A stretch of DNA of 60,009 nt from Bacteroidota bacterium. GTDB taxonomy: Bacteria > Bacteroidota > Bacteroidia > Bacteroidales > JAGONC01. Shown here one piece after another: positions 1 to 60,009 of this stretch. The stretch spans positions 1 through 60,009 of the forward strand of contig JAPLDP010000066.1 of the NCBI GenBank assembly GCA_026391695.1. The letters run 5' to 3'. The position numbers and the translations under genes were made by a program. The first letter of the stretch is position 1. Every line of letters starts with the position of its first letter. The notes below the pieces were generated by a model that had not been told where the DNA came from, ran no database searches, and worked only from the letters and a program-made list of their open reading frames with translations.

Positions 1-1
1 T

Positions 2-667
2 TTACTTGGCGATACCATTGTTGGAGGTAGCGCTCATCCAATTACTGTCTACAGGGATACTTCTTTAATAATTGGTATTCAATGGCGAAATGTAGAATTT
101 CCCGTAGATGAAGGTTTTAGCGAAGTGATAATAACAGATACAACTGGAAATATTTTAAAACGAAGATTATTGCTATCTGAAAATACTATTCCGATTGGTA
201 TTATAACAACTTTTGATAACAAGATACTTGTCACAGGCACTTATAATCTTTTTCACATTTACCTTTGGAAACTCAATTCAGATTTAGAAGACGATACCCT
301 ATACACTCAGCCCTTTACTTATGACAGTCTTTGTCAATACCCGATCCCTTCTGATACCATCGACCTGAACTGTGGCGTATATGTTTCGATTGATGAAATA
401 CCGCTTAAAGAAGACTATGATAAGCCGATGAAGATATATCCCAATCCTGCTGCAACAACTATTTATTATGAATTCAAAGATCTGAAAACCGATGCCGTAT
501 TAAGCATTTATGACGGTTATTGCAGGCTGGTGGATGAAATTGAGATACCGGCATATACAAAGAAAATACAAACCGATGTTACGGCTTATCCGGCAGGTTT
601 GTACCTGGCTATACTGAAAAATTCCCAAAATATCATAGGCAAAGAGAAATTTATGGTGGCAAGGTAG
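2..667 (+). CDS. T9SS-sorted secreted protein, 5' partial
   Basis: The reading frame is open from the first bases of the window, so the real start lies upstream; the GTG at 125 is internal. The encoded segment parallels the C-terminal half of the intact paralogue at 1669-3207 (shared LLGDTI, TDT.GN.LKRRLL and LWKLNSDLE blocks). It is therefore probably a secreted repeat/beta-propeller-like protein of about 500 residues. The C-terminus is a type A T9SS sorting domain: an IYPNPA motif about 80 residues before the end, beta-strands, then PAGLYLA and a basic KEKFMVAR end. Such domains direct export across the outer membrane and anchoring or release at the surface. The substrate or role of the N-terminal part is unknown. 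The last ~130 codons are far more alike between the two paralogues than the upstream part. Confidence 0.85.
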   Translation, partial: LLGDTIVGGSAHPITVYRDTSLIIGIQWRNVEFPVDEGFSEVIITDTTGNILKRRLLLSENTIPIGIITTFDNKILVTGTYNLFHIYLWKLNSDLEDDTLYTQPFTYDSLCQYPIPSDTIDLNCGVYVSIDEIPLKEDYDKPMKIYPNPAATTIYYEFKDLKTDAVLSIYDGYCRLVDEIEIPAYTKKIQTDVTAYPAGLYLAILKNSQNIIGKEKFMVAR

Positions 668-675
668 ATAAAGTA

Positions 676-1635
676 ATGAAACAAGCCATTTACAAAGAGG
701 ATGTTCTGCCTAATGCAATGATACGTGATGTATTAATAGTCAATCCCCAATCGGCCAAGTCGCAGGAAGTGCTTCAATCGCTGGATGATCGTTTTGATCC
801 GATGCCTGATTACATGATGGCGGAGATCATGCAAGGGCGAGACTATCTTGGTGCAAAAGAAATTCTTGAATCGCGGTTTGGTTATTGGCAGCAGGTACGT
901 GCAAGAGCCAAAAATCAACTGATACGGAAATTCCTCTCCGATACCACCATCCTTAATCCTTACGACAGCTTGATAGCTTTGTATGAAGATGAAACAGATC
1001 TTCAGTCAAAATACAGGTTGGCCTTCTGCTATTTTAACAATGAACAGGCAGAACAAGCGCTGAATGTACTAAATGAGATTCCTGCCACATACGAATTAAA
1101 CACCCACCAAACTGCTATACACCAGGATTTCGAAGATTATTTCAATGTCATAAAAATGATACATGACAGTACCTGGAGTGCACGGCAATTGGATTCACTA
1201 TCGGTCAATACCATGCATTCAATTATAAATGATGGGTATCCCTTGATCGGTGGTTATGCACGAGGACTGCTGGTAAAGGGCAATTTTATTAATTATACCG
1301 AACAGGTTTATTTTCCCCCAAATACAAAATCTTTACCTGAATATCACTTTACTACACATGAAGTAATTAATGAAAAGGAAGAACACCTTATACTTTTCCC
1401 CAATCCAGCCAGTGATTATGTTATTGTCTATTTCAGTACTATTGAGCTAAAAAATACCGGCAAATTATTACTCCATGATATTAGCGGTAAATTTTTGGAA
1501 ATCATGACTCTTCACAACTATCAAAATCAATTGGTTCTAAATCTGAGTGACGTTCCAAATGGTATATACATTATTAGTTTATATGTTGATGATGAATTGG
1601 TTGAAAGTAAGAAGTTAACAAAAGCCACTCGTTAA
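676..1635 (+). CDS. Orphan C-terminal tail protein with T9SS sorting domain
   Basis: A 319-residue product starting 8 bases after the preceding stop. There is no signal peptide at the N-terminus (MKQAIYKEDVLPNAM...), although the C-terminus carries a T9SS type A sorting domain (LFPNPASDYVIVYF, then PNGIYIISLY). Residues about 20-210 are helical and TPR-like (YRLAFCYFNNEQAEQALNVL). I recall this combination as the C-terminal tail of much longer Bacteroidota cell-surface proteins. Without an export signal it could not reach the T9SS, so it is most likely a 3' fragment left by recombination behind its neighbour. An unusual start or a distant fusion cannot be excluded. Function unknown. Confidence 0.6.
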   Translation: MKQAIYKEDVLPNAMIRDVLIVNPQSAKSQEVLQSLDDRFDPMPDYMMAEIMQGRDYLGAKEILESRFGYWQQVRARAKNQLIRKFLSDTTILNPYDSLIALYEDETDLQSKYRLAFCYFNNEQAEQALNVLNEIPATYELNTHQTAIHQDFEDYFNVIKMIHDSTWSARQLDSLSVNTMHSIINDGYPLIGGYARGLLVKGNFINYTEQVYFPPNTKSLPEYHFTTHEVINEKEEHLILFPNPASDYVIVYFSTIELKNTGKLLLHDISGKFLEIMTLHNYQNQLVLNLSDVPNGIYIISLYVDDELVESKKLTKATR

Positions 1636-1668
1636 TAAATTCATCGAATTTATAAAAATCTTTACAAC

Positions 1669-3207
1669 ATGATAAAGATAATATTGACATTAACAATTTC
1701 GACGGTATTAACAGCTTTTACTTATGGACAAACTTGGCCAAAGATATATAGTGACAATTATGGAGTACATGTTAGAAGTTTACTTGAAGATTATGATAAA
1801 GGTTATATACTGGGTGGATTTATAGATAAAGGAAGCATTCCCTCACAATGGGCTTGGATCATAAAAACAAATCTAAATGGAGAAGTTTTATGGAAGAAAC
1901 AATTAGGTGATTTATCGTATTTAACATATATTAATGAGATACAAAAGAACTCTGATAATAGCAAAATAATAGCAGGAGCATCCAGTAATTACGATCTTAC
2001 AGGAAATTTTGATCCTTTGTTTATAAAACTTAATAAATGTGGAGAAGTTGAATGGTGTACTGTCTTACAATCACCAGATTATAATAGTGCCACAGGAGTT
2101 ATACCATTAAATGAAGGGGGATATGTTGGCATGTTGAAATATTATGGAGGCAATTACCAAAATGTCCGAATCAGCTTAGTAAAGATGGATTCGTCGGGTA
2201 CACCCCTTTGGATCAGGCATTTGGCTCAGGAAGATACTACAATTAGTAATGAAGAGGGTTATGATTTGACATTGAGCTTTGATTCAAACTATCTTGTTAC
2301 AGGCCATTGTTATTCCCAGGGATTAAAACCTTACTGGATAATGATTGATACAGCTGGTGAACAATTATGGAATATTAAATGGAATCTGCCTGGCTCAGGA
2401 CCTGGTAGTGTCATTCAAACTATTAAAAACCAAACTAATTGTTTTTATTCATCTGGTGGACTCATAGGCCCAGGCAGACCAATGACACCTGTATTATTTA
2501 AATTCGATGAAGCCGGTAATCAACTTTATCATGTCTATTTATTAGGAGATACTATAGATGGAGGGGGAGCAGAATCAATATGTTATTATAATGATACTAC
2601 ATTAATTATAGGATTAAACTGGAGTGATAATCCGAATCCTGATGATGGGATGAGCGAGATAATTATGACAGATACAATTGGGAATACATTGAAAAGACGT
2701 TTATTAATTGATGAAAATAGATCACCTGAAAATATCATTAAAACCTTTGACAATAAAATCCTTGTTTCAGGAAATTATGTGGTGGATGTAAATTGGGATA
2801 TTTATCTCTGGAAACTCAATTCAGATTTAGAAAACGATACCCTTTACACCCAGGCCTTTACTTACGACAGCCTTTGTCCATACCCGATTCCTTCTGACAC
2901 CATCGACCTGAGCTGTGGCGTATATGTTTCGATAGATGAAATACCCCTTAAAGAAGACTATGATAAAGCATTGAGGATTTATCCCAATCCTGCCGCTTCA
3001 ACAATCAATTTTGAATTCAAAGATCTGAAAACCGATGCTGTTTTGAGTATCTATGACGGTTATTGCAAGCTGAGGGATGAAATTGTCATACCGGCATATA
3101 CAAAGAAAATACAAACCGATATTACGGCTTATCCGGCAGGTTTGTACCTGGCAGTGCTGCGAAATTCGCATCAGATTTTGGCGAAGGAGAAATTAATTAT
3201 TGAATAG
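1669..3207 (+). CDS. T9SS type A sorting domain-containing secreted protein
   Basis: A 512-residue protein with a clear signal peptide (MIKIILTLTISTVLTAFTYG followed by QTW). The body has repeated blade-like segments (GGYVGML, W...LG, SLVKMDSSGTPLWIRHL, DSNYLVTG, WNIKWNL) typical of the beta-propeller-like secreted proteins common in Bacteroidota. The C-terminus is a T9SS sorting domain (RIYPNPAASTINFEF ... PAGLYLAVLRN ... KEKLIIE). It is the intact paralogue of the truncated gene at 2-667. Expected location is the cell surface or the medium. No catalytic motif is visible, and the ligand is unknown. Confidence 0.85.
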   Translation: MIKIILTLTISTVLTAFTYGQTWPKIYSDNYGVHVRSLLEDYDKGYILGGFIDKGSIPSQWAWIIKTNLNGEVLWKKQLGDLSYLTYINEIQKNSDNSKIIAGASSNYDLTGNFDPLFIKLNKCGEVEWCTVLQSPDYNSATGVIPLNEGGYVGMLKYYGGNYQNVRISLVKMDSSGTPLWIRHLAQEDTTISNEEGYDLTLSFDSNYLVTGHCYSQGLKPYWIMIDTAGEQLWNIKWNLPGSGPGSVIQTIKNQTNCFYSSGGLIGPGRPMTPVLFKFDEAGNQLYHVYLLGDTIDGGGAESICYYNDTTLIIGLNWSDNPNPDDGMSEIIMTDTIGNTLKRRLLIDENRSPENIIKTFDNKILVSGNYVVDVNWDIYLWKLNSDLENDTLYTQAFTYDSLCPYPIPSDTIDLSCGVYVSIDEIPLKEDYDKALRIYPNPAASTINFEFKDLKTDAVLSIYDGYCKLRDEIVIPAYTKKIQTDITAYPAGLYLAVLRNSHQILAKEKLIIE

Positions 3208-3438
3208 ATTTCAGAGCTACCATCGTTGTCTGTATCCTACAGATTACCTCATCTTTTCCAATCACCTCCATGATATCGGTGAGGTGCGGGCCGAGGCTGG
3301 TGCCGATTTATATTCTTTTCCCGTGAAGTACATCATTTTTATTGATTGGTATCATCTTAAAAGGATTGAAATACAGTACCTACCTCAATATTTGCTTGTT
3401 ATTAATACGTATTTTTATCTGATCAAAAAAATAGAATC

Positions 3439-3612
3439 ATGAATAAAAGAAACCTTGGCTATCTGGGATTCTTGGGCTTACTGGGATTTCTGGGCTTCAT
3501 TTTTCATATGGAAGGCCTTTACGGATTATTCGGGCTATATGGATTTTTCGCTTTCTTTGGCGTGGATACCCATAAGAAAAGGGGGAATAAAGATCCTGAC
3601 AAAAAGGAATAA
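3439..3612 (+). CDS. Small hydrophobic DUF3796-like membrane protein (57 aa)
   Basis: An ATG at 3439 opens a 57-codon frame ending in TAA at 3610. The product starts MNKRNLGYLGFLGLLGFLGF and contains two short hydrophobic stretches built from repeated GFLG/GLYG units, followed by a charged tail rich in Lys (HKKRGNKDPDKKE). The LGYLGFLGLLGF pattern resembles small DUF3796-type membrane proteins, which have no established function. It stands alone between the T9SS gene and the convergent Mut7-C gene, 2 bases before the latter's stop. The start is the only Met at the family-like N-terminus. Confidence 0.6.
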   Translation: MNKRNLGYLGFLGLLGFLGFIFHMEGLYGLFGLYGFFAFFGVDTHKKRGNKDPDKKE

Positions 3613-3614
3613 AG

Positions 3615-4361
3615 CTAATCTGTAATTTTCAGATTGTTTATCACCACTTGCATCTTTTCTAAATGGGATCCGTTCCAGTACACTTTATGGCAATCCCTGC
3701 ACCGGTAAAAGGTGTCGAAGTTGGCTTTGGTGCCTGGCTCTAATTGATCCAGTATTTTATTTTTCTCAATTTTTGAGATCCGTCCATTGCACTCCATACA
3801 TCTGTCAAAGGGTTTTATCTGCTGATAAAGATCGAGCCTTCCGATCACCTCCTTCACCTGTTCCGATGGCTTCTGCGAACGTATCCATAATCCATGTGTC
3901 ACATCATTATTTTTCAGCAGAATGACGTCACGTGTCAGGATTATACGTTTTTCTTTTTGTGACAATGCTACTATCTCAGGATCGTCATAATCATTACGGT
4001 ACATCGTATCAAAGCCTAACATACGCAAATAACGGGCTAACTTACCCAAATGTACATCAAGGATAAAACGTGTAATTCTCAGAGGCTTGGGGCGCAAATG
4101 AGTGGCGTGTGTTATATCCAGGCTTTCAAATACCGGGTATACGGATATCATGTCACCCTCTTTTGGCCGGTGATCAAATGAAACAGATTGGCCATTGACC
4201 AGTATAAGATCCACCTCTGCATGGGGGACACCAAGAGATTCGATGATATCTTTAATAGAGGGACTACAGAAAAGATTAACATCAATAGGCTTCTTACGCT
4301 TGCCAGGCGGAAGAAAATCATTCAGTTCCTCATAAAACCTGATACTGATTGATCCCGGCAT
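3615..4361 (-). CDS. Mut7-C ubiquitin/RNase domain-containing protein
   Basis: A 248-residue cytoplasmic protein with two recognisable parts. Residues ~1-85 form a ThiS/MoaD-like beta-grasp domain of the Ub-Mut7C type (DLILVNGQSV, GDMISVYPVFESLD). Residues ~97-240 are a Mut7-C domain: a PIN-like fold (FILDVHLGKLARYLRMLGFD with Asp102, then LTRD with Asp145) followed by a zinc ribbon formed by Cys188/Cys191 and Cys221/Cys224. Mut7-C domains are predicted RNases related to PIN nucleases; the target RNA is unknown. Acidic and zinc residues are all present, so the protein looks intact. It is transcribed with the upstream MDR gene, with a 20-base gap. Confidence 0.88.
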   Translation of the reverse strand: MPGSISIRFYEELNDFLPPGKRKKPIDVNLFCSPSIKDIIESLGVPHAEVDLILVNGQSVSFDHRPKEGDMISVYPVFESLDITHATHLRPKPLRITRFILDVHLGKLARYLRMLGFDTMYRNDYDDPEIVALSQKEKRIILTRDVILLKNNDVTHGLWIRSQKPSEQVKEVIGRLDLYQQIKPFDRCMECNGRISKIEKNKILDQLEPGTKANFDTFYRCRDCHKVYWNGSHLEKMQVVINNLKITD

Positions 4362-4381
4362 ATATTTGAATCTTACGTGCT

Positions 4382-5386
4382 TTAAGGTGTGAAAAGGATT
4401 TTTCCATCTGACATATGCCCTACATACTGTAACAGGGCACGGATCACTTCCTCAAGTTTATATGTATGCTGTATTTTTGTCGTGATCATTCCCTTTATGA
4501 TCATATTCTGGATATCTGATGAAATCTGGCTGAAAGTTTCGGGGCCAATTTCTTTTTTCCAATCCCCAAGGTTAAATCCGACGATTGATTTTTTCTTAAA
4601 GATGATTTCCAGAACATCGATATTTGCGATATATTGATTAGCCAGTCCGCCATACAGGATTAACTGAGAAGCGTTGGGCATGGCCTGTAGGATGCGTGCT
4701 GTCGACTCTCCCCCCAGCGCATCAAAGGCTGTGGTTGCTTTCAGTTCATGTGCAAGTTCTTTGAGCTGATCCTCAAATTGTTCTGACCGGATGTTTAAAA
4801 CATAATTTTCTCCTTCGTTTTTAAGCATCTCAAGATGGTTATCCTGCCTGACAATGTTGATCAGGGTAATATTTTTGTCCCTGGCAAGAGCACGTACAAA
4901 TCTCCCTATCTGTCCGGCAGCGGCCGTATTAATGACAGCCTCACTGCCATAACGAACTGCTGTGTCGACAAGGGCATAAGCTGTGAAGGGATTGATTGCC
5001 AGACATGCTGCCTGAAGGATGTCCAGATCATCGTGGACCGCAATACATTTATCAGGTTTTGTTATAAAGTACTCTGCCCATGTACCATCACCGTCATCCT
5101 GAGTGAAACAGCACACCCGTTTACCAAGGAGATTCCTGGCTTCGGAACTCTTACCGGCAGCCACTACTGACCCTGCTCCCTCGAAACCTGACACCACAGG
5201 TAAAGGTTTCCTGATATTATACATTCCCCTTACAAAAGCGATGTCCGAAGGATTGCACGGAGCTGCTGATATTTTTACAAGGACCTCATCATCTTTTAAT
5301 GGACGGATATCTTTATTGATGACCTCCAGGCTTCGCAATACCCTCGATAGATTATTATTGTATTCTTTTAGAACAATGGCTTTCAT
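4382..5386 (-). CDS. MDR-family zinc-free alcohol dehydrogenase/quinone oxidoreductase-like protein
   Basis: A 334-residue medium-chain dehydrogenase/reductase. The N-terminal GroES-like domain carries PCNPSD and GFEGAGSVVAAG. The C-terminal Rossmann domain has an AAAGQIGR nucleotide-binding turn at about residue 155. The Cys/His ligands of zinc-dependent alcohol dehydrogenases and the four-Cys structural zinc lobe are not visible, which points to the NADPH:quinone oxidoreductase/enoyl reductase side of the superfamily. The substrate cannot be read from sequence. It lies upstream of the Mut7-C gene in the same direction; the ~300-base stretch beyond its start belongs to the 3' flank of the IS110 element. 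Confidence 0.85.
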   Translation of the reverse strand: MKAIVLKEYNNNLSRVLRSLEVINKDIRPLKDDEVLVKISAAPCNPSDIAFVRGMYNIRKPLPVVSGFEGAGSVVAAGKSSEARNLLGKRVCCFTQDDGDGTWAEYFITKPDKCIAVHDDLDILQAACLAINPFTAYALVDTAVRYGSEAVINTAAAGQIGRFVRALARDKNITLINIVRQDNHLEMLKNEGENYVLNIRSEQFEDQLKELAHELKATTAFDALGGESTARILQAMPNASQLILYGGLANQYIANIDVLEIIFKKKSIVGFNLGDWKKEIGPETFSQISSDIQNMIIKGMITTKIQHTYKLEEVIRALLQYVGHMSDGKILFTP

Positions 5387-5479
5387 AATATGAGGAAATA
5401 GTTTCGTCCTGACCGAAAAGGATCATCAAAAATACGAAATGATCTGATAGAGAATGATTCTTAAATACCGTGAATCAAA

Positions 5480-5683
5480 GCCCCAGTTAAACGTATATTT
5501 CTCCTATAAATCCTTTCCAAGTTATAACGCCTTTGGTATGCGAGTTTCTCCTGCGAGCTTAGCCAAACGAATGATTGGCATTAACTCATGTCTGTGTTCT
5601 TAAAGTCCTTTTCAGGACATGTTGCGTTGGTCAATTTGAAAGCGGGGTTGTAAGCCACCACAAATTTACCCGACCTTTACGCT
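5480..5683 (-). ncRNA. Candidate bridge/seek RNA region 3' of the IS110 transposase
   Basis: The stretch between the MDR start and the transposase stop has no gene but holds many short inverted repeats. Examples are gtcct(5605-5609)/aggac(5614-5618), the alternative pair catgtc(5587-5592)/gacatg(5616-5621), and ccaa/ttgg and tttgg/ccaaa pairs around 5534-5580. IS1111-type members of the IS110 family carry their guide RNA downstream of the transposase, and the other end of this element has only ~100 bases. This is a location-plus-structure inference; exact ends and loops are not defined. Confidence 0.35.
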
Positions 5684-6889
5684 TTATCGTTGTATAAGTT
5701 TTTGCAGACGATCGCATTCTTTTTGATGGTACGATATTTTTGCCTGCAACTTCCGCGGATCATACACAATGAGTTTTTCAGGGTTATATTCTTGTTTGTA
5801 GTAAAGAACATTCCATATTAACACGCCAAGCTTTCTTGCAATCGCAATCAGCGCTTTTTGCCTGGACTTTCTCATTGCCAACCGATTGAATTTTTCTTTG
5901 AAATATGATCCTTTTGTACGTATTGCTGCCCATGCAATCTGAACCAAAACAGCGCGCAAAAAACGATTTCCCTTAGTGATTGCAGTGCTTTTGTATTTTC
6001 CGGCACTTTCATCATTTCTTGGACGTAGTCCCGTCCATCCGGAAAATTTGCCACTGTTTTCAAAGGCTTTCATATCTGCCCCCGTTTCGGCTAATACAAT
6101 CATGGCTGCAATGTGACTTATGCCTGGTATGGTAATCAACAACTTCATTTCCTGTTTGTAATGCTCATTGCACAGCTCTTTCATCTTTGACAAACACTTA
6201 TTACTTTGACCGACTAACATCTCATACTCCTGAAGGGATAACTCCAGCATAAAACGATGATGTTCCGTAATAAACCCGGTAAGTGATTCTTTGATGTTTT
6301 GTTTCGAATGTGTGTTAACGATTCGGCCATGTATCGACTCAACCAAGACATCCGGAGCTGTTTCACCTTGTACAATTTGCTGGATTACCCTCAATACACT
6401 TTTGCCTGATATGTTGCTGACAAAACTGGTAATCCGAATACTGCAAATCTCTAACGTTCGTTCCATGTCCTGCAATACCGATGTTTGCCGTTGTTGTAAT
6501 TTGACATACCTGCGACTATACGTTCGCAACTCTCGTATTTCCTTGCAGGGAACTAAGCTACTTCGCAACAACCCTTTATGCAACAATGTAGCAATCCACT
6601 GGGCATCCTTTACATCGCTTTTACGCCCTGGCATCTGCTTGATTAAATAGGGATTGACCAGGATCAAATGAAAGCCCATGTCTTCCAGAATATTCCATAC
6701 AGGAACCCAATACATCCCGGTGCTTTCCATCGCAATTGCATCAACCCCTTCTGAACGTAATTCTTCGCCCATGGCCCGGATGGACGATGTAAGGGTTGTA
6801 TACTCTGTTACAGGGCTATGTTTTTTACCCTCGTATGTAGCACTAAAAATTGTATCTTTGTGTACATCCAGTCCGCATGCTCGTTTCAT
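5684..6889 (-). CDS. IS110 family transposase (DEDD recombinase)
   Basis: A 401-residue transposase, normal length for IS110. The N-terminal RuvC-like DEDD domain retains all four acidic residues: Asp8 in GLDVHK, Glu55 in AMESTG, Asp92 and Asp95 in GRKSDVKDAQWIA. The middle is a coiled coil. The C-terminal transposase_20 domain has IPGISHIAA, WTGLRPRNDESAGK with the candidate catalytic Ser295, and ITKGNRFLRAVLVQIAW. The enzyme recombines donor and target DNA guided by a structured RNA made from the element's noncoding end. The gene appears intact and possibly active. It separates the MDR gene from pdxJ and has its own -7-like box upstream. No flanking duplication is expected for this family, and none was found. 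Confidence 0.93.
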   Translation of the reverse strand: MKRACGLDVHKDTIFSATYEGKKHSPVTEYTTLTSSIRAMGEELRSEGVDAIAMESTGMYWVPVWNILEDMGFHLILVNPYLIKQMPGRKSDVKDAQWIATLLHKGLLRSSLVPCKEIRELRTYSRRYVKLQQRQTSVLQDMERTLEICSIRITSFVSNISGKSVLRVIQQIVQGETAPDVLVESIHGRIVNTHSKQNIKESLTGFITEHHRFMLELSLQEYEMLVGQSNKCLSKMKELCNEHYKQEMKLLITIPGISHIAAMIVLAETGADMKAFENSGKFSGWTGLRPRNDESAGKYKSTAITKGNRFLRAVLVQIAWAAIRTKGSYFKEKFNRLAMRKSRQKALIAIARKLGVLIWNVLYYKQEYNPEKLIVYDPRKLQAKISYHQKECDRLQKLIQR

Positions 6890-6915
6890 AAAATGTCGAA
6901 TTTTAGATTATTGCG

Positions 6916-6923
6916 CAAATATA
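6916..6923 (-). promoter_or_regulatory. Transposase -7 box TATATTTG
   Basis: TATATTTG on the minus strand matches the Bacteroidota -7 consensus TAnnTTTG and lies 27 bases before the transposase ATG. No TTG was found at the ideal -33 distance, so this is a one-box match. Confidence 0.35.
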
Positions 6924-7008
6924 AATGATTGTGCTTCGAGCACGTGCAGCGCTTGAGCTACGGACTGGATTTTTATTCGTCTGTGTGTAAACCAAACGGT
7001 TTGTAATG

Positions 7009-7016
7009 TATATTTG
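7009..7016 (+). promoter_or_regulatory. pdxJ: pdxJ -7 box TATATTTG
   Basis: TATATTTG matches TAnnTTTG and sits 17 bases before the preferred pdxJ start at 7033, which implies a very short leader. It overlaps the in-frame ATG at 7006 and so argues against that upstream start. No good -33 TTG is present. Confidence 0.4.
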
Positions 7017-7032
7017 TATTAAAATTCCCTTA

Positions 7033-7761
7033 ATGACCAGATTGAGTGTAAACATCAATAAAATTGCGACTCTAAGAAATGCCAGGGGCGGCAATATTCC
7101 TGATGTACTGAAAGCTGCTTCAGATTGTGAACGTTTTGGTGCCCAGGGTATCACTGTTCATCCACGACCAGATGAAAGGCATATCAGATACATGGATGTG
7201 ATCGGTCTGAGAACTCTTGTGAAAACTGAGTTTAATATAGAGGGTTACCCGACTGAAAAATTTATTGATCTAGTATTGTCAGTTCGGCCGGAACAGGTTA
7301 CCCTAGTGCCTGATCCACCTGACACTCTTACATCCAATGCAGGATGGGACACTTACAAAAATGAAGTTTTTTTAAAGGATATTATTCAAACTTTTCAAAA
7401 AGCAGGGATCCGCACATCCATTTTCATTGATCCAGTTCCTGAGATGATAAAAAATGCCGTCAAAACCGGAACTGACCGTATTGAACTCTATACCGAAGCA
7501 TATGCAAGGAATTATTCCATCCACAAAGAAGAGGCTATTAAATCTTATGTAACTGCGGCACTGGTAGCCAGTGAGGCTGGTCTGGGTATTAATGCCGGTC
7601 ATGATCTGAACCTGGAGAATTTGCGGTATTTTGCTCAACATATCCCTGGATTGCTGGAGGTTTCTATTGGACACGCCCTGATCTGCGATGCGCTGTATTA
7701 TGGCCTTGAAAACACCATACAGTTATATTTACGCCAACTCAATAGCAAACTAAAGGAGTAA
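7033..7761 (+). CDS. pdxJ: Pyridoxine 5'-phosphate synthase
   Basis: A 242-residue cytosolic TIM-barrel enzyme that condenses 3-amino-1-hydroxyacetone 1-phosphate with 1-deoxy-D-xylulose 5-phosphate to make pyridoxine 5'-phosphate, the last step of DXP-dependent vitamin B6 synthesis. Family signatures are clear: [18 protein letters not shown] at the N-terminus, [42 protein letters not shown] and EVSIGHALI near the end. An in-frame ATG at 7006 would add MYICIKIPL. The ATG at 7033 is preferred because family proteins begin at the first beta strand and the promoter box overlaps 7006. The next gene begins 4 bases after the stop. Confidence 0.95.
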
Positions 7762-7765
7762 AACT

Positions 7766-8701
7766 ATGTTCAAATCCAGAATGCACCTGAGATATGCGAT
7801 TCTTTTGATCCCATCACAAAAGGTCATGAAACAAATTAAACTCTTTTTTATATTCATTCTCCCATTTTTAATCATTTTTCCCAATACAGGATTCATTAGT
7901 TTGCAGGAAGAAACATCTTATGTTGATAAAAGGCTGATAAAGAAGTGGGAAACCCCGGCAGATTTAAAAACGCCTGAATCCGTATGTCATGATCCTGTGC
8001 GTAACCTTATCTATGTCAGTAATATTAATGGTAATCCATCTGAAAAAGACCTTAATGGATTTATTGCCAAACTAGATCCAGATGGAAAAATTATTGAGCT
8101 TAAATGGGTGGAAGGTTTAAATGCCCCAAAGGGAATGGCCATTTACAAAAATTATCTGTATGTTTCAGATATTGACCGGGTGGTGAGAATCGATCTGGAT
8201 AAGGGGACTATCCTTAATAAATTCCAGGTCCCGGGGGCAATATTTCTCAATGACGCATGCATCGATAAAAACGGCCAGGTTTACATCTCTGATTCCAACA
8301 GCGGAAAAATATTTGTTTTGAAAGAAGGACAGGTGCAAGTATTTATTGATTCAAAGGACCTTAACGGCACCAATGGATTAGTTATTGAGAACAATTTCCT
8401 TTTCGCCGGTGCAAGCAGTAAGTTGTTCAGAATCAATCTAAATGATAAATCCATTGAGCCCTTTATTGAGAATACAGGAGGTATTGACGGCCTTGCTCGC
8501 ATTGACGATGGGAAATTTCTGATTTCCGACTGGAAAGGCAGTGTGTACCTGATTCAATCCGGGAAGACAGCGAAAAAGTTGCTGGATACTTCGTCGGATC
8601 ATATAAATGCAGCTGATATAGATTATATTCCCGGTGCAAAGATTCTGCTGGTACCAACCTTTTATGATAACCGGGTAATGGCCTATGAAGTTAAATTATA
8701 G
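7766..8701 (+). CDS. Exported SMP-30/NHL-like six-bladed beta-propeller protein
   Basis: A 311-residue product with a hydrophobic export segment (MKQIKLFFIFILPFLIIFP). The body consists of propeller blades: DPVRNLIYVSNINGNP, KGMAIYKNYLYVSDIDRVVRIDL, GQVYISDSNSGKIFVL, ISDWKGSVYLI. This matches the SMP-30/gluconolactonase-like/NHL beta-propeller group; no metal-site assignment is attempted. Two starts compete: ATG 7766 has a good taaaggag 7 bases upstream, while ATG 7826 places the signal peptide at the very N-terminus. The stop overlaps the next (broken) hydrolase gene by 17 bases, and pdxJ ends 4 bases before the start, so the three genes look co-transcribed. Confidence 0.8.
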   Translation: MFKSRMHLRYAILLIPSQKVMKQIKLFFIFILPFLIIFPNTGFISLQEETSYVDKRLIKKWETPADLKTPESVCHDPVRNLIYVSNINGNPSEKDLNGFIAKLDPDGKIIELKWVEGLNAPKGMAIYKNYLYVSDIDRVVRIDLDKGTILNKFQVPGAIFLNDACIDKNGQVYISDSNSGKIFVLKEGQVQVFIDSKDLNGTNGLVIENNFLFAGASSKLFRINLNDKSIEPFIENTGGIDGLARIDDGKFLISDWKGSVYLIQSGKTAKKLLDTSSDHINAADIDYIPGAKILLVPTFYDNRVMAYEVKL

Positions 8702-9455
8702 GATATATGGAACAGGTGAGCCCGTAATAATCCTGCATGGTCTTTTTGGAATTTCAGATAACTGGGTGACGATAGGCAAAAGGCTTGCAGAACATTTTAC
8801 CGTATTTATTCCTGACTTCCGTAACCACGGACAATCCCCCCACAGCCCGATTTTCAACATTTTAGCATTGACAAATGATTAGCTTGAGTTCATCCAAGAC
8901 CAGCAGATAAACAATCCTTTCGTGATCGGACATTCCCTGGGAGGAAAGGTTGCCATGAATCTGGCTCTGAATACATTATGTCCACTAAAAAAATTGGTTG
9001 TTATTGATATCAGCCCGAGGTATTACAATTTGTGCCAGGAACATCTCCACATCCTCAGTGCTATGGCATCTGTGAATTTTGATAATATCAGAGCACGGTC
9101 AGATGTTGACAGTCTCTTATCACAGACAGTAACCAATGAGCGTATCAGGCTTTTTATCATGAAAAACCTTTACCGAATTAATGATAAAAGATTTGGCTGG
9201 AGGTTGAATCTGAGTGCGATAAGTGACAATATTGACCACATTGCAGCTGGTATCCAGAGCACAAATACATTTGGCAAGCCCACGTTGTTCATCAAAGGAT
9301 TATTATCAGATTATATTACGGAAAAGGATATTGGCCTTATCTTGAGATATTTCCCATCAGCGACCATAGCAACCGTTCCAAAGGCTTCCCATTGGGTGCA
9401 TGTGGATGCACCTAATGAACTGTACTCAATATTATACGATTTTCTGGGTAACTAA
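8685..9455 (+). pseudogene. Alpha/beta hydrolase (YbfF-type esterase) interrupted by one amber codon
   Basis: One reading frame runs from ATG 8685 to 9455 with a single TAG at 8880-8882. The N-terminal 65 codons hold the oxyanion region (HGLFGISDNW, PDFRNHGQSPHS). Downstream of the stop, in the same frame, come LEFIQDQQINNPFVIGHSLGGK with the nucleophile Ser, an acidic site near LLSDYI and the final His in SHWVHVDAP. A complete esterase of ~256 residues of the YbfF/lysophospholipase-like group is therefore split by one base change (for example TTG Leu to TAG). The downstream part could only be made from an internal start and would lack the lid and oxyanion segment. A sequencing error remains possible. 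Confidence 0.85.
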
Positions 9456-9490
9456 AATGAGAAGGTAAAAGTTAAAATAATATCGTATGC

Positions 9491-10417
9491 TCAATAGCGG
9501 ATCACTTCAAAACTTGATACAGCAACATCTACATCAATAATGATCTTATTGGGGTTACCTTCCAGGTTTTCAGTCTGGTAAGTGTTTTGACGAACTTTTG
9601 TAAAATCTTCGAGTGATCGTGAAGATAATACTGTAGTTCCGGAAATCTCACATCCTGATGAACGGGGTATCCTTAATAAGACAGATGAAGCGCCAGCTTC
9701 TATATCAATGTGTATTTCATTTGCCTTATTTCCCAATTTAATTTCCATAGATGATGCTCCTCCCTCAATACTGATTTGTCTGGTTTTGTAATTGCTGAGA
9801 TCCATCAGCAGGGTGGCAGCGCCAACGTCAAAATTGAAATCCCATTCCGGCAATTCATTCAATTTAATATAGACTCTATTTCCGATTTTATTGTGGCTAT
9901 GGATGACAGGCTCTCTCAGCCGGAGTTTGATTTCACGCTTTCCATTGATATCCTGGGATGTCATCTCATATTCCCCCAGATATCCACGGTTGTCAAATTC
10001 CAGAAGTTGACTGGTCTGGCCACTGATCTCGAAAGCACCGGCTGCAACATCAAGTTGCAAACCAGCCTGGAGCAGGGTTGAATCGTATGGTTCGCTAAGA
10101 ATCTGATCAGAAGTCACTGATTTATGCTTGAATATCTCTTTCCCTTCCCTGTCATGATGAAAAAACCAGAAGGGTCTGTATACCCCCCAGTCGATATAAG
10201 AAACCAGGATAACTGAAATGATAATTGTCACCAGCGACAGTGTCAATTTGATCCATGATTTTGCCGGGATGATGGATAAACCCCATAATATCAACAAGAC
10301 CGGCCATAACATAAGGAACTGTAACCAGCTGAAGTGGACCACATCCAGGTTTTTAAGTATGATCAGTATACCGATAAAGATCAATATGATGCCCCAAAAT
10401 ATTTTTTTATAGCTCAT
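9491..10417 (-). CDS. LiaF-like membrane protein (DUF5668 N-terminus, toast-rack C-terminus)
   Basis: A 308-residue protein. Residues ~1-75 carry four short hydrophobic helices (FWGIILIFIGILIIL, LMLWPVLLILWGL, LTLSLVTIIISVILVSY) of the LiaI/LiaF transmembrane type. After a spacer, the rest is a beta-solenoid-like domain with repeated hydrophobic strands (LQLDVAAGAFEISG, DFNFDVGAATLLMDL, ISIEGGASSMEIKL, IDIEAGASSVLLRI) of the kind called toast-rack. Family members sense or buffer envelope stress together with PspC-like proteins. It follows the PspC gene by 4 bases in one operon and is convergent with the hydrolase pseudogene. The signal sensed is not known. Confidence 0.82.
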   Translation of the reverse strand: MSYKKIFWGIILIFIGILIILKNLDVVHFSWLQFLMLWPVLLILWGLSIIPAKSWIKLTLSLVTIIISVILVSYIDWGVYRPFWFFHHDREGKEIFKHKSVTSDQILSEPYDSTLLQAGLQLDVAAGAFEISGQTSQLLEFDNRGYLGEYEMTSQDINGKREIKLRLREPVIHSHNKIGNRVYIKLNELPEWDFNFDVGAATLLMDLSNYKTRQISIEGGASSMEIKLGNKANEIHIDIEAGASSVLLRIPRSSGCEISGTTVLSSRSLEDFTKVRQNTYQTENLEGNPNKIIIDVDVAVSSFEVIRY

Positions 10418-10421
10418 TTCT

Positions 10422-10871
10422 TTATTTATTAGGATTGATAAATGATTTTCTCAATAAAAGAAAGCCTCCAACAATAAGAATGACTGGCCAGAGGTCATGG
10501 AAATCAACCCTGGGAATAAACTTTGCCAAAAGAAACAATACTCCAATGGTTATTAAAATGACACCCCCTGCTAAATTTCCCTTATCAGGATTCTGTTTAG
10601 GTTTATTATCCTGACCAGGAGGCGGAGTTGAGTTATAAGTTTTGTTTTCTTGTTCCATATTTGAATAGGTTTTAAATGAATCATCAGGTTTTTGTGGAAT
10701 AAATATCCAAAGGAGAATATAGAGGATCACGCCACCTCCTCCAAGAATGGCAAGGAGAATACAGATCAATCTGACGGCCAGGGGATCGGTTTTGAGGTAT
10801 TCAGCAAAGCCGCCAGCTACCCCACCGAGGACCTTATCGGTTCTACTTCTGTATAAACGTGTCTGTTCCAC
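10422..10871 (-). CDS. PspC domain-containing envelope stress protein
   Basis: A 149-residue membrane protein. The PspC domain is at the N-terminus: RLYRSRTDKVLGGVAGG, then AEYLKTDPLAVRLI and a hydrophobic helix GGGGVILYILLWIFIPQKP. A Pro/Asn-rich linker and a second DUF5668-like pair of helices (GGVILITIGVLFLLAKF, LWPVILIVGGFLLLRKSF) follow. The frame stays open further upstream into tatC, but that part is not protein-like. GTG 10871 (VEQTRLYRS) fits the family start. It is the first gene of a two-gene unit with the LiaF-like protein, suggesting a joint role at the inner membrane. Confidence 0.82.
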   Translation of the reverse strand: MEQTRLYRSRTDKVLGGVAGGFAEYLKTDPLAVRLICILLAILGGGGVILYILLWIFIPQKPDDSFKTYSNMEQENKTYNSTPPPGQDNKPKQNPDKGNLAGGVILITIGVLFLLAKFIPRVDFHDLWPVILIVGGFLLLRKSFINPNK

Positions 10872-10944
10872 CTTGAAATAGATTAAATTTTCATGCAGAT
10901 ATGACGTAAAGATAAAAAAAAGGTTACAATATTGGATATTTATA

Positions 10945-11787
10945 TCACCCCTGAAGCAAACTCCTCTTTTTATAAACCCTCTTCGACACATAAATACTGA
11001 GTTCGTAAAGGGCATAGAGGGGAATGGTTGCAATGATCTGACTAAAAACATCCGGAGGAGTAATGATTGCAGCCACAATCAGGATTAAGATAAAAGCATA
11101 TTTGCGATTTTTTTTCATAAATGCCGGTGTCATAATGCCGATTTTTGTAAGAAAATACACAATGACAGGCAATTCAAAAATAAAACCCATACCAAAAGTC
11201 AGTGTGACTACTGTAGATATATAGGATTTCAGGGATATCTGGTTAAGGACCGCTTCGCTGACCTGATAAGTCCCAAAAAAATACAATGCCCATGGAACTA
11301 AAACATAATAACTGAAAAGGATACCCACTAAAAAAAGTACAGACATGATCAAGACTGTTATGCTGGCATATTTCCGTTCGTGCATTTTTAATGCTGGTCT
11401 GATAAATCGCCAGAATTCCCATATTATGTAAGGAGTAGCGAGAATAAGACCTGTGGCTATCGAGACATACACATGCATAGTAAACTGACCTCCCATGGAG
11501 AGGTTTATGATATTCATTTCTAAATCACGGAGACACAATGTTTGTACCGATAGGAGATCGGCCAGTTTGCAGAGTAACCGATAAGTGATAAAATCTGAAT
11601 CTTTAGGTGCCAGAATGATATGGTCAAAGATGAAGGTTTTATAAATAAGAGCGACAATAGTCATAGCGACAATGACGAGGACAGACCGTACAATGTGCCA
11701 CCTGAGCTCTTCAAGGTGTTGCCAGAAAGTCATCTCCTTTTCAGGATCATTCTTCTGTCTTGCCTTTTTTTTAGTATTTTCGGACAT
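10945..11787 (-). CDS. tatC: Sec-independent protein translocase TatC
   Basis: A 280-residue polytopic inner-membrane protein, the receptor subunit of the twin-arginine translocase that recognises RR signal peptides on folded proteins. The N-terminal FWQHLEELRWHIVRSV motif is diagnostic. It is followed by six hydrophobic segments and PYIIWEFWRFIRPAL, with FELPVIVYFLTKIG and AAIITPPDVFSQIIATIPLYALYELSIYV near the end. A loop at ~45-75 is longer than in E. coli, as often in Bacteroidota. No tatA/tatB is adjacent. A -7 box and a perfect palindrome lie directly upstream. Confidence 0.95.
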   Translation of the reverse strand: MSENTKKKARQKNDPEKEMTFWQHLEELRWHIVRSVLVIVAMTIVALIYKTFIFDHIILAPKDSDFITYRLLCKLADLLSVQTLCLRDLEMNIINLSMGGQFTMHVYVSIATGLILATPYIIWEFWRFIRPALKMHERKYASITVLIMSVLFLVGILFSYYVLVPWALYFFGTYQVSEAVLNQISLKSYISTVVTLTFGMGFIFELPVIVYFLTKIGIMTPAFMKKNRKYAFILILIVAAIITPPDVFSQIIATIPLYALYELSIYVSKRVYKKRSLLQG

Positions 11788-11800
11788 AATAAGAATAAGA

Positions 11801-11808
11801 CAAAAATA
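11801..11808 (-). promoter_or_regulatory. tatC: tatC -7 box TATTTTTG
   Basis: TATTTTTG (minus strand) matches TAnnTTTG and lies 13 bases upstream of the tatC ATG. No TTG is seen at the -33 spacing; that place is occupied by the palindrome at 11812-11836. Confidence 0.4.
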
Positions 11809-11811
11809 GGA

Positions 11812-11836
11812 AAACCTTTCCTGACAGGAAAGGTTT
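11812..11836. promoter_or_regulatory. Perfect 11-bp inverted repeat upstream of tatC
   Basis: Arms aaacctttcct (11812-11822) and aggaaaggttt (11826-11836) are exact reverse complements around a 3-base loop. It sits immediately upstream of the tatC -7 box. It could be an operator, an RNA hairpin ending transcription from queA, or both; the sequence alone does not decide. Confidence 0.5.
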
Positions 11837-11860
11837 ATTTATAATTAAGAATAAAGCACA

Positions 11861-11914
11861 GCATCTGATTAATGCATCAGAATGCTGATCCATTAATCAG
11901 GATGCCTTTTTTCT
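11861..11914. terminator. Long imperfect hairpin between queA and tatC
   Basis: Outer arms gcatctgattaatg (11861-11874) and cattaatcaggatgc (11891-11905) pair with one bulge, and inner arms atcag/ctgat (11876-11880/11885-11889) extend the stem. A CTTTTTT run follows on the plus strand, although the flanking genes are both on the minus strand. A role as queA terminator would need the weaker T-rich run on the other side. Confidence 0.5.
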
Positions 11915-12027
11915 TGTTCTAGGTAAAAATGATCTGAGTTATAAGTCTCCCCCCAGCCCTCTCTCGTTTAACAAAAACAAACTTAATTTTGAATTAAATC
12001 TGTCCTAATAAGTGAGACCATCTCCGT

Positions 12028-13278
12028 TTATCCAGCTATTCCGGTTATTCTCTTGTACAGCAATGCGCTATCGCCATAACTTAGAAACCGGAAGTCTTTT
12101 TCGAGAGCATAATCATACACCATTTTCCAGTTATCTCCAATAAAAGCGGCCACAAGTAAAAGCAGGGTACTTTTAGGTTGATGAAAATTAGTCAGCATAA
12201 TGTCGGTCAATCTAAAATGATAACCGGGAGCAATAAGAAGTTGAGTCATACCGGTGAGGTACTTTAGAGAAAATGTATCGCAATAATTCAAGACTGCATG
12301 CAGCGACTCGTTTAAAGTTATTTCCGAAGCATACCACTTTTGATATGGATCCCATTGAGTTATAAAAAATTCTTTGGTATTTTCCGGTTTAGCAGTTAGT
12401 TTAACTCCAAACCCATAAAGACTTTCCAGGGCGCGGACTGTTGTTGTACCCACAGCTATAATGCTGCTATTATCATTTCGACTTAGCTTTCGGATCAGAT
12501 CAACAGGGATAGATACACATTCGCTGTGCATCACATGATTACCTATTTTTAGTGTGGTGACTGGTTTAAAGGTACCAAGGCCGACATGCAGGGTAAGAAA
12601 AGCCGTTTCAATTCCTTTAGTTTCAAGCGAATCGAAAACGGCCTTGGTGAAATGCAGACCTGCTGTCGGGGCAGCGACTGATCCCTTTTGTGTGGCATAA
12701 ATTGTCTGGTATCTTAATTTGTCCGATTCGCCAGCATCCCGTTGAATATATGGAGGTAAAGGTGTCAGACCATAAGCGTCAAGGATTTCAGAAAAGATCA
12801 TATCGGCTGGTTCCCAAAAAAATTTGACTGATGACGGATTTGATTCAGCTGATAATCGTTCGGCATTAAGAATGCATGTTCTACCTTTATGATTGAATGT
12901 GCATGATAACTGTCCTTTTTGCCATCTCTTAGAATGACCGATCAGGCATTTCCAGACTACAGGGGAGAATTGCCAGAAGGCCGATTGTATATCAGCCACT
13001 GGCTCAACGGGTTCAAGACAGAAGATTTCAATCCTGGCTCCGAAAGGCTTTTGAAAAAACAACCTGGCCTGTATAACCCTGGTATTATTAAAGATTATCA
13101 GGCTGTTGGCTGGCAGATGTCTGGCTATATTCCGGAAAATAGTGTGTGTCACTGATCCATCCTTATAAAGTAAAAGTTTCGATTCGTCTCTCTGATTTAA
13201 TGGGAACTGGCTGATTTTATCTGGCGGGAGGTTATAATCGAAATCACTAATACATATAGACCCTGGATTTCTCTTCAC
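12028..13278 (-). CDS. queA: S-adenosylmethionine:tRNA ribosyltransferase-isomerase
   Basis: A 416-residue cytosolic enzyme that transfers and rearranges the ribosyl part of SAM onto 7-aminomethyl-7-deazaguanine at tRNA position 34, giving epoxyqueuosine. Family motifs are intact: FDYNLPPDKISQFPL and RDESKLLLY at the start, NNTRVIQARLFFQK, KGSVAAPTAGLHFT, LHVGLGTFKPV, VGTTTVRALES and TNFHQPKSTLLLLVAAFIG. The length is slightly above the ~350 typical of Proteobacteria, owing to a family-usual insertion around residues 95-170. It is transcribed alone, divergently from pssA. Confidence 0.95.
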   Translation of the reverse strand: MKRNPGSICISDFDYNLPPDKISQFPLNQRDESKLLLYKDGSVTHTIFRNIARHLPANSLIIFNNTRVIQARLFFQKPFGARIEIFCLEPVEPVADIQSAFWQFSPVVWKCLIGHSKRWQKGQLSCTFNHKGRTCILNAERLSAESNPSSVKFFWEPADMIFSEILDAYGLTPLPPYIQRDAGESDKLRYQTIYATQKGSVAAPTAGLHFTKAVFDSLETKGIETAFLTLHVGLGTFKPVTTLKIGNHVMHSECVSIPVDLIRKLSRNDNSSIIAVGTTTVRALESLYGFGVKLTAKPENTKEFFITQWDPYQKWYASEITLNESLHAVLNYCDTFSLKYLTGMTQLLIAPGYHFRLTDIMLTNFHQPKSTLLLLVAAFIGDNWKMVYDYALEKDFRFLSYGDSALLYKRITGIAG

Positions 13279-13387
13279 TTATATTAAAGTTTTATCTTTA
13301 AACCGGAACTACGAAATTAATATTCAATTAAATTTTCCGGTGAAATATTTATTATTTTTAACTCAAAATAAAGGTAATTAAAAGATC

Positions 13388-14104
13388 ATGCAGATAAGAA
13401 ACCATATTCCGAATTTTATCACATGTTTGAATTTGTTTGCTGGTTGCATAGCTGTTGTTGCAGTTTTCGATCAAAAACTGACAATAGCCTCCCTTTTTAT
13501 AGGAATAGCTATCATATTTGATTTTCTAGATGGCATGGCAGCACGGATCCTTCATGCCAAATCCGATATTGGAAAACAGCTTGATTCTCTTGCTGATATA
13601 GTATCCTTTGGCGTTGCACCCGGCATGATTATTTATAAATTACTGGATACCAGCATCACCAATGCCGAGCTGATCCAATTCCCAATAGGAATTATCCCTT
13701 ATTTTTCAATATTGATCCCCATTTTTTCCGCCCTACGTCTGGCAAAATTCAATATAGACACTAGGCAAAGTGATATTTTTTACGGATTGCCGACACCGGC
13801 TAATGCAGTATTTTTAGCTTCCCTGCCATTAATCCTTGCTGCCACAAACCCAGAGCAATGGATCCATATACTGATATGTAACACTAATTTTCTTCTTATA
13901 GTAACGTTTGTATTTTCTGGCCTGCTTGTGGCCAATATCCGGCTCTTCTCTTTGAAATTCGCCAATTTCTCCTGGGACTTAAATCGACTGAGGTACGTTT
14001 TTCTTTTCCTGTCCCTGACCCTTATTATCCTATTGAAATTTATAGCTCTGCCCCTGATCATTATAATGTATATTCTGATATCTTTAATCTTCTTCAGAAG
14101 ATAG
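13388..14104 (+). CDS. pssA: CDP-diacylglycerol--serine O-phosphatidyltransferase
   Basis: A 238-residue inner-membrane enzyme making phosphatidylserine from CDP-diacylglycerol and serine, the precursor of phosphatidylethanolamine. The CDP-alcohol phosphotransferase signature is complete: DFLDGMAAR followed by GKQLDSLAD, giving the D-x2-DG-x2-AR-x8-G-x3-D-x3-D pattern, and then IVSFGVAPG. About seven hydrophobic segments are visible. PNFITCLNLFAGCIA at the N-terminus is typical of the PssA subfamily. The next gene starts about 45 bases later in the same direction. Confidence 0.93.
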   Translation: MQIRNHIPNFITCLNLFAGCIAVVAVFDQKLTIASLFIGIAIIFDFLDGMAARILHAKSDIGKQLDSLADIVSFGVAPGMIIYKLLDTSITNAELIQFPIGIIPYFSILIPIFSALRLAKFNIDTRQSDIFYGLPTPANAVFLASLPLILAATNPEQWIHILICNTNFLLIVTFVFSGLLVANIRLFSLKFANFSWDLNRLRYVFLFLSLTLIILLKFIALPLIIIMYILISLIFFRR

Positions 14105-14149
14105 ATTCATTATCTTTGCAGATTATTTAATTGATTGCAGAATTTTATA

Positions 14150-15556
14150 ATGAATAAACAGATCTATAAATGGACGCTACGAATAGTTCTGACAATCCTC
14201 TTAGTCATAGTTTTTATCCATCCCGAAATAAATTTTGGCACCAAATCATTATTTAAAGCAGAGATACTATCGATTGAAGAGGAGTCACAGTTAAACGAGT
14301 TTTTTCTGAAAGAAAAGCGTGCCCAAATGGACTCCATCATGAATATTTCTGCGGTGTCTTTTGGATTCAACGGCAGTGTTCTGCTGGCATTAAACGGTCA
14401 GATTGTTTATAGCCGTTCCTTTGGATATGCAGATTTTACATCCAGGGAATCCCTGACTGATCATTCAATGTATCAGCTTGCCTCCGTCAGTAAACAATTT
14501 ACGGCTATGGCCATCATGATCCTTAAAGAGCAAGGTAAACTGGATTATGATGATCCACTTCAACAATACTTAGCTGATTTTCCTTACAAGGATATTACGA
14601 TCAGACATTTATTAAACCATACCTCTGGCTTACCTAATTATTTATGGTTTTTTGAAAAATATTGGACAGATCAAACACAGATCCCTTATAATGATGCACT
14701 TATCAGGATTTTACAGGAACAGAACCTTCCATTAAATTTTAAACCCGGGTCACATTTTGACTATTCCAATACAGGTTATGCAGTATTGGCTTATGTTGTA
14801 GAGAAAGTATCAGGTATGCCATTTGGTGATTTCCTACAAAATACTATTTTTGAGCCACTTGGTATGTTACATACCTGTATTTATTCAAGAGCTATTCAAA
14901 AAGATTATCCTGATAGACTCAACGGTTACAAAAGAAATTACAAATCCTTCAGACCTGTTGAAGAGACTTTACTCGACGGTATCGTAGGTGATAAAGGCGT
15001 TTATTCGTCGACAGCTGACCTTTTACTGTGGGATCAGGCATTAGAAACAGATAAGCTTATATCCAGGTTCACGATGGAAGAAGCTTTTACACCGACCAGG
15101 CTTGACAATGGACGCGAAATACCTTATGGATTTGGCTTCAGACTAAAAAATGAAAATGAAAAGCGTGTTGTTTATCATCATGGCATGTGGGAAGGATTCC
15201 GCAATGTCTTTGAGAGATACATCGATGATAAATTCACCGTAATTATCTTAAACCATACGAGCTTTAATGGTATCAACCGACTGGCAGATCATTTAATTCA
15301 GGCATATCTTAATCCACCTTATAATTCATTAACGCAAGATCTGGTATTTACGACATTGCATAAAGGTGTAAAAGCTGCGGTAAAACAATTTGAAGAGAAA
15401 AAAGCCGTTGATCAATATACCAGGGTCGATCAAGTTAAATTACTTGCAGTCGTAAAATACCTGGATGACTTGAATAAACGTAGCTTATCGAAGAAAATCA
15501 TGCAACTCTATTTTTCATTATCCGGTGAAAATCAATCAAAAGCATCAGGTTCGTGA
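14150..15556 (+). CDS. Serine hydrolase of the class C beta-lactamase/DD-peptidase family
   Basis: A 468-residue exported protein with an N-terminal membrane anchor (WTLRIVLTILLVIVFIHP) and a beta-lactamase-like domain. The catalytic SxxK is Ser112-Val-Ser-Lys115 (QLASVSKQFTAMA) and the YxN is Tyr205-Ser-Asn207. The third motif is His343-His344-Gly345 in place of KTG, as in many penicillin-binding-protein-like esterases. NHTSGLPNY and FEPLGML are family landmarks. The role may be peptidoglycan trimming or an esterase activity; antibiotic resistance cannot be inferred. ATG 14150 is chosen over 14135 because it begins the basic anchor. A C-terminal tail of ~100 residues has no motif. Confidence 0.85.
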   Translation: MNKQIYKWTLRIVLTILLVIVFIHPEINFGTKSLFKAEILSIEEESQLNEFFLKEKRAQMDSIMNISAVSFGFNGSVLLALNGQIVYSRSFGYADFTSRESLTDHSMYQLASVSKQFTAMAIMILKEQGKLDYDDPLQQYLADFPYKDITIRHLLNHTSGLPNYLWFFEKYWTDQTQIPYNDALIRILQEQNLPLNFKPGSHFDYSNTGYAVLAYVVEKVSGMPFGDFLQNTIFEPLGMLHTCIYSRAIQKDYPDRLNGYKRNYKSFRPVEETLLDGIVGDKGVYSSTADLLLWDQALETDKLISRFTMEEAFTPTRLDNGREIPYGFGFRLKNENEKRVVYHHGMWEGFRNVFERYIDDKFTVIILNHTSFNGINRLADHLIQAYLNPPYNSLTQDLVFTTLHKGVKAAVKQFEEKKAVDQYTRVDQVKLLAVVKYLDDLNKRSLSKKIMQLYFSLSGENQSKASGS

Positions 15557-15587
15557 TATATTAGAAAACCTATCGGAAATATACCCG

Positions 15588-16313
15588 CTATCGTCTTAAT
15601 TCAAATTTCTCTCCCAGATATACTTTTCTAACATGTTCATCTCTGGCTAGTTCTTCTGATGTCCCTGACTTAAGAATGGAACCTTCAAAAAGAAGATAGG
15701 AGCGGTCGGTTATGGAAAGTGTTTCATGGACATTATGATCAGTAATAAGAATGCCAATATTTTTATTTTTAAGTTTGCCAACAATATTCTGAATATCTTC
15801 AACGGCGATGGGATCTACACCTGCAAAAGGTTCGTCAAGTAAAAAAAACTTAGGACTGACAGCCAGAGCACGGGCGATCTCTGTTCTTCTTCTTTCACCC
15901 CCTGAAAGTGTTATTCCCATACTTTTCCTGACATTTTGCAGGCCAAATTCATCAATAAGGGCTTCCAGTTTTTCTTTTTGCTCATATTTGCTAAGACCTG
16001 TAAATTCAAGGACCGCGCGAAGGTTATCTTCCACGCTGAGTTTCCTGAAAACTGAAGCTTCCTGTGCTAAATAACCAATACCCAGTTGTGCACGTTTGTA
16101 CATTGGCATGTTGGTGATTTCAATGTTATCCAGAAAGACCCGGCCTGAAAAAGGTTTTATTAAACCGACAATAATATAAAAGGAGGTGGTTTTCCCTGCA
16201 CCGTTTGGTCCAAGCAAACCAACGATCTCTCCTTGGTTTAATTCAATAGTGACATCGTTCACGACTGTCCTGCTTTTATATTTTTTGACTATCTTTTCCG
16301 TGCGGAGTATCAT
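15588..16313 (-). CDS. lptB: LPS export ABC transporter ATP-binding protein
   Basis: A 241-residue ATPase of the LptB2FG transporter that extracts lipopolysaccharide from the inner membrane and drives it across the envelope. Walker [11 protein letters not shown]-loop [13 protein letters not shown], signature [15 protein letters not shown], Walker [14 protein letters not shown] and the switch His in ITDHNV are all present. The [12 protein letters not shown] segment and the YLGEKFEL end are typical of LptB. It follows kdsD by 11 bases, coupling KDO precursor synthesis with LPS export. Confidence 0.94.
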
Positions 16314-16324
16314 ATAAATGATGT

Positions 16325-17296
16325 TTAAATAATGCCTTCCTTAAGAATATCATGTAAATGAATAACTCCGATATAATTACCGTTGTCGAGGACAAGCAAT
16401 TGTGTGATGCTATTTCCCCTCATCATATCGAGTGCGTCAGACACGAGTGTGTTTTTATCGATGGTTTTCGGATTCCTTGTCATTATATCCCTGGCTTTAA
16501 GCTGTTCCATACTGATTTTTTTCTGGAGCATCCTTCTTAAATCGCCATCTGTAATAATACCAGTAAGTTGTCCATTTTCAAGCACAGCTGTTGCACCGAG
16601 ACGTTTTGATGAGATTTCAATGATGATATTGGTCAGGTCTTCATCGATATCCACACTGGGAACAGCATTATGAGTAAACAGATCAGCCACCCGCAGGTAT
16701 AAACGCTTACCCAGCGATCCACCAGGATGATAACGGGCGAACTCACTAACTGTAAATCCCCTGCATTCCAAGAGACAGATGGCCAGAGCATCACCCATAA
16801 CAAGCTGAGCAGTAGTGCTGGATGTTGGTGCCAAATTATTAGGACAGGCTTCTTTTTTGACTGACGTAATGATGACATAATCAGCTTGCTGAGCAAGATA
16901 TGAACCGGCATTACCTACCAAAGCGATGATTTTATTACCAAGCAGTTTTATAAGAGGGATCAGAACCTTAATTTCAGGAGTGTGACCACTTTTCGAAACA
17001 CAAATAATTATATCGTCTTCCCTGATCATTCCAAGGTCGCCATGGATAGCATCGGCAGCATGCATGAACATTGCCTGTGTTCCGGTTGAGTTGAAGGTCG
17101 AGACGATTTTTGCAGCTATATGTGCGCTTTTACCTATTCCCGTAATGATGATTCTTCCCTGAGTATGAAGGATCAATTCAACACTTTTGATAAAATCATC
17201 GGTGATATACTGTTCAAGACCAAATACTGCTTCAGCTTCGTCCCGAATAGTCTGTATGGCTATATCTTTTATCTCATCATGTGATTTCACTGGCAT
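16325..17296 (-). CDS. kdsD: D-arabinose-5-phosphate isomerase (KpsF/GutQ family)
   Basis: A 323-residue enzyme converting ribulose 5-phosphate to arabinose 5-phosphate for KDO, the inner-core sugar of LPS. The N-terminal SIS domain has [26 protein letters not shown], a HGDLGMI motif, SKSGHTPE and [13 protein letters not shown]. Two C-terminal CBS domains follow (from [20 protein letters not shown] and from [18 protein letters not shown]). ATG 17296 ([11 protein letters not shown]) is preferred to the upstream 17341 start, whose extra 15 residues are not family-like. It is paired with lptB and divergent from recQ across about 365 bases. Confidence 0.93.
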
Positions 17297-17663
17297 TATC
17301 CTTTTGACGGTTCGTGTAAGTAAGATTATACAAATATACAATTATATTCAGGTTCATTCTTTTCTGTTCAAACGTGATACATACGCAGGATAGTACATAA
17401 TATGATCCAAGTAAAAAACGTCATTCATTATCATGAAATCATAAAAATAAATTTTACTGTCACTTATCAATTTGATATATAATATGATATAAAATTGCGC
17501 CCGAATAATTGTTAGATATTTTTATTTAGAAAAGTCTTTTATTTTTTATATATTTGTATATAGCGATGTATTTTTTGAAGAAAAGAGAACAATATTTCAA
17601 AATGCTCGTCCGTTAAAAAAAATTTCAACTTCAGGGCTTTATCAGGTGAAAATACTTGGGGAA
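17297..17663. other. Divergent promoter region between kdsD and recQ
   Basis: About 365 AT-rich bases with no convincing gene. TATATTTG at 17549-17556 is the best recQ promoter box. No strong hairpin or repeat is obvious. Confidence 0.6.
17549..17556 (+). promoter_or_regulatory. recQ: recQ -7 box TATATTTG
   Basis: Matches TAnnTTTG about 110 bases before the recQ start. No TTG at -33, so the match rests on one box. Confidence 0.35.
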
Positions 17664-19865
17664 ATGGTTGTTAAGAATGATACTTCTCTTCACGAGATGT
17701 TAAAGAATGTTTTTGGGTTTGATTCCTTCAAGGGTAATCAGGAGGTCATTATTCGAAATCTTATCGCTGGTAAAGATACATTTGTCATCATGCCAACAGG
17801 TGGGGGCAAATCCCTCTGTTACCAGCTTCCGGCCCTGCTCAATAAAGGTACTGCAATTGTCATATCACCTCTGATCGCCTTAATGAAAAACCAGGTCGAT
17901 TCGATTAGGAACTTTGGGGTTGATATTGGGATAGCACATGTCCTGAATTCTTCCCTTTCCAAATCAGAAATAGTTCAGGTTAAGAAGGATCTAAGGGCTG
18001 GAAAAACGAAACTTCTTTATGTTGCACCTGAATCTTTGACAAAGGATGAGAATGTTGATTTTTTAAAAGATATTAATATTTCGTTTTACGCTATAGATGA
18101 AGCTCATTGTATCTCTGAATGGGGTCATGATTTCAGGCCGGAATACAGGAGAATCAGGCCGATCATTGAAAGCATAGGCCAGAATGTACCTGTCATTGCG
18201 CTTACTGCTACTGCGACGGTAAAAGTACAACAGGATATCCAGAAAAACCTCAACATTCAGGATGCCACAATCTTTAAATCATCCTTTGACAGGCCAAACC
18301 TTTACTATGAAGTCCGGTCAAAAACAAGTAACGTTATCAAAGATATCATCAGGTACATCAAATCCAATCCCGGGAAATCCGGAATAGTTTATTGTCTTAG
18401 CCGAAAAAAAGTGGAAGAGTTAGCCGAAACATTTCAGGTTAACGGCATCAAGGCTCTTCCATATCATGCTGGCCTTGATTCAGCTACCCGGCGCACAAAC
18501 CAGGATAAATTCCTCATGGAGGAGATGGATATAATTGTTGCCACCATTGCATTTGGGATGGGTATTGACAAACCGGATATCCGGTTCGTCATACACCACG
18601 ACATGCCAAAAAGTATTGAGGGCTACTATCAGGAGACCGGCCGTGGCGGACGTGATGACGGTGAAGGTAACTGCGTAGCCTTTTACAGTTACGATGATAT
18701 TCTGAAGCTGGAGAAATTCATGAAGGATAAACCGGTAGCTGAAGAAGAGATTGGCAAGCAACTCCTTCATGAAGTGGTTGCATATGCCGAATCATCTATA
18801 TGCCGGCATAAATTACTACTACATTATTTTGGGGAGTCTTATCCGCACGATAACTGCGGAACCTGCGATAACTGCCTGCATCCCAAACAACGTTTTGAAG
18901 GGAAAGACTTCGTGAAACTGGTCCTTGAAGCTGTCCTGGCTACCAAACAGCTTTTTAAATCCAAGCACATCATCAATATTCTTATTGGAAAAAGCACGGC
19001 CCTCATTAAATCATACAAGCATAATAAACTCGCTGTCTTTGGCAAAGGGGCAGAAGAAGATGAAAAATTATGGAGTGCCGTAATCCGGCAGACCCTGATT
19101 GAAGGACTTATCGTTAAAGACATTGAAAACTATGGACTTTTAAAGATAACCCAGGAGGGAAGAAAATATCTTGAGGAACCTTATTCCATATTGCTTTCCA
19201 AAGACCATGATTACGAAAAGGCTGACGAAGAGGAGGAATTTCTCGGTGAAGGGGTACATAAAACAAGTACTACTGATAAGACCCTTTTCGCACTTTTAAA
19301 AGATCTGAGAAAAGAGATTTCGCGCAAAGAGAATCTTCCACCATTTGTCATTTTCCAGGATCCTTCACTTGAGGACATGGCTATTCAGTATCCAGTCACC
19401 GAGGAGGAACTGCGGCAAATCACCGGGGTGGGAGCCGGAAAAGCCCAAAAATATGGTAAACCTTTCCTCGAACTCATCAGACAATACGTCGAGGAAAATG
19501 AGATCATACGGCCAAATGATATGGTCGTGAAATCGGTAGTAAATAAATCAGGACTCAAAGTCTTCATAATTCAGAATATCGACCGGAAGATATCATTAGA
19601 GGACCTTGCATATGCAAAAAACCTGAACTTTGACGAACTCCTGCTGGAAATAGAAAGTATTGTCTCTTCCGGTACAAAACTGGATATCACATACTATATC
19701 GACGAATACGTTGATCCCTACCATCAGGAAGAAATTTACGAATATTTCAGGGAAGCCGAAACTGATTCTGTTGAACACGCCCTTGCCGATCTGGGTGAAG
19801 ATGAATATACCGGCGAAGAGATCAGGCTGATGCGAATTAAATTTATGTCAGAACTCGGGAACTGA
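17664..19865 (+). CDS. recQ: ATP-dependent DNA helicase RecQ
   Basis: A ~733-residue 3'-5' helicase acting in recombination and fork repair. Helicase motifs: FKGNQEVIIRNL (motif 0), MPTGGGKSLCYQLPAL (I), IDEAHCISEWGHDFRP (II plus the aromatic loop), LTATAT (III), GIVYCLSRKKVEELAE (IV), IVATIAFGMGIDKPDIRFVIH (V) and QETGRGGRDDG (VI). The RQC zinc site is CRHKLLLHYFGE...CGTCDNC, followed by a winged helix and an HRDC domain (EELRQITGVGAGKAQKYG). The C-terminal extension past the HRDC, ending in acidic residues, is common in Bacteroidota. GTG 17646 would add six residues; ATG 17664 is chosen. Confidence 0.95.
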   Translation: MVVKNDTSLHEMLKNVFGFDSFKGNQEVIIRNLIAGKDTFVIMPTGGGKSLCYQLPALLNKGTAIVISPLIALMKNQVDSIRNFGVDIGIAHVLNSSLSKSEIVQVKKDLRAGKTKLLYVAPESLTKDENVDFLKDINISFYAIDEAHCISEWGHDFRPEYRRIRPIIESIGQNVPVIALTATATVKVQQDIQKNLNIQDATIFKSSFDRPNLYYEVRSKTSNVIKDIIRYIKSNPGKSGIVYCLSRKKVEELAETFQVNGIKALPYHAGLDSATRRTNQDKFLMEEMDIIVATIAFGMGIDKPDIRFVIHHDMPKSIEGYYQETGRGGRDDGEGNCVAFYSYDDILKLEKFMKDKPVAEEEIGKQLLHEVVAYAESSICRHKLLLHYFGESYPHDNCGTCDNCLHPKQRFEGKDFVKLVLEAVLATKQLFKSKHIINILIGKSTALIKSYKHNKLAVFGKGAEEDEKLWSAVIRQTLIEGLIVKDIENYGLLKITQEGRKYLEEPYSILLSKDHDYEKADEEEEFLGEGVHKTSTTDKTLFALLKDLRKEISRKENLPPFVIFQDPSLEDMAIQYPVTEEELRQITGVGAGKAQKYGKPFLELIRQYVEENEIIRPNDMVVKSVVNKSGLKVFIIQNIDRKISLEDLAYAKNLNFDELLLEIESIVSSGTKLDITYYIDEYVDPYHQEEIYEYFREAETDSVEHALADLGEDEYTGEEIRLMRIKFMSELGN

Positions 19866-19935
19866 TAAAATCCTATTCCTTACAAATAATTTTTATAACT
19901 TGCTGCCACTTAATAACAATTAAATATTATTTAAA

Positions 19936-20568
19936 ATGGAAGAACCTGTAATAGAAAAAAAACATCTATCGCGCATTGTATGGATTGTCAACATTATTTT
20001 ATTCGTCGGAATGGTTATCCTCTATTTTATCATACTCAGTCATCCTACCCCAAAACAAAAGAAAATCAGAAATACGACCAATACTATCGGTCAATCCATT
20101 AAAATTGCTTATGTCAATTCCGATTCCATACTTGCCAATTATATATTGGCTATCGATAAGAAAAAAGAGTTGGAAGCAAAAAGCCAGAAACTCGAAACAG
20201 AAATCCTTGCTAAACAAAATGGTTTTGAAAAAGATGCCAGTTATTTCCAGGAACAGGTAAACAAAAATGCCCTGTCGCAGCAAAGTGCCCAGCAGATATA
20301 TGAAGAATTGATGAAGGAGCAGCAAAAAATTTACGACCTGCAACAACAGTATACTGCTGAACTGGCCCAAAACGAAATGGATATCAACAGCATGCTGCTT
20401 GATACACTGACAAATTTCTTAAAACGTTACAATCTGGTCGATGGATATGATTATATCCTCGGTGTCAACAGGGCAGGAAATGTTTTTTATACAAATGAAC
20501 AATTCGATATCACTCAGGAGGTGATTGACGGATTAAATGAAGAATTCCAGTCAAAGCATGGCAAATAA
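19936..20568 (+). CDS. Skp/OmpH-like protein with N-terminal membrane anchor
   Basis: A 210-residue protein with a single N-terminal transmembrane segment (IVWIVNIILFVGMVILYFIIL) and no obvious cleavage site. The periplasmic body begins IKIAYVNSDSILANY, the usual opening of OmpH/Skp chaperones. It continues as a long coiled coil (KKKELEAKSQKLETEILAKQNGFEKDA...QQIYEELMKEQQKIYDLQQQ). It ends with YDYILGVNRAGNVFYTNEQFDITQEVIDGLN, also family-like. The likely role is holding outer-membrane proteins in the periplasm. The next gene overlaps its last 11 bases. Confidence 0.85.
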   Translation: MEEPVIEKKHLSRIVWIVNIILFVGMVILYFIILSHPTPKQKKIRNTTNTIGQSIKIAYVNSDSILANYILAIDKKKELEAKSQKLETEILAKQNGFEKDASYFQEQVNKNALSQQSAQQIYEELMKEQQKIYDLQQQYTAELAQNEMDINSMLLDTLTNFLKRYNLVDGYDYILGVNRAGNVFYTNEQFDITQEVIDGLNEEFQSKHGK

Positions 20569-20944
20569 GATTAATATAATATTTTTTTTTATTGTCCTTC
20601 TTCTGATTAACGGCTGTCATACCGTTCATAAGGATGACTTCCTTCCTCCTCCCGAAAATCTCATCCCGAAAGATAAAATGATCGACATACTTGTAGACAT
20701 CCAGCTAATAGAATCGGCTATAAAAGCAGACCCTTTCCGTAAACAAAATCTTGATTTTTATGTTAATTACTATTATGACTATTTATTCAAAAAGTACACG
20801 ATACAGAGGAAAGATTTTGAGGAGAGCCTGAAATACTATCAGCAAAATATCGAAGAGTTCGATAAGCTCTTTGCCGACGTAATCACCAGACTGAGTAAAT
20901 TACAAAGTGAAGTAAACAATCAGCAGGATACAAAGGCAAACTGA
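20558..20944 (+). CDS. DUF4296 lipoprotein
   Basis: A ~128-residue lipoprotein with signal MANKINIIFFFIVLLLINGC, the lipobox Cys being residue 20. The mature part starts with a Pro-rich stretch (PPPENLIP) and the DUF4296 pattern KMIDILVDIQLIESAIKAD...DFYVNYYYDYLFKKYTIQRKDFEESLKYYQQN. The family is Bacteroidota-specific and uncharacterised. ATG 20558 overlaps the OmpH-like gene by 11 bases and is preferred to 20537 because it places the signal peptide at the start. Translational coupling with the upstream gene is likely. Confidence 0.82.
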   Translation: MANKINIIFFFIVLLLINGCHTVHKDDFLPPPENLIPKDKMIDILVDIQLIESAIKADPFRKQNLDFYVNYYYDYLFKKYTIQRKDFEESLKYYQQNIEEFDKLFADVITRLSKLQSEVNNQQDTKAN

Positions 20945-20950
20945 TCAGAC

Positions 20951-21388
20951 TTAGTCATTTTTAGTGAACACGGCACTGTAGGAGCTTTTATCTCCTCCTA
21001 CTTTTATGGTATAGCTCCAATTGATGGTATTTACATCAACGATAGTTCCCTCTCCATAAACCGTTATGCTGTTGTCGTAACATACCTGCTGCTGAGGTAT
21101 GCTGATGGATGAGCCACTAAGGATGCCATAGGGTGGTTTTTCATCAAAGCCTATAAAACCGAAATTTTTCAGCAGGATATTCGATTCGCTGGTTGTATCC
21201 TTAACAATTTCAACAGGATATGTGAACAGTAGTTTAAATGCGGCCGGTGTTTCATTACAGGTCCACGTACCGACATATTTATCACGGGGATCACTTGATA
21301 ATCCGTTTGTGTCATCTGGTTCGCAGGCGTAGAATCCGGTTAAAAAAAGGATAGAAACCAGAAGGAATAGTCCAATAAATTTTTTCAT
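20951..21388 (-). CDS. Hypothetical lipoprotein
   Basis: A 145-residue product with signal MKKFIGLFLLVSILFLTGFYAC, the Cys being the lipidation site, followed by an acidic linker (EPDDTNG). The mature part is predicted beta-rich (YVGTWTCNETPAAFKLLF..., GTIVDVNTINWSYTIKVGG). This resembles the lipocalin-like small lipoproteins often found in Bacteroidota, where GTW opens the first strand. No catalytic residue is recognisable. It converges with the DUF4296 gene (6-base gap) and lies 20 bases downstream of deoC. Confidence 0.7.
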   Translation of the reverse strand: MKKFIGLFLLVSILFLTGFYACEPDDTNGLSSDPRDKYVGTWTCNETPAAFKLLFTYPVEIVKDTTSESNILLKNFGFIGFDEKPPYGILSGSSISIPQQQVCYDNSITVYGEGTIVDVNTINWSYTIKVGGDKSSYSAVFTKND

Positions 21389-21408
21389 AACCCGAGGATT
21401 AACAAATA

Positions 21409-22314
21409 TTATACCGATTTCAAAAGAATTTTACTTAAAAGCCTATCAGCCAGCTTGCTGGCACCAATGCGGAAAAACTCCCTGGTGATCCATTCTTCAC
21501 CAAGAACGTTTAATACAAGGAGATAGTATTTCATTGCCTGTTCCAGTTCAGAGATACCACCTGCCGGCTTAATGCCAACCATTTTACCTGTTTTATCATA
21601 GAATTCCCTTATGGTATCCAGCATAACCAACACAGCCTTTTCAGTTGCGGCAGGGTGAATTTTACCGGTTGATGTTTTGATAAAATCAGCTCCTGCATTG
21701 ATAGCTATTTCGCTAGCTTTCCGGATGCTTTTTATAGTGATGAGTTCTCCTGTTTCCAGGATGACTTTCAGACAAATATCTTCACACATCCCCTTCATTT
21801 GGGCTATTTCATCAAATACATAATCATCATCACCCTGCAAAAACCGCCCTCTGGATATGACCATATCAATTTCTTCAGCACCCTCATCAATTGCATATCT
21901 GGCTTCCTGCAGCTTTATGGATAAGGGAATCTGACCTGACGGGAAACCTCCGGCAACAGCAGCGGTGTGAATGTCAGAGCCTTGTAATTGATGCCTGACA
22001 ATCCTGGTGAAAGCAGGATAAGTGCAAACTGCAGCCACATAAGGCATATCCAAAACTAAATTTTTGTAAGCCAATGCTGAGTTGCAAAGTTCGATCACCT
22101 TTTGATCTGTATCGGATCCCTCAAGAGTGGTCAGATCGAGTATGCCCATGATTTTCTTCAGGGTAGCGACATTTATATTTTTTTCGGTAACAACTGATAC
22201 CATTGACTCAATCCGGTTTTTCAAGTCTGATTCAGAAAAACTGTATGTATCGAATTTCAACACAATCAATGCTATAATGGTAAAATACTGTTCATTTTCT
22301 TCATCAAAGAGCAA
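21409..22314 (-). CDS. deoC: Deoxyribose-phosphate aldolase
   Basis: A class I aldolase splitting 2-deoxyribose 5-phosphate into glyceraldehyde 3-phosphate and acetaldehyde, used in deoxynucleoside catabolism. Motifs: LDLTTLEGSDT, AAVCTYPAF, VAGGFPSGQ, EIDMVISRG, CLKVILETGEL with the Schiff-base region, GADFIKTSTGK with a second key Lys, and GIKPAGGIS. At 301 residues it is longer than the E. coli enzyme (259). Part of the excess is an N-terminal stretch, and GTG 22263 (LKFDTYSFSESDL) may be the true start. The catalytic lysines are intact. Confidence 0.92.
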   Translation of the reverse strand: MLFDEENEQYFTIIALIVLKFDTYSFSESDLKNRIESMVSVVTEKNINVATLKKIMGILDLTTLEGSDTDQKVIELCNSALAYKNLVLDMPYVAAVCTYPAFTRIVRHQLQGSDIHTAAVAGGFPSGQIPLSIKLQEARYAIDEGAEEIDMVISRGRFLQGDDDYVFDEIAQMKGMCEDICLKVILETGELITIKSIRKASEIAINAGADFIKTSTGKIHPAATEKAVLVMLDTIREFYDKTGKMVGIKPAGGISELEQAMKYYLLVLNVLGEEWITREFFRIGASKLADRLLSKILLKSV

Positions 22315-22825
22315 TTTAACTAAAACTGTAGAAAGGTATATCAGAGTTTTAAAAAACTTAATGGCAAATAACCTTGCACAGTTTTAACCGGCATTATTCA
22401 CAAACCCAAAATTCGATAAAAAAATGATGCAGGTGGCACTAGGAGAAAAGAAAATTGTTATTCCAGGGGGAATGGCTTTCATTGTTTTGGAAGGTCATCC
22501 GGTTTAGCACTCAGGCTTTCTAATTCATCTAATAAGAGTAAACTGCAGTCCGAAGAAATCGTCTCTGGCGTAAAGCTTAATTCTATTGGCTTTTTGCAAA
22601 CCGGAGAAAGGTCAAAAAGGGAGGTAGAAAATGTTCTGTCGGAGAAATAGGATCAGTATCTAGTTTTTTTGTTACTTTACACACACAAAATTTTGCGTTA
22701 ATTAACTGACCCCTTAAAGATAAAGAATATCAATGAGAGGGTCAACTTTTACATTTCTTTAATAAATAAAGCAGGTTAAATATCACAACGTTATTCTTGG
22801 TTATACTAATTTAAAATTCTTTGGT
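22315..22825. other. Gene-free interval before the poly-gamma-glutamate cluster
   Basis: About 510 bases, AT-rich, with no ORF above ~30 codons and no tRNA. An inverted pair tgaccc (22707-22712)/gggtca (22739-22744) lies 80 bases before the protease gene. No clear TAnnTTTG promoter was recognised. Confidence 0.5.
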
Positions 22826-25800
22826 ATGTTAAACAAAATTTTACTTGTACTATTAATTTCATTAATTATTCCATTCAAAATGAAGGCCGAATGGTTAGCG
22901 CTGGATAAGAACAAACCATTGAGTTCGTCTCCGAAAATTACATTACTCAGAGATGATAATAAAAGCACTGTTATTAAAATTGAAATATCCGGATTCGATC
23001 TGAAGGAATTCATTTCAGAAGACAAAACATTCCAGGCTGTGGATTTGCTGTCAGAAATATTCACAACGGACCCCGGCCATCCTGAGTTGCCATATATAGC
23101 TAAAGTATTGGCTATACCCGATCAGGCTGGTATTTCAGTTGAAGTATTAGAAACAGGAAAGGTTCAAACATTCAAAGATATTTATTTGCCACCGGCGCGC
23201 TCAAGTTGGCTGGAAGGCGAACCGGAACCTCCCTATAGAGAAAATACTGATGCTTATCGATCTGATGAGGTTTACCCGAAAGAATTTGCTAAACTGGAAC
23301 CTCCGTCAATTTTTCGTGATTTTCGCATTGCCCGTGTATCCGTTTTCCCGGTTCGCTATGTTCCCGCTAAAAAGGAATTACAGGTAGTGTCCTCTATCAC
23401 GGTCCGGATAAATTACGGACATGGTGAGGTAGTGAATCCAAAAACTACCCCTAAAAAAGCAATTGCCCCTTCTTTCGCAAAACTGTATCGCAGTTTCATT
23501 TTTAATTATCAGAATGTATTGGATAAGCTTTACAATGGTAAGGAAGACGGACGGGAAGTGATGTTATGCATTATGCCGGATGAGTTTGTTGGAAGCTTTC
23601 AAATATATGCCGATTGGAAGCGTCAAAGCGGCACTGACATACACGTAACCAAATTCAGCGACATAGGGGCTAACTTTAGTAATCCGGTTATCATCAAAAA
23701 CCATATAGCCGATGCATATTACAATTGGGAGTATCCACCAACGTATGTTTTAATAGTAGGCGACGATGGCGTCTTTCCCAAAAAAATCGTAACTTATCCC
23801 GACTATTCATTCCCAAATGAAGATTATTTTGTAGAAATAGATGGCCCAGATTATTTCCCTGAAATGATGATAGGACGTTTTACCAACGAGGGTGATTACC
23901 GCATGCAGGTGATGATAAATAAATTTATGCTGTACGAAAAGAATCCTTATACTACTAGTACAGATTGGTTTAAGAAAGGAACCGTTTGTGCAAATAATTC
24001 ATATGCGTCACAAATAGAGACCAAACGGTTTACTACCAGTTTAATGTTACAGAGTGGCGGCTTTACCTCCGTGGATACCTTGATGAGTGATGGTGATTAC
24101 TGGGGATGGAACTGCACAGTGGACTTAAATGATATTATCAATGCAATCAATGAGGGGCGAAGCTATTTAAACTATCGCGGCGAAGGTTGGTACTATGGTT
24201 GGTATGCGAATTGTTACGAATTTTCTACCTCAGATGTATCCAACTTAAACAACGGTGAAAAATTTACTTTTGTGACCAGTATTGGCTGTGGCGTCGCAAT
24301 GTTTGACGCTAACGGAGGTAATTGTTTTGGCGAAGAATGGGTTGAATTAGGTTCATTAACAAATCCAAGAGGTGCCGTTGCTTTTGTTGGACCTACTTCT
24401 AACACACATACCGCATATAACAACAATATAGATAAAGGTATCTATGTAGGAATGTTTAAGGAAGGGATGGACACTCCCGGGCAGGCACTGCTGCGAGGAA
24501 AACTTTACATGTACAATATTTTCGGAAATGAATACTATGTAGAATATCATTATAAAGTTTATTGTGTTTTAGGAGATCCCAGCATTCATATTTGGAAAGA
24601 TGTTCCGTTAGAAGTGAATGTTAATTATCCACCTTCCATTCCGACCGGGAACAACCAACTGGAATTTACAATTACCTACGCTTCATCTGGAGAACCAGTT
24701 GAAAATGCGCAGGTTTGTTTAGCTGGAAATGAAATCTTTACTACTGGTATTAGCGATTCGACTGGCAAGGTAGTTATTGAAATCACACCCGAAATACAGG
24801 AAACATTGTCGGTAACCGTACGTGGGGGAAATGTGATTCCTTATCAGGGGACTTTGGATGTTATCCAACCCGTTGAAGAGCTTATTGAACCGGAGGGCGA
24901 TCCCATAATTGTCGATTTAGACGGGAATACAGATGGACTGGTAAATCCCAATGAAAATTGTACTATTACTGTTACCCTTAAGAATTGGGGAATCCAAACG
25001 GTCAGCAATATTCAGGCTACTCTTTCGTCAGCCGACACAAATTATGTACAGATAATCTCTACCAATCCGGTAAGTTTTGGTAACCTGGCTCCAGGCGATT
25101 CCTATACCGGAAATCCCTTTCAGTTTTACGTAAAACCCGCATGTCCCGTGGGCCAAATAATTCCACTACAATTACATGTTACCAGCAGTATCAGCTCCTG
25201 GGACTATATGTATAATGTGGAGGTAAAGGGATGCGAGTTAGTGGTTTATAATTTTATGGTAAACGATGCAGGTGCGCCAAATGAAAATTACAGGATGGAC
25301 CCCGGAGAGACCGTAAAGTTATTTATTTCAATTATGAATAATGGCGATGATTTTGCACCCAATGTAATGGGCATTTTGACAAGCAATGACCAGTATATCA
25401 CTATTGAAGATTCCATTGGTTCATATGGAACATTAGATATCGACAGTGTAGCGCTAAATACAGAAAATTATTTTGTGGTTAGTGTTAGCGCAGCCTGTCC
25501 GACTGAATATTTAGCTGAATATTCATTAAAGCTTTACACGCAGGATGGAAATTATCCTTATCAAACAATTCCTACTCTTACTATTCCGGTTTCTTTACCC
25601 ATACACTCCGATTATACAGGACCTGACGCTTACGGTTACTATGCTTATTCCAGCGATGATTTTTTTGATCAGACCCCTGATTATGATTGGTTTGAAATAG
25701 ATGGAATTGGTAACCAAATAAATGTACCAGGCATAAGTGATTTTACAGAAACAGTAATCTTGCCGTTTACTTTTAAATACTACGGTATTGATTATAATCA

Positions 25801-26605
25801 ACTTCGGATTAGCACGGATGGCTGGTTAGCATTTGGCAGTGGTACACAAACAGCCTCTGAAAATACTCCCCTGCCAAACAATGATAATGTAATTTGCATG
25901 GCGGCGGGTTTCTGGGATGATTTATATGATATCGAAACTGCAGAAGGTAATATTCTTTATTATTATGATAATGAAAACCACCGTTTTATAATTGAGTGGG
26001 ATAGTATCGCGCTTAATCATTTTGGGTTTGAACCTAATATAGAGGTTTTCCAGTCGATTTTATTAGATCCTGCCCATTATCCTACTTCAACCGGAGATGG
26101 CGAAATTATTTTTCAGTATGAAAAAGTTGAGGCGCCTGAAAGTTGTACAGTTGGTATAGAAAACCATACACAGGATATTGGTTTACAATATGTTTATAAT
26201 CGAGATTATGATCCTACAGCTTCTCATTTAATGAATGAATTCGCTATAAAATTCACTACCGAACAGCCTTTTGTTTCAATAATAACATCAGTTGAGGATG
26301 ACAAGGAAGGGAGTAAACTTACTCACAGTGGTTTTGCATTAGAGCAAAATCAACCTAATCCTTTTAATTCTCATACCTGGATAAACTATTCATTACCTGT
26401 AAAAAGTAATGTATCACTTAATATTTTTAACGTTAAAGGGGAGTTGGTGCGCACTCTTCAAAACGGACAGAAGCCAGCGGGAAAATATTCAGTAAAATGG
26501 AATGGGCAGAATAACGCAGGAAATCCTGTGAGTTCAGGCATCTATTTCTATCGTCTTCAGACGGAAGGTTTTACAGGAACCAGGAAAATGTTCATTTTGA
26601 GGTAA
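22826..26605 (+). CDS. Gingipain-like (C25) secreted protein with FlgD-like/T9SS C-terminus
   Basis: A 1259-residue protein: signal peptide (MLNKILLVLLISLIIPFKMKA), a C25-type propeptide (~20-215, VLAIPDQAGISVEVLE, FPVRYVPAKKELQ), a gingipain-like catalytic core (~225-590), Ig-like and CARDB-like beta domains, a nidogen-like stretch (~960-1130, FGSGTQTASENTPLPNND) and a C-terminal sorting domain with QNQPNPFN...SSGIYFYRL. The nucleophile is Cys488 in TSIGCG. The residue aligned with the gingipain His is Glu453 (NYRGEGW), so activity is uncertain. The C-terminus is of the PNPFN type usual in Cloacimonadota/KSB1-like bacteria rather than the IYPNPA type elsewhere in this window. First gene of the PGA-linked cluster, 14 bases before pgsB. 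Confidence 0.85.
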   Translation: MLNKILLVLLISLIIPFKMKAEWLALDKNKPLSSSPKITLLRDDNKSTVIKIEISGFDLKEFISEDKTFQAVDLLSEIFTTDPGHPELPYIAKVLAIPDQAGISVEVLETGKVQTFKDIYLPPARSSWLEGEPEPPYRENTDAYRSDEVYPKEFAKLEPPSIFRDFRIARVSVFPVRYVPAKKELQVVSSITVRINYGHGEVVNPKTTPKKAIAPSFAKLYRSFIFNYQNVLDKLYNGKEDGREVMLCIMPDEFVGSFQIYADWKRQSGTDIHVTKFSDIGANFSNPVIIKNHIADAYYNWEYPPTYVLIVGDDGVFPKKIVTYPDYSFPNEDYFVEIDGPDYFPEMMIGRFTNEGDYRMQVMINKFMLYEKNPYTTSTDWFKKGTVCANNSYASQIETKRFTTSLMLQSGGFTSVDTLMSDGDYWGWNCTVDLNDIINAINEGRSYLNYRGEGWYYGWYANCYEFSTSDVSNLNNGEKFTFVTSIGCGVAMFDANGGNCFGEEWVELGSLTNPRGAVAFVGPTSNTHTAYNNNIDKGIYVGMFKEGMDTPGQALLRGKLYMYNIFGNEYYVEYHYKVYCVLGDPSIHIWKDVPLEVNVNYPPSIPTGNNQLEFTITYASSGEPVENAQVCLAGNEIFTTGISDSTGKVVIEITPEIQETLSVTVRGGNVIPYQGTLDVIQPVEELIEPEGDPIIVDLDGNTDGLVNPNENCTITVTLKNWGIQTVSNIQATLSSADTNYVQIISTNPVSFGNLAPGDSYTGNPFQFYVKPACPVGQIIPLQLHVTSSISSWDYMYNVEVKGCELVVYNFMVNDAGAPNENYRMDPGETVKLFISIMNNGDDFAPNVMGILTSNDQYITIEDSIGSYGTLDIDSVALNTENYFVVSVSAACPTEYLAEYSLKLYTQDGNYPYQTIPTLTIPVSLPIHSDYTGPDAYGYYAYSSDDFFDQTPDYDWFEIDGIGNQINVPGISDFTETVILPFTFKYYGIDYNQLRISTDGWLAFGSGTQTASENTPLPNNDNVICMAAGFWDDLYDIETAEGNILYYYDNENHRFIIEWDSIALNHFGFEPNIEVFQSILLDPAHYPTSTGDGEIIFQYEKVEAPESCTVGIENHTQDIGLQYVYNRDYDPTASHLMNEFAIKFTTEQPFVSIITSVEDDKEGSKLTHSGFALEQNQPNPFNSHTWINYSLPVKSNVSLNIFNVKGELVRTLQNGQKPAGKYSVKWNGQNNAGNPVSSGIYFYRLQTEGFTGTRKMFILR

Positions 26606-26619
26606 TCTTAAACAGGACA

Positions 26620-27798
26620 ATGTATAGTTTTTACATTTTACTGGTCATAATAGTCATTGCTGTAATTGCGGGTATTATTGAGTATATCCGTCATCAGGAA
26701 CGGGTTTATTCAATTCCAATCCGGATTCATATTAATGGTACCAGGGGTAAGTCAAGCGTTACCCGTTTAATCGGAGCCGGTTTGAGGGCGGGTGGAATTT
26801 CAAACATCACCAAAGTTACCGGTACGTTTCCCCGTTTGATTATTGAAGACGGTACCGAAACTTACATCCATCGTAAATCGGCTGCCAATATCTTAGAACA
26901 ATTGTCCATAGTGAAATATGCCGCTTCGCGAAAAGTGCAGGCATTAGTAATGGAATGTATGGCTTTACAACCCCACTATCAGATGATTACTGAAGATCAT
27001 ATGATACATTCCAATATAAGTGTAATGACTAATATCAGGTTAGATCACACAGATATTATGGGGCATACCTTGCCGGAAATCGCTGAAACACTTGGGCGTA
27101 CAATTCCTAAAAATAAACACCTTTTTACTTCCGAAAATGTAATACCACAGACTCTGAAAAAAATGGCGGATAAACGAAGTACGGTTTCACATTTTATTGA
27201 TCCGCAATCAGTATCTCCTGAAGAAATGAAAGGATTCAGGCATATAGAGCATCGTGAAAATGTATCTTTAGCGTTGGCGGTTTGTCAACATCTGGGAATA
27301 GATCGCGAAACGGCATTGAAGGGCATGTACCAAGCTATTTCGGATGCCGGTGCATTAATGGCTTACAGGGTTGAGGCATTTCAAAAACGCATGGTTTTTT
27401 ACAACGCATTCGCAGCCAACGATCCTGATTCCACTTTTATAGTCTGGCAAAAAATCAGGGATGAAATCGGTTTTGAGGGCCAGCGGATAGTGCTTTTAAA
27501 CACCCGGCAAGACCGGCTTTATCGGGCTAATCAACTGGCAGAAATGACGGGCACGAAAATAAAAGATGAAACAGACTATTTGATACTGATCGGTCAATCA
27601 ACTGATGTGGTAGAAAATATGGCAATTAGTTACGGCGTACCGAAGAAAAAGATATTTAATTTAGGCTATACCACACCTGAGAAGGTTTTTGAAAAGGTAT
27701 TATCTGTAACTGAAAAAATATCCACTATTGTTGCTATAGGCAACATGGGAGGCATGGGCGCAGTAACAGCTGAGTTTTTTGAACACAGAAGTTATTAA
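26620..27798 (+). CDS. pgsB: Poly-gamma-glutamate synthase ligase subunit PgsB/CapB
   Basis: A 392-residue Mur-ligase-like ATP-dependent amide ligase that polymerises glutamate through gamma-carboxyl links. It has an N-terminal membrane helix (FYILLVIIVIAVIAGIIEYI). The P-loop INGTRGKSSVTRL is at residues ~38-50, followed by KVTGTFPRLI, VMECMALQPHYQ, NIRLDHTDIMG, NAFAANDPDST and LLNTRQDRLYR, as in CapB/PgsB. The length equals that of the Bacillus protein. It directly precedes pgsC and follows the C25-like gene, so the three are probably one transcript. No PgsA/CapA is seen in the window. Confidence 0.93.
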   Translation: MYSFYILLVIIVIAVIAGIIEYIRHQERVYSIPIRIHINGTRGKSSVTRLIGAGLRAGGISNITKVTGTFPRLIIEDGTETYIHRKSAANILEQLSIVKYAASRKVQALVMECMALQPHYQMITEDHMIHSNISVMTNIRLDHTDIMGHTLPEIAETLGRTIPKNKHLFTSENVIPQTLKKMADKRSTVSHFIDPQSVSPEEMKGFRHIEHRENVSLALAVCQHLGIDRETALKGMYQAISDAGALMAYRVEAFQKRMVFYNAFAANDPDSTFIVWQKIRDEIGFEGQRIVLLNTRQDRLYRANQLAEMTGTKIKDETDYLILIGQSTDVVENMAISYGVPKKKIFNLGYTTPEKVFEKVLSVTEKISTIVAIGNMGGMGAVTAEFFEHRSY

Positions 27799-27802
27799 AA
27801 AA

Positions 27803-28255
27803 ATGATTGAATTAGCAATTACATTAGGCTTGATTTTAAGTTTGCTTTCCTACGAAGTTTTCGGAATTGCTGCCGGAGGTATCGTTGTACCGGGTTATAT
27901 AGCGCTGCAGCTTTCGCACCCCGACCGGCTTGCAGGGACTTTGGGTGTAAGTTTACTTACTTATTTAATTATAAAAGTTTTAGGGAATTATACTTTCCTT
28001 TACGGCCGGCGTCAAATGGTGCTCAGTTTGTTGCTTGGCTGTTTATTAGCTAATTTTTCACGGTATTTCTTAACGATTAATTTAGCAAGCACCACGCTGG
28101 AACTTCAGGCAGTCGGCTGGGTAATTCCAGGATTAATTGCTCATTGGTTTGCCAAGCAGGGAGTTTTTAAAACTATAAGCGTATTATTTGTATCTTCTGT
28201 GCTGGTGCGGTTAATCCTGATATTGCTTTTCATGGGTGCGTTGTTGCCTCAATAA
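27803..28255 (+). CDS. pgsC: Poly-gamma-glutamate biosynthesis membrane protein PgsC/CapC
   Basis: A 150-residue polytopic inner-membrane protein with about five hydrophobic helices (LAITLGLILSLLSYEVFGIAAGG, GTLGVSLLTYLIIKVLG, MVLSLLLGCLLANF, VGWVIPGLIAHWF, SVLFVSSVLVRLILILLFMGALL). The AAGGIVVPGYIALQ motif and YGRRQMVLSLLLG are PgsC family features. PgsC pairs with PgsB as the membrane part of the synthase. ATG 27803, 5 bases after the pgsB stop, is preferred to the overlapping 27779. Confidence 0.92.
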   Translation: MIELAITLGLILSLLSYEVFGIAAGGIVVPGYIALQLSHPDRLAGTLGVSLLTYLIIKVLGNYTFLYGRRQMVLSLLLGCLLANFSRYFLTINLASTTLELQAVGWVIPGLIAHWFAKQGVFKTISVLFVSSVLVRLILILLFMGALLPQ

Positions 28256-28268
28256 ATTAAAAAAGTCA

Positions 28269-29426
28269 ATGTATAAATTCAGAGCAAAATCCAACATAGT
28301 TTTAGGTCTTATATCTCTTTTATCGCTATTGGCATTTATTTCGGTAGAGAATGGCAAAATGGATGTTAAGCAGGACTGGTACAACGAGAAACTTGAAGCT
28401 GCCCAACTTTCCCAATTAGCGGCCAATCGTCTGAAAAGCTACCGCCTGGAAAATGGTGTTTTCATTGATGCAATCAACGACCCGAATCAAACCGCACTGA
28501 TCGGTCAGGAATATACACTTATTACTACCGATCAAGGTTTAATTGAATCAAAGCTGTCAGCAACAAATCCAAATTTTGCAGCAGTGATTGTCCAATTATT
28601 AAAAGATGCCGGTTTAAATGAAAATGATAATGTTGCCGTAGCTGTTTCCGGATCTTTCCCCGGTTTAAATATTTCTGTATTAGCAGCCCTGGAGACTTTG
28701 AAATTAAAGCCAATAGTTATCACTTCGGTAGGTTCATCCAACTTTGGCGCAAATGATCCATACTTTACCTGGCTGGATATGGAAAATATATTATACAAAT
28801 CAAACATTTTTCACTACAAGTCAGTAGCTGCTTCTATTGGTGGAGGCAATGACCTCGGTCGTGGATTAAGTCCGGAAGGACGGGATTTGATTGTAAAAGC
28901 CATAGAAAGGAATAATGCTGAATTCATTAATGAAAAACATCTTGAAAATTGTATTGCCAGACGAATGGAAATTTATGAAAAAATTAGCCAGGGGCAACCA
29001 ATAAAAGCATTTATTAATGTTGGTGGCGGAATTGCCAGCCTGGGGAATACTATTAACGGTCAGCTTATCCCCTCCGGGCTAACGCAGCATTTGCCTATGA
29101 GTAACTTTCCGCTTCGTGGTGTTATCATTCAAATGGGTCAGAAAGGAATCCCGATTATTCATCTTCTTAATATAGACCAATTACTTGCAAAGTATGGATT
29201 ACCCATTAACCCGGTTCCGCTTCCGGAGCCAGGAGACGGTGGCATTTTTATTCAAAAAAAATATAATGTTATTATTACAGCAGTTGCAACATTCGTTTTA
29301 GTTACAGTTATTGTTTTTATTTATTTAAGTGAGCGAAAGCACCATCGTCTCGGAACAGACGTGGTTCCACTGCCTAATTATCAAAACCCCGATAAATATG
29401 ATAATGAGGACATAACGGTTTTGTAA
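28269..29426 (+). CDS. pgsW: Poly-gamma-glutamate system protein (PgsW-type)
   Basis: A 385-residue protein anchored at both ends: an N-terminal helix (SNIVLGLISLLSLLAFISV) and a C-terminal helix (VIITAVATFVLVTVIVFIYLS) followed by a basic tail. Between them lies a periplasmic domain with NVAVAVSGSFPGLNISVLA, VITSVGSSNFGANDP, ASIGGGNDLGRGLS and FINVGGGIASLG. This matches my recollection of the family that accompanies PgsB and PgsC in bacteria lacking PgsA, annotated poly-gamma-glutamate system protein (TIGR04332). The biochemical role is not established. ATG 28269, 13 bases after the pgsC stop, begins the anchor. Confidence 0.82.
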   Translation: MYKFRAKSNIVLGLISLLSLLAFISVENGKMDVKQDWYNEKLEAAQLSQLAANRLKSYRLENGVFIDAINDPNQTALIGQEYTLITTDQGLIESKLSATNPNFAAVIVQLLKDAGLNENDNVAVAVSGSFPGLNISVLAALETLKLKPIVITSVGSSNFGANDPYFTWLDMENILYKSNIFHYKSVAASIGGGNDLGRGLSPEGRDLIVKAIERNNAEFINEKHLENCIARRMEIYEKISQGQPIKAFINVGGGIASLGNTINGQLIPSGLTQHLPMSNFPLRGVIIQMGQKGIPIIHLLNIDQLLAKYGLPINPVPLPEPGDGGIFIQKKYNVIITAVATFVLVTVIVFIYLSERKHHRLGTDVVPLPNYQNPDKYDNEDITVL

Positions 29427-29484
29427 TACTGTGCTAAGAAATACTGTAAAAAAATGGTAATTTCTATAATAAAATTAGAAGCAA

Positions 29485-30396
29485 ATGAAAAAGATCCAGT
29501 TAGTTTTGTTGATTTTATTTTTGTTTTATTCCGGTATAATGGCTCAATCCGGCGGGAAATCCAAATACCTGAAACCGACAAATTTTCAAAAAAAAGTAAC
29601 AACCATTGTATCTGGTAAAACCAGGACTTATTATTCTTTAAGTACTGTGGAACCCTCAATACTAACTATCCAGGGGCCGGGAAGGTTGAAGGTAAATACC
29701 CGGGGACAGTTTAAACCCGAAGAAGGGGACTTGCTAAAATATGAAGTATTATATACGGTTGATGGTGGTGCGCAGAAAAGTGTCACAATAAGCGCTGTTA
29801 AGCGTTCAAAAATGGCCACCTATTCAAATGGGACATTAGGTGTACCAAGCCAGCTTAAAGATTTTGAAATTGAGCTTTTACGCGGCAATCATACCATTGA
29901 ATTTAAACTTAAAGAAAATATCATTGATGTTTCAGCCCGGTATGAATTTACACCTACTAAAGTAAAAAAGCAGGAGTGGTTAGTATTTTCTCCCATGCAA
30001 CCGTCAGAACCTATTGATTTAATTTCCAAGGAAACGACAATAGGTTATTATCGCTTTTCCATGGAAAAACCCTTGAAAGTCGAAATAATCGGGCCAACCG
30101 AATTGCGTGTATTAACCCGTACAGAAAATCAGTACCAGATGAAAGGGAGGATTAATTACCGTGTGCAGGTGAAGGAAAATAACATTGTAATAAATACTTA
30201 CCAGTTAAACAGCAAACTTTCTGAAATAGCTGTATATAAAGATGATAAGGCATTAATCCCCGGGACGGCTTGTGAATTTGTGATTTATGTTCCTAATGGA
30301 AAACACACTTATGAAATTTCACCTTTAGATAAAGATAAAAGCACTTTGTTAGGCCGCTTGTTACTGCCCAAAAAGGATGTAAAACTGGAAAATTAG
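29485..30396 (+). CDS. Exported protein with internally duplicated beta domain
   Basis: A 303-residue protein with signal peptide MKKIQLVLLILFLFYSGIMA followed by QSGG. Not recognised as a named family. It consists of two similar beta-rich units. Unit 1 opens TYYSLSTVEPSILTIQGPG and unit 2 opens GYYRFSMEKPLKVEIIGPT. Each continues with an L.V.TR motif, a Y.V...V segment, an AxY block and GNHTIEF/GKHTYEI near the end. The duplication is at about 45-150 and 180-285. No catalytic residues are evident. Given its place between pgsW and the beta-barrel gene it may be a periplasmic adaptor; this is inference from position only. Confidence 0.7.
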   Translation: MKKIQLVLLILFLFYSGIMAQSGGKSKYLKPTNFQKKVTTIVSGKTRTYYSLSTVEPSILTIQGPGRLKVNTRGQFKPEEGDLLKYEVLYTVDGGAQKSVTISAVKRSKMATYSNGTLGVPSQLKDFEIELLRGNHTIEFKLKENIIDVSARYEFTPTKVKKQEWLVFSPMQPSEPIDLISKETTIGYYRFSMEKPLKVEIIGPTELRVLTRTENQYQMKGRINYRVQVKENNIVINTYQLNSKLSEIAVYKDDKALIPGTACEFVIYVPNGKHTYEISPLDKDKSTLLGRLLLPKKDVKLEN

Positions 30397-30421
30397 CGTA
30401 ATTGGATATCCCGGTTTCAAT

Positions 30422-31585
30422 TTGAAAATAAAAATTAAACACGTGAAATTCATCAGATTAAATTATTATTTCTTTTCCTGTAAAACTTTTTTACTCTTTT
30501 TGATAATCATCTTTTCCCTTTCAGGTAGCAATGCTCTTGCTCAAAAAAAGAGCCCTAAAAAAGTACAGCCTTTTGAAGTAGAATTTAGTTTTGCTACTAT
30601 TTATGATAATAATATTCTGAAATATTCCGAAAAATACCTGGAAAGATTTCTCAACCATGAAGATGAAGGACGATTTCATATTGATACTTATGATGATGTG
30701 ATCTTAAATCAATCTTTAAAACTATCCTCGACCTTTCGCATTTTCGGGAATTTAAAGTCTAAAATTAATTTTGATTTCAACAATAATTTATATGTGATAA
30801 ACGGCATTAAAAACTGGTATTATGCAAGTCTTGGATTCCAGCAATATTTGACAAAACGGGCCAGTCTGAAAATTTTTTACAACTATATTCCTGATTTTTA
30901 TGTTCGCCATTTTCGCGATGATGACTGGGTGGATATTTATGGATATACTCCGGAAACATTTGTACCCTTTGGATATTCAAAAGATAATTTTGGTTTTTGG
31001 ATCCAGAACACTTTTTTTCGTGATACCCGTGTCAAATTAGCAATAGATTATTCAAAATATTATTACAATCAGCATTACACAGAATATGATTCTAAAAACT
31101 TTTCATATGCAATGAACTTATATCAGCCGGTTTATAAAAACCTTAAGCTGGAAATAGGTTATCATTTTATAACATCGGATGCCAAAGGATATGATGAACC
31201 CGATGAAAACAAAGAAAATTCTGACGATTCTGACGCATCTTATGAAGAAGATGGATTTCGTTTTGGATTTACATGGGAATTGCCCCGCTTTAATAAACTT
31301 GAACATAATTTGGATGTGGAATTGGGGTTCCAGAAACGATATTTTTCTTCAAAACATTATTTGGAATTGGATCAAGAACATGCCGGACGTGTGGATGATA
31401 ATTTTCAAATGAATGTTACCTATGCCATAAGGCTGTTTAAATCCGGGAAACTATCTGCATTTTATAACTTTTATCTTAGAGATACCAATACAAGAGCCGT
31501 AGAAAACCAGGCATATTTATCTGCTGAAAAAGACTACCATCAAAGTCAAATCGGATTAGAAATAACTTATAATTTGAAATTTTAA
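30422..31585 (+). CDS. Predicted outer-membrane beta-barrel protein
   Basis: A ~387-residue protein with a long signal segment (FFSCKTFLLFLIIIFSLSGSNALA then QKKS). The mature part alternates short amphipathic strands rich in Tyr, Phe and Asn, for example VEFSFATIYDNNILKY, LKSKINFDFNNNLYVI, WYYASLGFQQYL, VKLAIDYSKYYYN, LKLEIGYHF and GLEITYNLKF. The final strand ends in Phe, the outer-membrane insertion signature. It reads as a 14- to 18-strand barrel with acidic loops (DEPDENKENSDDSD). No named family recognised. The start is uncertain: TTG 30422 or GTG 30443 (MKFIRLNYY). Its position in the cluster makes it a candidate exit pore for the polymer. Confidence 0.75.
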   Translation: MKIKIKHVKFIRLNYYFFSCKTFLLFLIIIFSLSGSNALAQKKSPKKVQPFEVEFSFATIYDNNILKYSEKYLERFLNHEDEGRFHIDTYDDVILNQSLKLSSTFRIFGNLKSKINFDFNNNLYVINGIKNWYYASLGFQQYLTKRASLKIFYNYIPDFYVRHFRDDDWVDIYGYTPETFVPFGYSKDNFGFWIQNTFFRDTRVKLAIDYSKYYYNQHYTEYDSKNFSYAMNLYQPVYKNLKLEIGYHFITSDAKGYDEPDENKENSDDSDASYEEDGFRFGFTWELPRFNKLEHNLDVELGFQKRYFSSKHYLELDQEHAGRVDDNFQMNVTYAIRLFKSGKLSAFYNFYLRDTNTRAVENQAYLSAEKDYHQSQIGLEITYNLKF

Positions 31586-31647
31586 AAATTAACCGGGCAT
31601 TTTTACCTATCTCAACGGTAATTTATTAAAAAGAAAATTTGAAGAAT

Positions 31648-32655
31648 ATGAATATGAAAAAATTGTTTATCTGGCTACTGTCCGGCTTGTTACTTTTAAT
31701 GGGTTGCGGAAAACCAATTGACCCCGAATCATTGAAGCCAGGTGATGGTGGTTATAAAATTGTCAAACGATTTCCCACATCCGGGTATGCCCAGGATGTA
31801 TTGAAGAAAGACAGCTTGCTGTATATAGCGCAAGGTGAAGGTGGTTTGATAATTGTCAATGTTGCTGATCCGAAAAACCCACAAACTGTTTCAGTAACCA
31901 CTGAGGACGTGCGGGGTTATTCCACTAAAATCGCCATGAAAGATAGTGTGGTATATTTAGCCGCCGGTTCATTTGGTGTAACTGTTCTCGATGTTGGAGA
32001 TCCGGTTGTACCAATTGTTACCGTGTCGAATCTGAATATGAAACCGGCACGAAATTTTCGCATTTTGGGAAATTTTATGTTTACTGCAATAAGTGAACAG
32101 GGTGTCAGTATTTCTGAGATTAGTTATCCCACCCAACCTGATATCCGTGGCGGAATAAGTACAACAGGGTATGCTTATGGTTTAACAACCACTGCTGACA
32201 GTAACTATTTATTGGTGGCTTGTGGCGAAATGGGGTTGTCCATATTCGATATATCCGATTTTCAGGAAGGATTCGGAGTTTACCCAACTGTTGGCTGGTG
32301 TGATACACCAGGCTGTGCAGAAGCAATTACGGTTTTAGATAATGAATCAGTTGCCTTTATGGCTTGTGGTACCGCCGGACTGCAAATAATTGATTATTCC
32401 GATACCTCCAATGTCTATATTGTAGGTAGTTACAATAGTGGCGGATATGCCAAAGATCTGTTGTACAATAACCAACGGATTTATCTAACTACGGAAACCA
32501 GGGGCTTGCAAATTATCGATGTTTCCGATGTTACCGAACCATATTTAATAGGTTTGCTTGAAACAGCATACGCACTCGGCCTGGATATGGATGAAAAGTA
32601 TATTTATGTGGCAGATGAGGATGAAGGATTAATCATTATCTCCATCCCTGATTAA
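31648..32655 (+). CDS. LVIVD-repeat beta-propeller lipoprotein
   Basis: A ~335-residue lipoprotein with signal MNMKKLFIWLLSGLLLLMGC. The mature part is a series of ~42-residue blades each containing a variant of LxIxDVSDPxxP: GLIIVNVADPKNP, GVTVLDVGDPVVP, GVSISEISYPTQP, GLSIFDISDF, GLQIIDYSDTSN, GLQIIDVSDVTEP. This is the LVIVD propeller, a binding scaffold without known catalysis. ATG 31648 or 31654 is preferred over TTG 31639. It probably sits in the outer membrane beside the barrel encoded just upstream. Confidence 0.85.
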   Translation: MNMKKLFIWLLSGLLLLMGCGKPIDPESLKPGDGGYKIVKRFPTSGYAQDVLKKDSLLYIAQGEGGLIIVNVADPKNPQTVSVTTEDVRGYSTKIAMKDSVVYLAAGSFGVTVLDVGDPVVPIVTVSNLNMKPARNFRILGNFMFTAISEQGVSISEISYPTQPDIRGGISTTGYAYGLTTTADSNYLLVACGEMGLSIFDISDFQEGFGVYPTVGWCDTPGCAEAITVLDNESVAFMACGTAGLQIIDYSDTSNVYIVGSYNSGGYAKDLLYNNQRIYLTTETRGLQIIDVSDVTEPYLIGLLETAYALGLDMDEKYIYVADEDEGLIIISIPD

Positions 32656-32659
32656 AAAA

Positions 32660-33772
32660 ATGAGCAAACCACTTGAAGAAAAGCAGCGCTTTCAGTTTAT
32701 CGACCAGTTTCGCGGTTTGGTTGTCATCCTCATGCTTGTCGACCATAGTTCCTACTACTTCAATTCGATTTGGGAACAAATCGACCCGCTTGACCCACTC
32801 TTCGACACTTGGGGCCAATTCGCCCTCCGATATGTGGGATATCTTTGCGCCCCCGGTTTTCTGATGATTTCCGGGGCAATGGTCTGGTGGTCTTATCACC
32901 AGCGGATTAAAAAGGGAACTCCAGACTGGACCGCCCGCTGGCAGCTAATCCAGCGAGGTCTTTTTCTCATTATTGTGCAGATAACATGGGTGAACTCATC
33001 ATGGGGTGGTTTCAGCGAATTTAAGCCCGGGCATATTGGGATCATTGCCTGCATCGGCATTTCCATGATTCTACTGACTCTGATTGTAAAATTGCGTTGG
33101 CAACTGCAACTCTTCATTGGGCTTATCATCTTAGTTATCCACCCGCTTCTGCTCAAGATTCCCTACGATCCGGAAGTCACCTGGGCCCGGGTTCTGATGC
33201 AAACATTCATCGATGCAGGTGAATTTAACAAATACCCGGTTTTGCCCTGGTTTGCCCTGGCTACGTTAGGATCTGTTATGGCGACCGGATGGCTCCTCGT
33301 CTGGAAGACAGATAAAAAGCGAATTTATTGGAGTATCGGAATTGCGGCTGTAGTGTTACTCATGGCGATAGTGGTGCGGATGGCTCGCGGATACGGCAAT
33401 ATATTTCCTTTTTCCGACTTCGGTTCCTATTCATTTTTTTTCGACCAGAAGTATCCGCCAAGCCTCTACCTGAACCTCTGGTTCTTCGCGTTGGTGGTTT
33501 TTGGGATTAGTGGATTCATCGCGTTAGGTAAAGTGGCTCCGAAACTCCTGGTGGTTTTCAGCATCCCGGGTAAGGTGCCACTCTTTTTCTACTGTATGCA
33601 CATTGCAATTATGGGGGTATTTGTGAAACGTTTGGGACTTTTTTACCGCGAGGGTGGTGTACTTGCTTCACTGATCGGATTGGCTGTTATGCTGGTGGTG
33701 ATGCTCCCACTCTGCAAATGGTTTTATGGTGTAAAAAGCCGGAGTAAGAATTTTATCATCCGAATGATATGA
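32660..33772 (+). CDS. DUF1624/acyltransferase-like multi-pass membrane protein
   Basis: A 370-residue protein with about ten hydrophobic helices. The opening FQFIDQFRGLVVILMLVDHSSYYF has the RG...D-H arrangement at the N-terminus of heparan-alpha-glucosaminide N-acetyltransferase-like (DUF1624) and related acyltransferase-3 proteins. APGFLMISGAMVWW, PWFALATLGSVMATGW and PLFFYCMHIAIMG are also family-like. It likely transfers an acyl group to an extracytoplasmic substrate, which could be a glycan or the cluster's polymer. It starts 4 bases after the lipoprotein stop. Its DNA is visibly richer in G+C than the preceding genes, suggesting a separate origin. Confidence 0.75.
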   Translation: MSKPLEEKQRFQFIDQFRGLVVILMLVDHSSYYFNSIWEQIDPLDPLFDTWGQFALRYVGYLCAPGFLMISGAMVWWSYHQRIKKGTPDWTARWQLIQRGLFLIIVQITWVNSSWGGFSEFKPGHIGIIACIGISMILLTLIVKLRWQLQLFIGLIILVIHPLLLKIPYDPEVTWARVLMQTFIDAGEFNKYPVLPWFALATLGSVMATGWLLVWKTDKKRIYWSIGIAAVVLLMAIVVRMARGYGNIFPFSDFGSYSFFFDQKYPPSLYLNLWFFALVVFGISGFIALGKVAPKLLVVFSIPGKVPLFFYCMHIAIMGVFVKRLGLFYREGGVLASLIGLAVMLVVMLPLCKWFYGVKSRSKNFIIRMI

Positions 33773-33784
33773 CGGAGGAGTGGA

Positions 33785-35077
33785 ATGGGAATAAAAAAGA
33801 TGAAACTATTTACGTCAACAATGTTCCTGATAACCTTCCTGCTGCTAGTAGTGACAGGATGTTCGAGTCGTATTGATGTGCCCGTTACGGTTGCGGATTC
33901 GACCATTGTCTATCCTGCAAAAAAAGCCGATGGCATCTCAGCAAAGATCACACTATGCAGGAAGATAAGCAAGAAGACCGGCAATCGAATTGATGCAGGA
34001 ACGGTTTTCACTATCAAGGAAAAAGAGAGTATCTATGCTTTCGTAGACTTAGAGAATTGTTTTGTACACGGTGTCCGTACACTGATGTTCCACCTCGACT
34101 GGATTGATACGAGCGGCAGGTCATTTTACCGAAAGCGGATCGATCTTTCTCCCGACGATACGACAACGACGCTAAATAGTTCCATCTCGATCTCTCCCGA
34201 TAAACGACAACCAGGAGAATACCTCTTACGGGTATACCTTTTCCGGGAACTAATTGCAGAGAAGAAATTTGAACTCCGTCCGGAATCCCAGGTCACTCCT
34301 TCTCAGGTTGAAGAAATCAATGCAAAGATTATACTTTGCAGAAATGTAGATAAAAAAACAGGTAGGCGAATTAGAGTGGATTCGGTTTTCACAATCCGGG
34401 AAAAAGAGAGTATTTATGCTTTCGTAGACTTTGAGAATCGTTTCGTGCACAGCGACAGGGAACTGATGTTCCACATCGACTGGATTGATACGAGCGGCAC
34501 GTCTTTTTACCAGAAGGGGATCAATCTTTCCCCCGGTGATTCCTCTTCGACGATAAATAGTTCCATCTCTATCTCTCCCAATAAACGACAACCAGGAGAA
34601 TACTTCTTCAAGATATACCTTTTTGACGAACTAATTGCGGAAAAAAAATTTGAACTCCGTCCGGAATCCCAAGTCACTCCTTCTCATGTTGAAGGAATCC
34701 AGGCAAGGATTATACTCTGCAGAAATGTAGATAAAGAAACAGGTAAGCGAACTGGAGTGGATTCAGTATTCACAATCAAGGAAAAAGAGAAGATTCGCGC
34801 TTTTATAGACTTGGTGAATCGTCGTGTCTATGGCGACCGGGAACTGATTTTACTTCTCGACTGGATCGGACCTAATGGCAGGTCTTTTTATCGGAAACAG
34901 GTCGATCTTTCCCCCGGTGATTCTTCTTCGACGATAAATAGTTCCATCTCGATCTCTCCCGATAAACGACAACCAGGAGAATACCTCTTAAGGATATACC
35001 TTTATGACGAACTGATCGGAGAGAAAAAATTTGAACTCCGTTCGGAATCCCAAGTCACTCCTTCAAAGGATGAATGA
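33785..35077 (+). CDS. Lipoprotein with three tandem 127-residue repeats
   Basis: A 430-residue lipoprotein with signal MKLFTSTMFLITFLLLVVTGC (ATG 33800 inside the longer frame) and lipid Cys26. Residues 51-177, 178-304 and 305-430 are three near-copies of one unit: (I/N)AKI.LCR...KKTG.R, then FTI.EKE.IYAFVD, LDWI...GRSFY, SPGDSSSTINSSISISPDK, RQPGEYLLRIYL and EKKFELRPESQVTPS. The unit resembles an Ig-like/macroglobulin-type beta domain; no named family is assigned. The last gene of the co-directional cluster. The repeats are so alike that unit number may vary between strains. Confidence 0.8.
   Translation: MGIKKMKLFTSTMFLITFLLLVVTGCSSRIDVPVTVADSTIVYPAKKADGISAKITLCRKISKKTGNRIDAGTVFTIKEKESIYAFVDLENCFVHGVRTLMFHLDWIDTSGRSFYRKRIDLSPDDTTTTLNSSISISPDKRQPGEYLLRVYLFRELIAEKKFELRPESQVTPSQVEEINAKIILCRNVDKKTGRRIRVDSVFTIREKESIYAFVDFENRFVHSDRELMFHIDWIDTSGTSFYQKGINLSPGDSSSTINSSISISPNKRQPGEYFFKIYLFDELIAEKKFELRPESQVTPSHVEGIQARIILCRNVDKETGKRTGVDSVFTIKEKEKIRAFIDLVNRRVYGDRELILLLDWIGPNGRSFYRKQVDLSPGDSSSTINSSISISPDKRQPGEYLLRIYLYDELIGEKKFELRSESQVTPSKDE
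33935..35074 (+). repeat. Three tandem 381-bp coding repeats
   Basis: Units at 33935-34315, 34316-34696 and 34697-35074 inside the lipoprotein gene keep frame and length (127 codons). The 3' halves (around 34160, 34540 and 34920) are almost identical at DNA level, which indicates recent duplication or gene conversion. Confidence 0.9.
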
Positions 35078-35287
35078 AGCAGGTTGAAAGAGTACAACGA
35101 ATACAATTACTATTTTCCAGTGTACAGTAGGCAGTCGGCAGTCTTCAGTCGGCAAATGATAGCTTGTTGAAGGCTGATGATGAAAATTCATTTACGCTGA
35201 TATTTTTCACTCATTGTAAAAAAGGATCGCTGAAAGAATAGTTTTATTACTGAATTTTCACTAATTTAGAGTGTTAATCTGAAATAT

Positions 35288-35958
35288 ATGAGGCACAACT
35301 TTTTATTTACAGTTTTCATTTTCGCAAGCATACATTTGTTTTCACAGAACCATTACAGTCAAAGCTATTTTAATAATGGTTTAGATTTTTATAAGAAGGA
35401 GAACTATCAGGAGGCTGTCAGATTTTTCACAGTTGCTATTACGAGTACACCTGACTATTATGAAGCCTATCTTTATCGTGGCGGTGCCAACATGAATTTG
35501 GGCGACCTTGATCTGGCCATCAATGATTTCAACAAAGCCATTGAAATTCAGCCCGACAGTGCAGTTCCTTATTACAGCCGCGGACAAGTCAATAGATATA
35601 AGGAGAATTAGAATATCGCACTTACAGATTTTAATAAAGCCCTGGAACTCAAACCACAGATTGCAGACTCTTATTCTACTATTGCAGGGGTGATTCTTTT
35701 TTACATACCGGAAATTATGAACTGGCGATTAAAGATTTGAATAAAGCCATAGAATTAAAACCGGATGATGCCGAAAATTATTACGCTATGGCATGTCTAT
35801 ATTCATTGATGAATCAGGAGCAAGAGGCGTTAACGTATCTTGAGCTGACCCTGCAAAAGGCAAATTATATGGAATACAGGATCACTAATGAAAAAGAATT
35901 TGACAATATCAGGAATTCCCAGGGATATAAAGATCTGATGGCTAAATACAAGAAATAG
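35288..35958 (+). pseudogene. Decayed TPR-repeat exported protein gene
   Basis: The gene begins with a signal peptide (MRHNFLFTVFIFASIHLFS then QN) and TPR units (YFNNGLDFYKKENYQEAVRFF, ALYRGG..MNLGDLDLAINDFNKAIEIQPD). A TAG at 35609-35611 stops the frame. Reading through it gives further TPR sequence (IALTDFNKALELKP). At about 35685-35695 a one-base shift moves the frame, after which GNYELAIKDLNKAIELKPDD and a C-terminal tail run to 35958. Two independent lesions make a functional product of full length (~223 residues) unlikely. The intact parent would be a secreted TPR scaffold. Confidence 0.85.
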
Positions 35959-35980
35959 GTTTTATGTAATCCAGCTTCGT

Positions 35981-36019
35981 GAAAAAAGAAAAAGCCCTGT
36001 GGTTTCACACCAGGGCTTT
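35981..36019 (-). terminator. Terminator hairpin beside att-like copy A
   Basis: Arms aaagccctg (35991-35999) and cagggcttt (36011-36019) form a 9-bp stem. On the minus strand it is followed by TTTTTCTTTTTT (the a-rich run 35981-35993 on the plus strand). It sits directly 3' of the tRNA-end copy at 36023. Confidence 0.7.
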
Positions 36020-36022
36020 GTT

Positions 36023-36042
36023 GTAGCGGGGATAGAATTAAC
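36023..36042. repeat. tRNA-fMet 3'-end direct repeat, copy A (att-like)
   Basis: GTAGCGGGGATAG followed by AATTAAC matches the 3' end of the initiator tRNA gene (41240-41256) with one difference. It marks the far boundary of the island. Confidence 0.75.
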
Positions 36043-36160
36043 TACGTTTTGATTCACGATATTGCAAAAGTAGTTGATTATATTGAGATTCTAAATACTA
36101 AAAACTTTGAAAATCTGTTATAGAGTCCAAATGATCAAAATCAATCAAACAAAAAAAAAG

Positions 36161-36190
36161 TTGGTTGATTAAAAATTTTGTTTAAATTTG
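36161..36190 (+). promoter_or_regulatory. Promoter of the three-gene island module
   Basis: TTG (36161-36163), a 19-base spacer and TAAATTTG (36183-36190) match the Bacteroidota -33/-7 promoter. Predicted start of transcription near 36196 leaves a leader of ~110 bases before ATG 36307. Confidence 0.6.
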
Positions 36191-36306
36191 ACCTTAACAG
36201 TAGAACTCGTTTCATTGAGCAAAGAAAAAGGGTTCTTTGTATAAGATACTTACTTCCATTCAACCTATACAAAATGTAAAAGGATTACTTTAAAAAAAAT
36301 AGAGAA

Positions 36307-36972
36307 ATGACATCATATAGAATACCAGATGACGTTAAAAAAGGATTTACAATACTGTTAAAATCTCCACAAAAGAAAATTGATTCTTTGATTTCTGAGT
36401 TAGCTAAAATTCCTAAAGGTTTATTACCTTCAGAGATTACCGAATATATCTCGAAGAAAAAAGTCTTTTCCAAAGATGATCCTTCATATATAGTGAAAGT
36501 ATTATTAAGCCTTTATACGTTAAAAGAAAGTGAGACAAAACCATTATCAGAAATAGTTATTAATATACAGAGTGCACTGAATGAAGCTGAAGATATTACC
36601 CCGAAGCCCAATGAAAATTTTATTAATAATTTTATTCAACTTCTTTCACTGAAAACAATCGGATTAACTTGTAAGGCATTTAGTCTTCTGATGGAATATG
36701 AAAAAACTTATGTCGAATCAAGAATTATCACCGATATCAGACCTGTCTTTACTGACGATTTAGAGGAAAATATTGACATGGGGGTTATTGTTCATAATTT
36801 AAGGATAGAGTATCACAAAGGGCAATCAACTCACGAGGAGATTTTTATTGCATTAGACAGTGATGACTTACGTGAACTTAAGGAACGGGTCATAAGAGCT
36901 GAAAAAAAAGAAAAAGCAATCAGGACTTATTTTGCTGAAAAAATTTCTTTCTTGGATACTTCAAAAGAATAA
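36307..36972 (+). CDS. Hypothetical protein, gene 1 of the island module
   Basis: A 221-residue soluble protein, not recognised. Features: an N-terminal helical region (IPDDVKKGFTILLKSPQKKIDSLISELAKIP), a central region with SYIVKVLLSLYTLKESETKPLSEIVINIQSAL, a beta section (RPVFTDDLEENIDMGVIVHNLRIEYHKG) and a C-terminal coiled-coil-like helix (DLRELKERVIRAEKKEKAIRTYF). No signal peptide or membrane helix. It begins a tight run of three genes (19- and 2-base gaps) behind a good promoter. The C-terminal part recalls short proteins that report on protein or nucleic acid partners, but no function is assigned. Confidence 0.65.
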   Translation: MTSYRIPDDVKKGFTILLKSPQKKIDSLISELAKIPKGLLPSEITEYISKKKVFSKDDPSYIVKVLLSLYTLKESETKPLSEIVINIQSALNEAEDITPKPNENFINNFIQLLSLKTIGLTCKAFSLLMEYEKTYVESRIITDIRPVFTDDLEENIDMGVIVHNLRIEYHKGQSTHEEIFIALDSDDLRELKERVIRAEKKEKAIRTYFAEKISFLDTSKE

Positions 36973-36991
36973 CACACTATAGATTAACACC

Positions 36992-37582
36992 ATGCCAGCA
37001 TTATTAATAAAAGAACGAGAACTTTTAAGTCCTACTTCGTATCTTACAGGTGCTTCATGCAATCGAAAACACTCATGTAATTATAAAATAAATAAAGAGT
37101 GGAGAAATACAGAGGAAATAGATGATTATATTCATTTATGGACAAAAAAGTCTGGCACTATCAAAGTAGCCATAACAAAAAAGACTTCTATTGAAGTTAA
37201 AACCATATTTCATGAATTGATAGAAAAAATTCAGAGTTCTAAATTCATCCTTGAATTAAAAGATAATTGGGATGATGAAGATAGTAAAGGGTATTCTGAA
37301 AAAACATATGTAAATGCAATTAATTTTTTTAAACGTTACGCACAATGGATTTGGGATGAAAGAGGCGTAATAATTGATACTCCCAATATTTTACCCAGTA
37401 ATGAAGGAAGTATTGATCTTTTCTGGAGTAAAATGGAATACGATCTTCTAATCAACATACCCGCATACCCTAATAATGTTGCAAGATTTTATGGTGATAA
37501 CAAAAAAGATTCCAAGATTGAAGGCGAATTCCCATTAAACTCTTACAACCAAGGCATCTTTTTATCACTTTTACAAAGTTAA
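36992..37582 (+). CDS. Hypothetical protein with L-x-NWDD motif, gene 2 of the island module
   Basis: A 196-residue protein. Its central part, LKDNWDDEDSKGYSEKTY...AINFFKRY and then PNILPSNEGSIDLFW, follows the pattern leucine-x-x-WDG, an N-helix, P.V.P...G.I.LEW. I recall this from uncharacterised proteins in accessory regions of many bacteria. A C-terminal beta segment (DLLINIPAYPNNVARFYGDN) completes that pattern. Two Cys near the N-terminus (ASCNRKHSC) are specific to this copy. Function unknown; the family memory is not database-checked. Confidence 0.65.
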   Translation: MPALLIKERELLSPTSYLTGASCNRKHSCNYKINKEWRNTEEIDDYIHLWTKKSGTIKVAITKKTSIEVKTIFHELIEKIQSSKFILELKDNWDDEDSKGYSEKTYVNAINFFKRYAQWIWDERGVIIDTPNILPSNEGSIDLFWSKMEYDLLINIPAYPNNVARFYGDNKKDSKIEGEFPLNSYNQGIFLSLLQS

Positions 37583-37584
37583 TC

Positions 37585-37965
37585 ATGAATTCAGAACATA
37601 AGTACCTAATAGAGGAAATTCCAAATACTGATTTCCTCTATCAAAGAGTACATAAGAATCATAACATTAACGGTATCTTAGCTTTGGGATTGGTTTTTAA
37701 AAATCATGGCGCCGGTATGTCAACGGATTGGTCTAAATACTCAACACCAGAATTAACCAAGAAAAGAGCTGCATACTATTATAAAAACCCAGAGAACTAT
37801 GGAGTAATAAATATGAAAGTAGAGGATGTTCGAAGTATTGAAAGTCAGGTTGTTAAGCATACACCCATTAATGAAAATCAATCTCACACCGATGTTATTG
37901 GAAAAAAATCTCCAAAAGAACAAGTCCTATTCAATAGAATATATTCTTGGTCTATAAAGCCGTAA
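37585..37965 (+). CDS. Hypothetical protein with HxPxxxNxSH motif, gene 3 of the island module
   Basis: A 126-residue protein starting 2 bases after gene 2. It ends with VKHTPINENQSHTDVIGKKS and LFNRIYSWSIKP, matching the pattern H-x-P-x3-N-x-SH-x2-(V/I)-x-G that I recall in small proteins encoded next to WDG-motif proteins. The conserved His, Asn and Ser-His residues suggest a binding or catalytic site. The N-terminal part (TDFLYQRVHKNHNINGILALGLVF, STDWSKYSTPE) is compatible with a compact alpha/beta fold. No function is established. Confidence 0.65.
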   Translation: MNSEHKYLIEEIPNTDFLYQRVHKNHNINGILALGLVFKNHGAGMSTDWSKYSTPELTKKRAAYYYKNPENYGVINMKVEDVRSIESQVVKHTPINENQSHTDVIGKKSPKEQVLFNRIYSWSIKP

Positions 37966-38404
37966 TTATAATAGAATAATTCAAATCCATTTCATTATCT
38001 AGTTGATCCTTCTCGGGAGAGCTTGACAACAAAACCCTTTGCTCACTACGTTCGCTTTGTCTTTTTCTTTTTCCCTTCATCCTAGCAAGCAAGCTTGCAG
38101 TTTTGTGAAAAAAGAAAAAGCCATTACAGGAGCAAAAAAATCAGAGTCATGCAGAGAATAGAGAGATTAGAGGCCAGAGAACACTATTATGAAAGGATGA
38201 GATGGATGATCCTTCCAAAATCAATCCAAGAAGCATTAAGGTAGTATCAATAGTCACATTCATTACAGATGAGGTGGTCAGATTGTATTTTGGTGATTGA
38301 TTTATCTTTCAGATATGCAATTAATATTAGATTATTTGCCTTTTCTATCTATAATTTGTAACTTCACGTCATTAAATTTAAAAATCTAATTATTGGAGGT
38401 AATT
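37966..38404. other. Intergenic stretch with diverged island repeat
   Basis: About 440 bases without a supported gene. It contains the repeat at 38003-38122 and a 31-codon frame (38149-38244) that was not accepted. Confidence 0.55.
38003..38122. repeat. Diverged copy of the tRNA-flank repeat (internal)
   Basis: Opens ttgatcct...gggag.gctt.acaac and continues gctcact.cgttcgc, a T/C-rich run, an inverted repeat (aagcaagcttgc) and gtgaaaaaagaaaaagcc (38105-38122). It parallels 41090-41211, and the last 18 bases are identical to 35979-35996. The tRNA-end core itself is missing here. Confidence 0.65.
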
Positions 38405-38872
38405 ATGAATCACAAAGTGTTATCCCTATGTAGTTTAGTTTTTTTAGCTATAATACTTTCTTGTTGTTCATCAGAAGAAAAAAAGGCAAGGATAGCTGCG
38501 AACAGAGCAGCGTCGGATAGTATATTTAAGGTTTATAGGGCGAAGGAGGACTCGATTCGTATAGCCAAGGAAGCCCGTTACAGACCGTTGCCCGGGCCAC
38601 CATCGAAGGCTTGGGTCGGCAGAACAATTAAGGTAGATTTTGGGCTAAATGGATGGGGTCGAGGTTTAGCAGGTTTAGTAGTTGAAGTAAAACTAATAGG
38701 AATTGATGATACTGAATACTTGGCCACTCATGACAACGGTGATAAAATATTTTTAACTGAAAAACCTTTTGGAAAGCTTACTGAATCACAGACTAATGAG
38801 TTGTGGTTTGCTTGGTTTGATTTTAATAATAGGCCACATTTAGAAGGGTGGAAGGAGGTAGTAAGCAATTAG
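38405..38872 (+). CDS. Hypothetical lipoprotein
   Basis: A 155-residue lipoprotein: signal MNHKVLSLCSLVFLAIILSC with a following Cys-Ser-Ser, then a charged helix (EEKKARIAANRAASDSIFKVYRAKEDSIRIAKEARY). The C-terminal globular part is RTIKVDFGLNGWGRGLAGLVVEVKLIGIDDTEYL...GDKIFLTEKPF. No named family recognised. ATG 38405 is preferred over 38393 because it is preceded at 5 bases by a strong ggaggt (38396-38401), unusual for this genome and a hint of foreign origin. Confidence 0.75.
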   Translation: MNHKVLSLCSLVFLAIILSCCSSEEKKARIAANRAASDSIFKVYRAKEDSIRIAKEARYRPLPGPPSKAWVGRTIKVDFGLNGWGRGLAGLVVEVKLIGIDDTEYLATHDNGDKIFLTEKPFGKLTESQTNELWFAWFDFNNRPHLEGWKEVVSN

Positions 38873-38929
38873 CAAGACCATAATAAAAATGACTGGAATT
38901 TTTCAGTTTTAGTTTTTAATGTTACTATA

Positions 38930-38960
38930 TTGTCCATGCAAATCTATTTCATTAACTTTG
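38930..38960 (+). promoter_or_regulatory. Promoter of the solo nuclease gene
   Basis: TTG (38930-38932), a 20-base spacer and TAACTTTG (38953-38960) fit the Bacteroidota consensus. Predicted transcript start near 38966, 16 bases before the ATG. Confidence 0.6.
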
Positions 38961-38981
38961 GGATAATAAATAAATAATACT

Positions 38982-40058
38982 ATGGACTTTAAGGATCAAA
39001 TAAAAATTCTGCAAGACAGAGTAATTAAGTTAAAAGACCAGCTTACAACTGAGGAAGCAACTAAGCAGACATTAGTACTGCCTTTCATTCAAACTCTGGG
39101 TTATGATGTTTTTAATCCTACAGAGGTAGTACCGGAATTTACCGCAGATGTTGGATTTAAGAAAGGAGAAAAGGTTGATTATGCAATACTTCTAAACAAT
39201 CGACCCATAATTCTAATAGAGTGTAAAACGGTTACCGATAAACTTGAAAGCCATGACACTCAATTAATTAGATATTTTCAAACTACAAAGGCGAAATTTG
39301 CAATTCTGACAAATGGTATAAATTATAAATTTTATACTGACTTAGTGGAGGTGAATAAATTAGATGAAAAACCTTTCCTTGAAGTTGATTTTTTAAACTT
39401 AAAAGATCAAACGGTAGCGGAGTTGAAAAAATTTAGCAAACCATACTTCAATATTGATGAAATATTTAATAGTGCAAGCGAACTCAAATATAGTAACGAA
39501 ATTAAAAATATTCTTTCAGAGGAATTTAAAATCCCATCTTCTGGTTTTGTTAAATATTTTACCAGTAGAGTTTATGATGGAACTAAGACTGAAAAGATAT
39601 TAAGTCAATTTACTGAAATAATAAAAAAAACTTTAGGACAATGGTTGAGTGACCAAATCAATGAAAGGCTAAAATCTGTAATGGAGAAGGAGACTCAAGA
39701 AGAAACTCCCCCTGTACCAATTGTTGAGGGTGGAGACAAAGGAGAATTAGATAAGAAAAAGGAAATTATTACAACTCAAGAAGAATTGGAAGGCTTTTAT
39801 ATAGTAAAATCTATTCTACGACAAAAAGTTACAGCAGACAGGGTTTCTTATAAAGATACACTTAATTATTTTGCCATAAACATATTATCAAATAATATTA
39901 AAAAACCTATTTGCAGGTTAAGGTTTAGTCCTACAAAAAAATATATCACACTTTTTGATGAAAAACGGAATGAGATTAAATATGAAATAAAGAATCTTGA
40001 TGAAATATTTAATTTCAGCGATCAATTGTTGAAGAGCCTTGAGGATTATTTGAAATAA
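38982..40058 (+). CDS. Solo HsdR-N-like restriction endonuclease (type I R-subunit N-terminal domain)
   Basis: A 358-residue protein. The N-terminal helix (IKILQDRVIKLKDQLTTEEATKQTLVLPFIQTLGYDVFNPTEV) leads into a PD-(D/E)xK nuclease core: Asp66 in GEKVDYAIL and Glu80-Cys-Lys82 in PIILIECKTV, then HDTQLIRYFQTTKAKFAILTNG. This is the arrangement of type I restriction R-subunit N-termini. No helicase motifs follow; the C-terminal ~90 residues form a separate alpha/beta domain (EELEGFYIVKSILRQ...ICRLRFSPTKKYITLFD). No modification or specificity gene is adjacent, so it may act on modified or foreign DNA, or with the neighbouring module. The catalytic residues are intact. Confidence 0.85.
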   Translation: MDFKDQIKILQDRVIKLKDQLTTEEATKQTLVLPFIQTLGYDVFNPTEVVPEFTADVGFKKGEKVDYAILLNNRPIILIECKTVTDKLESHDTQLIRYFQTTKAKFAILTNGINYKFYTDLVEVNKLDEKPFLEVDFLNLKDQTVAELKKFSKPYFNIDEIFNSASELKYSNEIKNILSEEFKIPSSGFVKYFTSRVYDGTKTEKILSQFTEIIKKTLGQWLSDQINERLKSVMEKETQEETPPVPIVEGGDKGELDKKKEIITTQEELEGFYIVKSILRQKVTADRVSYKDTLNYFAINILSNNIKKPICRLRFSPTKKYITLFDEKRNEIKYEIKNLDEIFNFSDQLLKSLEDYLK

Positions 40059-40124
40059 ATATTATTTCACCATAGGATTTAAACAGCCTATACATCTATT
40101 TAATAATTATTAAACTTTAAAAAA

Positions 40125-40382
40125 ATGATTTGGATATTATTAGTGATTGTGTTAATTGTAATTATTGTGCTTGCAAGCCGCAGCAGCAAAAACAAAAAAT
40201 TAGATGAGCAAATAAAAAGGCTTGATATTGAAAAGAAGAAACAAGAAATTAATAATCCAACAAGTCCTGATCCTGCTAAAGTCAGTATTGCAGATGAAAT
40301 TGAAAAATTAAGAAAATTAAAAGATAATGGTACAATTACAGAAAGGGAATTTGAGGAGCAAAAAAGAAAAATATTATCATGA
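40125..40382 (+). CDS. SHOCT domain-containing membrane protein
   Basis: An 85-residue protein: an N-terminal transmembrane helix (MIWILLVIVLIVIIVLA), a charged linker and a C-terminal SHOCT motif (DEIEKLRKLKDNGTITEREFEEQKRKIL). SHOCT segments are short helical pairs thought to aid oligomerisation. Role unknown. The start of the next gene lies 5 bases after its stop. Confidence 0.8.
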   Translation: MIWILLVIVLIVIIVLASRSSKNKKLDEQIKRLDIEKKKQEINNPTSPDPAKVSIADEIEKLRKLKDNGTITEREFEEQKRKILS

Positions 40383-40386
40383 AACC

Positions 40387-40896
40387 ATGAGAAAAAATGT
40401 ATTTATTATTATGCTGTTCTGCTTTCCTGTATTTTCTTTTTCGCAGACAACTGACACTTTAATTCAAAAAGCCGAAAGCATTAATTGTGACGGTGTGACT
40501 AAAACCGTAGATGAGTTTACTGGAGAGAAAACTTTTGAATTCCACATTGATGCAGATGATGGTAGCATTGTGAGTTTTTCAAAGATTATTAATAAAGGTG
40601 TAACTGCATATTATTTGAGCATTTGGATAAAAGAATCAGGTATATACACTGGTACTGGCGTAAACTTAATATTAAAAAATGGGAAAAAAATAAATAAGCC
40701 AAATGAGAAAGTAGATTATAGTTATGCTGGTAGTAGTTTTTATACAACCACATTTATTAGATTAACAAGTGCTGACATTGCATTACTAAAGCAAAGTGGT
40801 ATAGAAAAATATAAATTATATATATCAACAGGGCAAATATCAGATAAATCAGATATTTCTAAAGATCTTTTTAACTGCCTATTAAAAGCAAAGTAA
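40387..40896 (+). CDS. Hypothetical secreted protein
   Basis: A 169-residue product with signal peptide MRKNVFIIMLFCFPVFSFS then QTTD. The mature part is beta-rich (EKTFEFHIDADDGSIVSFSKI, AYYLSIWIKESGIYTGTGVNLIL, SSFYTTTFIRLTSADIALLKQSGI). No known family or catalytic motif. ATG 40387 is preferred over the frame start at 40327, which lies inside the SHOCT gene. Probably periplasmic. Confidence 0.7.
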   Translation: MRKNVFIIMLFCFPVFSFSQTTDTLIQKAESINCDGVTKTVDEFTGEKTFEFHIDADDGSIVSFSKIINKGVTAYYLSIWIKESGIYTGTGVNLILKNGKKINKPNEKVDYSYAGSSFYTTTFIRLTSADIALLKQSGIEKYKLYISTGQISDKSDISKDLFNCLLKAK

Positions 40897-41020
40897 AAAA
40901 ATAATTAGCACATAGATGTTGCTATTATCTACAAATGTTTTGTTAAACTAAAAGAACTCAATGTTATTAAAGTATAACTCTTAAGGTAAAAAAGCATTCA
41001 TTGTTACTATTTTGTTACCC

Positions 41021-41054
41021 ATAAAAAGCAAAAGCCCTGCAAATACAGGGCTTT
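41021..41054 (-). terminator. Terminator hairpin beside att-like copy B
   Basis: Arms aaagccctg (41031-41039) and cagggcttt (41046-41054), 9 bp with a 6-base loop. A-rich DNA on one side and tttt on the other allow function in both directions. The stem sequence equals that of copy A. Confidence 0.7.
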
Positions 41055-41067
41055 TATCGTTTATTGA

Positions 41068-41084
41068 GTAGCGGGGATAGGATT
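41068..41084. repeat. tRNA-fMet 3'-end direct repeat, copy B (att-like)
   Basis: GTAGCGGGGATAGGATT is identical over 17 bases to 41240-41256 at the true tRNA end, then diverges (AACTTC instead of CGAACC). Confidence 0.85.
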
Positions 41085-41089
41085 AACTT

Positions 41090-41211
41090 CGTTGATCCTC
41101 ACTGGGAGGGCTTAACAACGGAACACCTGCTCACTGCGTTCGCATGATGTTATTCTTTTTCTTTCGCCACTTTGCAAACAAGTTTGCAGTGGCTTCAGAA
41201 AAAGAAAAACC
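41090..41211. repeat. Flank repeat next to copy B, paralogous to 38003-38122
   Basis: Begins ttgatcctcactgggag, includes gctcactgcgttcgc and an inverted repeat ccact...ttgcaaac/gtttgca...gtgg (41168-41191), and ends gaaaaagaaaaaccc. Same order of elements as 38003-38122 with scattered differences. Confidence 0.65.
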
Positions 41212-41234
41212 CTTGAAGCGTTGCTTCAAGGGTT
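41200..41234 (-). terminator. Rho-independent terminator of the initiator tRNA gene
   Basis: A perfect 12-bp stem, aacccttgaagc (41208-41219) and gcttcaagggtt (41223-41234), has a 3-base loop. It is followed on the minus strand by TTTTTCTTTTTC and lies 6 bases past the tRNA 3' end. Confidence 0.85.
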
Positions 41235-41239
41235 CCGTT

Positions 41240-41312
<73 letters not shown>

Positions 41313-41354
41313 ATATCGTTTATTATATTACCTTTACCAATAATTGATAGTGTG

Positions 41355-41385
41355 CAAAATTACATTTTATTTGCTTTATGCGCAA
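41355..41385 (-). promoter_or_regulatory. Promoter of the initiator tRNA gene
   Basis: On the minus strand TTG (41385-41383), a 20-base spacer and TAATTTTG (41362-41355) match the Bacteroidota consensus. This places the transcript start ~37 bases before the tRNA. Confidence 0.7.
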
Positions 41386-41409
41386 GATATAATTTTATAA
41401 AAAAGGAAA

Positions 41410-42288
41410 ATGGCCCATAAATCCGGTTTTGTAAATATTCTTGGCAATCCGAATGTCGGTAAATCGACCCTCATGAATGCTCTTGTAGGTGAGAAACTGT
41501 CAATTATCACCTCAAAAGCGCAGACGACGCGACACCGCATCATGGGCATAGTTAATGGCGAGGATTTCCAACTGGTCTATTCCGATACGCCGGGTATTAT
41601 CACGCCGCATTACAAATTGCAGGAATCAATGATGAAAGCCATAGATATGGCACTTGTGGATGCCGATGTTTTCCTTTATGTAACCGATGTCATGGATGAA
41701 AATCCTCACCAGGAGATCATCGACAGGCTTGCTGAATCCAGGATTCCGGTAGTACTGGTTATCAATAAAATAGATCTTTCAAACCAGGAAGCTGTCAACA
41801 AAAAAATCCTTTTCTGGCAGCAGGTTTTTCCTGATGCCGACATCGTGGCTATTTCTGCCTTGCTCGGTTTTAATCTGGAAACCGTTCTTTCCATGCTACT
41901 TGACAAATTACCCGAGAGTCCCCCCTATTTCCCAAAAGATGAGCTGACTGATAAAACACTCCGCTTCTTCACATCAGAGATCATCAGGGAAAAAATATTG
42001 CTGAATTATCAAAAAGAGGTACCTTACAGTGCAGAAGTCACCATTGAAGCTTATGAGGAAACGGAAAAGATGGTCCATATCATGGCCACTATCCATATAT
42101 CAAGGGAATCTCAGAAAGGAATCATACTTGGTCATCAGGGAAAAGCTATCAAGAAAACCGGTACGGAAGCACGCAGGGACATCGAGGATTTCATCGGTAA
42201 AAAAGTCTATCTCGAATTGCTTGTAAAAGTTACCAAAGATTGGCGGGAGAATGCCTTGCAGCTGAAAAGATTCGGTTACGAAATCTGA
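41410..42288 (+). CDS. era: GTPase Era
   Basis: A 292-residue GTPase that binds the 3' end of 16S rRNA and helps mature the small ribosomal subunit. G domain: GNPNVGKSTLMNAL (G1), TTRHRIMGI (G2), SDTPGI (G3), INKID (G4) and ISALLG (G5). A C-terminal KH domain carries GQKGIILGHQGKAIKKTG-type residues (SQKGIILGHQGKAIK). Normal length. First of three co-directional genes era-der-S4, divergent from the initiator tRNA. Confidence 0.96.
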   Translation: MAHKSGFVNILGNPNVGKSTLMNALVGEKLSIITSKAQTTRHRIMGIVNGEDFQLVYSDTPGIITPHYKLQESMMKAIDMALVDADVFLYVTDVMDENPHQEIIDRLAESRIPVVLVINKIDLSNQEAVNKKILFWQQVFPDADIVAISALLGFNLETVLSMLLDKLPESPPYFPKDELTDKTLRFFTSEIIREKILLNYQKEVPYSAEVTIEAYEETEKMVHIMATIHISRESQKGIILGHQGKAIKKTGTEARRDIEDFIGKKVYLELLVKVTKDWRENALQLKRFGYEI

Positions 42289-42342
42289 ACTCATTCATAT
42301 AATTACGAAGTACTTAATTTCACCATATAATTAACACTATCA

Positions 42343-43647
42343 GTGGGTAATATTTTAGCGATAGTAGGCAGACCGAATGTTGGTAAATCAACATTTTTCA
42401 ATCGTCTGACAGGTTCCAGGCAGGCCATTGTCGATCCATCAAGTGGCGTCACACGCGATCGTCATTATGGCAAATCAGACTGGAATGGAATCGATTTTTC
42501 TGTCATTGATACAGGTGGATATGTAATCGGGTCGGAGGATGTATTTGAAATAGAAATAAGAAAACAGGTTGAAGTCGCTATCGAAGAAGCTGACTGCATC
42601 GTTTTCATGGTTGATGTAAAGGATGGATTGCAAGGCATGGATGAGGATGTGGCAGATCTTTTAAGAAGATCAATGAAAAAAGTCTTTTTGGTGGTCAATA
42701 AAGTTGACAATACTGAACGGCTTAACGATATCAATGAATTTTACAAGCTGGGATTGGGGCAGATATATGCCTTGTCGTCTATCAACGGGAGTGGCACCGG
42801 TGAACTGCTGGATGATGTGGTAAAGGAATTTATAAAGACACAGGAAGACGAAACAAGCGACCTGCCCAGATATGCTGTTATCGGCAGGCCGAATGTGGGT
42901 AAGTCCTCCCTTATTAATACCCTTATCGGTGAGGAACGTAACATCGTCACACCAGTTGCCGGTACTACCAGAGATTCCATCAATATCCGTTACCACAGCT
43001 TTGGATTTCATTTTACACTCGTCGACACTGCCGGTCTGAGAAAAAAGACAAAGGTTCATGAGGATGTGGAATTTTTTTCGGTTTTACGTTCCATACGTTC
43101 CATTGAGAGCAGCGATGTCTGCATTCTCATGATGGATGCCACCCAGGGATTCGAAAGCCAGGATCTGAATATCTTCCGCCTTGTGGAAAAGAATAATAAA
43201 GGTGTTGTAATTGTTGTAAATAAATGGGACCTCATCGAGAAAGACACTCATTCGACCAAACTGTTCGAGCAGCAAATACGCGAGGCTATTGCACCGTTTA
43301 CGGATGTGCCAATAGTCTTCACTTCCGTGCCAAATAAACAGCGTATCTTCAAAACCCTGGAATTATGTCATCAGGTCTTTAAAAACAGGGAAAGAAAAAT
43401 TTCCACATCGCTACTCAATGAAAAAATGCTACCCATCATTCTAAACAGTCCTCCTCCGGCTACCAAGGGTAAATATGTAAAGATCAAATACATCACACAA
43501 CTGAAGACCAAATATCCTTCATTTGTGTTTTTCTGTAATCTTCCGCAATATGTCAGGGAACCTTATAAACGGTTCCTGGAAAATAAAATAAGGGAACATT
43601 TCACCTTTACCGGTGTACCTATCCAGATCTATTGCAGGCAAAAATAA
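42343..43647 (+). CDS. der: Ribosome biogenesis GTPase Der (EngA)
   Basis: A 434-residue double GTPase for large-subunit assembly. Two G domains: [16 protein letters not shown] at the start and [16 protein letters not shown] near residue 178, each with DTGG/DTAG and NKVD/NKWD motifs. A C-terminal KH-like domain ([20 protein letters not shown]) ends in PIQIYCR. The GTG at 42343 is the only start giving the family N-terminus. It lies 54 bases after era. Confidence 0.96.
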
Positions 43648-43671
43648 CATAAAAAGTCAATTTTACCCTCA

Positions 43672-44055
43672 TTGAAAGAAATTGTCAGAATAGATAAATG
43701 GCTTTGGGCAGTCAGGATATTCAAGACGCGGAATCAGGCAGGTGAAGCGTGCCGAGCGGGAAAGGTTAAGATAAACGGGCAACCTGTCAAACCTTCACAC
43801 GATGTTAAGGTCAACGAAGTCATTGTCATACAACTGGGGCCTCTTACCAAAACCATCCTTGTTAGAGGAATAATAAAAAACCGTGTTTCGGCAAAACTTG
43901 CTGTTGAGAATGCCGTAGACCAGACACCGGAAGCTGAGTATGAAAGGATAAAACTAAAGAAGGAAATGAACTATGAGAACAGGGATATAGGTTCCGGACG
44001 TCCGACAAAGAAAGAGCGAAGAGACATCGTCAAACTGAAAAAGTATAAGATCTGA
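43672..44055 (+). CDS. S4-domain RNA-binding protein (Hsp15-like)
   Basis: A 127-residue protein with an S4 RNA-binding fold at the N-terminus (IVRIDKWLWAVRIFKTRNQAGEACRAGKVKINGQPVKPSHDVKVNEVI) and a basic tail (RPTKKERRDIVKLKKYKI). This is the heat-shock protein 15 type that binds free 50S subunits carrying nascent chains. It starts with TTG, 24 bases after der, as no ATG exists near the family start. Its grouping with era and der fits a ribosome role. Confidence 0.88.
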   Translation: MKEIVRIDKWLWAVRIFKTRNQAGEACRAGKVKINGQPVKPSHDVKVNEVIVIQLGPLTKTILVRGIIKNRVSAKLAVENAVDQTPEAEYERIKLKKEMNYENRDIGSGRPTKKERRDIVKLKKYKI

Positions 44056-44086
44056 TCTGGAGATTCACTGGTTTTCTATTGAATTG

Positions 44087-44803
44087 TCATTTACGCTCAT
44101 AATTTACCTCGCGTAATAATTTACCTTTCTCATTCCAGAACTTCCAAGGGCCGACTTTTTCACCAAGAAAGTATTTCCCTTCATAGTACTTTTGTCCATT
44201 TTGGTACCACACAGTGTGAATACCATCAGCGACATCATATTTGAATTCACCTTCGCTCCATTTGGAGCCGTCGTTAAACCAGGCGGTCCATAGCCCAAAT
44301 TTTTTGTTATCTTTTGCAGAACCGGCTGATTTGATACTATGGTTAGGATAAAAATCGATCTGACCGGAGAGTTCGACACCTTTTTGTGTTGATTTCAAAA
44401 ATTTTATTGTTTCCGGAAATCCATCGCCTGTCTCTTTCAGTTCATAATCCCCGGCAACGAGTAGTTTACCATCAAATCCCCAGATATTCCAGTCACCAAT
44501 GCGTTTACCTTTCTCGAACCTGGCCTCGCACAACTTCTGTCCTTTCTCGTACCAGAAGGTCCAGAGGCCATTATAAAGACTATCGTCCACAAACTCACCC
44601 TGAAGGCGAGGATTTTTATTCTGATAATAAGATATTTCTTTTATGAGGATACTGTCATTCCCGTCAATTTTATAATAGGAATCGCGTTTAAGGGTCCCGT
44701 CTGCATAGGATTCAACTACTTTTTTAACATTCCTGCCAGCACAGCTCAATAATATGATTGCTATGGCAGAAAAAAGTACTGCTTTTGTTCTCTTGCGAAA
44801 CAT
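44087..44803 (-). CDS. MORN-like/YwqK-type repeat lipoprotein
   Basis: A 238-residue lipoprotein, signal MFRKRTKAVLFSAIAIILLSC with the Cys followed by AGRN. The mature part consists of MORN-variant repeats of ~22 residues: YQNKNPRLQGEFVDDSLYNGLWTFWYEKG, KLCEARFEKGKRIGDWNIWGFDG, KFGLWTAWFNDGSKWSEGEFKYD, GIHTVWYQNGQKYYEGKYFLGEKVGPWKFWNEKGK. Such proteins are often labelled YwqK-family antitoxin, but nothing here supports a toxin partner. Probably periplasmic or outer-membrane facing. Downstream of pyrC on the same strand. Confidence 0.82.
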   Translation of the reverse strand: MFRKRTKAVLFSAIAIILLSCAGRNVKKVVESYADGTLKRDSYYKIDGNDSILIKEISYYQNKNPRLQGEFVDDSLYNGLWTFWYEKGQKLCEARFEKGKRIGDWNIWGFDGKLLVAGDYELKETGDGFPETIKFLKSTQKGVELSGQIDFYPNHSIKSAGSAKDNKKFGLWTAWFNDGSKWSEGEFKYDVADGIHTVWYQNGQKYYEGKYFLGEKVGPWKFWNEKGKLLREVNYERK

Positions 44804-44839
44804 ATCCGGTATTTATATAAGTTCAATTATGTGAGATAA

Positions 44840-46180
44840 TTATCTGGAAAAAAGAAGCCTTTCACCTTTTAATGACTCATCAAATCTGCCATCACAATAA
44901 ACCAGGTGTCCATTTACAAAAGTATGGGTGATCATTGAATGAAACCGGGTCCCCTCAAGTGGCGACCAGCCGCATTTATAGAGAAGGTTGCCATGATCGA
45001 TAGTCCATTCACAATTTGTATCAATAACCGTCAGGTCAGCCTTATATCCTTCCCGGATAAAACCCCTATCCCTAATAGTGAAACAGACAGCAGGGCGATG
45101 ACACATCATATCAACAATTCTTTCAAGGGAAATCCTGCCCTGATGATGAAATTCAAGCATAACTATCAAGGCATGCTGAATAAAGGGCGCACCAGAGGGA
45201 GCCTGAAGATAGGGACGATTTTTTTCTTCCAGGGTATGTGGGGAATGATCTGTTGCGATGACATCCAAAGAGTTATCAAAAAGACCCTGGAATAATGCTC
45301 TTCTATCATCTTCTGATTTAATGGCCGGATTCCACTTTATCCGGTTGCCATACTCGCGGTAATTTCTGTCGGAAAACCAGAGATAATGCACGCACACTTC
45401 AGAGGTGATCATTTTCTGATCCAATGGAATATCCTTGTCGAGTAATTGAAGTTCCTTTTCTGTTGACAGATGTAAAATATGCAGCCGGGTATTATATTCC
45501 CGTGCCAAACTTACTGCCAATAAACTGGCCTGATAACAGCATTCGGCGTTCCGGATGAGGGGATGCATGTCAGGACTCAGTGCATCGTTGTATTTTTCTT
45601 TAAAAAAACGCAAATTTTCACTGATAATCCGGTCATCTTCAGCATGCACTGCAATTAGCAGAGGCGACCGGGAAAAAATCATTTCAAGGGTATGCTGATC
45701 ATCCAGCAACAAATTACCGGTAGAAGATCCAATAAATACCTTTATGCCACATACTTTTAATGGATCGGTACGGAGCACATCATCGAGATTATCATTCGAC
45801 GATCCCATATAAAATGAATAATTGGCCAAAGATTTTTGCGACGCAAGAGTATATTTTTCTTCCAGTATATTCTGTGTAAGAACCGGTGGAAGGGTGTTGG
45901 GCATATCCATGAAGGATGTCACCCCACCTGCCACTGCTGCCCTGCTCTCGCTCAGCAAATCAGCCTTATAGGTCAATCCCGGTTCCCTGAAATGAACATG
46001 ATCATCAATCACCCCGGGCAATATCAATTTTCCGCTTAAGTCAATAATATCAGCCATGCCAGACGCCGGCCGGCCACCTCTGATGACTTCATAAATATAG
46101 CCATCCTTAATGATAAGATCACCTGTAAAGATTTCACCCTCATTGACTATTTGTGCGTTGGCAAGATGGTAATTCTTCAT
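44840..46180 (-). CDS. pyrC: Dihydroorotase
   Basis: A 446-residue amidohydrolase closing carbamoyl-aspartate to dihydroorotate in pyrimidine synthesis. The metal site is intact: DDHVHFREPG (HxH), the bridging Lys in GIKVFIGSSTG, HAEDD, LHILHLST and the catalytic Asp in ATDHSPHT. It belongs to the longer type I class rather than the E. coli PyrC type. It starts 1 base after the glycosyltransferase gene stop, an arrangement frequent in Bacteroidota. Confidence 0.94.
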   Translation of the reverse strand: MKNYHLANAQIVNEGEIFTGDLIIKDGYIYEVIRGGRPASGMADIIDLSGKLILPGVIDDHVHFREPGLTYKADLLSESRAAVAGGVTSFMDMPNTLPPVLTQNILEEKYTLASQKSLANYSFYMGSSNDNLDDVLRTDPLKVCGIKVFIGSSTGNLLLDDQHTLEMIFSRSPLLIAVHAEDDRIISENLRFFKEKYNDALSPDMHPLIRNAECCYQASLLAVSLAREYNTRLHILHLSTEKELQLLDKDIPLDQKMITSEVCVHYLWFSDRNYREYGNRIKWNPAIKSEDDRRALFQGLFDNSLDVIATDHSPHTLEEKNRPYLQAPSGAPFIQHALIVMLEFHHQGRISLERIVDMMCHRPAVCFTIRDRGFIREGYKADLTVIDTNCEWTIDHGNLLYKCGWSPLEGTRFHSMITHTFVNGHLVYCDGRFDESLKGERLLFSR

Positions 46181-46181
46181 T

Positions 46182-46916
46182 TTACTTCTTCAAATGACGT
46201 TTTTTGATATTTATAAGCCGCAGGCTGATGACGCCAAAAATTGCCTCCTTGAATATACCGGAACTCATTTTGGATGTACCCTGGGTACGGTCGGTGAAGA
46301 TAATAGGTACTTCCTTCAATGTAAATCCTAACTTCCAGGCGGTATATTTCATTTCGATCTGGAAGGCATAGCCGACGAATTGTATTTTATCGAGGTTAAT
46401 AGTTTCCAATACGCGTTGTGTGTAACATTTAAAACCGGCAGTAGTATCGCGCACTTTCATACGTGTAATCAGGCGTACGTAAGCCGATGCATAATATGAC
46501 ATGAGCACACGTCCCATTGGCCAGTTCACTACATTAACGCCATTAATATATCTGGACCCAATGGCCAGGTCGGCACCTTCAATGGCACAGGCATTGTATA
46601 ACCTGACTAGATCATCGGGATTATGCGAGAAATCAGCATCCATTTCAAAAATAAAGGCATAACCTCTCTTCAACGCCCACTTAAAACCATGAATATAGGC
46701 TGTTCCAAGCCCCAGCTTTCCCTTGCGCTCTTCTATAAAAAGGCGACCGGTAAATTCGTTCATCAGCTGCCTGACAATTCCGGCCGTTCCATCGGGTGAA
46801 TTATCTTCGACAATCAGGATATCAAAATCTTTTTGAAGGGAAAAAACCTTGCGGATAATGTTTGCAATATTTTCCTTTTCGTTATAGGTAGGTATGATTA
46901 CTATACTATCTGCCAC
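46182..46916 (-). CDS. Polyprenol monophosphomannose synthase-like glycosyltransferase (GT2)
   Basis: A 244-residue DPM1-like enzyme that transfers a hexose (typically mannose) from a nucleotide donor to polyprenyl phosphate at the membrane. GT-A motifs: IIPTYNEKENIANIIRKVF, ILIVEDNSPDGTAGIV, EMDADFSHNPDDL with the DAD metal site, AIGSRYINGVNV and TAGFKCYTQRVL. It has no membrane segment at the C-terminus, which is normal for this short class. Encoded between mfd and pyrC. Confidence 0.9.
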   Translation of the reverse strand: MADSIVIIPTYNEKENIANIIRKVFSLQKDFDILIVEDNSPDGTAGIVRQLMNEFTGRLFIEERKGKLGLGTAYIHGFKWALKRGYAFIFEMDADFSHNPDDLVRLYNACAIEGADLAIGSRYINGVNVVNWPMGRVLMSYYASAYVRLITRMKVRDTTAGFKCYTQRVLETINLDKIQFVGYAFQIEMKYTAWKLGFTLKEVPIIFTDRTQGTSKMSSGIFKEAIFGVISLRLINIKKRHLKK

Positions 46917-47001
46917 GTTTATTTGAGTTTGTGTTAACGAAATTAGATTTTTGTTAGCGAGAAAAAAAATAATTTAAGACTTTTTAAGAATTATTTTGGA
47001 T

Positions 47002-50000
47002 TCAGGCTTCTGATACCAGTGCGGTTAAAGCACTGTTTGCAGCATTGACAGCCGAAATATTGCTGAAAAGAATCGTCAGTTTATTATTTTTTTCCTGCAG
47101 CCGGCAATTAACAGGATTTTGTTGCAGGAATTTAATAATGTCAGTGAATGTTGTTGTCTGATAATACGCTGATTCCTGGTTGGTGACAAAGTAGCCGATC
47201 ATTTGGTTGGATTTTAACACGATCTTTTCCAGTCCGATACCTTTAGCAAACCATCTCAGCCTGATAGTGTTAATCAGGTCATCAATCTGATGGGGAATTG
47301 GTCCGAAACGATCAATAAGCCTGGATTGGAAATTCATCAATTCTTTTTCTGTTTCAATATTATCCAATTCCTTATAGAGGTTCAGCCGTTCTGACATATT
47401 GCTGACATAATCGTCCGGTATCAGTATCTCGAGATCGGTTTCGACCACACAATCTCTGACAAATTCAGTGGGGGTTTCACTCTTATAGAGGTCTTTGAAA
47501 TCACTTTCTTTCAATTCCCGGATAGCCTCATCAAGGATTTTCTGATACATTTCAAATCCAATTTCGGAAATAAATCCGCTTTGTTCGGCGCCGAGTATGT
47601 TACCGGCACCCCTGATATCAAGGTCGCGCATAGCGATCTGAAAACCGCTTCCCAAGTCGGAGAATTCTTCAATAGCCTTTAAACGCTTTCTCGCTTCCGG
47701 TGTCAGAACTGATAAAGGCGGAGCGAGCAAATAGCAAAAGGCCTTTTTATTCGACCGTCCGACCCTGCCCCTGAGCTGATGAAGTTCGCTCAGGCCATAA
47801 TTATGTGCGTCATTAATAATGATTGTATTCACATTGGGAATATCAAGTCCCGATTCGATAATTGTAGTTGCGACCAGAACATCATAATATCCTTCGATGA
47901 AGTCGAGCATAGTTTGTTCCAGCTCGTGGCCTTTCATTTGACCGTGACCGATGGCAACTCTGATTCCAGGCATAAGCCGGTCGATAATTCTGGCGACATC
48001 CAAAATGTTCTGGACTCTGTTATGAACAAAATAGACCTGGCCACCCCTTGAGATCTCGTATCTGATCGCGTCGCGGATAATATCCTCATTGAAAGAATGC
48101 AATTCTGTCTGTATAGGAAATCTGTTAGGTGGTGGAGTATTGATGATGGATAAGTCGCGGGCACCCATCATCGAAAACTGCAAAGTGCGCGGTATGGGTG
48201 TAGCTGTCAGAGTCAAAGTGTCGACATTAACCTTAAGATGTTTTATTTTTTCCTTGGCTGCAACACCGAATTTCTGCTCTTCGTCAATGATCAGCAAACC
48301 TAGATCCTTGAATATAATATCCTTGCTGATAAGCCGATGTGTACCGATGAGGATATCCACTTTTCCATCAGCCAGATCTGTCATAGTCAGCTTTTGTTCT
48401 TTAGTACTTTTAAAGCGGTTGATATAATCCACCCGGCAGGGGAATTCTTTCAGTCTTTCTGAAAATGTATGATAATGTTGTAATGCCAGAATAGTTGTAG
48501 GCACCAGAACGGCGACCTGTTTGCTATCAGCCACCGCTTTAAAAGCGGACCTTATGGCTACTTCAGTTTTACCAAATCCGACATCGCCACAAATGAGCCT
48601 GTCCATCGGATTGTCCACTTCCATATCTTTTTTGACATCCAGTGTTGCCTTGATCTGATCAGGAGTATCTTCATAAATAAAAGAGGCTTCCAGTTCATTT
48701 TGAAGATAGGTATCCGGTGAAAACTGAAAACCGGGTGAGGATTTACGTTCAGCATATAAACGTATCAAGTCTTTAGCAATGTCTTTGACCTTTTTCTTAG
48801 TTCTGTTCTTGAGGTTTTCCCATGCATTTGAGCCCAAGCGATTCAAAGTTGGGATGGTTCCTTCTTTTCCAACGTATTTAGCTATTCGGTGAAGAGAGTG
48901 TATGCTGATATAAAGAAGGTCGTTATTGGCATATACCAGGCGAAGGGCTTCCTGCTGGCGGCCATTGTTATCAATCTTTTCCAATCCGTCAAAACGTCCT
49001 ATACCGTGATCGATATGGGTTACATAGTCACCCGGTTTGAGATCATACATCTCCCTGAGGGTCAATGCCTCTTTGGTGCTAAAATGCTCTTTCAGATGAA
49101 AACGCTGGTAACGGTCAAATATCTGGTGGTCAGTATAACAGGCAATTTTAAGATCCTTATCGATGAAGCCTTCATGAAATTCCAGATTCAAGGGACTGAA
49201 TTCAATCTTCGGTATTTCGGGGTGCCGCGCCTGAATATCCTCAAAAATCGCATAAATTCTTTCTAACTGCTTGGGATTACCGATGGTAATGATATTACTG
49301 ATCTGATTTACCGAATTCCCGTTAAGGTCATGAATGAGTAATTCAAAATTTTTATTGAATGAAGGCTGAGGGACAATGTTATAGTCTATTATCAGGTTAT
49401 GGATGGCATCGGGATGCTTTCCAGTTTCAATGATCGGGAACTCCAAGATTTGCCTTTTAATCTCTTCGCCAGGCATAAACAAAGAGTCCAAAGCCTTATG
49501 GTCAATTTTATCAAGTTCTGAACCGGCCAGGACTCTGCCGGCTTTTTCATATTCAGAATTAATCTTATCAATTGTAAAGTGAATGTCATCAAACCAAAGA
49601 ATAGTCTGTGCATTAATAAATGAAAAAACCGATTCCCTTTCTTCATCACTGGTCCTGTCTTGGGTATTGGGAAGCAATGTTATGCGTGTCAGCTTCTCTG
49701 CTGATAGCTGGTTATCAGGATTAAAGGTACGAAGTGATTCGATCAGGTCGCCTGAAAACTCAATGCGGTAAGGGAGCTCATTTGAAAAGGAAAACACATC
49801 GATGATACCACCACGGACTGAAAACTGACCAGGGTCCACAACAAAATCGACCCGATCAAAATCATACTCTATAAGCAATTCTATAAAAAAATCGAGAGAA
49901 ATCCTGTCGCCAATCTGAATTCTGAAGAGATTTTTATGAAACAGGTTTTTCTGAATCACCTTTTCGCATAAAGCTTCAGGATAAGTGACCACAATTGTTT

Positions 50001-50418
50001 TTCGGCCTTTATTCATAAAACGGGTCAAAACTTCAGTCCGGATAAGAACATTAGAGCTGTCAGGATTATCCATCTGATAATGTTTCTTATAACTTGACGG
50101 GAAAAACAGGACTCGTTTTTTATTCAGACTGGCAGTGGACTCACTGAAAATATTTTCGAGATCATTATAAAAATAGGCTGCAGCTTCTTTATCAGGAAGG
50201 ATAAACAGATAACTGAAAGATGTTGCTTCATACAGGGACGTCGCGATAATAGCACGCTGTGAACCGATGATGCCCTTCAGCCAGATGCGTGCCTGACCAG
50301 ACGCGATGAGATTCTGAATGATCTGGAATGTCCGGCTGTCCTGACTGTATAGCTTAATAAGCTCCTTTAAGTCCAAAGTATATGAATTTGGAAACCGGTT
50401 GTCACCGGATTCAACCAA
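47002..50418 (-). CDS. mfd: Transcription-repair coupling factor Mfd
   Basis: An ~1138-residue ATPase that releases stalled RNA polymerase and recruits UvrA. Order of domains: UvrB-like N-terminus (LFFPSSYKKHYQ, GGIIDVFSFSNELPYRIEF), RNA-polymerase-interacting domain (KPGDYVTHIDHGIGRFDGLE), translocase motifs (DRLICGDVGFGKTEVAIRSAFKAV, LVPTTILALQHY, IIDEEQKFGV, LTATPIPRTLQ, HGQMKGHELEQ, QLRGRVGRS) and the C-terminal TRCF domain. TTG 50418 gives the longest frame. The promoter overlaps this point and homologues start M-N/D-LKEL, so TTG 50376 (LDLKELIKLY) may be the real start. Confidence 0.95.
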   Translation of the reverse strand: MVESGDNRFPNSYTLDLKELIKLYSQDSRTFQIIQNLIASGQARIWLKGIIGSQRAIIATSLYEATSFSYLFILPDKEAAAYFYNDLENIFSESTASLNKKRVLFFPSSYKKHYQMDNPDSSNVLIRTEVLTRFMNKGRKTIVVTYPEALCEKVIQKNLFHKNLFRIQIGDRISLDFFIELLIEYDFDRVDFVVDPGQFSVRGGIIDVFSFSNELPYRIEFSGDLIESLRTFNPDNQLSAEKLTRITLLPNTQDRTSDEERESVFSFINAQTILWFDDIHFTIDKINSEYEKAGRVLAGSELDKIDHKALDSLFMPGEEIKRQILEFPIIETGKHPDAIHNLIIDYNIVPQPSFNKNFELLIHDLNGNSVNQISNIITIGNPKQLERIYAIFEDIQARHPEIPKIEFSPLNLEFHEGFIDKDLKIACYTDHQIFDRYQRFHLKEHFSTKEALTLREMYDLKPGDYVTHIDHGIGRFDGLEKIDNNGRQQEALRLVYANNDLLYISIHSLHRIAKYVGKEGTIPTLNRLGSNAWENLKNRTKKKVKDIAKDLIRLYAERKSSPGFQFSPDTYLQNELEASFIYEDTPDQIKATLDVKKDMEVDNPMDRLICGDVGFGKTEVAIRSAFKAVADSKQVAVLVPTTILALQHYHTFSERLKEFPCRVDYINRFKSTKEQKLTMTDLADGKVDILIGTHRLISKDIIFKDLGLLIIDEEQKFGVAAKEKIKHLKVNVDTLTLTATPIPRTLQFSMMGARDLSIINTPPPNRFPIQTELHSFNEDIIRDAIRYEISRGGQVYFVHNRVQNILDVARIIDRLMPGIRVAIGHGQMKGHELEQTMLDFIEGYYDVLVATTIIESGLDIPNVNTIIINDAHNYGLSELHQLRGRVGRSNKKAFCYLLAPPLSVLTPEARKRLKAIEEFSDLGSGFQIAMRDLDIRGAGNILGAEQSGFISEIGFEMYQKILDEAIRELKESDFKDLYKSETPTEFVRDCVVETDLEILIPDDYVSNMSERLNLYKELDNIETEKELMNFQSRLIDRFGPIPHQIDDLINTIRLRWFAKGIGLEKIVLKSNQMIGYFVTNQESAYYQTTTFTDIIKFLQQNPVNCRLQEKNNKLTILFSNISAVNAANSALTALVSEA

Positions 50419-50426
50419 TTAGTCTG

Positions 50427-50457
50427 CAAATTTATCAATTACAGCGGAACTGAGCAA
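50427..50457 (-). promoter_or_regulatory. mfd: mfd promoter
   Basis: On the minus strand TTG (50457-50455), a 20-base spacer and TAAATTTG (50434-50427). The transcript would start near 50421, only 3 bases before the TTG at 50418. That suggests a leaderless message or a start further inside. Confidence 0.6.
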
Positions 50458-50542
50458 TCCCTCACAAATCCTAAATGATGGGTATGAATCCAAGGCAAGC
50501 GTTGGACCCCTTTGCCGCGGCAAGGTGCATAGTTTGTAACCG

Positions 50543-50612
50543 ATCCCGACTTGCTTCGCCGTCGGGATTAATTCGACTTGCAAATTTTTCTGCACTACGT
50601 TTGAAAAATTTG
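50543..50612. repeat. Two inverted repeats in the mfd/lipoprotein intergenic region
   Basis: First pair atcccgac (50543-50550)/gtcgggat (50561-50568) and second pair caaatttttc (50581-50590)/gaaaaatttg (50603-50612). Both are perfect, with 10- and 12-base loops. They may be intergenic hairpin repeats or regulatory RNA hairpins; nothing else is seen in these 260 bases. Confidence 0.6.
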
Positions 50613-50678
50613 AGTCTCATTGATTAAACCAAATAGGATTAAATTTATCTTAATGCCATAATATTTAAACAAAAAAAC

Positions 50679-51512
50679 ATGAAAATCTTAAAATTCTTCA
50701 GTACAATTCTTTTATTCATTTTAGCCGGTACATTATATACCGGTTGTGAAAAGAATAATGATCAAAGTGATGATACCGATCTATCGGCTGCCAAAGATTA
50801 TGCGCTGGCAGAAGGTATTTTTGAAGATATCCATACCATAGCTGATGAGGGATTATATGGTACTGACAAAGGATTCAAGTCGACCGAGGGGGATGGTATT
50901 CTTGGTCACTGCGCTACTGTGACGATTGATACGATGGCCTTTCCCCATGTCATGACCATTGACTTTGGCGATACAAATTGCCTGTGTAATGATGGCCGGT
51001 ATCGCCGAGGGATTATAAATGTCAGTTTCACAGGCCGTTACCGTGAGCCAGGTACTGTCATTACCATCACAACAGATAATTATTTCGTTAATGACAACCA
51101 GGTCATCTGCACGAGGGTAATTGAAAATGAGGGCCGGAATGAAAGTGGTTTTCTGACATTTTCAATACATGTTGAAGGAAGCATCATTTTAGCAAACAAT
51201 CAGGGTACGCTGAATTGGACGACATATAAAAACAAAAAATGGATTGAAGGAGAATTCACACCCAGATTAAGGGATGACGTCTACCTTATTACAGGGACAG
51301 CGACGGGGACCAGGCCATCCGGAATGATATTTACAAAAGCGATCATTAAGCCATTACGTAAAGAGCTATCGTGCAGATATTTTGTCAGTGGCACAGTGGA
51401 AATCATCCCTGAAGGAAGACCGACGCGGTTACTGGATTATGGCGACGGCATATGCGACGATCAGGCAACAGTGACCATCAAAGGGAGAACGTTCACGATT
51501 ACATTGCATTAA
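50679..51512 (+). CDS. Hypothetical lipoprotein
   Basis: A 277-residue lipoprotein with signal MKILKFFSTILLFILAGTLYTGC and an acidic Asn/Asp linker (EKNNDQSDDTD). The mature part is predicted beta-rich with repeated strands (CATVTIDTMAFPHVMTIDFGD, RRGIINVSFTGRYREPGTVITITTDNYFVN, VEGSIILANNQGTLNWTTYKN, FVSGTVEIIPEGRPTRLLDYGDG). It contains paired Cys (NCLCNDG and GICDD). I recall similar uncharacterised lipoproteins in Bacteroidota; no function is known. Followed by a strong terminator. Confidence 0.75.
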   Translation: MKILKFFSTILLFILAGTLYTGCEKNNDQSDDTDLSAAKDYALAEGIFEDIHTIADEGLYGTDKGFKSTEGDGILGHCATVTIDTMAFPHVMTIDFGDTNCLCNDGRYRRGIINVSFTGRYREPGTVITITTDNYFVNDNQVICTRVIENEGRNESGFLTFSIHVEGSIILANNQGTLNWTTYKNKKWIEGEFTPRLRDDVYLITGTATGTRPSGMIFTKAIIKPLRKELSCRYFVSGTVEIIPEGRPTRLLDYGDGICDDQATVTIKGRTFTITLH

Positions 51513-51536
51513 AACAGATGGGATAAAAATGGAAGA

Positions 51537-51568
51537 GGGTGTCTCAAAAGCGAGGCACCCATTTTTTT
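51537..51568 (+). terminator. Rho-independent terminator after the lipoprotein gene
   Basis: A 9-bp stem gggtgtctc (51537-51545)/gaggcaccc (51552-51560), one G-U pair, 6-base loop, then ATTTTTTT. The T run overlaps the stop of the convergent pfkA. Confidence 0.85.
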
Positions 51569-52802
51569 ATTCCGGAATGACTACAGGGAAATCATATTCA
51601 AAGTCGGTATGGACCGGATGCTTCAAAATATGAGATAAGAAATCAGAAAATGTTTCGGTGAATCTGAATGTGTTGACATCATAATATTCTTCAGGCAGTT
51701 CCCTGTTACCGATCTTACCCATATCAATAGAGCCTGTGTTGAATTCCTCAAGTTGCTCATAGGGAACAACTTTGCTCATCACGGGCATCTGACCATAATC
51801 TTCCCTGAGTAAAAGATCAACCACCTTATCAGCGAGGGTCATGGTCAGGCGGCGGTCATATTCCCTGCAATCACCGGAGCGGGCATAATATCCGGTGATC
51901 TGAGCACGGGCTTCAATTTTCAATTTATTATAAATTTCCGATGCGACAATGCCGCTTATCCCACCAAACCGGGGATGACCATATTCATCTACTTCTGAAC
52001 TTGCATATACAAAATCCACTTGATCTTTCAGATCGTTGTACCATCTCACACCTTCAGCAACAGCGATGATGAGTGTCTTTTTAGGTGATTTCAGATAAGA
52101 TTCCTTGACGGTTTCAAGGAAGAATTCCTTACGTTCCCTGGTCATTTGAAATTCCGGTACCAGTGCCAGGTCACAGCCACCAAAGACAGCGCTACCTGTT
52201 AACCAACCGGCGTCACGGCCCATTACCTCAAGAACGATGATCCGGGAATGCGATTCGGCTGTTGTTTTGATCCGGGCTGTAAATTCAGCAATAGCCGCTG
52301 CTGCGGAAGGAAATCCCGGACAAAGCACCGCCTCAATGGTTTTATCATTGAAATTATGCATAGTCCTGGTGCGAAGATCATTGTCGATAGTTTTAGGGAA
52401 TCCTATTACGGGAATGCCTTCAGTTTCATACAATCGTTTGGCGGCACCATTTGTGTCATCACCTCCAATAGTCACCAGAACATCAATTTTATACCGCTCG
52501 AGGTTCTTTAAAATCTGGGGTACACGACTTTCAGGATTTTGTTTGGATGGAAAAGGATTGGTTCTGCTGGACCGCAGGGCTGTACCGCCGTACCATCCAT
52601 TATAGGACTGGTGGCTCAGGTCCACAACATCACCATCTCCCAATAATCCTTTCCAGCCATGCCTGACGCCATAAACTTTAAAACCCAACAGAGAGGCCCT
52701 GTTTCGGATAGATTCAATACTCGAATTGATAGCCGGGGTATCACCGCCACCAGATAATATGGCCAGTGTCTTCCTGCTGAAAAGCTTTTCCTGCTTTTTC
52801 AT
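51567..52802 (-). CDS. pfkA: 6-phosphofructokinase, pyrophosphate-dependent type
   Basis: A 411-residue PfkA-family enzyme phosphorylating fructose 6-phosphate in glycolysis. Motifs: LSGGGDTPAINSSI, TIGGDDTNGA at residues 112-119, GFPKTIDND (catalytic Asp140) and MGRDAGWLT. ATP-dependent enzymes have Gly at the fourth position of GGDG and PGTIDND. Here these are Asp116 and Lys137, the signature of PPi-fructose-6-phosphate phosphotransferases, so a reversible PPi-using enzyme is predicted. A -7 box TATTTTTG lies ~30 bases upstream. Confidence 0.93.
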   Translation of the reverse strand: MKKQEKLFSRKTLAILSGGGDTPAINSSIESIRNRASLLGFKVYGVRHGWKGLLGDGDVVDLSHQSYNGWYGGTALRSSRTNPFPSKQNPESRVPQILKNLERYKIDVLVTIGGDDTNGAAKRLYETEGIPVIGFPKTIDNDLRTRTMHNFNDKTIEAVLCPGFPSAAAAIAEFTARIKTTAESHSRIIVLEVMGRDAGWLTGSAVFGGCDLALVPEFQMTRERKEFFLETVKESYLKSPKKTLIIAVAEGVRWYNDLKDQVDFVYASSEVDEYGHPRFGGISGIVASEIYNKLKIEARAQITGYYARSGDCREYDRRLTMTLADKVVDLLLREDYGQMPVMSKVVPYEQLEEFNTGSIDMGKIGNRELPEEYYDVNTFRFTETFSDFLSHILKHPVHTDFEYDFPVVIPE

Positions 52803-52830
52803 ATTTGAAATGATTATTCATGAGGTTGTA

Positions 52831-52838
52831 CAAAAATA
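52831..52838 (-). promoter_or_regulatory. pfkA: pfkA -7 box TATTTTTG
   Basis: Matches TAnnTTTG on the minus strand, 28 bases upstream of the ATG. No TTG at -33 was found. Confidence 0.4.
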
Positions 52839-53009
52839 GAATTATTTTGGAAACTAACCATATAAGCAAGGCTCTTATTCTGTTTCATGCATTGAAGATC
52901 AATTACTTTCGCATAATACTTTTATTTTCCGCCGGAAAGTTATAACTTCGAATGCTTTTATTCTGGTTCTATTTATTCTGTCCTTTTTCAGACAGAGTTT
53001 TGTTTTTTT

Positions 53010-55412
53010 ATGTGGACTTACCTGGTTAGATTCATCTTAAGGAACCGTTTGGTCAACATCATCATTATCCTGTTGATAACCGCCTTCATGGGATATAGGG
53101 CCCATGATGTTGAAATCACTTATGAATTGACCAGTATGCTCCCTTCAAGTGATTCAACCTACATCAAATACCAGCAGTTTAAAAAAACTTTTGGTGAAGA
53201 CGGAGCAGTGCTGTTTATTGGGCTTAAAGATGAAGGGATTTTTGATCTGGATTGTTTCAATAGCATGTACGACCTTTCGAATGACATTAAAAATATAGAT
53301 GGAGTCCAGGAGGTTCTATCACTTGGAAGGTTCTATAATCTGGTAAAAAATGATTCCACAAAGGCTTTTGACCTGAGACCTGTTGTATTGAGAAAACCCT
53401 CTTCGCAAGAGGAACTTGATAGCATAAAACAGGTTATCATTTCACTCCCTTTTTATGACGGTATCCTTTTCTGCAGGGAAACCCGTGCAACCCTTATTGC
53501 AGTGACTCTCGACAAGGACAAATTGAACTCCAAGAAAAGGATTTCGGTTGTCCATGAAATAAAAGCAAAAGCCGACAAATTCGGTACGACATATAACATA
53601 AAACTTCACTATTCAGGTCTGCCATATATCAGGACAATCAATGTACAGAAAGTTGAACGGGAATTAAAGCTTTTCATCCTGCTGGCTATGGTCATAGCTT
53701 CAGTCATCCTTTTTATCTTTTTCAGATCGTTCAAAGCCGTCATATTCCCTATGATTATCGTGATCATAAGCTTAATATGGGGCTTAGGGCTCATTTCTGT
53801 CATGGGATATAAGATTACTATACTGACAGGGATAATTCCACCCCTGATCATCGTTATCGGTGTTGAAAACTGTATTTTTCTGCTTAACAAGTTCCATCAT
53901 GAATTCCGTGCACATCGGAATAAAGTGAAAGCTTTGTCCAGGGTTGTTCAGCGTGTGGGATATGCCTCATTATTGACTAACCTGGCAACAGCAGTGGGCT
54001 TTGCAACTTTTATCGTCACCGGCAATAAGATGTTAATGGAATTTGGTCTTATCTCTGCCATCAGTATTATGTTCACGTATCTGCTTTCGTTGTTTCTCAT
54101 TCCCATTTTTTACAGTTACCTGGGAATCCCAAAACACCGTCATCTGAAACATCTTGAAAATAAAATAACCCTTGGCATTCTGGAAAAGATCATCTATCTT
54201 GTACAGTACAGGCGTCGAACCATCTATATCGCCACAGCCATATGCCTGGGCATCGGTATCGTTGGCATAACGCAGCTCAAAACCACAGGCCGACTGGTTG
54301 ATGACATTGCACATAGAGATCCTTTGTACACTGACCTTGTTTTTTTTGAAAACGAGTTTCATGGTGTTCTACCGTATGAAATTTTAATTGACACACGCAA
54401 ACCCAAAGGTGTATTACGTCTGCCGACACTTGAAAAAATATCACAGCTCCAGGACACCCTTTCGGGCTATCCGGAATTTTCCAAGTCGCTTTCCATTGCC
54501 GATGTTGCCAAATTTGCAAAACAGGCTTTTTATAACGGAAATGTCAATTTCTACAGTTTACCGAATAGCCAGGAAAAGAATTTTATTTTATCCTACTTAC
54601 CCCGTTTTACTGATAACCGGAAAAACTTTTTTAATTCCTTTGTCGATACCAGCTTCCGTGTGACGCGTGTCAGCGTTCAGATGGCAAATCTTGGCACATA
54701 TGATATTCAGCGTATCAATGAGAACCTCCGGCCTAAAATCGAAAGCATCTTCCCATCCGACAAATACAATGTGGAGGTTACTGGTGCGAGCATAGTTTTT
54801 TTCAAAGGCTCTGAATATCTTGTCCGTCATCTCCTGACGAGTCTTCTGCTCGCCATTGCTGTCATTGCAGGCCTGATGGCCTTCCTTTTTACATCTTATA
54901 AGATGGTAGGAATCTCCCTCATTACCAATCTCATTCCACAGATTCTCACGGCTGCACTGATGGGTTTCCTTGGTGTTACGATAAAACCATCAACAGTAGT
55001 GATTTTCAGCATCGCACTTGGAATAAGCGTCGACAATACCATTCAGTATTTATCGCGATACCGCGCCGATCTGAGAAGAAATCACTGGAACATTAAATCA
55101 TCGGTCATTTCTTCACTCAGGGAAACCGGATTCAGCATGATTTATTCGTCGAGTGTACTATTCCTGGGTTTTGCCATATTTATCCTCTCCAGCATTGGTG
55201 GTACACAGGCATTAGGTTACCTTGTTTCAGTAACCCTGTTTATTGCTCTCCTCTCCAATTTATTTGTTTTGCCCTCCATGATACTTACTCTTGACTGGCA
55301 CATCACGACTAAGGCATTTAAAGAACCTCTGATTGAAATGCAGGATGAAGAAGAAGATATTGAGCTCACTGATTTGGAGATAAAAGAACCGGACACCAGG
55401 GGTTCAGCATGA
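53010..55412 (+). CDS. MMPL/RND-family transporter
   Basis: An 800-residue inner-membrane protein with the two-half RND plan: one helix ([18 protein letters not shown]), a large periplasmic loop, and a bundle with a sterol-sensing-like core ([47 protein letters not shown]). The same plan is repeated in the second half ([20 protein letters not shown]..., [21 protein letters not shown]). [16 protein letters not shown] and [10 protein letters not shown] are the usual helix-4 GxxxDY-like sites; the first has GVEN. The cargo may be lipids or hydrophobic compounds. It stands upstream of rfbA with ~40 bases between. Confidence 0.88.
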
Positions 55413-55449
55413 TTCCCTGAAAAATATTAATTTTATAAAAAAATTCACA

Positions 55450-56310
55450 ATGAAAGGAATAGTTCTGGCCGGAGGCTCAGGTACACGTTTATACCCGATA
55501 ACGCTTGCTGTAAGCAAGCAGTTGATGCCTATATATGATAAACCGATGATATACTATCCCCTATCAGTTTTAATGATGGCGGGTATACGTGACATTCTGA
55601 TCATATCCACTCCCTATGATCTGCCTCATTTCAAAAAGCTGATGGGTGACGGATCTTCGATAGGATGTTCATTCAGTTATGCCGAACAGGCCATACCCAA
55701 CGGAATAGCCCAGGCTTTCGTCATAGGTGAATCATTCATCGGAAAAGATAAAGCAGCGCTCATACTGGGCGACAATATATTTTATGGTACAGGTCTACAG
55801 CAGGTCCTGTTTGAAAATAATGATCCTGACGGAGGTGTTGTATTTGCTTATCACGTTTCAGATCCTGAACGTTATGGTGTGGTTGAATTTGATGAGAAGA
55901 ATAATGCCATATCCATTGAAGAAAAACCACAGCATCCGAAATCCAATTATGCTGTTCCGGGATTATATTTTTATGACAACTCCGTTATCAGGGTTGTAAA
56001 GGGGCTAAAACCCAGTGCCCGTGGAGAATATGAAATTACTGATGTCAACAGGTGTTTTCTGGAGGCAAAAAAACTTAAAGTGGGCATTCTGAGTCGTGGC
56101 ACAGCCTGGCTGGATACGGGAACATTCACGTCACTGCTACAGGCGGCGCAATTCGTTCAGGTCATTGAAGACCGGCAGGGGCTTAAAATTGGCTGCATTG
56201 AAGAGGTGGCCTACCGGATGGGATTTATCAACAGGAAACAACTGGTCAGTGTAGCCGAACCTCTGATAAAAAGCGGCTATGGCCAGTATCTTATGGATTT
56301 AACTGATTAG
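55450..56310 (+). CDS. rfbA: Glucose-1-phosphate thymidylyltransferase
   Basis: A 286-residue nucleotidyltransferase making dTDP-glucose from dTTP and glucose 1-phosphate, the first step to dTDP-rhamnose and related surface sugars. Motifs: [16 protein letters not shown] (signature loop), [59 protein letters not shown] and [10 protein letters not shown]. Full length. The rfbBCD genes are not beside it. The polyprenyl synthase gene follows after 2 bases, suggesting coupled expression. Confidence 0.96.
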
Positions 56311-56312
56311 TC

Positions 56313-57287
56313 ATGTACTCCATCCAATACTTGCATGAACGGTTCAATACAGCTCTGGCCGAACAAACATTTGATTTTGAGCCAAATGAACTCTATGAAC
56401 CGATCAAATATACTCTTGCCTTAGGCGGAAAACGGTTTCGGCCTGTTTTGATGCTCATGGGTTGTGACCTTTTCGGTGGTGACATCGAAAAAGTCATTAA
56501 TCCTGCTATAGGCCTGGAGGTTTTCCATAATTTCACTCTCCTGCATGATGATATCATGGACAATGCACCAATCCGGAGAGGAAAACCTTCAGTGTATAAA
56601 AAATGGAATACCAACATCGCTATCCTGTCGGGCGATACTATGTTTGCTGTCGCATACAGTTATGTTGCTGAAACCGAAAAAAAATTCTTGCCCGATGTAC
56701 TTAAAGTATTTACCAGAACAGCCAAAGAGGTTTGCGAAGGACAACAATATGATCTGAACTATGAATCACAGGAAAAGGTTCCCATAAAGGACTATATGCG
56801 TATGATACGGCTGAAAACAGCTGTACTGTTTGGTGCAAGCCTGAAGATAGGGTCAATTATCGCCGGTGCCTGTGAAAAGGATACTGAAAACTTATATACT
56901 TTTGGAGAAAACCTGGGTATCGCTTTTCAGTTAAAGGACGACCTTCTGGATATATACGGAGACGAATCCAAATTCGGTAAAATATCAGGCGGAGACATAC
57001 TGGATAACAAAAAAACCTATCCCTACCTTAAAGCCTTAGAAATAGCTTCAGGTGATACACTCCTGTCACTTATAAAGTGTTTCAGTCATAATTCCTTTGA
57101 CAATAAAACTAAAATTAAGTCTGTCAAAAAAATATACGACCAGCTAAAAATTAAAGACTTTACATTACAGGAGATGGAGGTCTATTATCAAAAAGCCATG
57201 GCTTTTTTTGATAAAATTGATGTTGATAATGAAAGAAAAAGAGAATTGTTGAATTTTGCCAAGAAAATCATGGATAGGGATTCCTGA
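56313..57287 (+). CDS. Trans-polyprenyl diphosphate synthase
   Basis: A 324-residue enzyme extending isoprenyl diphosphates for quinone side chains or polyprenyl carriers. First aspartate-rich motif LLHDDIMDNAPIRRGKPSVYKKW, second FQLKDDLLDIYGDESKFGK, with GGKRFRPVLMLM near the N-terminus. The residues ahead of the first motif (FHNFTLLHDD) are bulky/mixed, so chain length cannot be fixed. Members with this layout usually make C30-C45 chains. It overlaps nothing and lies 2 bases after rfbA. Confidence 0.9.
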   Translation: MYSIQYLHERFNTALAEQTFDFEPNELYEPIKYTLALGGKRFRPVLMLMGCDLFGGDIEKVINPAIGLEVFHNFTLLHDDIMDNAPIRRGKPSVYKKWNTNIAILSGDTMFAVAYSYVAETEKKFLPDVLKVFTRTAKEVCEGQQYDLNYESQEKVPIKDYMRMIRLKTAVLFGASLKIGSIIAGACEKDTENLYTFGENLGIAFQLKDDLLDIYGDESKFGKISGGDILDNKKTYPYLKALEIASGDTLLSLIKCFSHNSFDNKTKIKSVKKIYDQLKIKDFTLQEMEVYYQKAMAFFDKIDVDNERKRELLNFAKKIMDRDS

Positions 57288-57288
57288 A

Positions 57289-59250
57289 TCATATTTCTGT
57301 TTTATGCTGATTTTCAATCTCTTCAATCTGCAGATTCAGTTCTTCCCATGATTTCATTTCCTCTTCCAGCCTCTGCTTCAGTAAGGCATACTTTTCAAAT
57401 ATTCCCTTCTGTTGCAATTGTGTTGCATACTTTTCAGGACTTGAAAAATACTCATCAATAACTTTGATTTCCTTTTCGATTTTTTGTATTTCCGACTCAC
57501 ATTTGCTTATCCGATTGGCTAATTTCCGGTATTCTCTTTCGAATAACTTCTTCTGTTCATATTTGAGTTTATTTTCCGATAAACTCTCATTTTTTATTCG
57601 GGATTGCTCTTTAACATGAGAGGCTTCGAGAATCCTGAGCGAATCAATTTTTCTAGACTCCAGAAAATCATAAATATCTCCGAAATATTGTTTTATGGTG
57701 TGGTTCCGGAATTCAAAAACCTTATTGGTCAATCCCTGCAGAAAGTCTCTGTCATGCGACACAATGACCAGTGTCCCTTGAAACTGTAACAAGGCGTCCT
57801 TGAAGATATCCTTCGATTGCATATCCAGATGATTGGTAGGTTCATCGAGTATGAGCAGGTTAGCCGGTGACAATAACAGCCTGGCGATGGCCAGACGGGA
57901 TTTCTCGCCACCTGACAGTGACTTCACCCATTTGTATATGGTATCACCGCCAAACAGGAAACTACCCAGAATATCTCTGACCTTTGAACGCATATCTCCC
58001 ACTGCCACCTCATCGATCGTATCAAACACTGTTTTATTCTGATCGAGTAATTCAGCCTGGTTCTGGGCAAAATAACCAACCCTGATATTATGACCTAGTC
58101 TGGCATGGCCAGAATAATCAATGACACCGGCTATGATCTTCGACAGCGTAGACTTACCTTCACCATTCTTCCCTACAAATGCCACCTTCTCGTCCCTTGT
58201 GATGACAAAATCCAGTGCATTCAGAACAACAAGGTCGTCATATTTTTTTGTCAGGCTCCTGGCTTCAAAAACAACCTTTCCAGAGCGTTGTGCTGGAGGA
58301 AATACAAAATGAATCGATGATTTATCCACGACATCAATTTCGACAACCTCAATTTTCTCCAGTGTCTTAATCCTTGACTGTACCTGTTTAGATTTTGTAT
58401 TTTTGTACCTGAACCGCTCTATAAAGCGTTCGATCTGAGCAATCTGCCGTTGCTGATTTGAATATGTGGCCAACTGTTTCTCTCTTTGCTGTTCACGAAG
58501 GATAACATAGCCGGAATAACTGGTTTTATAATCGTAAATTTTGCCCAGTGATATCTCGATGGTCCTTGTTGTAACATTATCCAGCAGAGCTCTGTCATGC
58601 GAAACAAGCACCACTGCTCCGGGGTAGTCAATAAGGAATTGCTCCAGCCACTGGATGGAGTCAATATCCAGGTGGTTTGTAGGCTCATCGAGTAAGAGGA
58701 GATCAGGTTTGCGGAGAAGTATCTTTGCCAGTTCCACCCTCATCTGCCATCCGCCGCTGAAAGTATTGAGAGGGCGTTTAAAATCATCATAGGTGAAGCC
58801 TAATCCCATGAGGACTTTTTCAGTATCGGCCTCTTTTGTTGAGCCTCCGATGATCCGGAAATGTTCCGTGGCCTGGATCAGTTTTTCAACCAGTGATGCA
58901 TACCGGTGCGTTTCATGGTCCCTGATACCTACAATCTGATCAGAATAGTACCGAATTTTCTCTTCGAGTTCCAGAGCTTCTGAGAATGTGGAGAGAGCTT
59001 CGGTGAAAACAGGGTCAGTGCTGAAGATATTCATTTCCTGGGGCATATACCCCACGGTTTTACCTGATGGAATGACCACCTGGCCTGTTTCCGGTTCAAT
59101 ATCGCGTGTTATGATACGAATAAGAGTGGTTTTTCCGGCACCATTTTTCCCCACCAGGCCAATACGATCCCTACCGTTGATCAGAAAAGATACATCATTA
59201 AAAATGTACATTCCTGAAAAATGCATTGAAATATTATTTACCGAAAACAT
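57289..59250 (-). CDS. ABC-F family ATPase
   Basis: A 653-residue cytosolic protein with two ATP-binding cassettes and no membrane segments. Each has Walker A (GLVGKNGAGKTTLIRII; FVGKNGEGKSTLSKII), signature (LNTFSGGWQMRVELAKILL; VKSLSGGEKSRLAIARLLL) and Walker B with DEPTNHLD. A charged linker (QREKQLATYSNQQRQIAQIERFI) joins them, and a C-terminal coiled coil (ENKLKYEQKKLFEREYRKLANRISKCESEIQ) follows. ABC-F proteins act on ribosomes as translation factors or in drug protection; which role applies here cannot be read. Convergent with the polyprenyl synthase. Confidence 0.92.
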   Translation of the reverse strand: MFSVNNISMHFSGMYIFNDVSFLINGRDRIGLVGKNGAGKTTLIRIITRDIEPETGQVVIPSGKTVGYMPQEMNIFSTDPVFTEALSTFSEALELEEKIRYYSDQIVGIRDHETHRYASLVEKLIQATEHFRIIGGSTKEADTEKVLMGLGFTYDDFKRPLNTFSGGWQMRVELAKILLRKPDLLLLDEPTNHLDIDSIQWLEQFLIDYPGAVVLVSHDRALLDNVTTRTIEISLGKIYDYKTSYSGYVILREQQREKQLATYSNQQRQIAQIERFIERFRYKNTKSKQVQSRIKTLEKIEVVEIDVVDKSSIHFVFPPAQRSGKVVFEARSLTKKYDDLVVLNALDFVITRDEKVAFVGKNGEGKSTLSKIIAGVIDYSGHARLGHNIRVGYFAQNQAELLDQNKTVFDTIDEVAVGDMRSKVRDILGSFLFGGDTIYKWVKSLSGGEKSRLAIARLLLSPANLLILDEPTNHLDMQSKDIFKDALLQFQGTLVIVSHDRDFLQGLTNKVFEFRNHTIKQYFGDIYDFLESRKIDSLRILEASHVKEQSRIKNESLSENKLKYEQKKLFEREYRKLANRISKCESEIQKIEKEIKVIDEYFSSPEKYATQLQQKGIFEKYALLKQRLEEEMKSWEELNLQIEEIENQHKTEI

Positions 59251-59311
59251 CCCTCTTTGCGTCCTTTACGGTTATCAGTTGATTCAATCACATATACCCT
59301 TCAAAAATAAC

Positions 59312-59345
59312 AAAAAAAGGGGAATCCCTCAGGACTCCCCTTTTT
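59312..59345 (-). terminator. Terminator of the T9SS gene
   Basis: A stem of ggggaatcc (59319-59327) with ggactcccc (59332-59340), one mismatch, 4-base loop. On the minus strand it is followed by TTTTTTT, 25 bases after the T9SS stop. Confidence 0.8.
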
Positions 59346-59364
59346 CAATGATTCCGGTTAAGGA

Positions 59365-60009
59365 TTATCTGGCAATGACTAACCGTTTGGTTATAATATT
59401 GCCATCTTCAGATGTAAATTCGATCATGTATGAGCCTGAGCTGAGCGTGGAGGTATTGAGCTGGAAGCTCTTTGCCTGACCGACATTCCGTTCAAGCACC
59501 ACCTGTCCTACATAGTTGATAACCCTGAGTTCGCGGACATTGTCGCTCACTTCAACGTTGACATAATCCGTAGCAGGAACAGGGTAGACATTTATCTTGC
59601 CATTGGCAAGTTCATCTATACCTGTTGTGACTCCCACCTCATTGGAATGTCCTGATTCGCACAAGGTGTACTGAGCAGTTACATAATAGGTATATATGCC
59701 GATTGCAAGATCCATATCAGTATATTGTGTTTCCATAACCAGGCTGGTATTGATCTTAACCCCATCGCGGTAGACGTTGTAGCCAAGCAATGACATGCGA
59801 TTAGTGCTCCGATCAACTGCAGTGGGTGACTGCCATGTAAGGTATACGTCAACCTCATTGAGGACTATGCCTTCCAGATTAAGTGGAGGCAAGCATGGTT
59901 CAGGTTCAAGTGCAAAGTCCTGGGTCGTAATCCCTTCAACCATCACGTCTTCAGCAACCTGTTCCAGATACCCTGCAGCTGATGCAGCCACTGTATAGGT
60001 TCCCTGAAT
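59365..60009 (-). CDS. T9SS-sorted secreted protein, C-terminal part (5' end beyond the window)
   Basis: The frame is open to the window edge, so the start lies outside; GTG 59991 is internal. The visible ~215 residues hold the end of a carboxypeptidase-regulatory-like repeat (GTYTVAASAAGYLEQVAEDVMV), a fibronectin type III-like domain (VYLTWQSPT...LLGYNVYRDG...YYVTAQY...GHSNEVGV) and a T9SS sorting domain (NVYPVPATDYVNVEV ... SSGSYMIEFT ... KRLVIAR). Such tails occur in secreted peptidases and adhesins; the catalytic part is not in this window. Confidence 0.85.
   Translation of the reverse strand: MQGTYTVAASAAGYLEQVAEDVMVEGITTQDFALEPEPCLPPLNLEGIVLNEVDVYLTWQSPTAVDRSTNRMSLLGYNVYRDGVKINTSLVMETQYTDMDLAIGIYTYYVTAQYTLCESGHSNEVGVTTGIDELANGKINVYPVPATDYVNVEVSDNVRELRVINYVGQVVLERNVGQAKSFQLNTSTLSSGSYMIEFTSEDGNIITKRLVIAR

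Follow-up and report, generated by a model that had tools for sequence, protein, structure and literature searches.

Nine open reading frames (ORFs) were confirmed on the forward strand at positions 22826-35077 of the window, the term used here for the whole 60,009-nucleotide stretch of DNA that was analysed. All are closely spaced, with intergenic gaps of about 4 to 68 nt once later starts are adopted for PgsC, PgsW and the LVIVD protein; these starts were suggested by relatives, from the alignment for PgsW and from the ORF sequence for PgsC and LVIVD. The close packing of nine same-direction genes described in the first-pass annotation was confirmed. The genes of the block were as follows.

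22826..26605 (+): C25-like secreted protein; N-terminal hydrophobic signal, C25 propeptide, C25 domain and FlgD-like/T9SS type A sorting tail
26620..27798 (+): PgsB, poly-gamma-glutamate (PGA) synthase ligase subunit; TIGR04012, single N-terminal hydrophobic segment
27779..28255 (+): PgsC, membrane subunit; TIGR04011, ORF begins with TTG at 27779, likely start about 27803
28236..29426 (+): PgsW; TIGR04332, likely start about 28269
29485..30396 (+): 'Dup', exported protein with one domain in two copies; recognized by half-to-half comparison and co-occurrence with PgsW
30422..31585 (+): predicted 14-strand outer-membrane beta-barrel; recognized by structure model and co-occurrence, lysine-rich N-terminal tail
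31639..32655 (+): LVIVD beta-propeller lipoprotein; four LVIVD stretches (Pfam), lipobox LLLMGC, likely start 31648 or 31654
32660..33772 (+): putative HGSNAT_cat membrane acyltransferase; profile match, accessory
33785..35077 (+): three-repeat lipoprotein; unit spaced 381 nt in three copies, accessory

Sigma-70-like sites were found at chance level (47, with 45.2 expected from shuffles) and the TTTG/TANNTTTG promoter pattern was not above chance (2, with 3.5 expected from shuffles), so no operon claim was based on promoters. Terminator-like sites were slightly above chance (17 versus 10.8, s.d. 4.1); many lay within genes, and they were left unused. The TPR ORF that follows the block at 35288 gave zero tblastn matches at 1e-4 in 53 loci.

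Assignment of the block proteins

PgsB (TIGR04012, 7e-124, 413.4 bits versus a cut-off of 222.7) and the adjoining PgsC (TIGR04011, 4e-35, 120.9 bits versus 96.45) both scored above their equivalog cut-offs, bearing out their earlier naming as synthase subunits. PgsW matched TIGR04332 at 1.8e-102 (342.7 bits versus a subfamily cut-off of 100). The name PgsW is that used in the first-pass annotation; it was absent, as a name for the TIGR04332 family, from titles and abstract openings among the matches listed from the open-licence literature. The PgsW model (pLDDT 88.8) contains an alpha/beta domain between two membrane helices, predicted to be periplasmic. A Foldseek search with it returned nothing at E 0.001 or below, and the best VIA Z, 7.8, is inside the range of common arrangements, so that PgsW is not assigned to an enzyme class. 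Profiles of PgsW, Dup and the barrel searched against sequences of solved structures returned nothing better than E 0.37, and no solved relative of Dup was found by profile search.

The two halves of Dup align to each other with an hhalign probability of 99.6 and are copies of a single domain, in agreement with the earlier description of a duplicated-domain exported protein, and each copy carries an invariant Arg (R73 and R212). Dup of the window is basic, as are most relatives, with a net charge of +5 or more in 34/43. It is not basic in rows titled Cloacimonadota or Calditrichota, nor in three of the five titled Neomarinimicrobiota or FCB group. A lysine-rich N-terminal tail is present in 24/38 barrels and absent from these same rows and from L056, L057, L060 and L061. 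Because of these exceptions, the idea that Dup and the barrel are always marked by basic charge was rejected.

The barrel protein has a predicted export signal followed by a closed, even-numbered barrel, modelled with AlphaFold2 as 14 strands (pLDDT 88.8). The earlier beta-barrel call is supported by this model and not by Pfam, which gave no match for the window protein and weak porin or barrel matches in at most 3/38 members. The nearest solved folds were CymA (Z 24.4 over 292 residues, 3.8 A) and OmpG (Z about 21), matched with high Z but at about 8-10% identity. The polymer exporters BcsC and PgaA (4y25) were among the Foldseek matches, and PelBC was also among the fold matches. Since both CymA and OmpG serve as diffusion pores, the direction of transport cannot be read from the fold. 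Loops on the inferred outer side are more conserved than the strands (2.42 versus 1.84 bits, p 8e-10), which is unusual for a general porin. Neither a TPR match (Pfam) nor a helical repeat part (model) was found, and the protein is not of the TPR-plus-barrel exporter type. Dup is proposed as a periplasmic polymer adaptor and the barrel as a candidate exit pore.

The C25-like protein matched Peptidase_C25 (1.2e-59) and the C25 propeptide in profile searches, and its tail matched TIGR04183 (T9SS type A sorting, 35.2 bits versus a cut-off of 23). Its own genome encodes two full-length PorU-like sortases (1400.5 and 1303 bits); by tail and by these proteins, the C25-like protein is assigned by sequence as type IX secretion cargo. 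The catalytic His is replaced by Glu (residue 453), with Cys488 retained; the reference residues in RgpB, C244 and H211, agree with the numbering obtained here. The His site holds Glu in 29/30 orthologue rows and Gln in the other, and the catalytic Cys is present in 30/30. This count omits tail-only matches and rows not covering the site and includes L088, L089 and L091 from a second locus set. The secreted C25-like protein named earlier thus gains a domain, propeptide and sorting tail; with the catalytic His missing, it is not to be assumed a protease.

The remaining products, described earlier as a propeller lipoprotein, a membrane acyltransferase and a repeat lipoprotein, were recovered as such through the four LVIVD stretches, the HGSNAT_cat match (1.6e-15, 57.7 bits versus a cut-off of 22) and the three 381-nt-spaced units. 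The LVIVD lipoprotein lies downstream of the barrel in Bacteroidota loci and in L051, L053 and L054 (titled Neomarinimicrobiota); the putative acyltransferase and the three-repeat lipoprotein were seen in Bacteroidota loci only.

Conservation of the block among PgsW loci

For none of the 26 flanking window genes (ORFs of at least about 120 aa that do not overlap one another; the TPR ORF is shorter and was tested apart) was a homologue found in a search of the other 63 PgsW loci, in which the nine block genes do have homologues. The nine genes are a conserved unit with sharp edges, and since they recur together while the 26 flanking genes do not, the recurrence is beyond chance. Ten loci formed the second set, three of them identical to L027, L041 and L016 and seven new. 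Rows aligned were 38/40 for the barrel and 43/45 for Dup (fragments dropped), and 44/54 for PgsW.

Within this unit, PgsB, PgsC, PgsW, Dup and the barrel form a core, and C25, LVIVD, HGSNAT and the repeat lipoprotein differ between lineages. The PgsB-C-W-Dup-barrel order is repeated in Bacteroidota and in records titled Melioribacter, Cloacimonadota, Calditrichota and Neomarinimicrobiota; Cloacimonadota-titled loci have it wherever the contig permits. Where the stretch reached far enough past PgsW, Dup was present in 38/43 and the barrel in 34/39 loci. This answers the check proposed in the first-pass annotation, namely whether the neighbours are missing from other PgsB/PgsC/PgsW loci, and indicates that the grouping is no accident. 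As one fixed set the nine genes did not hold, with LVIVD in 23/31, HGSNAT in 17/29 and the repeat lipoprotein in 12/25 loci of sufficient length past PgsW. True C25 orthologues lie upstream in 28/43 loci (31/43 minus the non-orthologues of L051, L060 and L061), among them L053 and L054, whose divergent C25 proteins are without the His and outside the 30-row count. In L056, L057, L058 and L091 the genes are retained in changed order.

Dup was found in 7/395 Bacteroidota genomes, all seven TIGR04332-positive with Dup adjoining PgsW, and strong barrel matches occurred in the same seven (six further matches, E 2.9e-4 to 7.0e-4). All seven contributed profile rows, and the independent result is therefore limited to the absence elsewhere. 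The distances of PgsW, Dup and the barrel correlate (0.84 and 0.89), as would be expected from co-inheritance alone. That the envelope genes are neighbours through common inheritance, with no joint action with PgsBCW, is nevertheless very improbable, given that the association spans records of several phyla and rearrangements, that Dup is absent from the sampled PgsW-negative genomes and that the 26 flanking genes have no such linkage.

Some PgsW systems are differently composed. The loci linked to gamma-glutamyltransferase (GGT), L062-L067 and L093, have PgsBCW without Dup or barrel (L066 ends 285 bases past PgsW, and its absence there is uninformative). L092 has PgsC-PgsW with neither Dup nor barrel, its stretch beginning inside the block with PgsB outside the view, and L090 has Dup without this barrel. 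Dup and barrel are thus dispensable for some Bacteroidota PgsW systems. GGT was found within the fetched stretch in L060-L067 and L093, none of which has a true C25 orthologue. Mutual exclusion of C25 and GGT was considered and rejected: GGT occurs somewhere in 17/24 PgsW genomes, including at least five with a C25 orthologue (G055, G251, G294, G132 and G537), so that only the linkage of GGT to the locus differs, not its presence.

These loci bear on whether the barrel could serve for uptake or general diffusion, with PGA made by the block and its fragments recovered by the barrel and surface proteins for storage or reuse, instead of polymer being exported. Its closest folds are diffusion channels, and some other PgsW loci look catabolic, as in L064 with its Pfam matches to GGT, an AstE-like protein and a DctM-like transporter. 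Against this, loci in which GGT lies no more than about one gene from PgsB showed no barrel; L060 and L061, however, combine a barrel with a GGT gene about 4 kb upstream of PgsB. The genome itself, at 97% completeness, has no PF01019 match for GGT. The barrel also follows the synthase in its distribution, and an uptake pore would have no need to do so. Recovery of fragments through the barrel is accordingly judged quite unlikely.

The absence of PgsA/CapA noted earlier is true of the block, PGA_cap being found in none of ten scanned ORFs (the nine block genes and the following TPR ORF), but not of the genome, which has one PGA_cap protein on a different contig. A CapA-domain protein adjoins the block in four relatives (L038, L056, L057 and L091), each time with a T9SS tail, and PGA_cap proteins occur in 11/14 PgsW genomes versus 7/14 control genomes. 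Because half of the controls also have it, PGA_cap elsewhere in a genome says little, and CapA beside the block says more. The idea that PgsW replaces CapA was dropped in view of the four relatives, and with these and the 11/14 genomes PgsW also ceases to be a simple mark of a PgsA-less variant.

Proposed route across two membranes

The block is, with fair probability, a system for making and secreting PGA that is adapted to a cell with two membranes, and in it Dup and the barrel would carry the polymer outward. Polymer would be made and passed across the inner membrane by PgsB and PgsC; PgsW, anchored in the membrane, would be their partner, with its domain in the periplasm. There, Dup may receive or chaperone the polyanion, which would then leave across the outer membrane by way of the 14-strand barrel. 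At or outside the outer membrane, the LVIVD lipoprotein and the C25-like protein with its T9SS tail may hold or process polymer, the acyltransferase and three-repeat lipoprotein being probable lineage-specific extras.

A bolder version, held only tentatively and given a low probability, is a trans-envelope machine for an anionic polypeptide in which Dup and the barrel constitute a new PGA export route and finishing has moved outside. The T9SS-exported Cys-Glu C25 protein would join or hold polymer at the surface, where the CapA domain would also be sent in the four relatives; it would thereby do the job of the CapD-type GGT of Bacillus, which GGT may itself do in the PgsBCW loci without Dup.

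Instead of a free or capsular polymer, the product could be a poly-gamma-glutamyl chain attached as decoration to a molecule of the cell surface, for example a lipid-linked glycan or a protein exported by the T9SS. The tails that mark the C25-like protein and the four CapA-domain proteins as T9SS cargo are consistent with this, as are the PorU-like sortases and the presence of an acyltransferase and two lipoproteins within the block. However, the core-bearing stretches titled Cloacimonadota and Calditrichota, several of which are cut short, yielded neither C25 orthologues nor the acyltransferase or three-repeat lipoprotein, which makes decoration of such a protein unlikely as the core function; overall, decoration is considered improbable.

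On the preferred reading of synthesis followed by secretion, Dup and the barrel are two concrete candidates for the crossing of the outer membrane by PGA in diderms, tracking the synthase in records of several phyla, and with two named candidates the export question becomes one of gene deletion and reconstitution. PgsW clusters come with and without Dup and barrel, the CapA domain occurs on type IX cargo in four relatives, and a C25 lineage has an altered active site.

Comparison with known systems

In Bacillus, PgsA is a membrane-anchored partner facing outward. The block resembles pgsBCAE/capBCADE in its PgsB and PgsC and in having a third partner that is anchored in the membrane and, by prediction, faces outward; it differs in having no CapA or CapD-type GGT, in having PgsW, Dup, a barrel, T9SS cargo and lipoproteins, and in its two-membrane host.

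How PGA crosses the diderm outer membrane is not settled in the parts of the literature considered, and among the matches listed from the open-licence literature no titles or abstract openings described an outer-membrane exporter for PGA. A capsule survey, in the parts consulted, states that diderms need at least one additional protein for outer-membrane crossing; its PGA model comprises Bacillus-type Cap proteins only, and PGA systems were found in most phyla (PMC5542703). Francisella capBCA, compared by description only, is likewise a diderm capBC locus, and its capA is labelled 'Hypothetical poly-gamma-glutamate system protein', the wording of TIGR04332, in the portion consulted (PMC5362203). 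It is described as a three-gene locus whose role in the capsule is doubted, and Dup and barrel are not mentioned for it in the text available (PMC4688374). For Cloacimonadota, a diderm phylum, a matrix seen by DAPI/FISH was read as PGA, and CapB, CapC and CapA (PgsF) were reported, giving capB-capC and a third gene; no Dup or barrel is mentioned in the sections consulted (PMC13082233). Cloacimonadota-titled loci here, from records of that phylum name, carry PgsB-C-W-Dup-barrel where the contig permits.

The C25-like protein shares with the gingipain/PorU C25 family the propeptide, C25 domain, T9SS tail and catalytic Cys, and differs from it in the Glu (29/30) or Gln (1/30) at the catalytic His site of block orthologues. 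The barrel is like CymA and OmpG in fold and strand number (14), but its identity to them is low (about 8-10%) and its loops on the inferred outer side are conserved. With PgaA/BcsC/PelB-type secretion, which is represented among its fold matches, the block shares the pairing of an inner-membrane synthase with a dedicated outer-membrane barrel; here the barrel has 14 predicted strands and no TPR part, the polymer would be a polypeptide, and a two-repeat soluble protein may fill the periplasmic place.

The nine-gene block and its edges

The interval 22826-35077 was filled by nine ORFs, all in the same direction (ORF reading of the window), encoding a C25-like protein, PgsB, PgsC, PgsW (TIGR04332), an exported protein with two copies of one domain (Dup), a predicted outer-membrane beta-barrel, an LVIVD lipoprotein, an HGSNAT acyltransferase and a three-repeat lipoprotein. 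Pfam and NCBIfam assigned the C25 protein (with propeptide and type IX secretion (T9SS) tail), PgsB, PgsC, PgsW, the LVIVD protein and the HGSNAT-type acyltransferase; the last lipoprotein gave weak matches only, and Dup and the barrel were placed in no family by either database. The co-directional block proposed in the first-pass annotation was thus confirmed by ORFs and family matches and was conserved at other PgsW loci: it is a real nine-gene unit with a five-gene core. The window is the entire contig C66 (60,009 bases) of a 3.63 Mb genome, 97% complete, and the named records with PgsW relatives mostly carry depositors' titles of Bacteroidales or Bacteroidetes MAGs.

The edges of the block are sharp. 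Profiles of the 26 flanking window genes (13 per side, 8.9-50.4 kb), run against 64 sources including the window, found zero homologues in the 63 fetched PgsW loci; many of these stretches end within 10 kb of PgsW, which makes this a fair control mainly for the genes closest to the block. Just past the block, a TPR ORF of 107 aa (35288-35700) stops at an in-frame TAG, beyond which TPR-like sequence appears to continue in frame; either the gene is truncated or the assembly is in error here. The stretch 36000-41312 is of low GC (0.31-0.35), with several ORFs of unknown kind, and is possibly an insertion; its genes had no match at other PgsW loci in the flanking-gene search. It contains:

38982-40058, type I restriction HSDR_N ORF
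41240-41312, tRNA-Met

Conservation and rearrangement

Iterated profiles of the nine proteins were applied to 41 named loci, 12 regions from Bacteroidota genomes and the window. With stretch ends allowed for and the window counted, Dup was present in 38/43 loci, the barrel in 34/39, LVIVD in 23/31, HGSNAT in 17/29 and the three-repeat lipoprotein in 12/25, the named loci having been picked by similarity to the window PgsW, which favours close kin. Genome searches are less biased samples. Among 395 Bacteroidota genomes, for which the first pass sent few candidates per genome (four or five) to scoring, TIGR04332 was found in 14 (13 above cut-off); PgsB gave some match in 237, all but 12 under cut-off, and every one of the 12 was TIGR04332-positive. 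Dup was found in seven, all TIGR04332-positive with Dup adjoining PgsW, and the same seven gave strong barrel matches; the Dup and barrel profiles contain rows from all seven, so that detection there is by construction, and the absence outside them is the actual result of the search. Six more barrel matches (E 2.9e-4 to 7.0e-4) look like chance.

Within the order, TIGR04332 was found in 11/149 genomes, with Dup at the locus in nine of those 11. Ten loci from this search were checked, three of which repeated L027, L041 and L016. Two of the seven new loci (L092, L093) had neither Dup nor barrel by profile search; the others were:

L087, PgsB through three-repeat lipoprotein; C25 region cut by contig end
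L088, PgsB through three-repeat lipoprotein; C25 split over two ORFs
L089, PgsB through three-repeat lipoprotein; C25 in a single ORF
L090, PgsBCW and Dup, without this barrel
L091, C25-barrel-LVIVD-PgsB-C-W-Dup, then a CapA-domain gene on the opposite strand

Immediately upstream of PgsB, L090 encodes an exported-looking 282-aa protein without Pfam match (L090:12360-13208), possibly a replacement barrel.

Several loci were rearranged. In L056 and L057 the block genes were retained, an HGSNAT homologue lying upstream of PgsB and C25 downstream; in L058 the genes for HGSNAT and the three-repeat lipoprotein were inverted, and in L091 the barrel and LVIVD were relocated. Persistence of the association through this reordering argues for a joint function. 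Small ORFs break the block between PgsC, PgsW and Dup in L043, L045 and L048; that at L043:1590-1967 encodes a 23S rRNA-intervening-sequence-type protein, which the others resemble by eye.

Predicted properties of the components

The barrel model (mean pLDDT 88.8) had 14 strands, and its nearest solved folds were CymA and OmpG, then CymD/FadL-type channels; Foldseek matches included BcsC and PgaA. If both termini are periplasmic, a topology taken from strand order, the long loops would point outward. These loops were more conserved than the strands (2.42 against 1.84 bits), suggesting a fixed ligand or partner, and 24/38 barrels carried a lysine-rich tail. In the PgsW model (mean pLDDT 88.8), helices 20-39 and 345-371 enclose an alpha/beta domain to which structure comparison gave no fold assignment; positive flanks before the first helix (40/44) and after the second (27/44) favour a periplasmic location. 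The two Dup halves aligned to each other (hhalign probability 99.6), each with an invariant Arg. Net charge of Dup was +5 or more in 34/43, and lower in all six Cloacimonadota-/Calditrichota-type rows and 3/5 Neomarinimicrobiota/FCB rows.

Alignment to RgpB puts a Glu of the window C25 protein opposite His211 and a Cys opposite Cys244. Across 27 orthologue rows (26 loci), the former was Glu in 26 and Gln in one (L059), and the Cys was kept in 27/27; L088, L089 and L091 were concordant (totals: Glu 29/30, Gln 1/30, Cys 30/30). The His is likewise missing from two divergent C25 proteins that L053 and L054 encode upstream of PgsB. Eight other C25-like proteins were read in the own genome. Six keep the His, as judged by alignment for L081 and for two proteins in L083 and by motif alone for L079 and the two PorU-like proteins; L080 and L082 lack it. 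That Cys and Glu are retained together suggests a site altered yet maintained rather than decayed; speculatively, the protein could be a polymer acceptor or transferase. In L022 the His-less C25 protein is encoded twice in tandem upstream of PgsB (587-4348 and 4511-8269).

From family knowledge, PgsB and PgsC would synthesize the polymer. Judged by association, compartments and fold, Dup and the barrel would carry out its export, and we infer that they are the export parts; roles for the accessory genes are proposed more tentatively.

CapA, GGT-linked loci and published systems

The earlier statement that PgsA/CapA is missing held for the block. Elsewhere in the genome, contig C43 encodes one PGA_cap (CapA/PgsA domain) protein, lipoprotein-like by eye, next to genes for a DUF3160 protein and a SusD. 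PGA_cap proteins also stood beside the block in L038 (between C25 and PgsB), L056, L057 and L091. At full length all four had a PKD domain, which in the L057 gene scored below threshold, and a T9SS C-terminal sorting domain above the Pfam threshold:

L038:3995-7006, CapA-PKD-T9SS-tail gene
L094:185-3187, CapA-PKD-T9SS-tail gene of L056
L095:908-3928, CapA-PKD-T9SS-tail gene of L057
L091:11705-14743, CapA-PKD-T9SS-tail gene

Because all four carry T9SS tails, the CapA-type domain in these diderms is predicted to act beyond the outer membrane, alongside PgsW.

In another type of PgsBCW locus, gamma-glutamyltransferase (GGT) lay immediately next to PgsB (L062-L067) or one ORF away (L093); neither Dup nor barrel was found in these loci, L066 ending 285 bases past PgsW. 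Pfam neighbours in L064 were DctM (at threshold), an AstE-like protein, DUF6305 and GGT; AstE-like proteins were confirmed in L092 and L093, and the remaining neighbourhoods (DctM-like, DUF6305, AstE-like) were judged by eye. L060 and L061 had the Dup-barrel core with GGT approximately 4 kb upstream of PgsB. GGT was not found in the own genome (97% complete).

The poly-gamma-glutamate (PGA) model in the available portion of PMC5542703 is without an outer-membrane part, and the block is a variant supplying testable candidates for that step. For Cloacimonadota, the accessible part of PMC13082233 describes a matrix resembling PGA and an operon of three genes; the Cloacimonadota-titled loci found here suggest that Dup and the barrel are worth looking for in those organisms.
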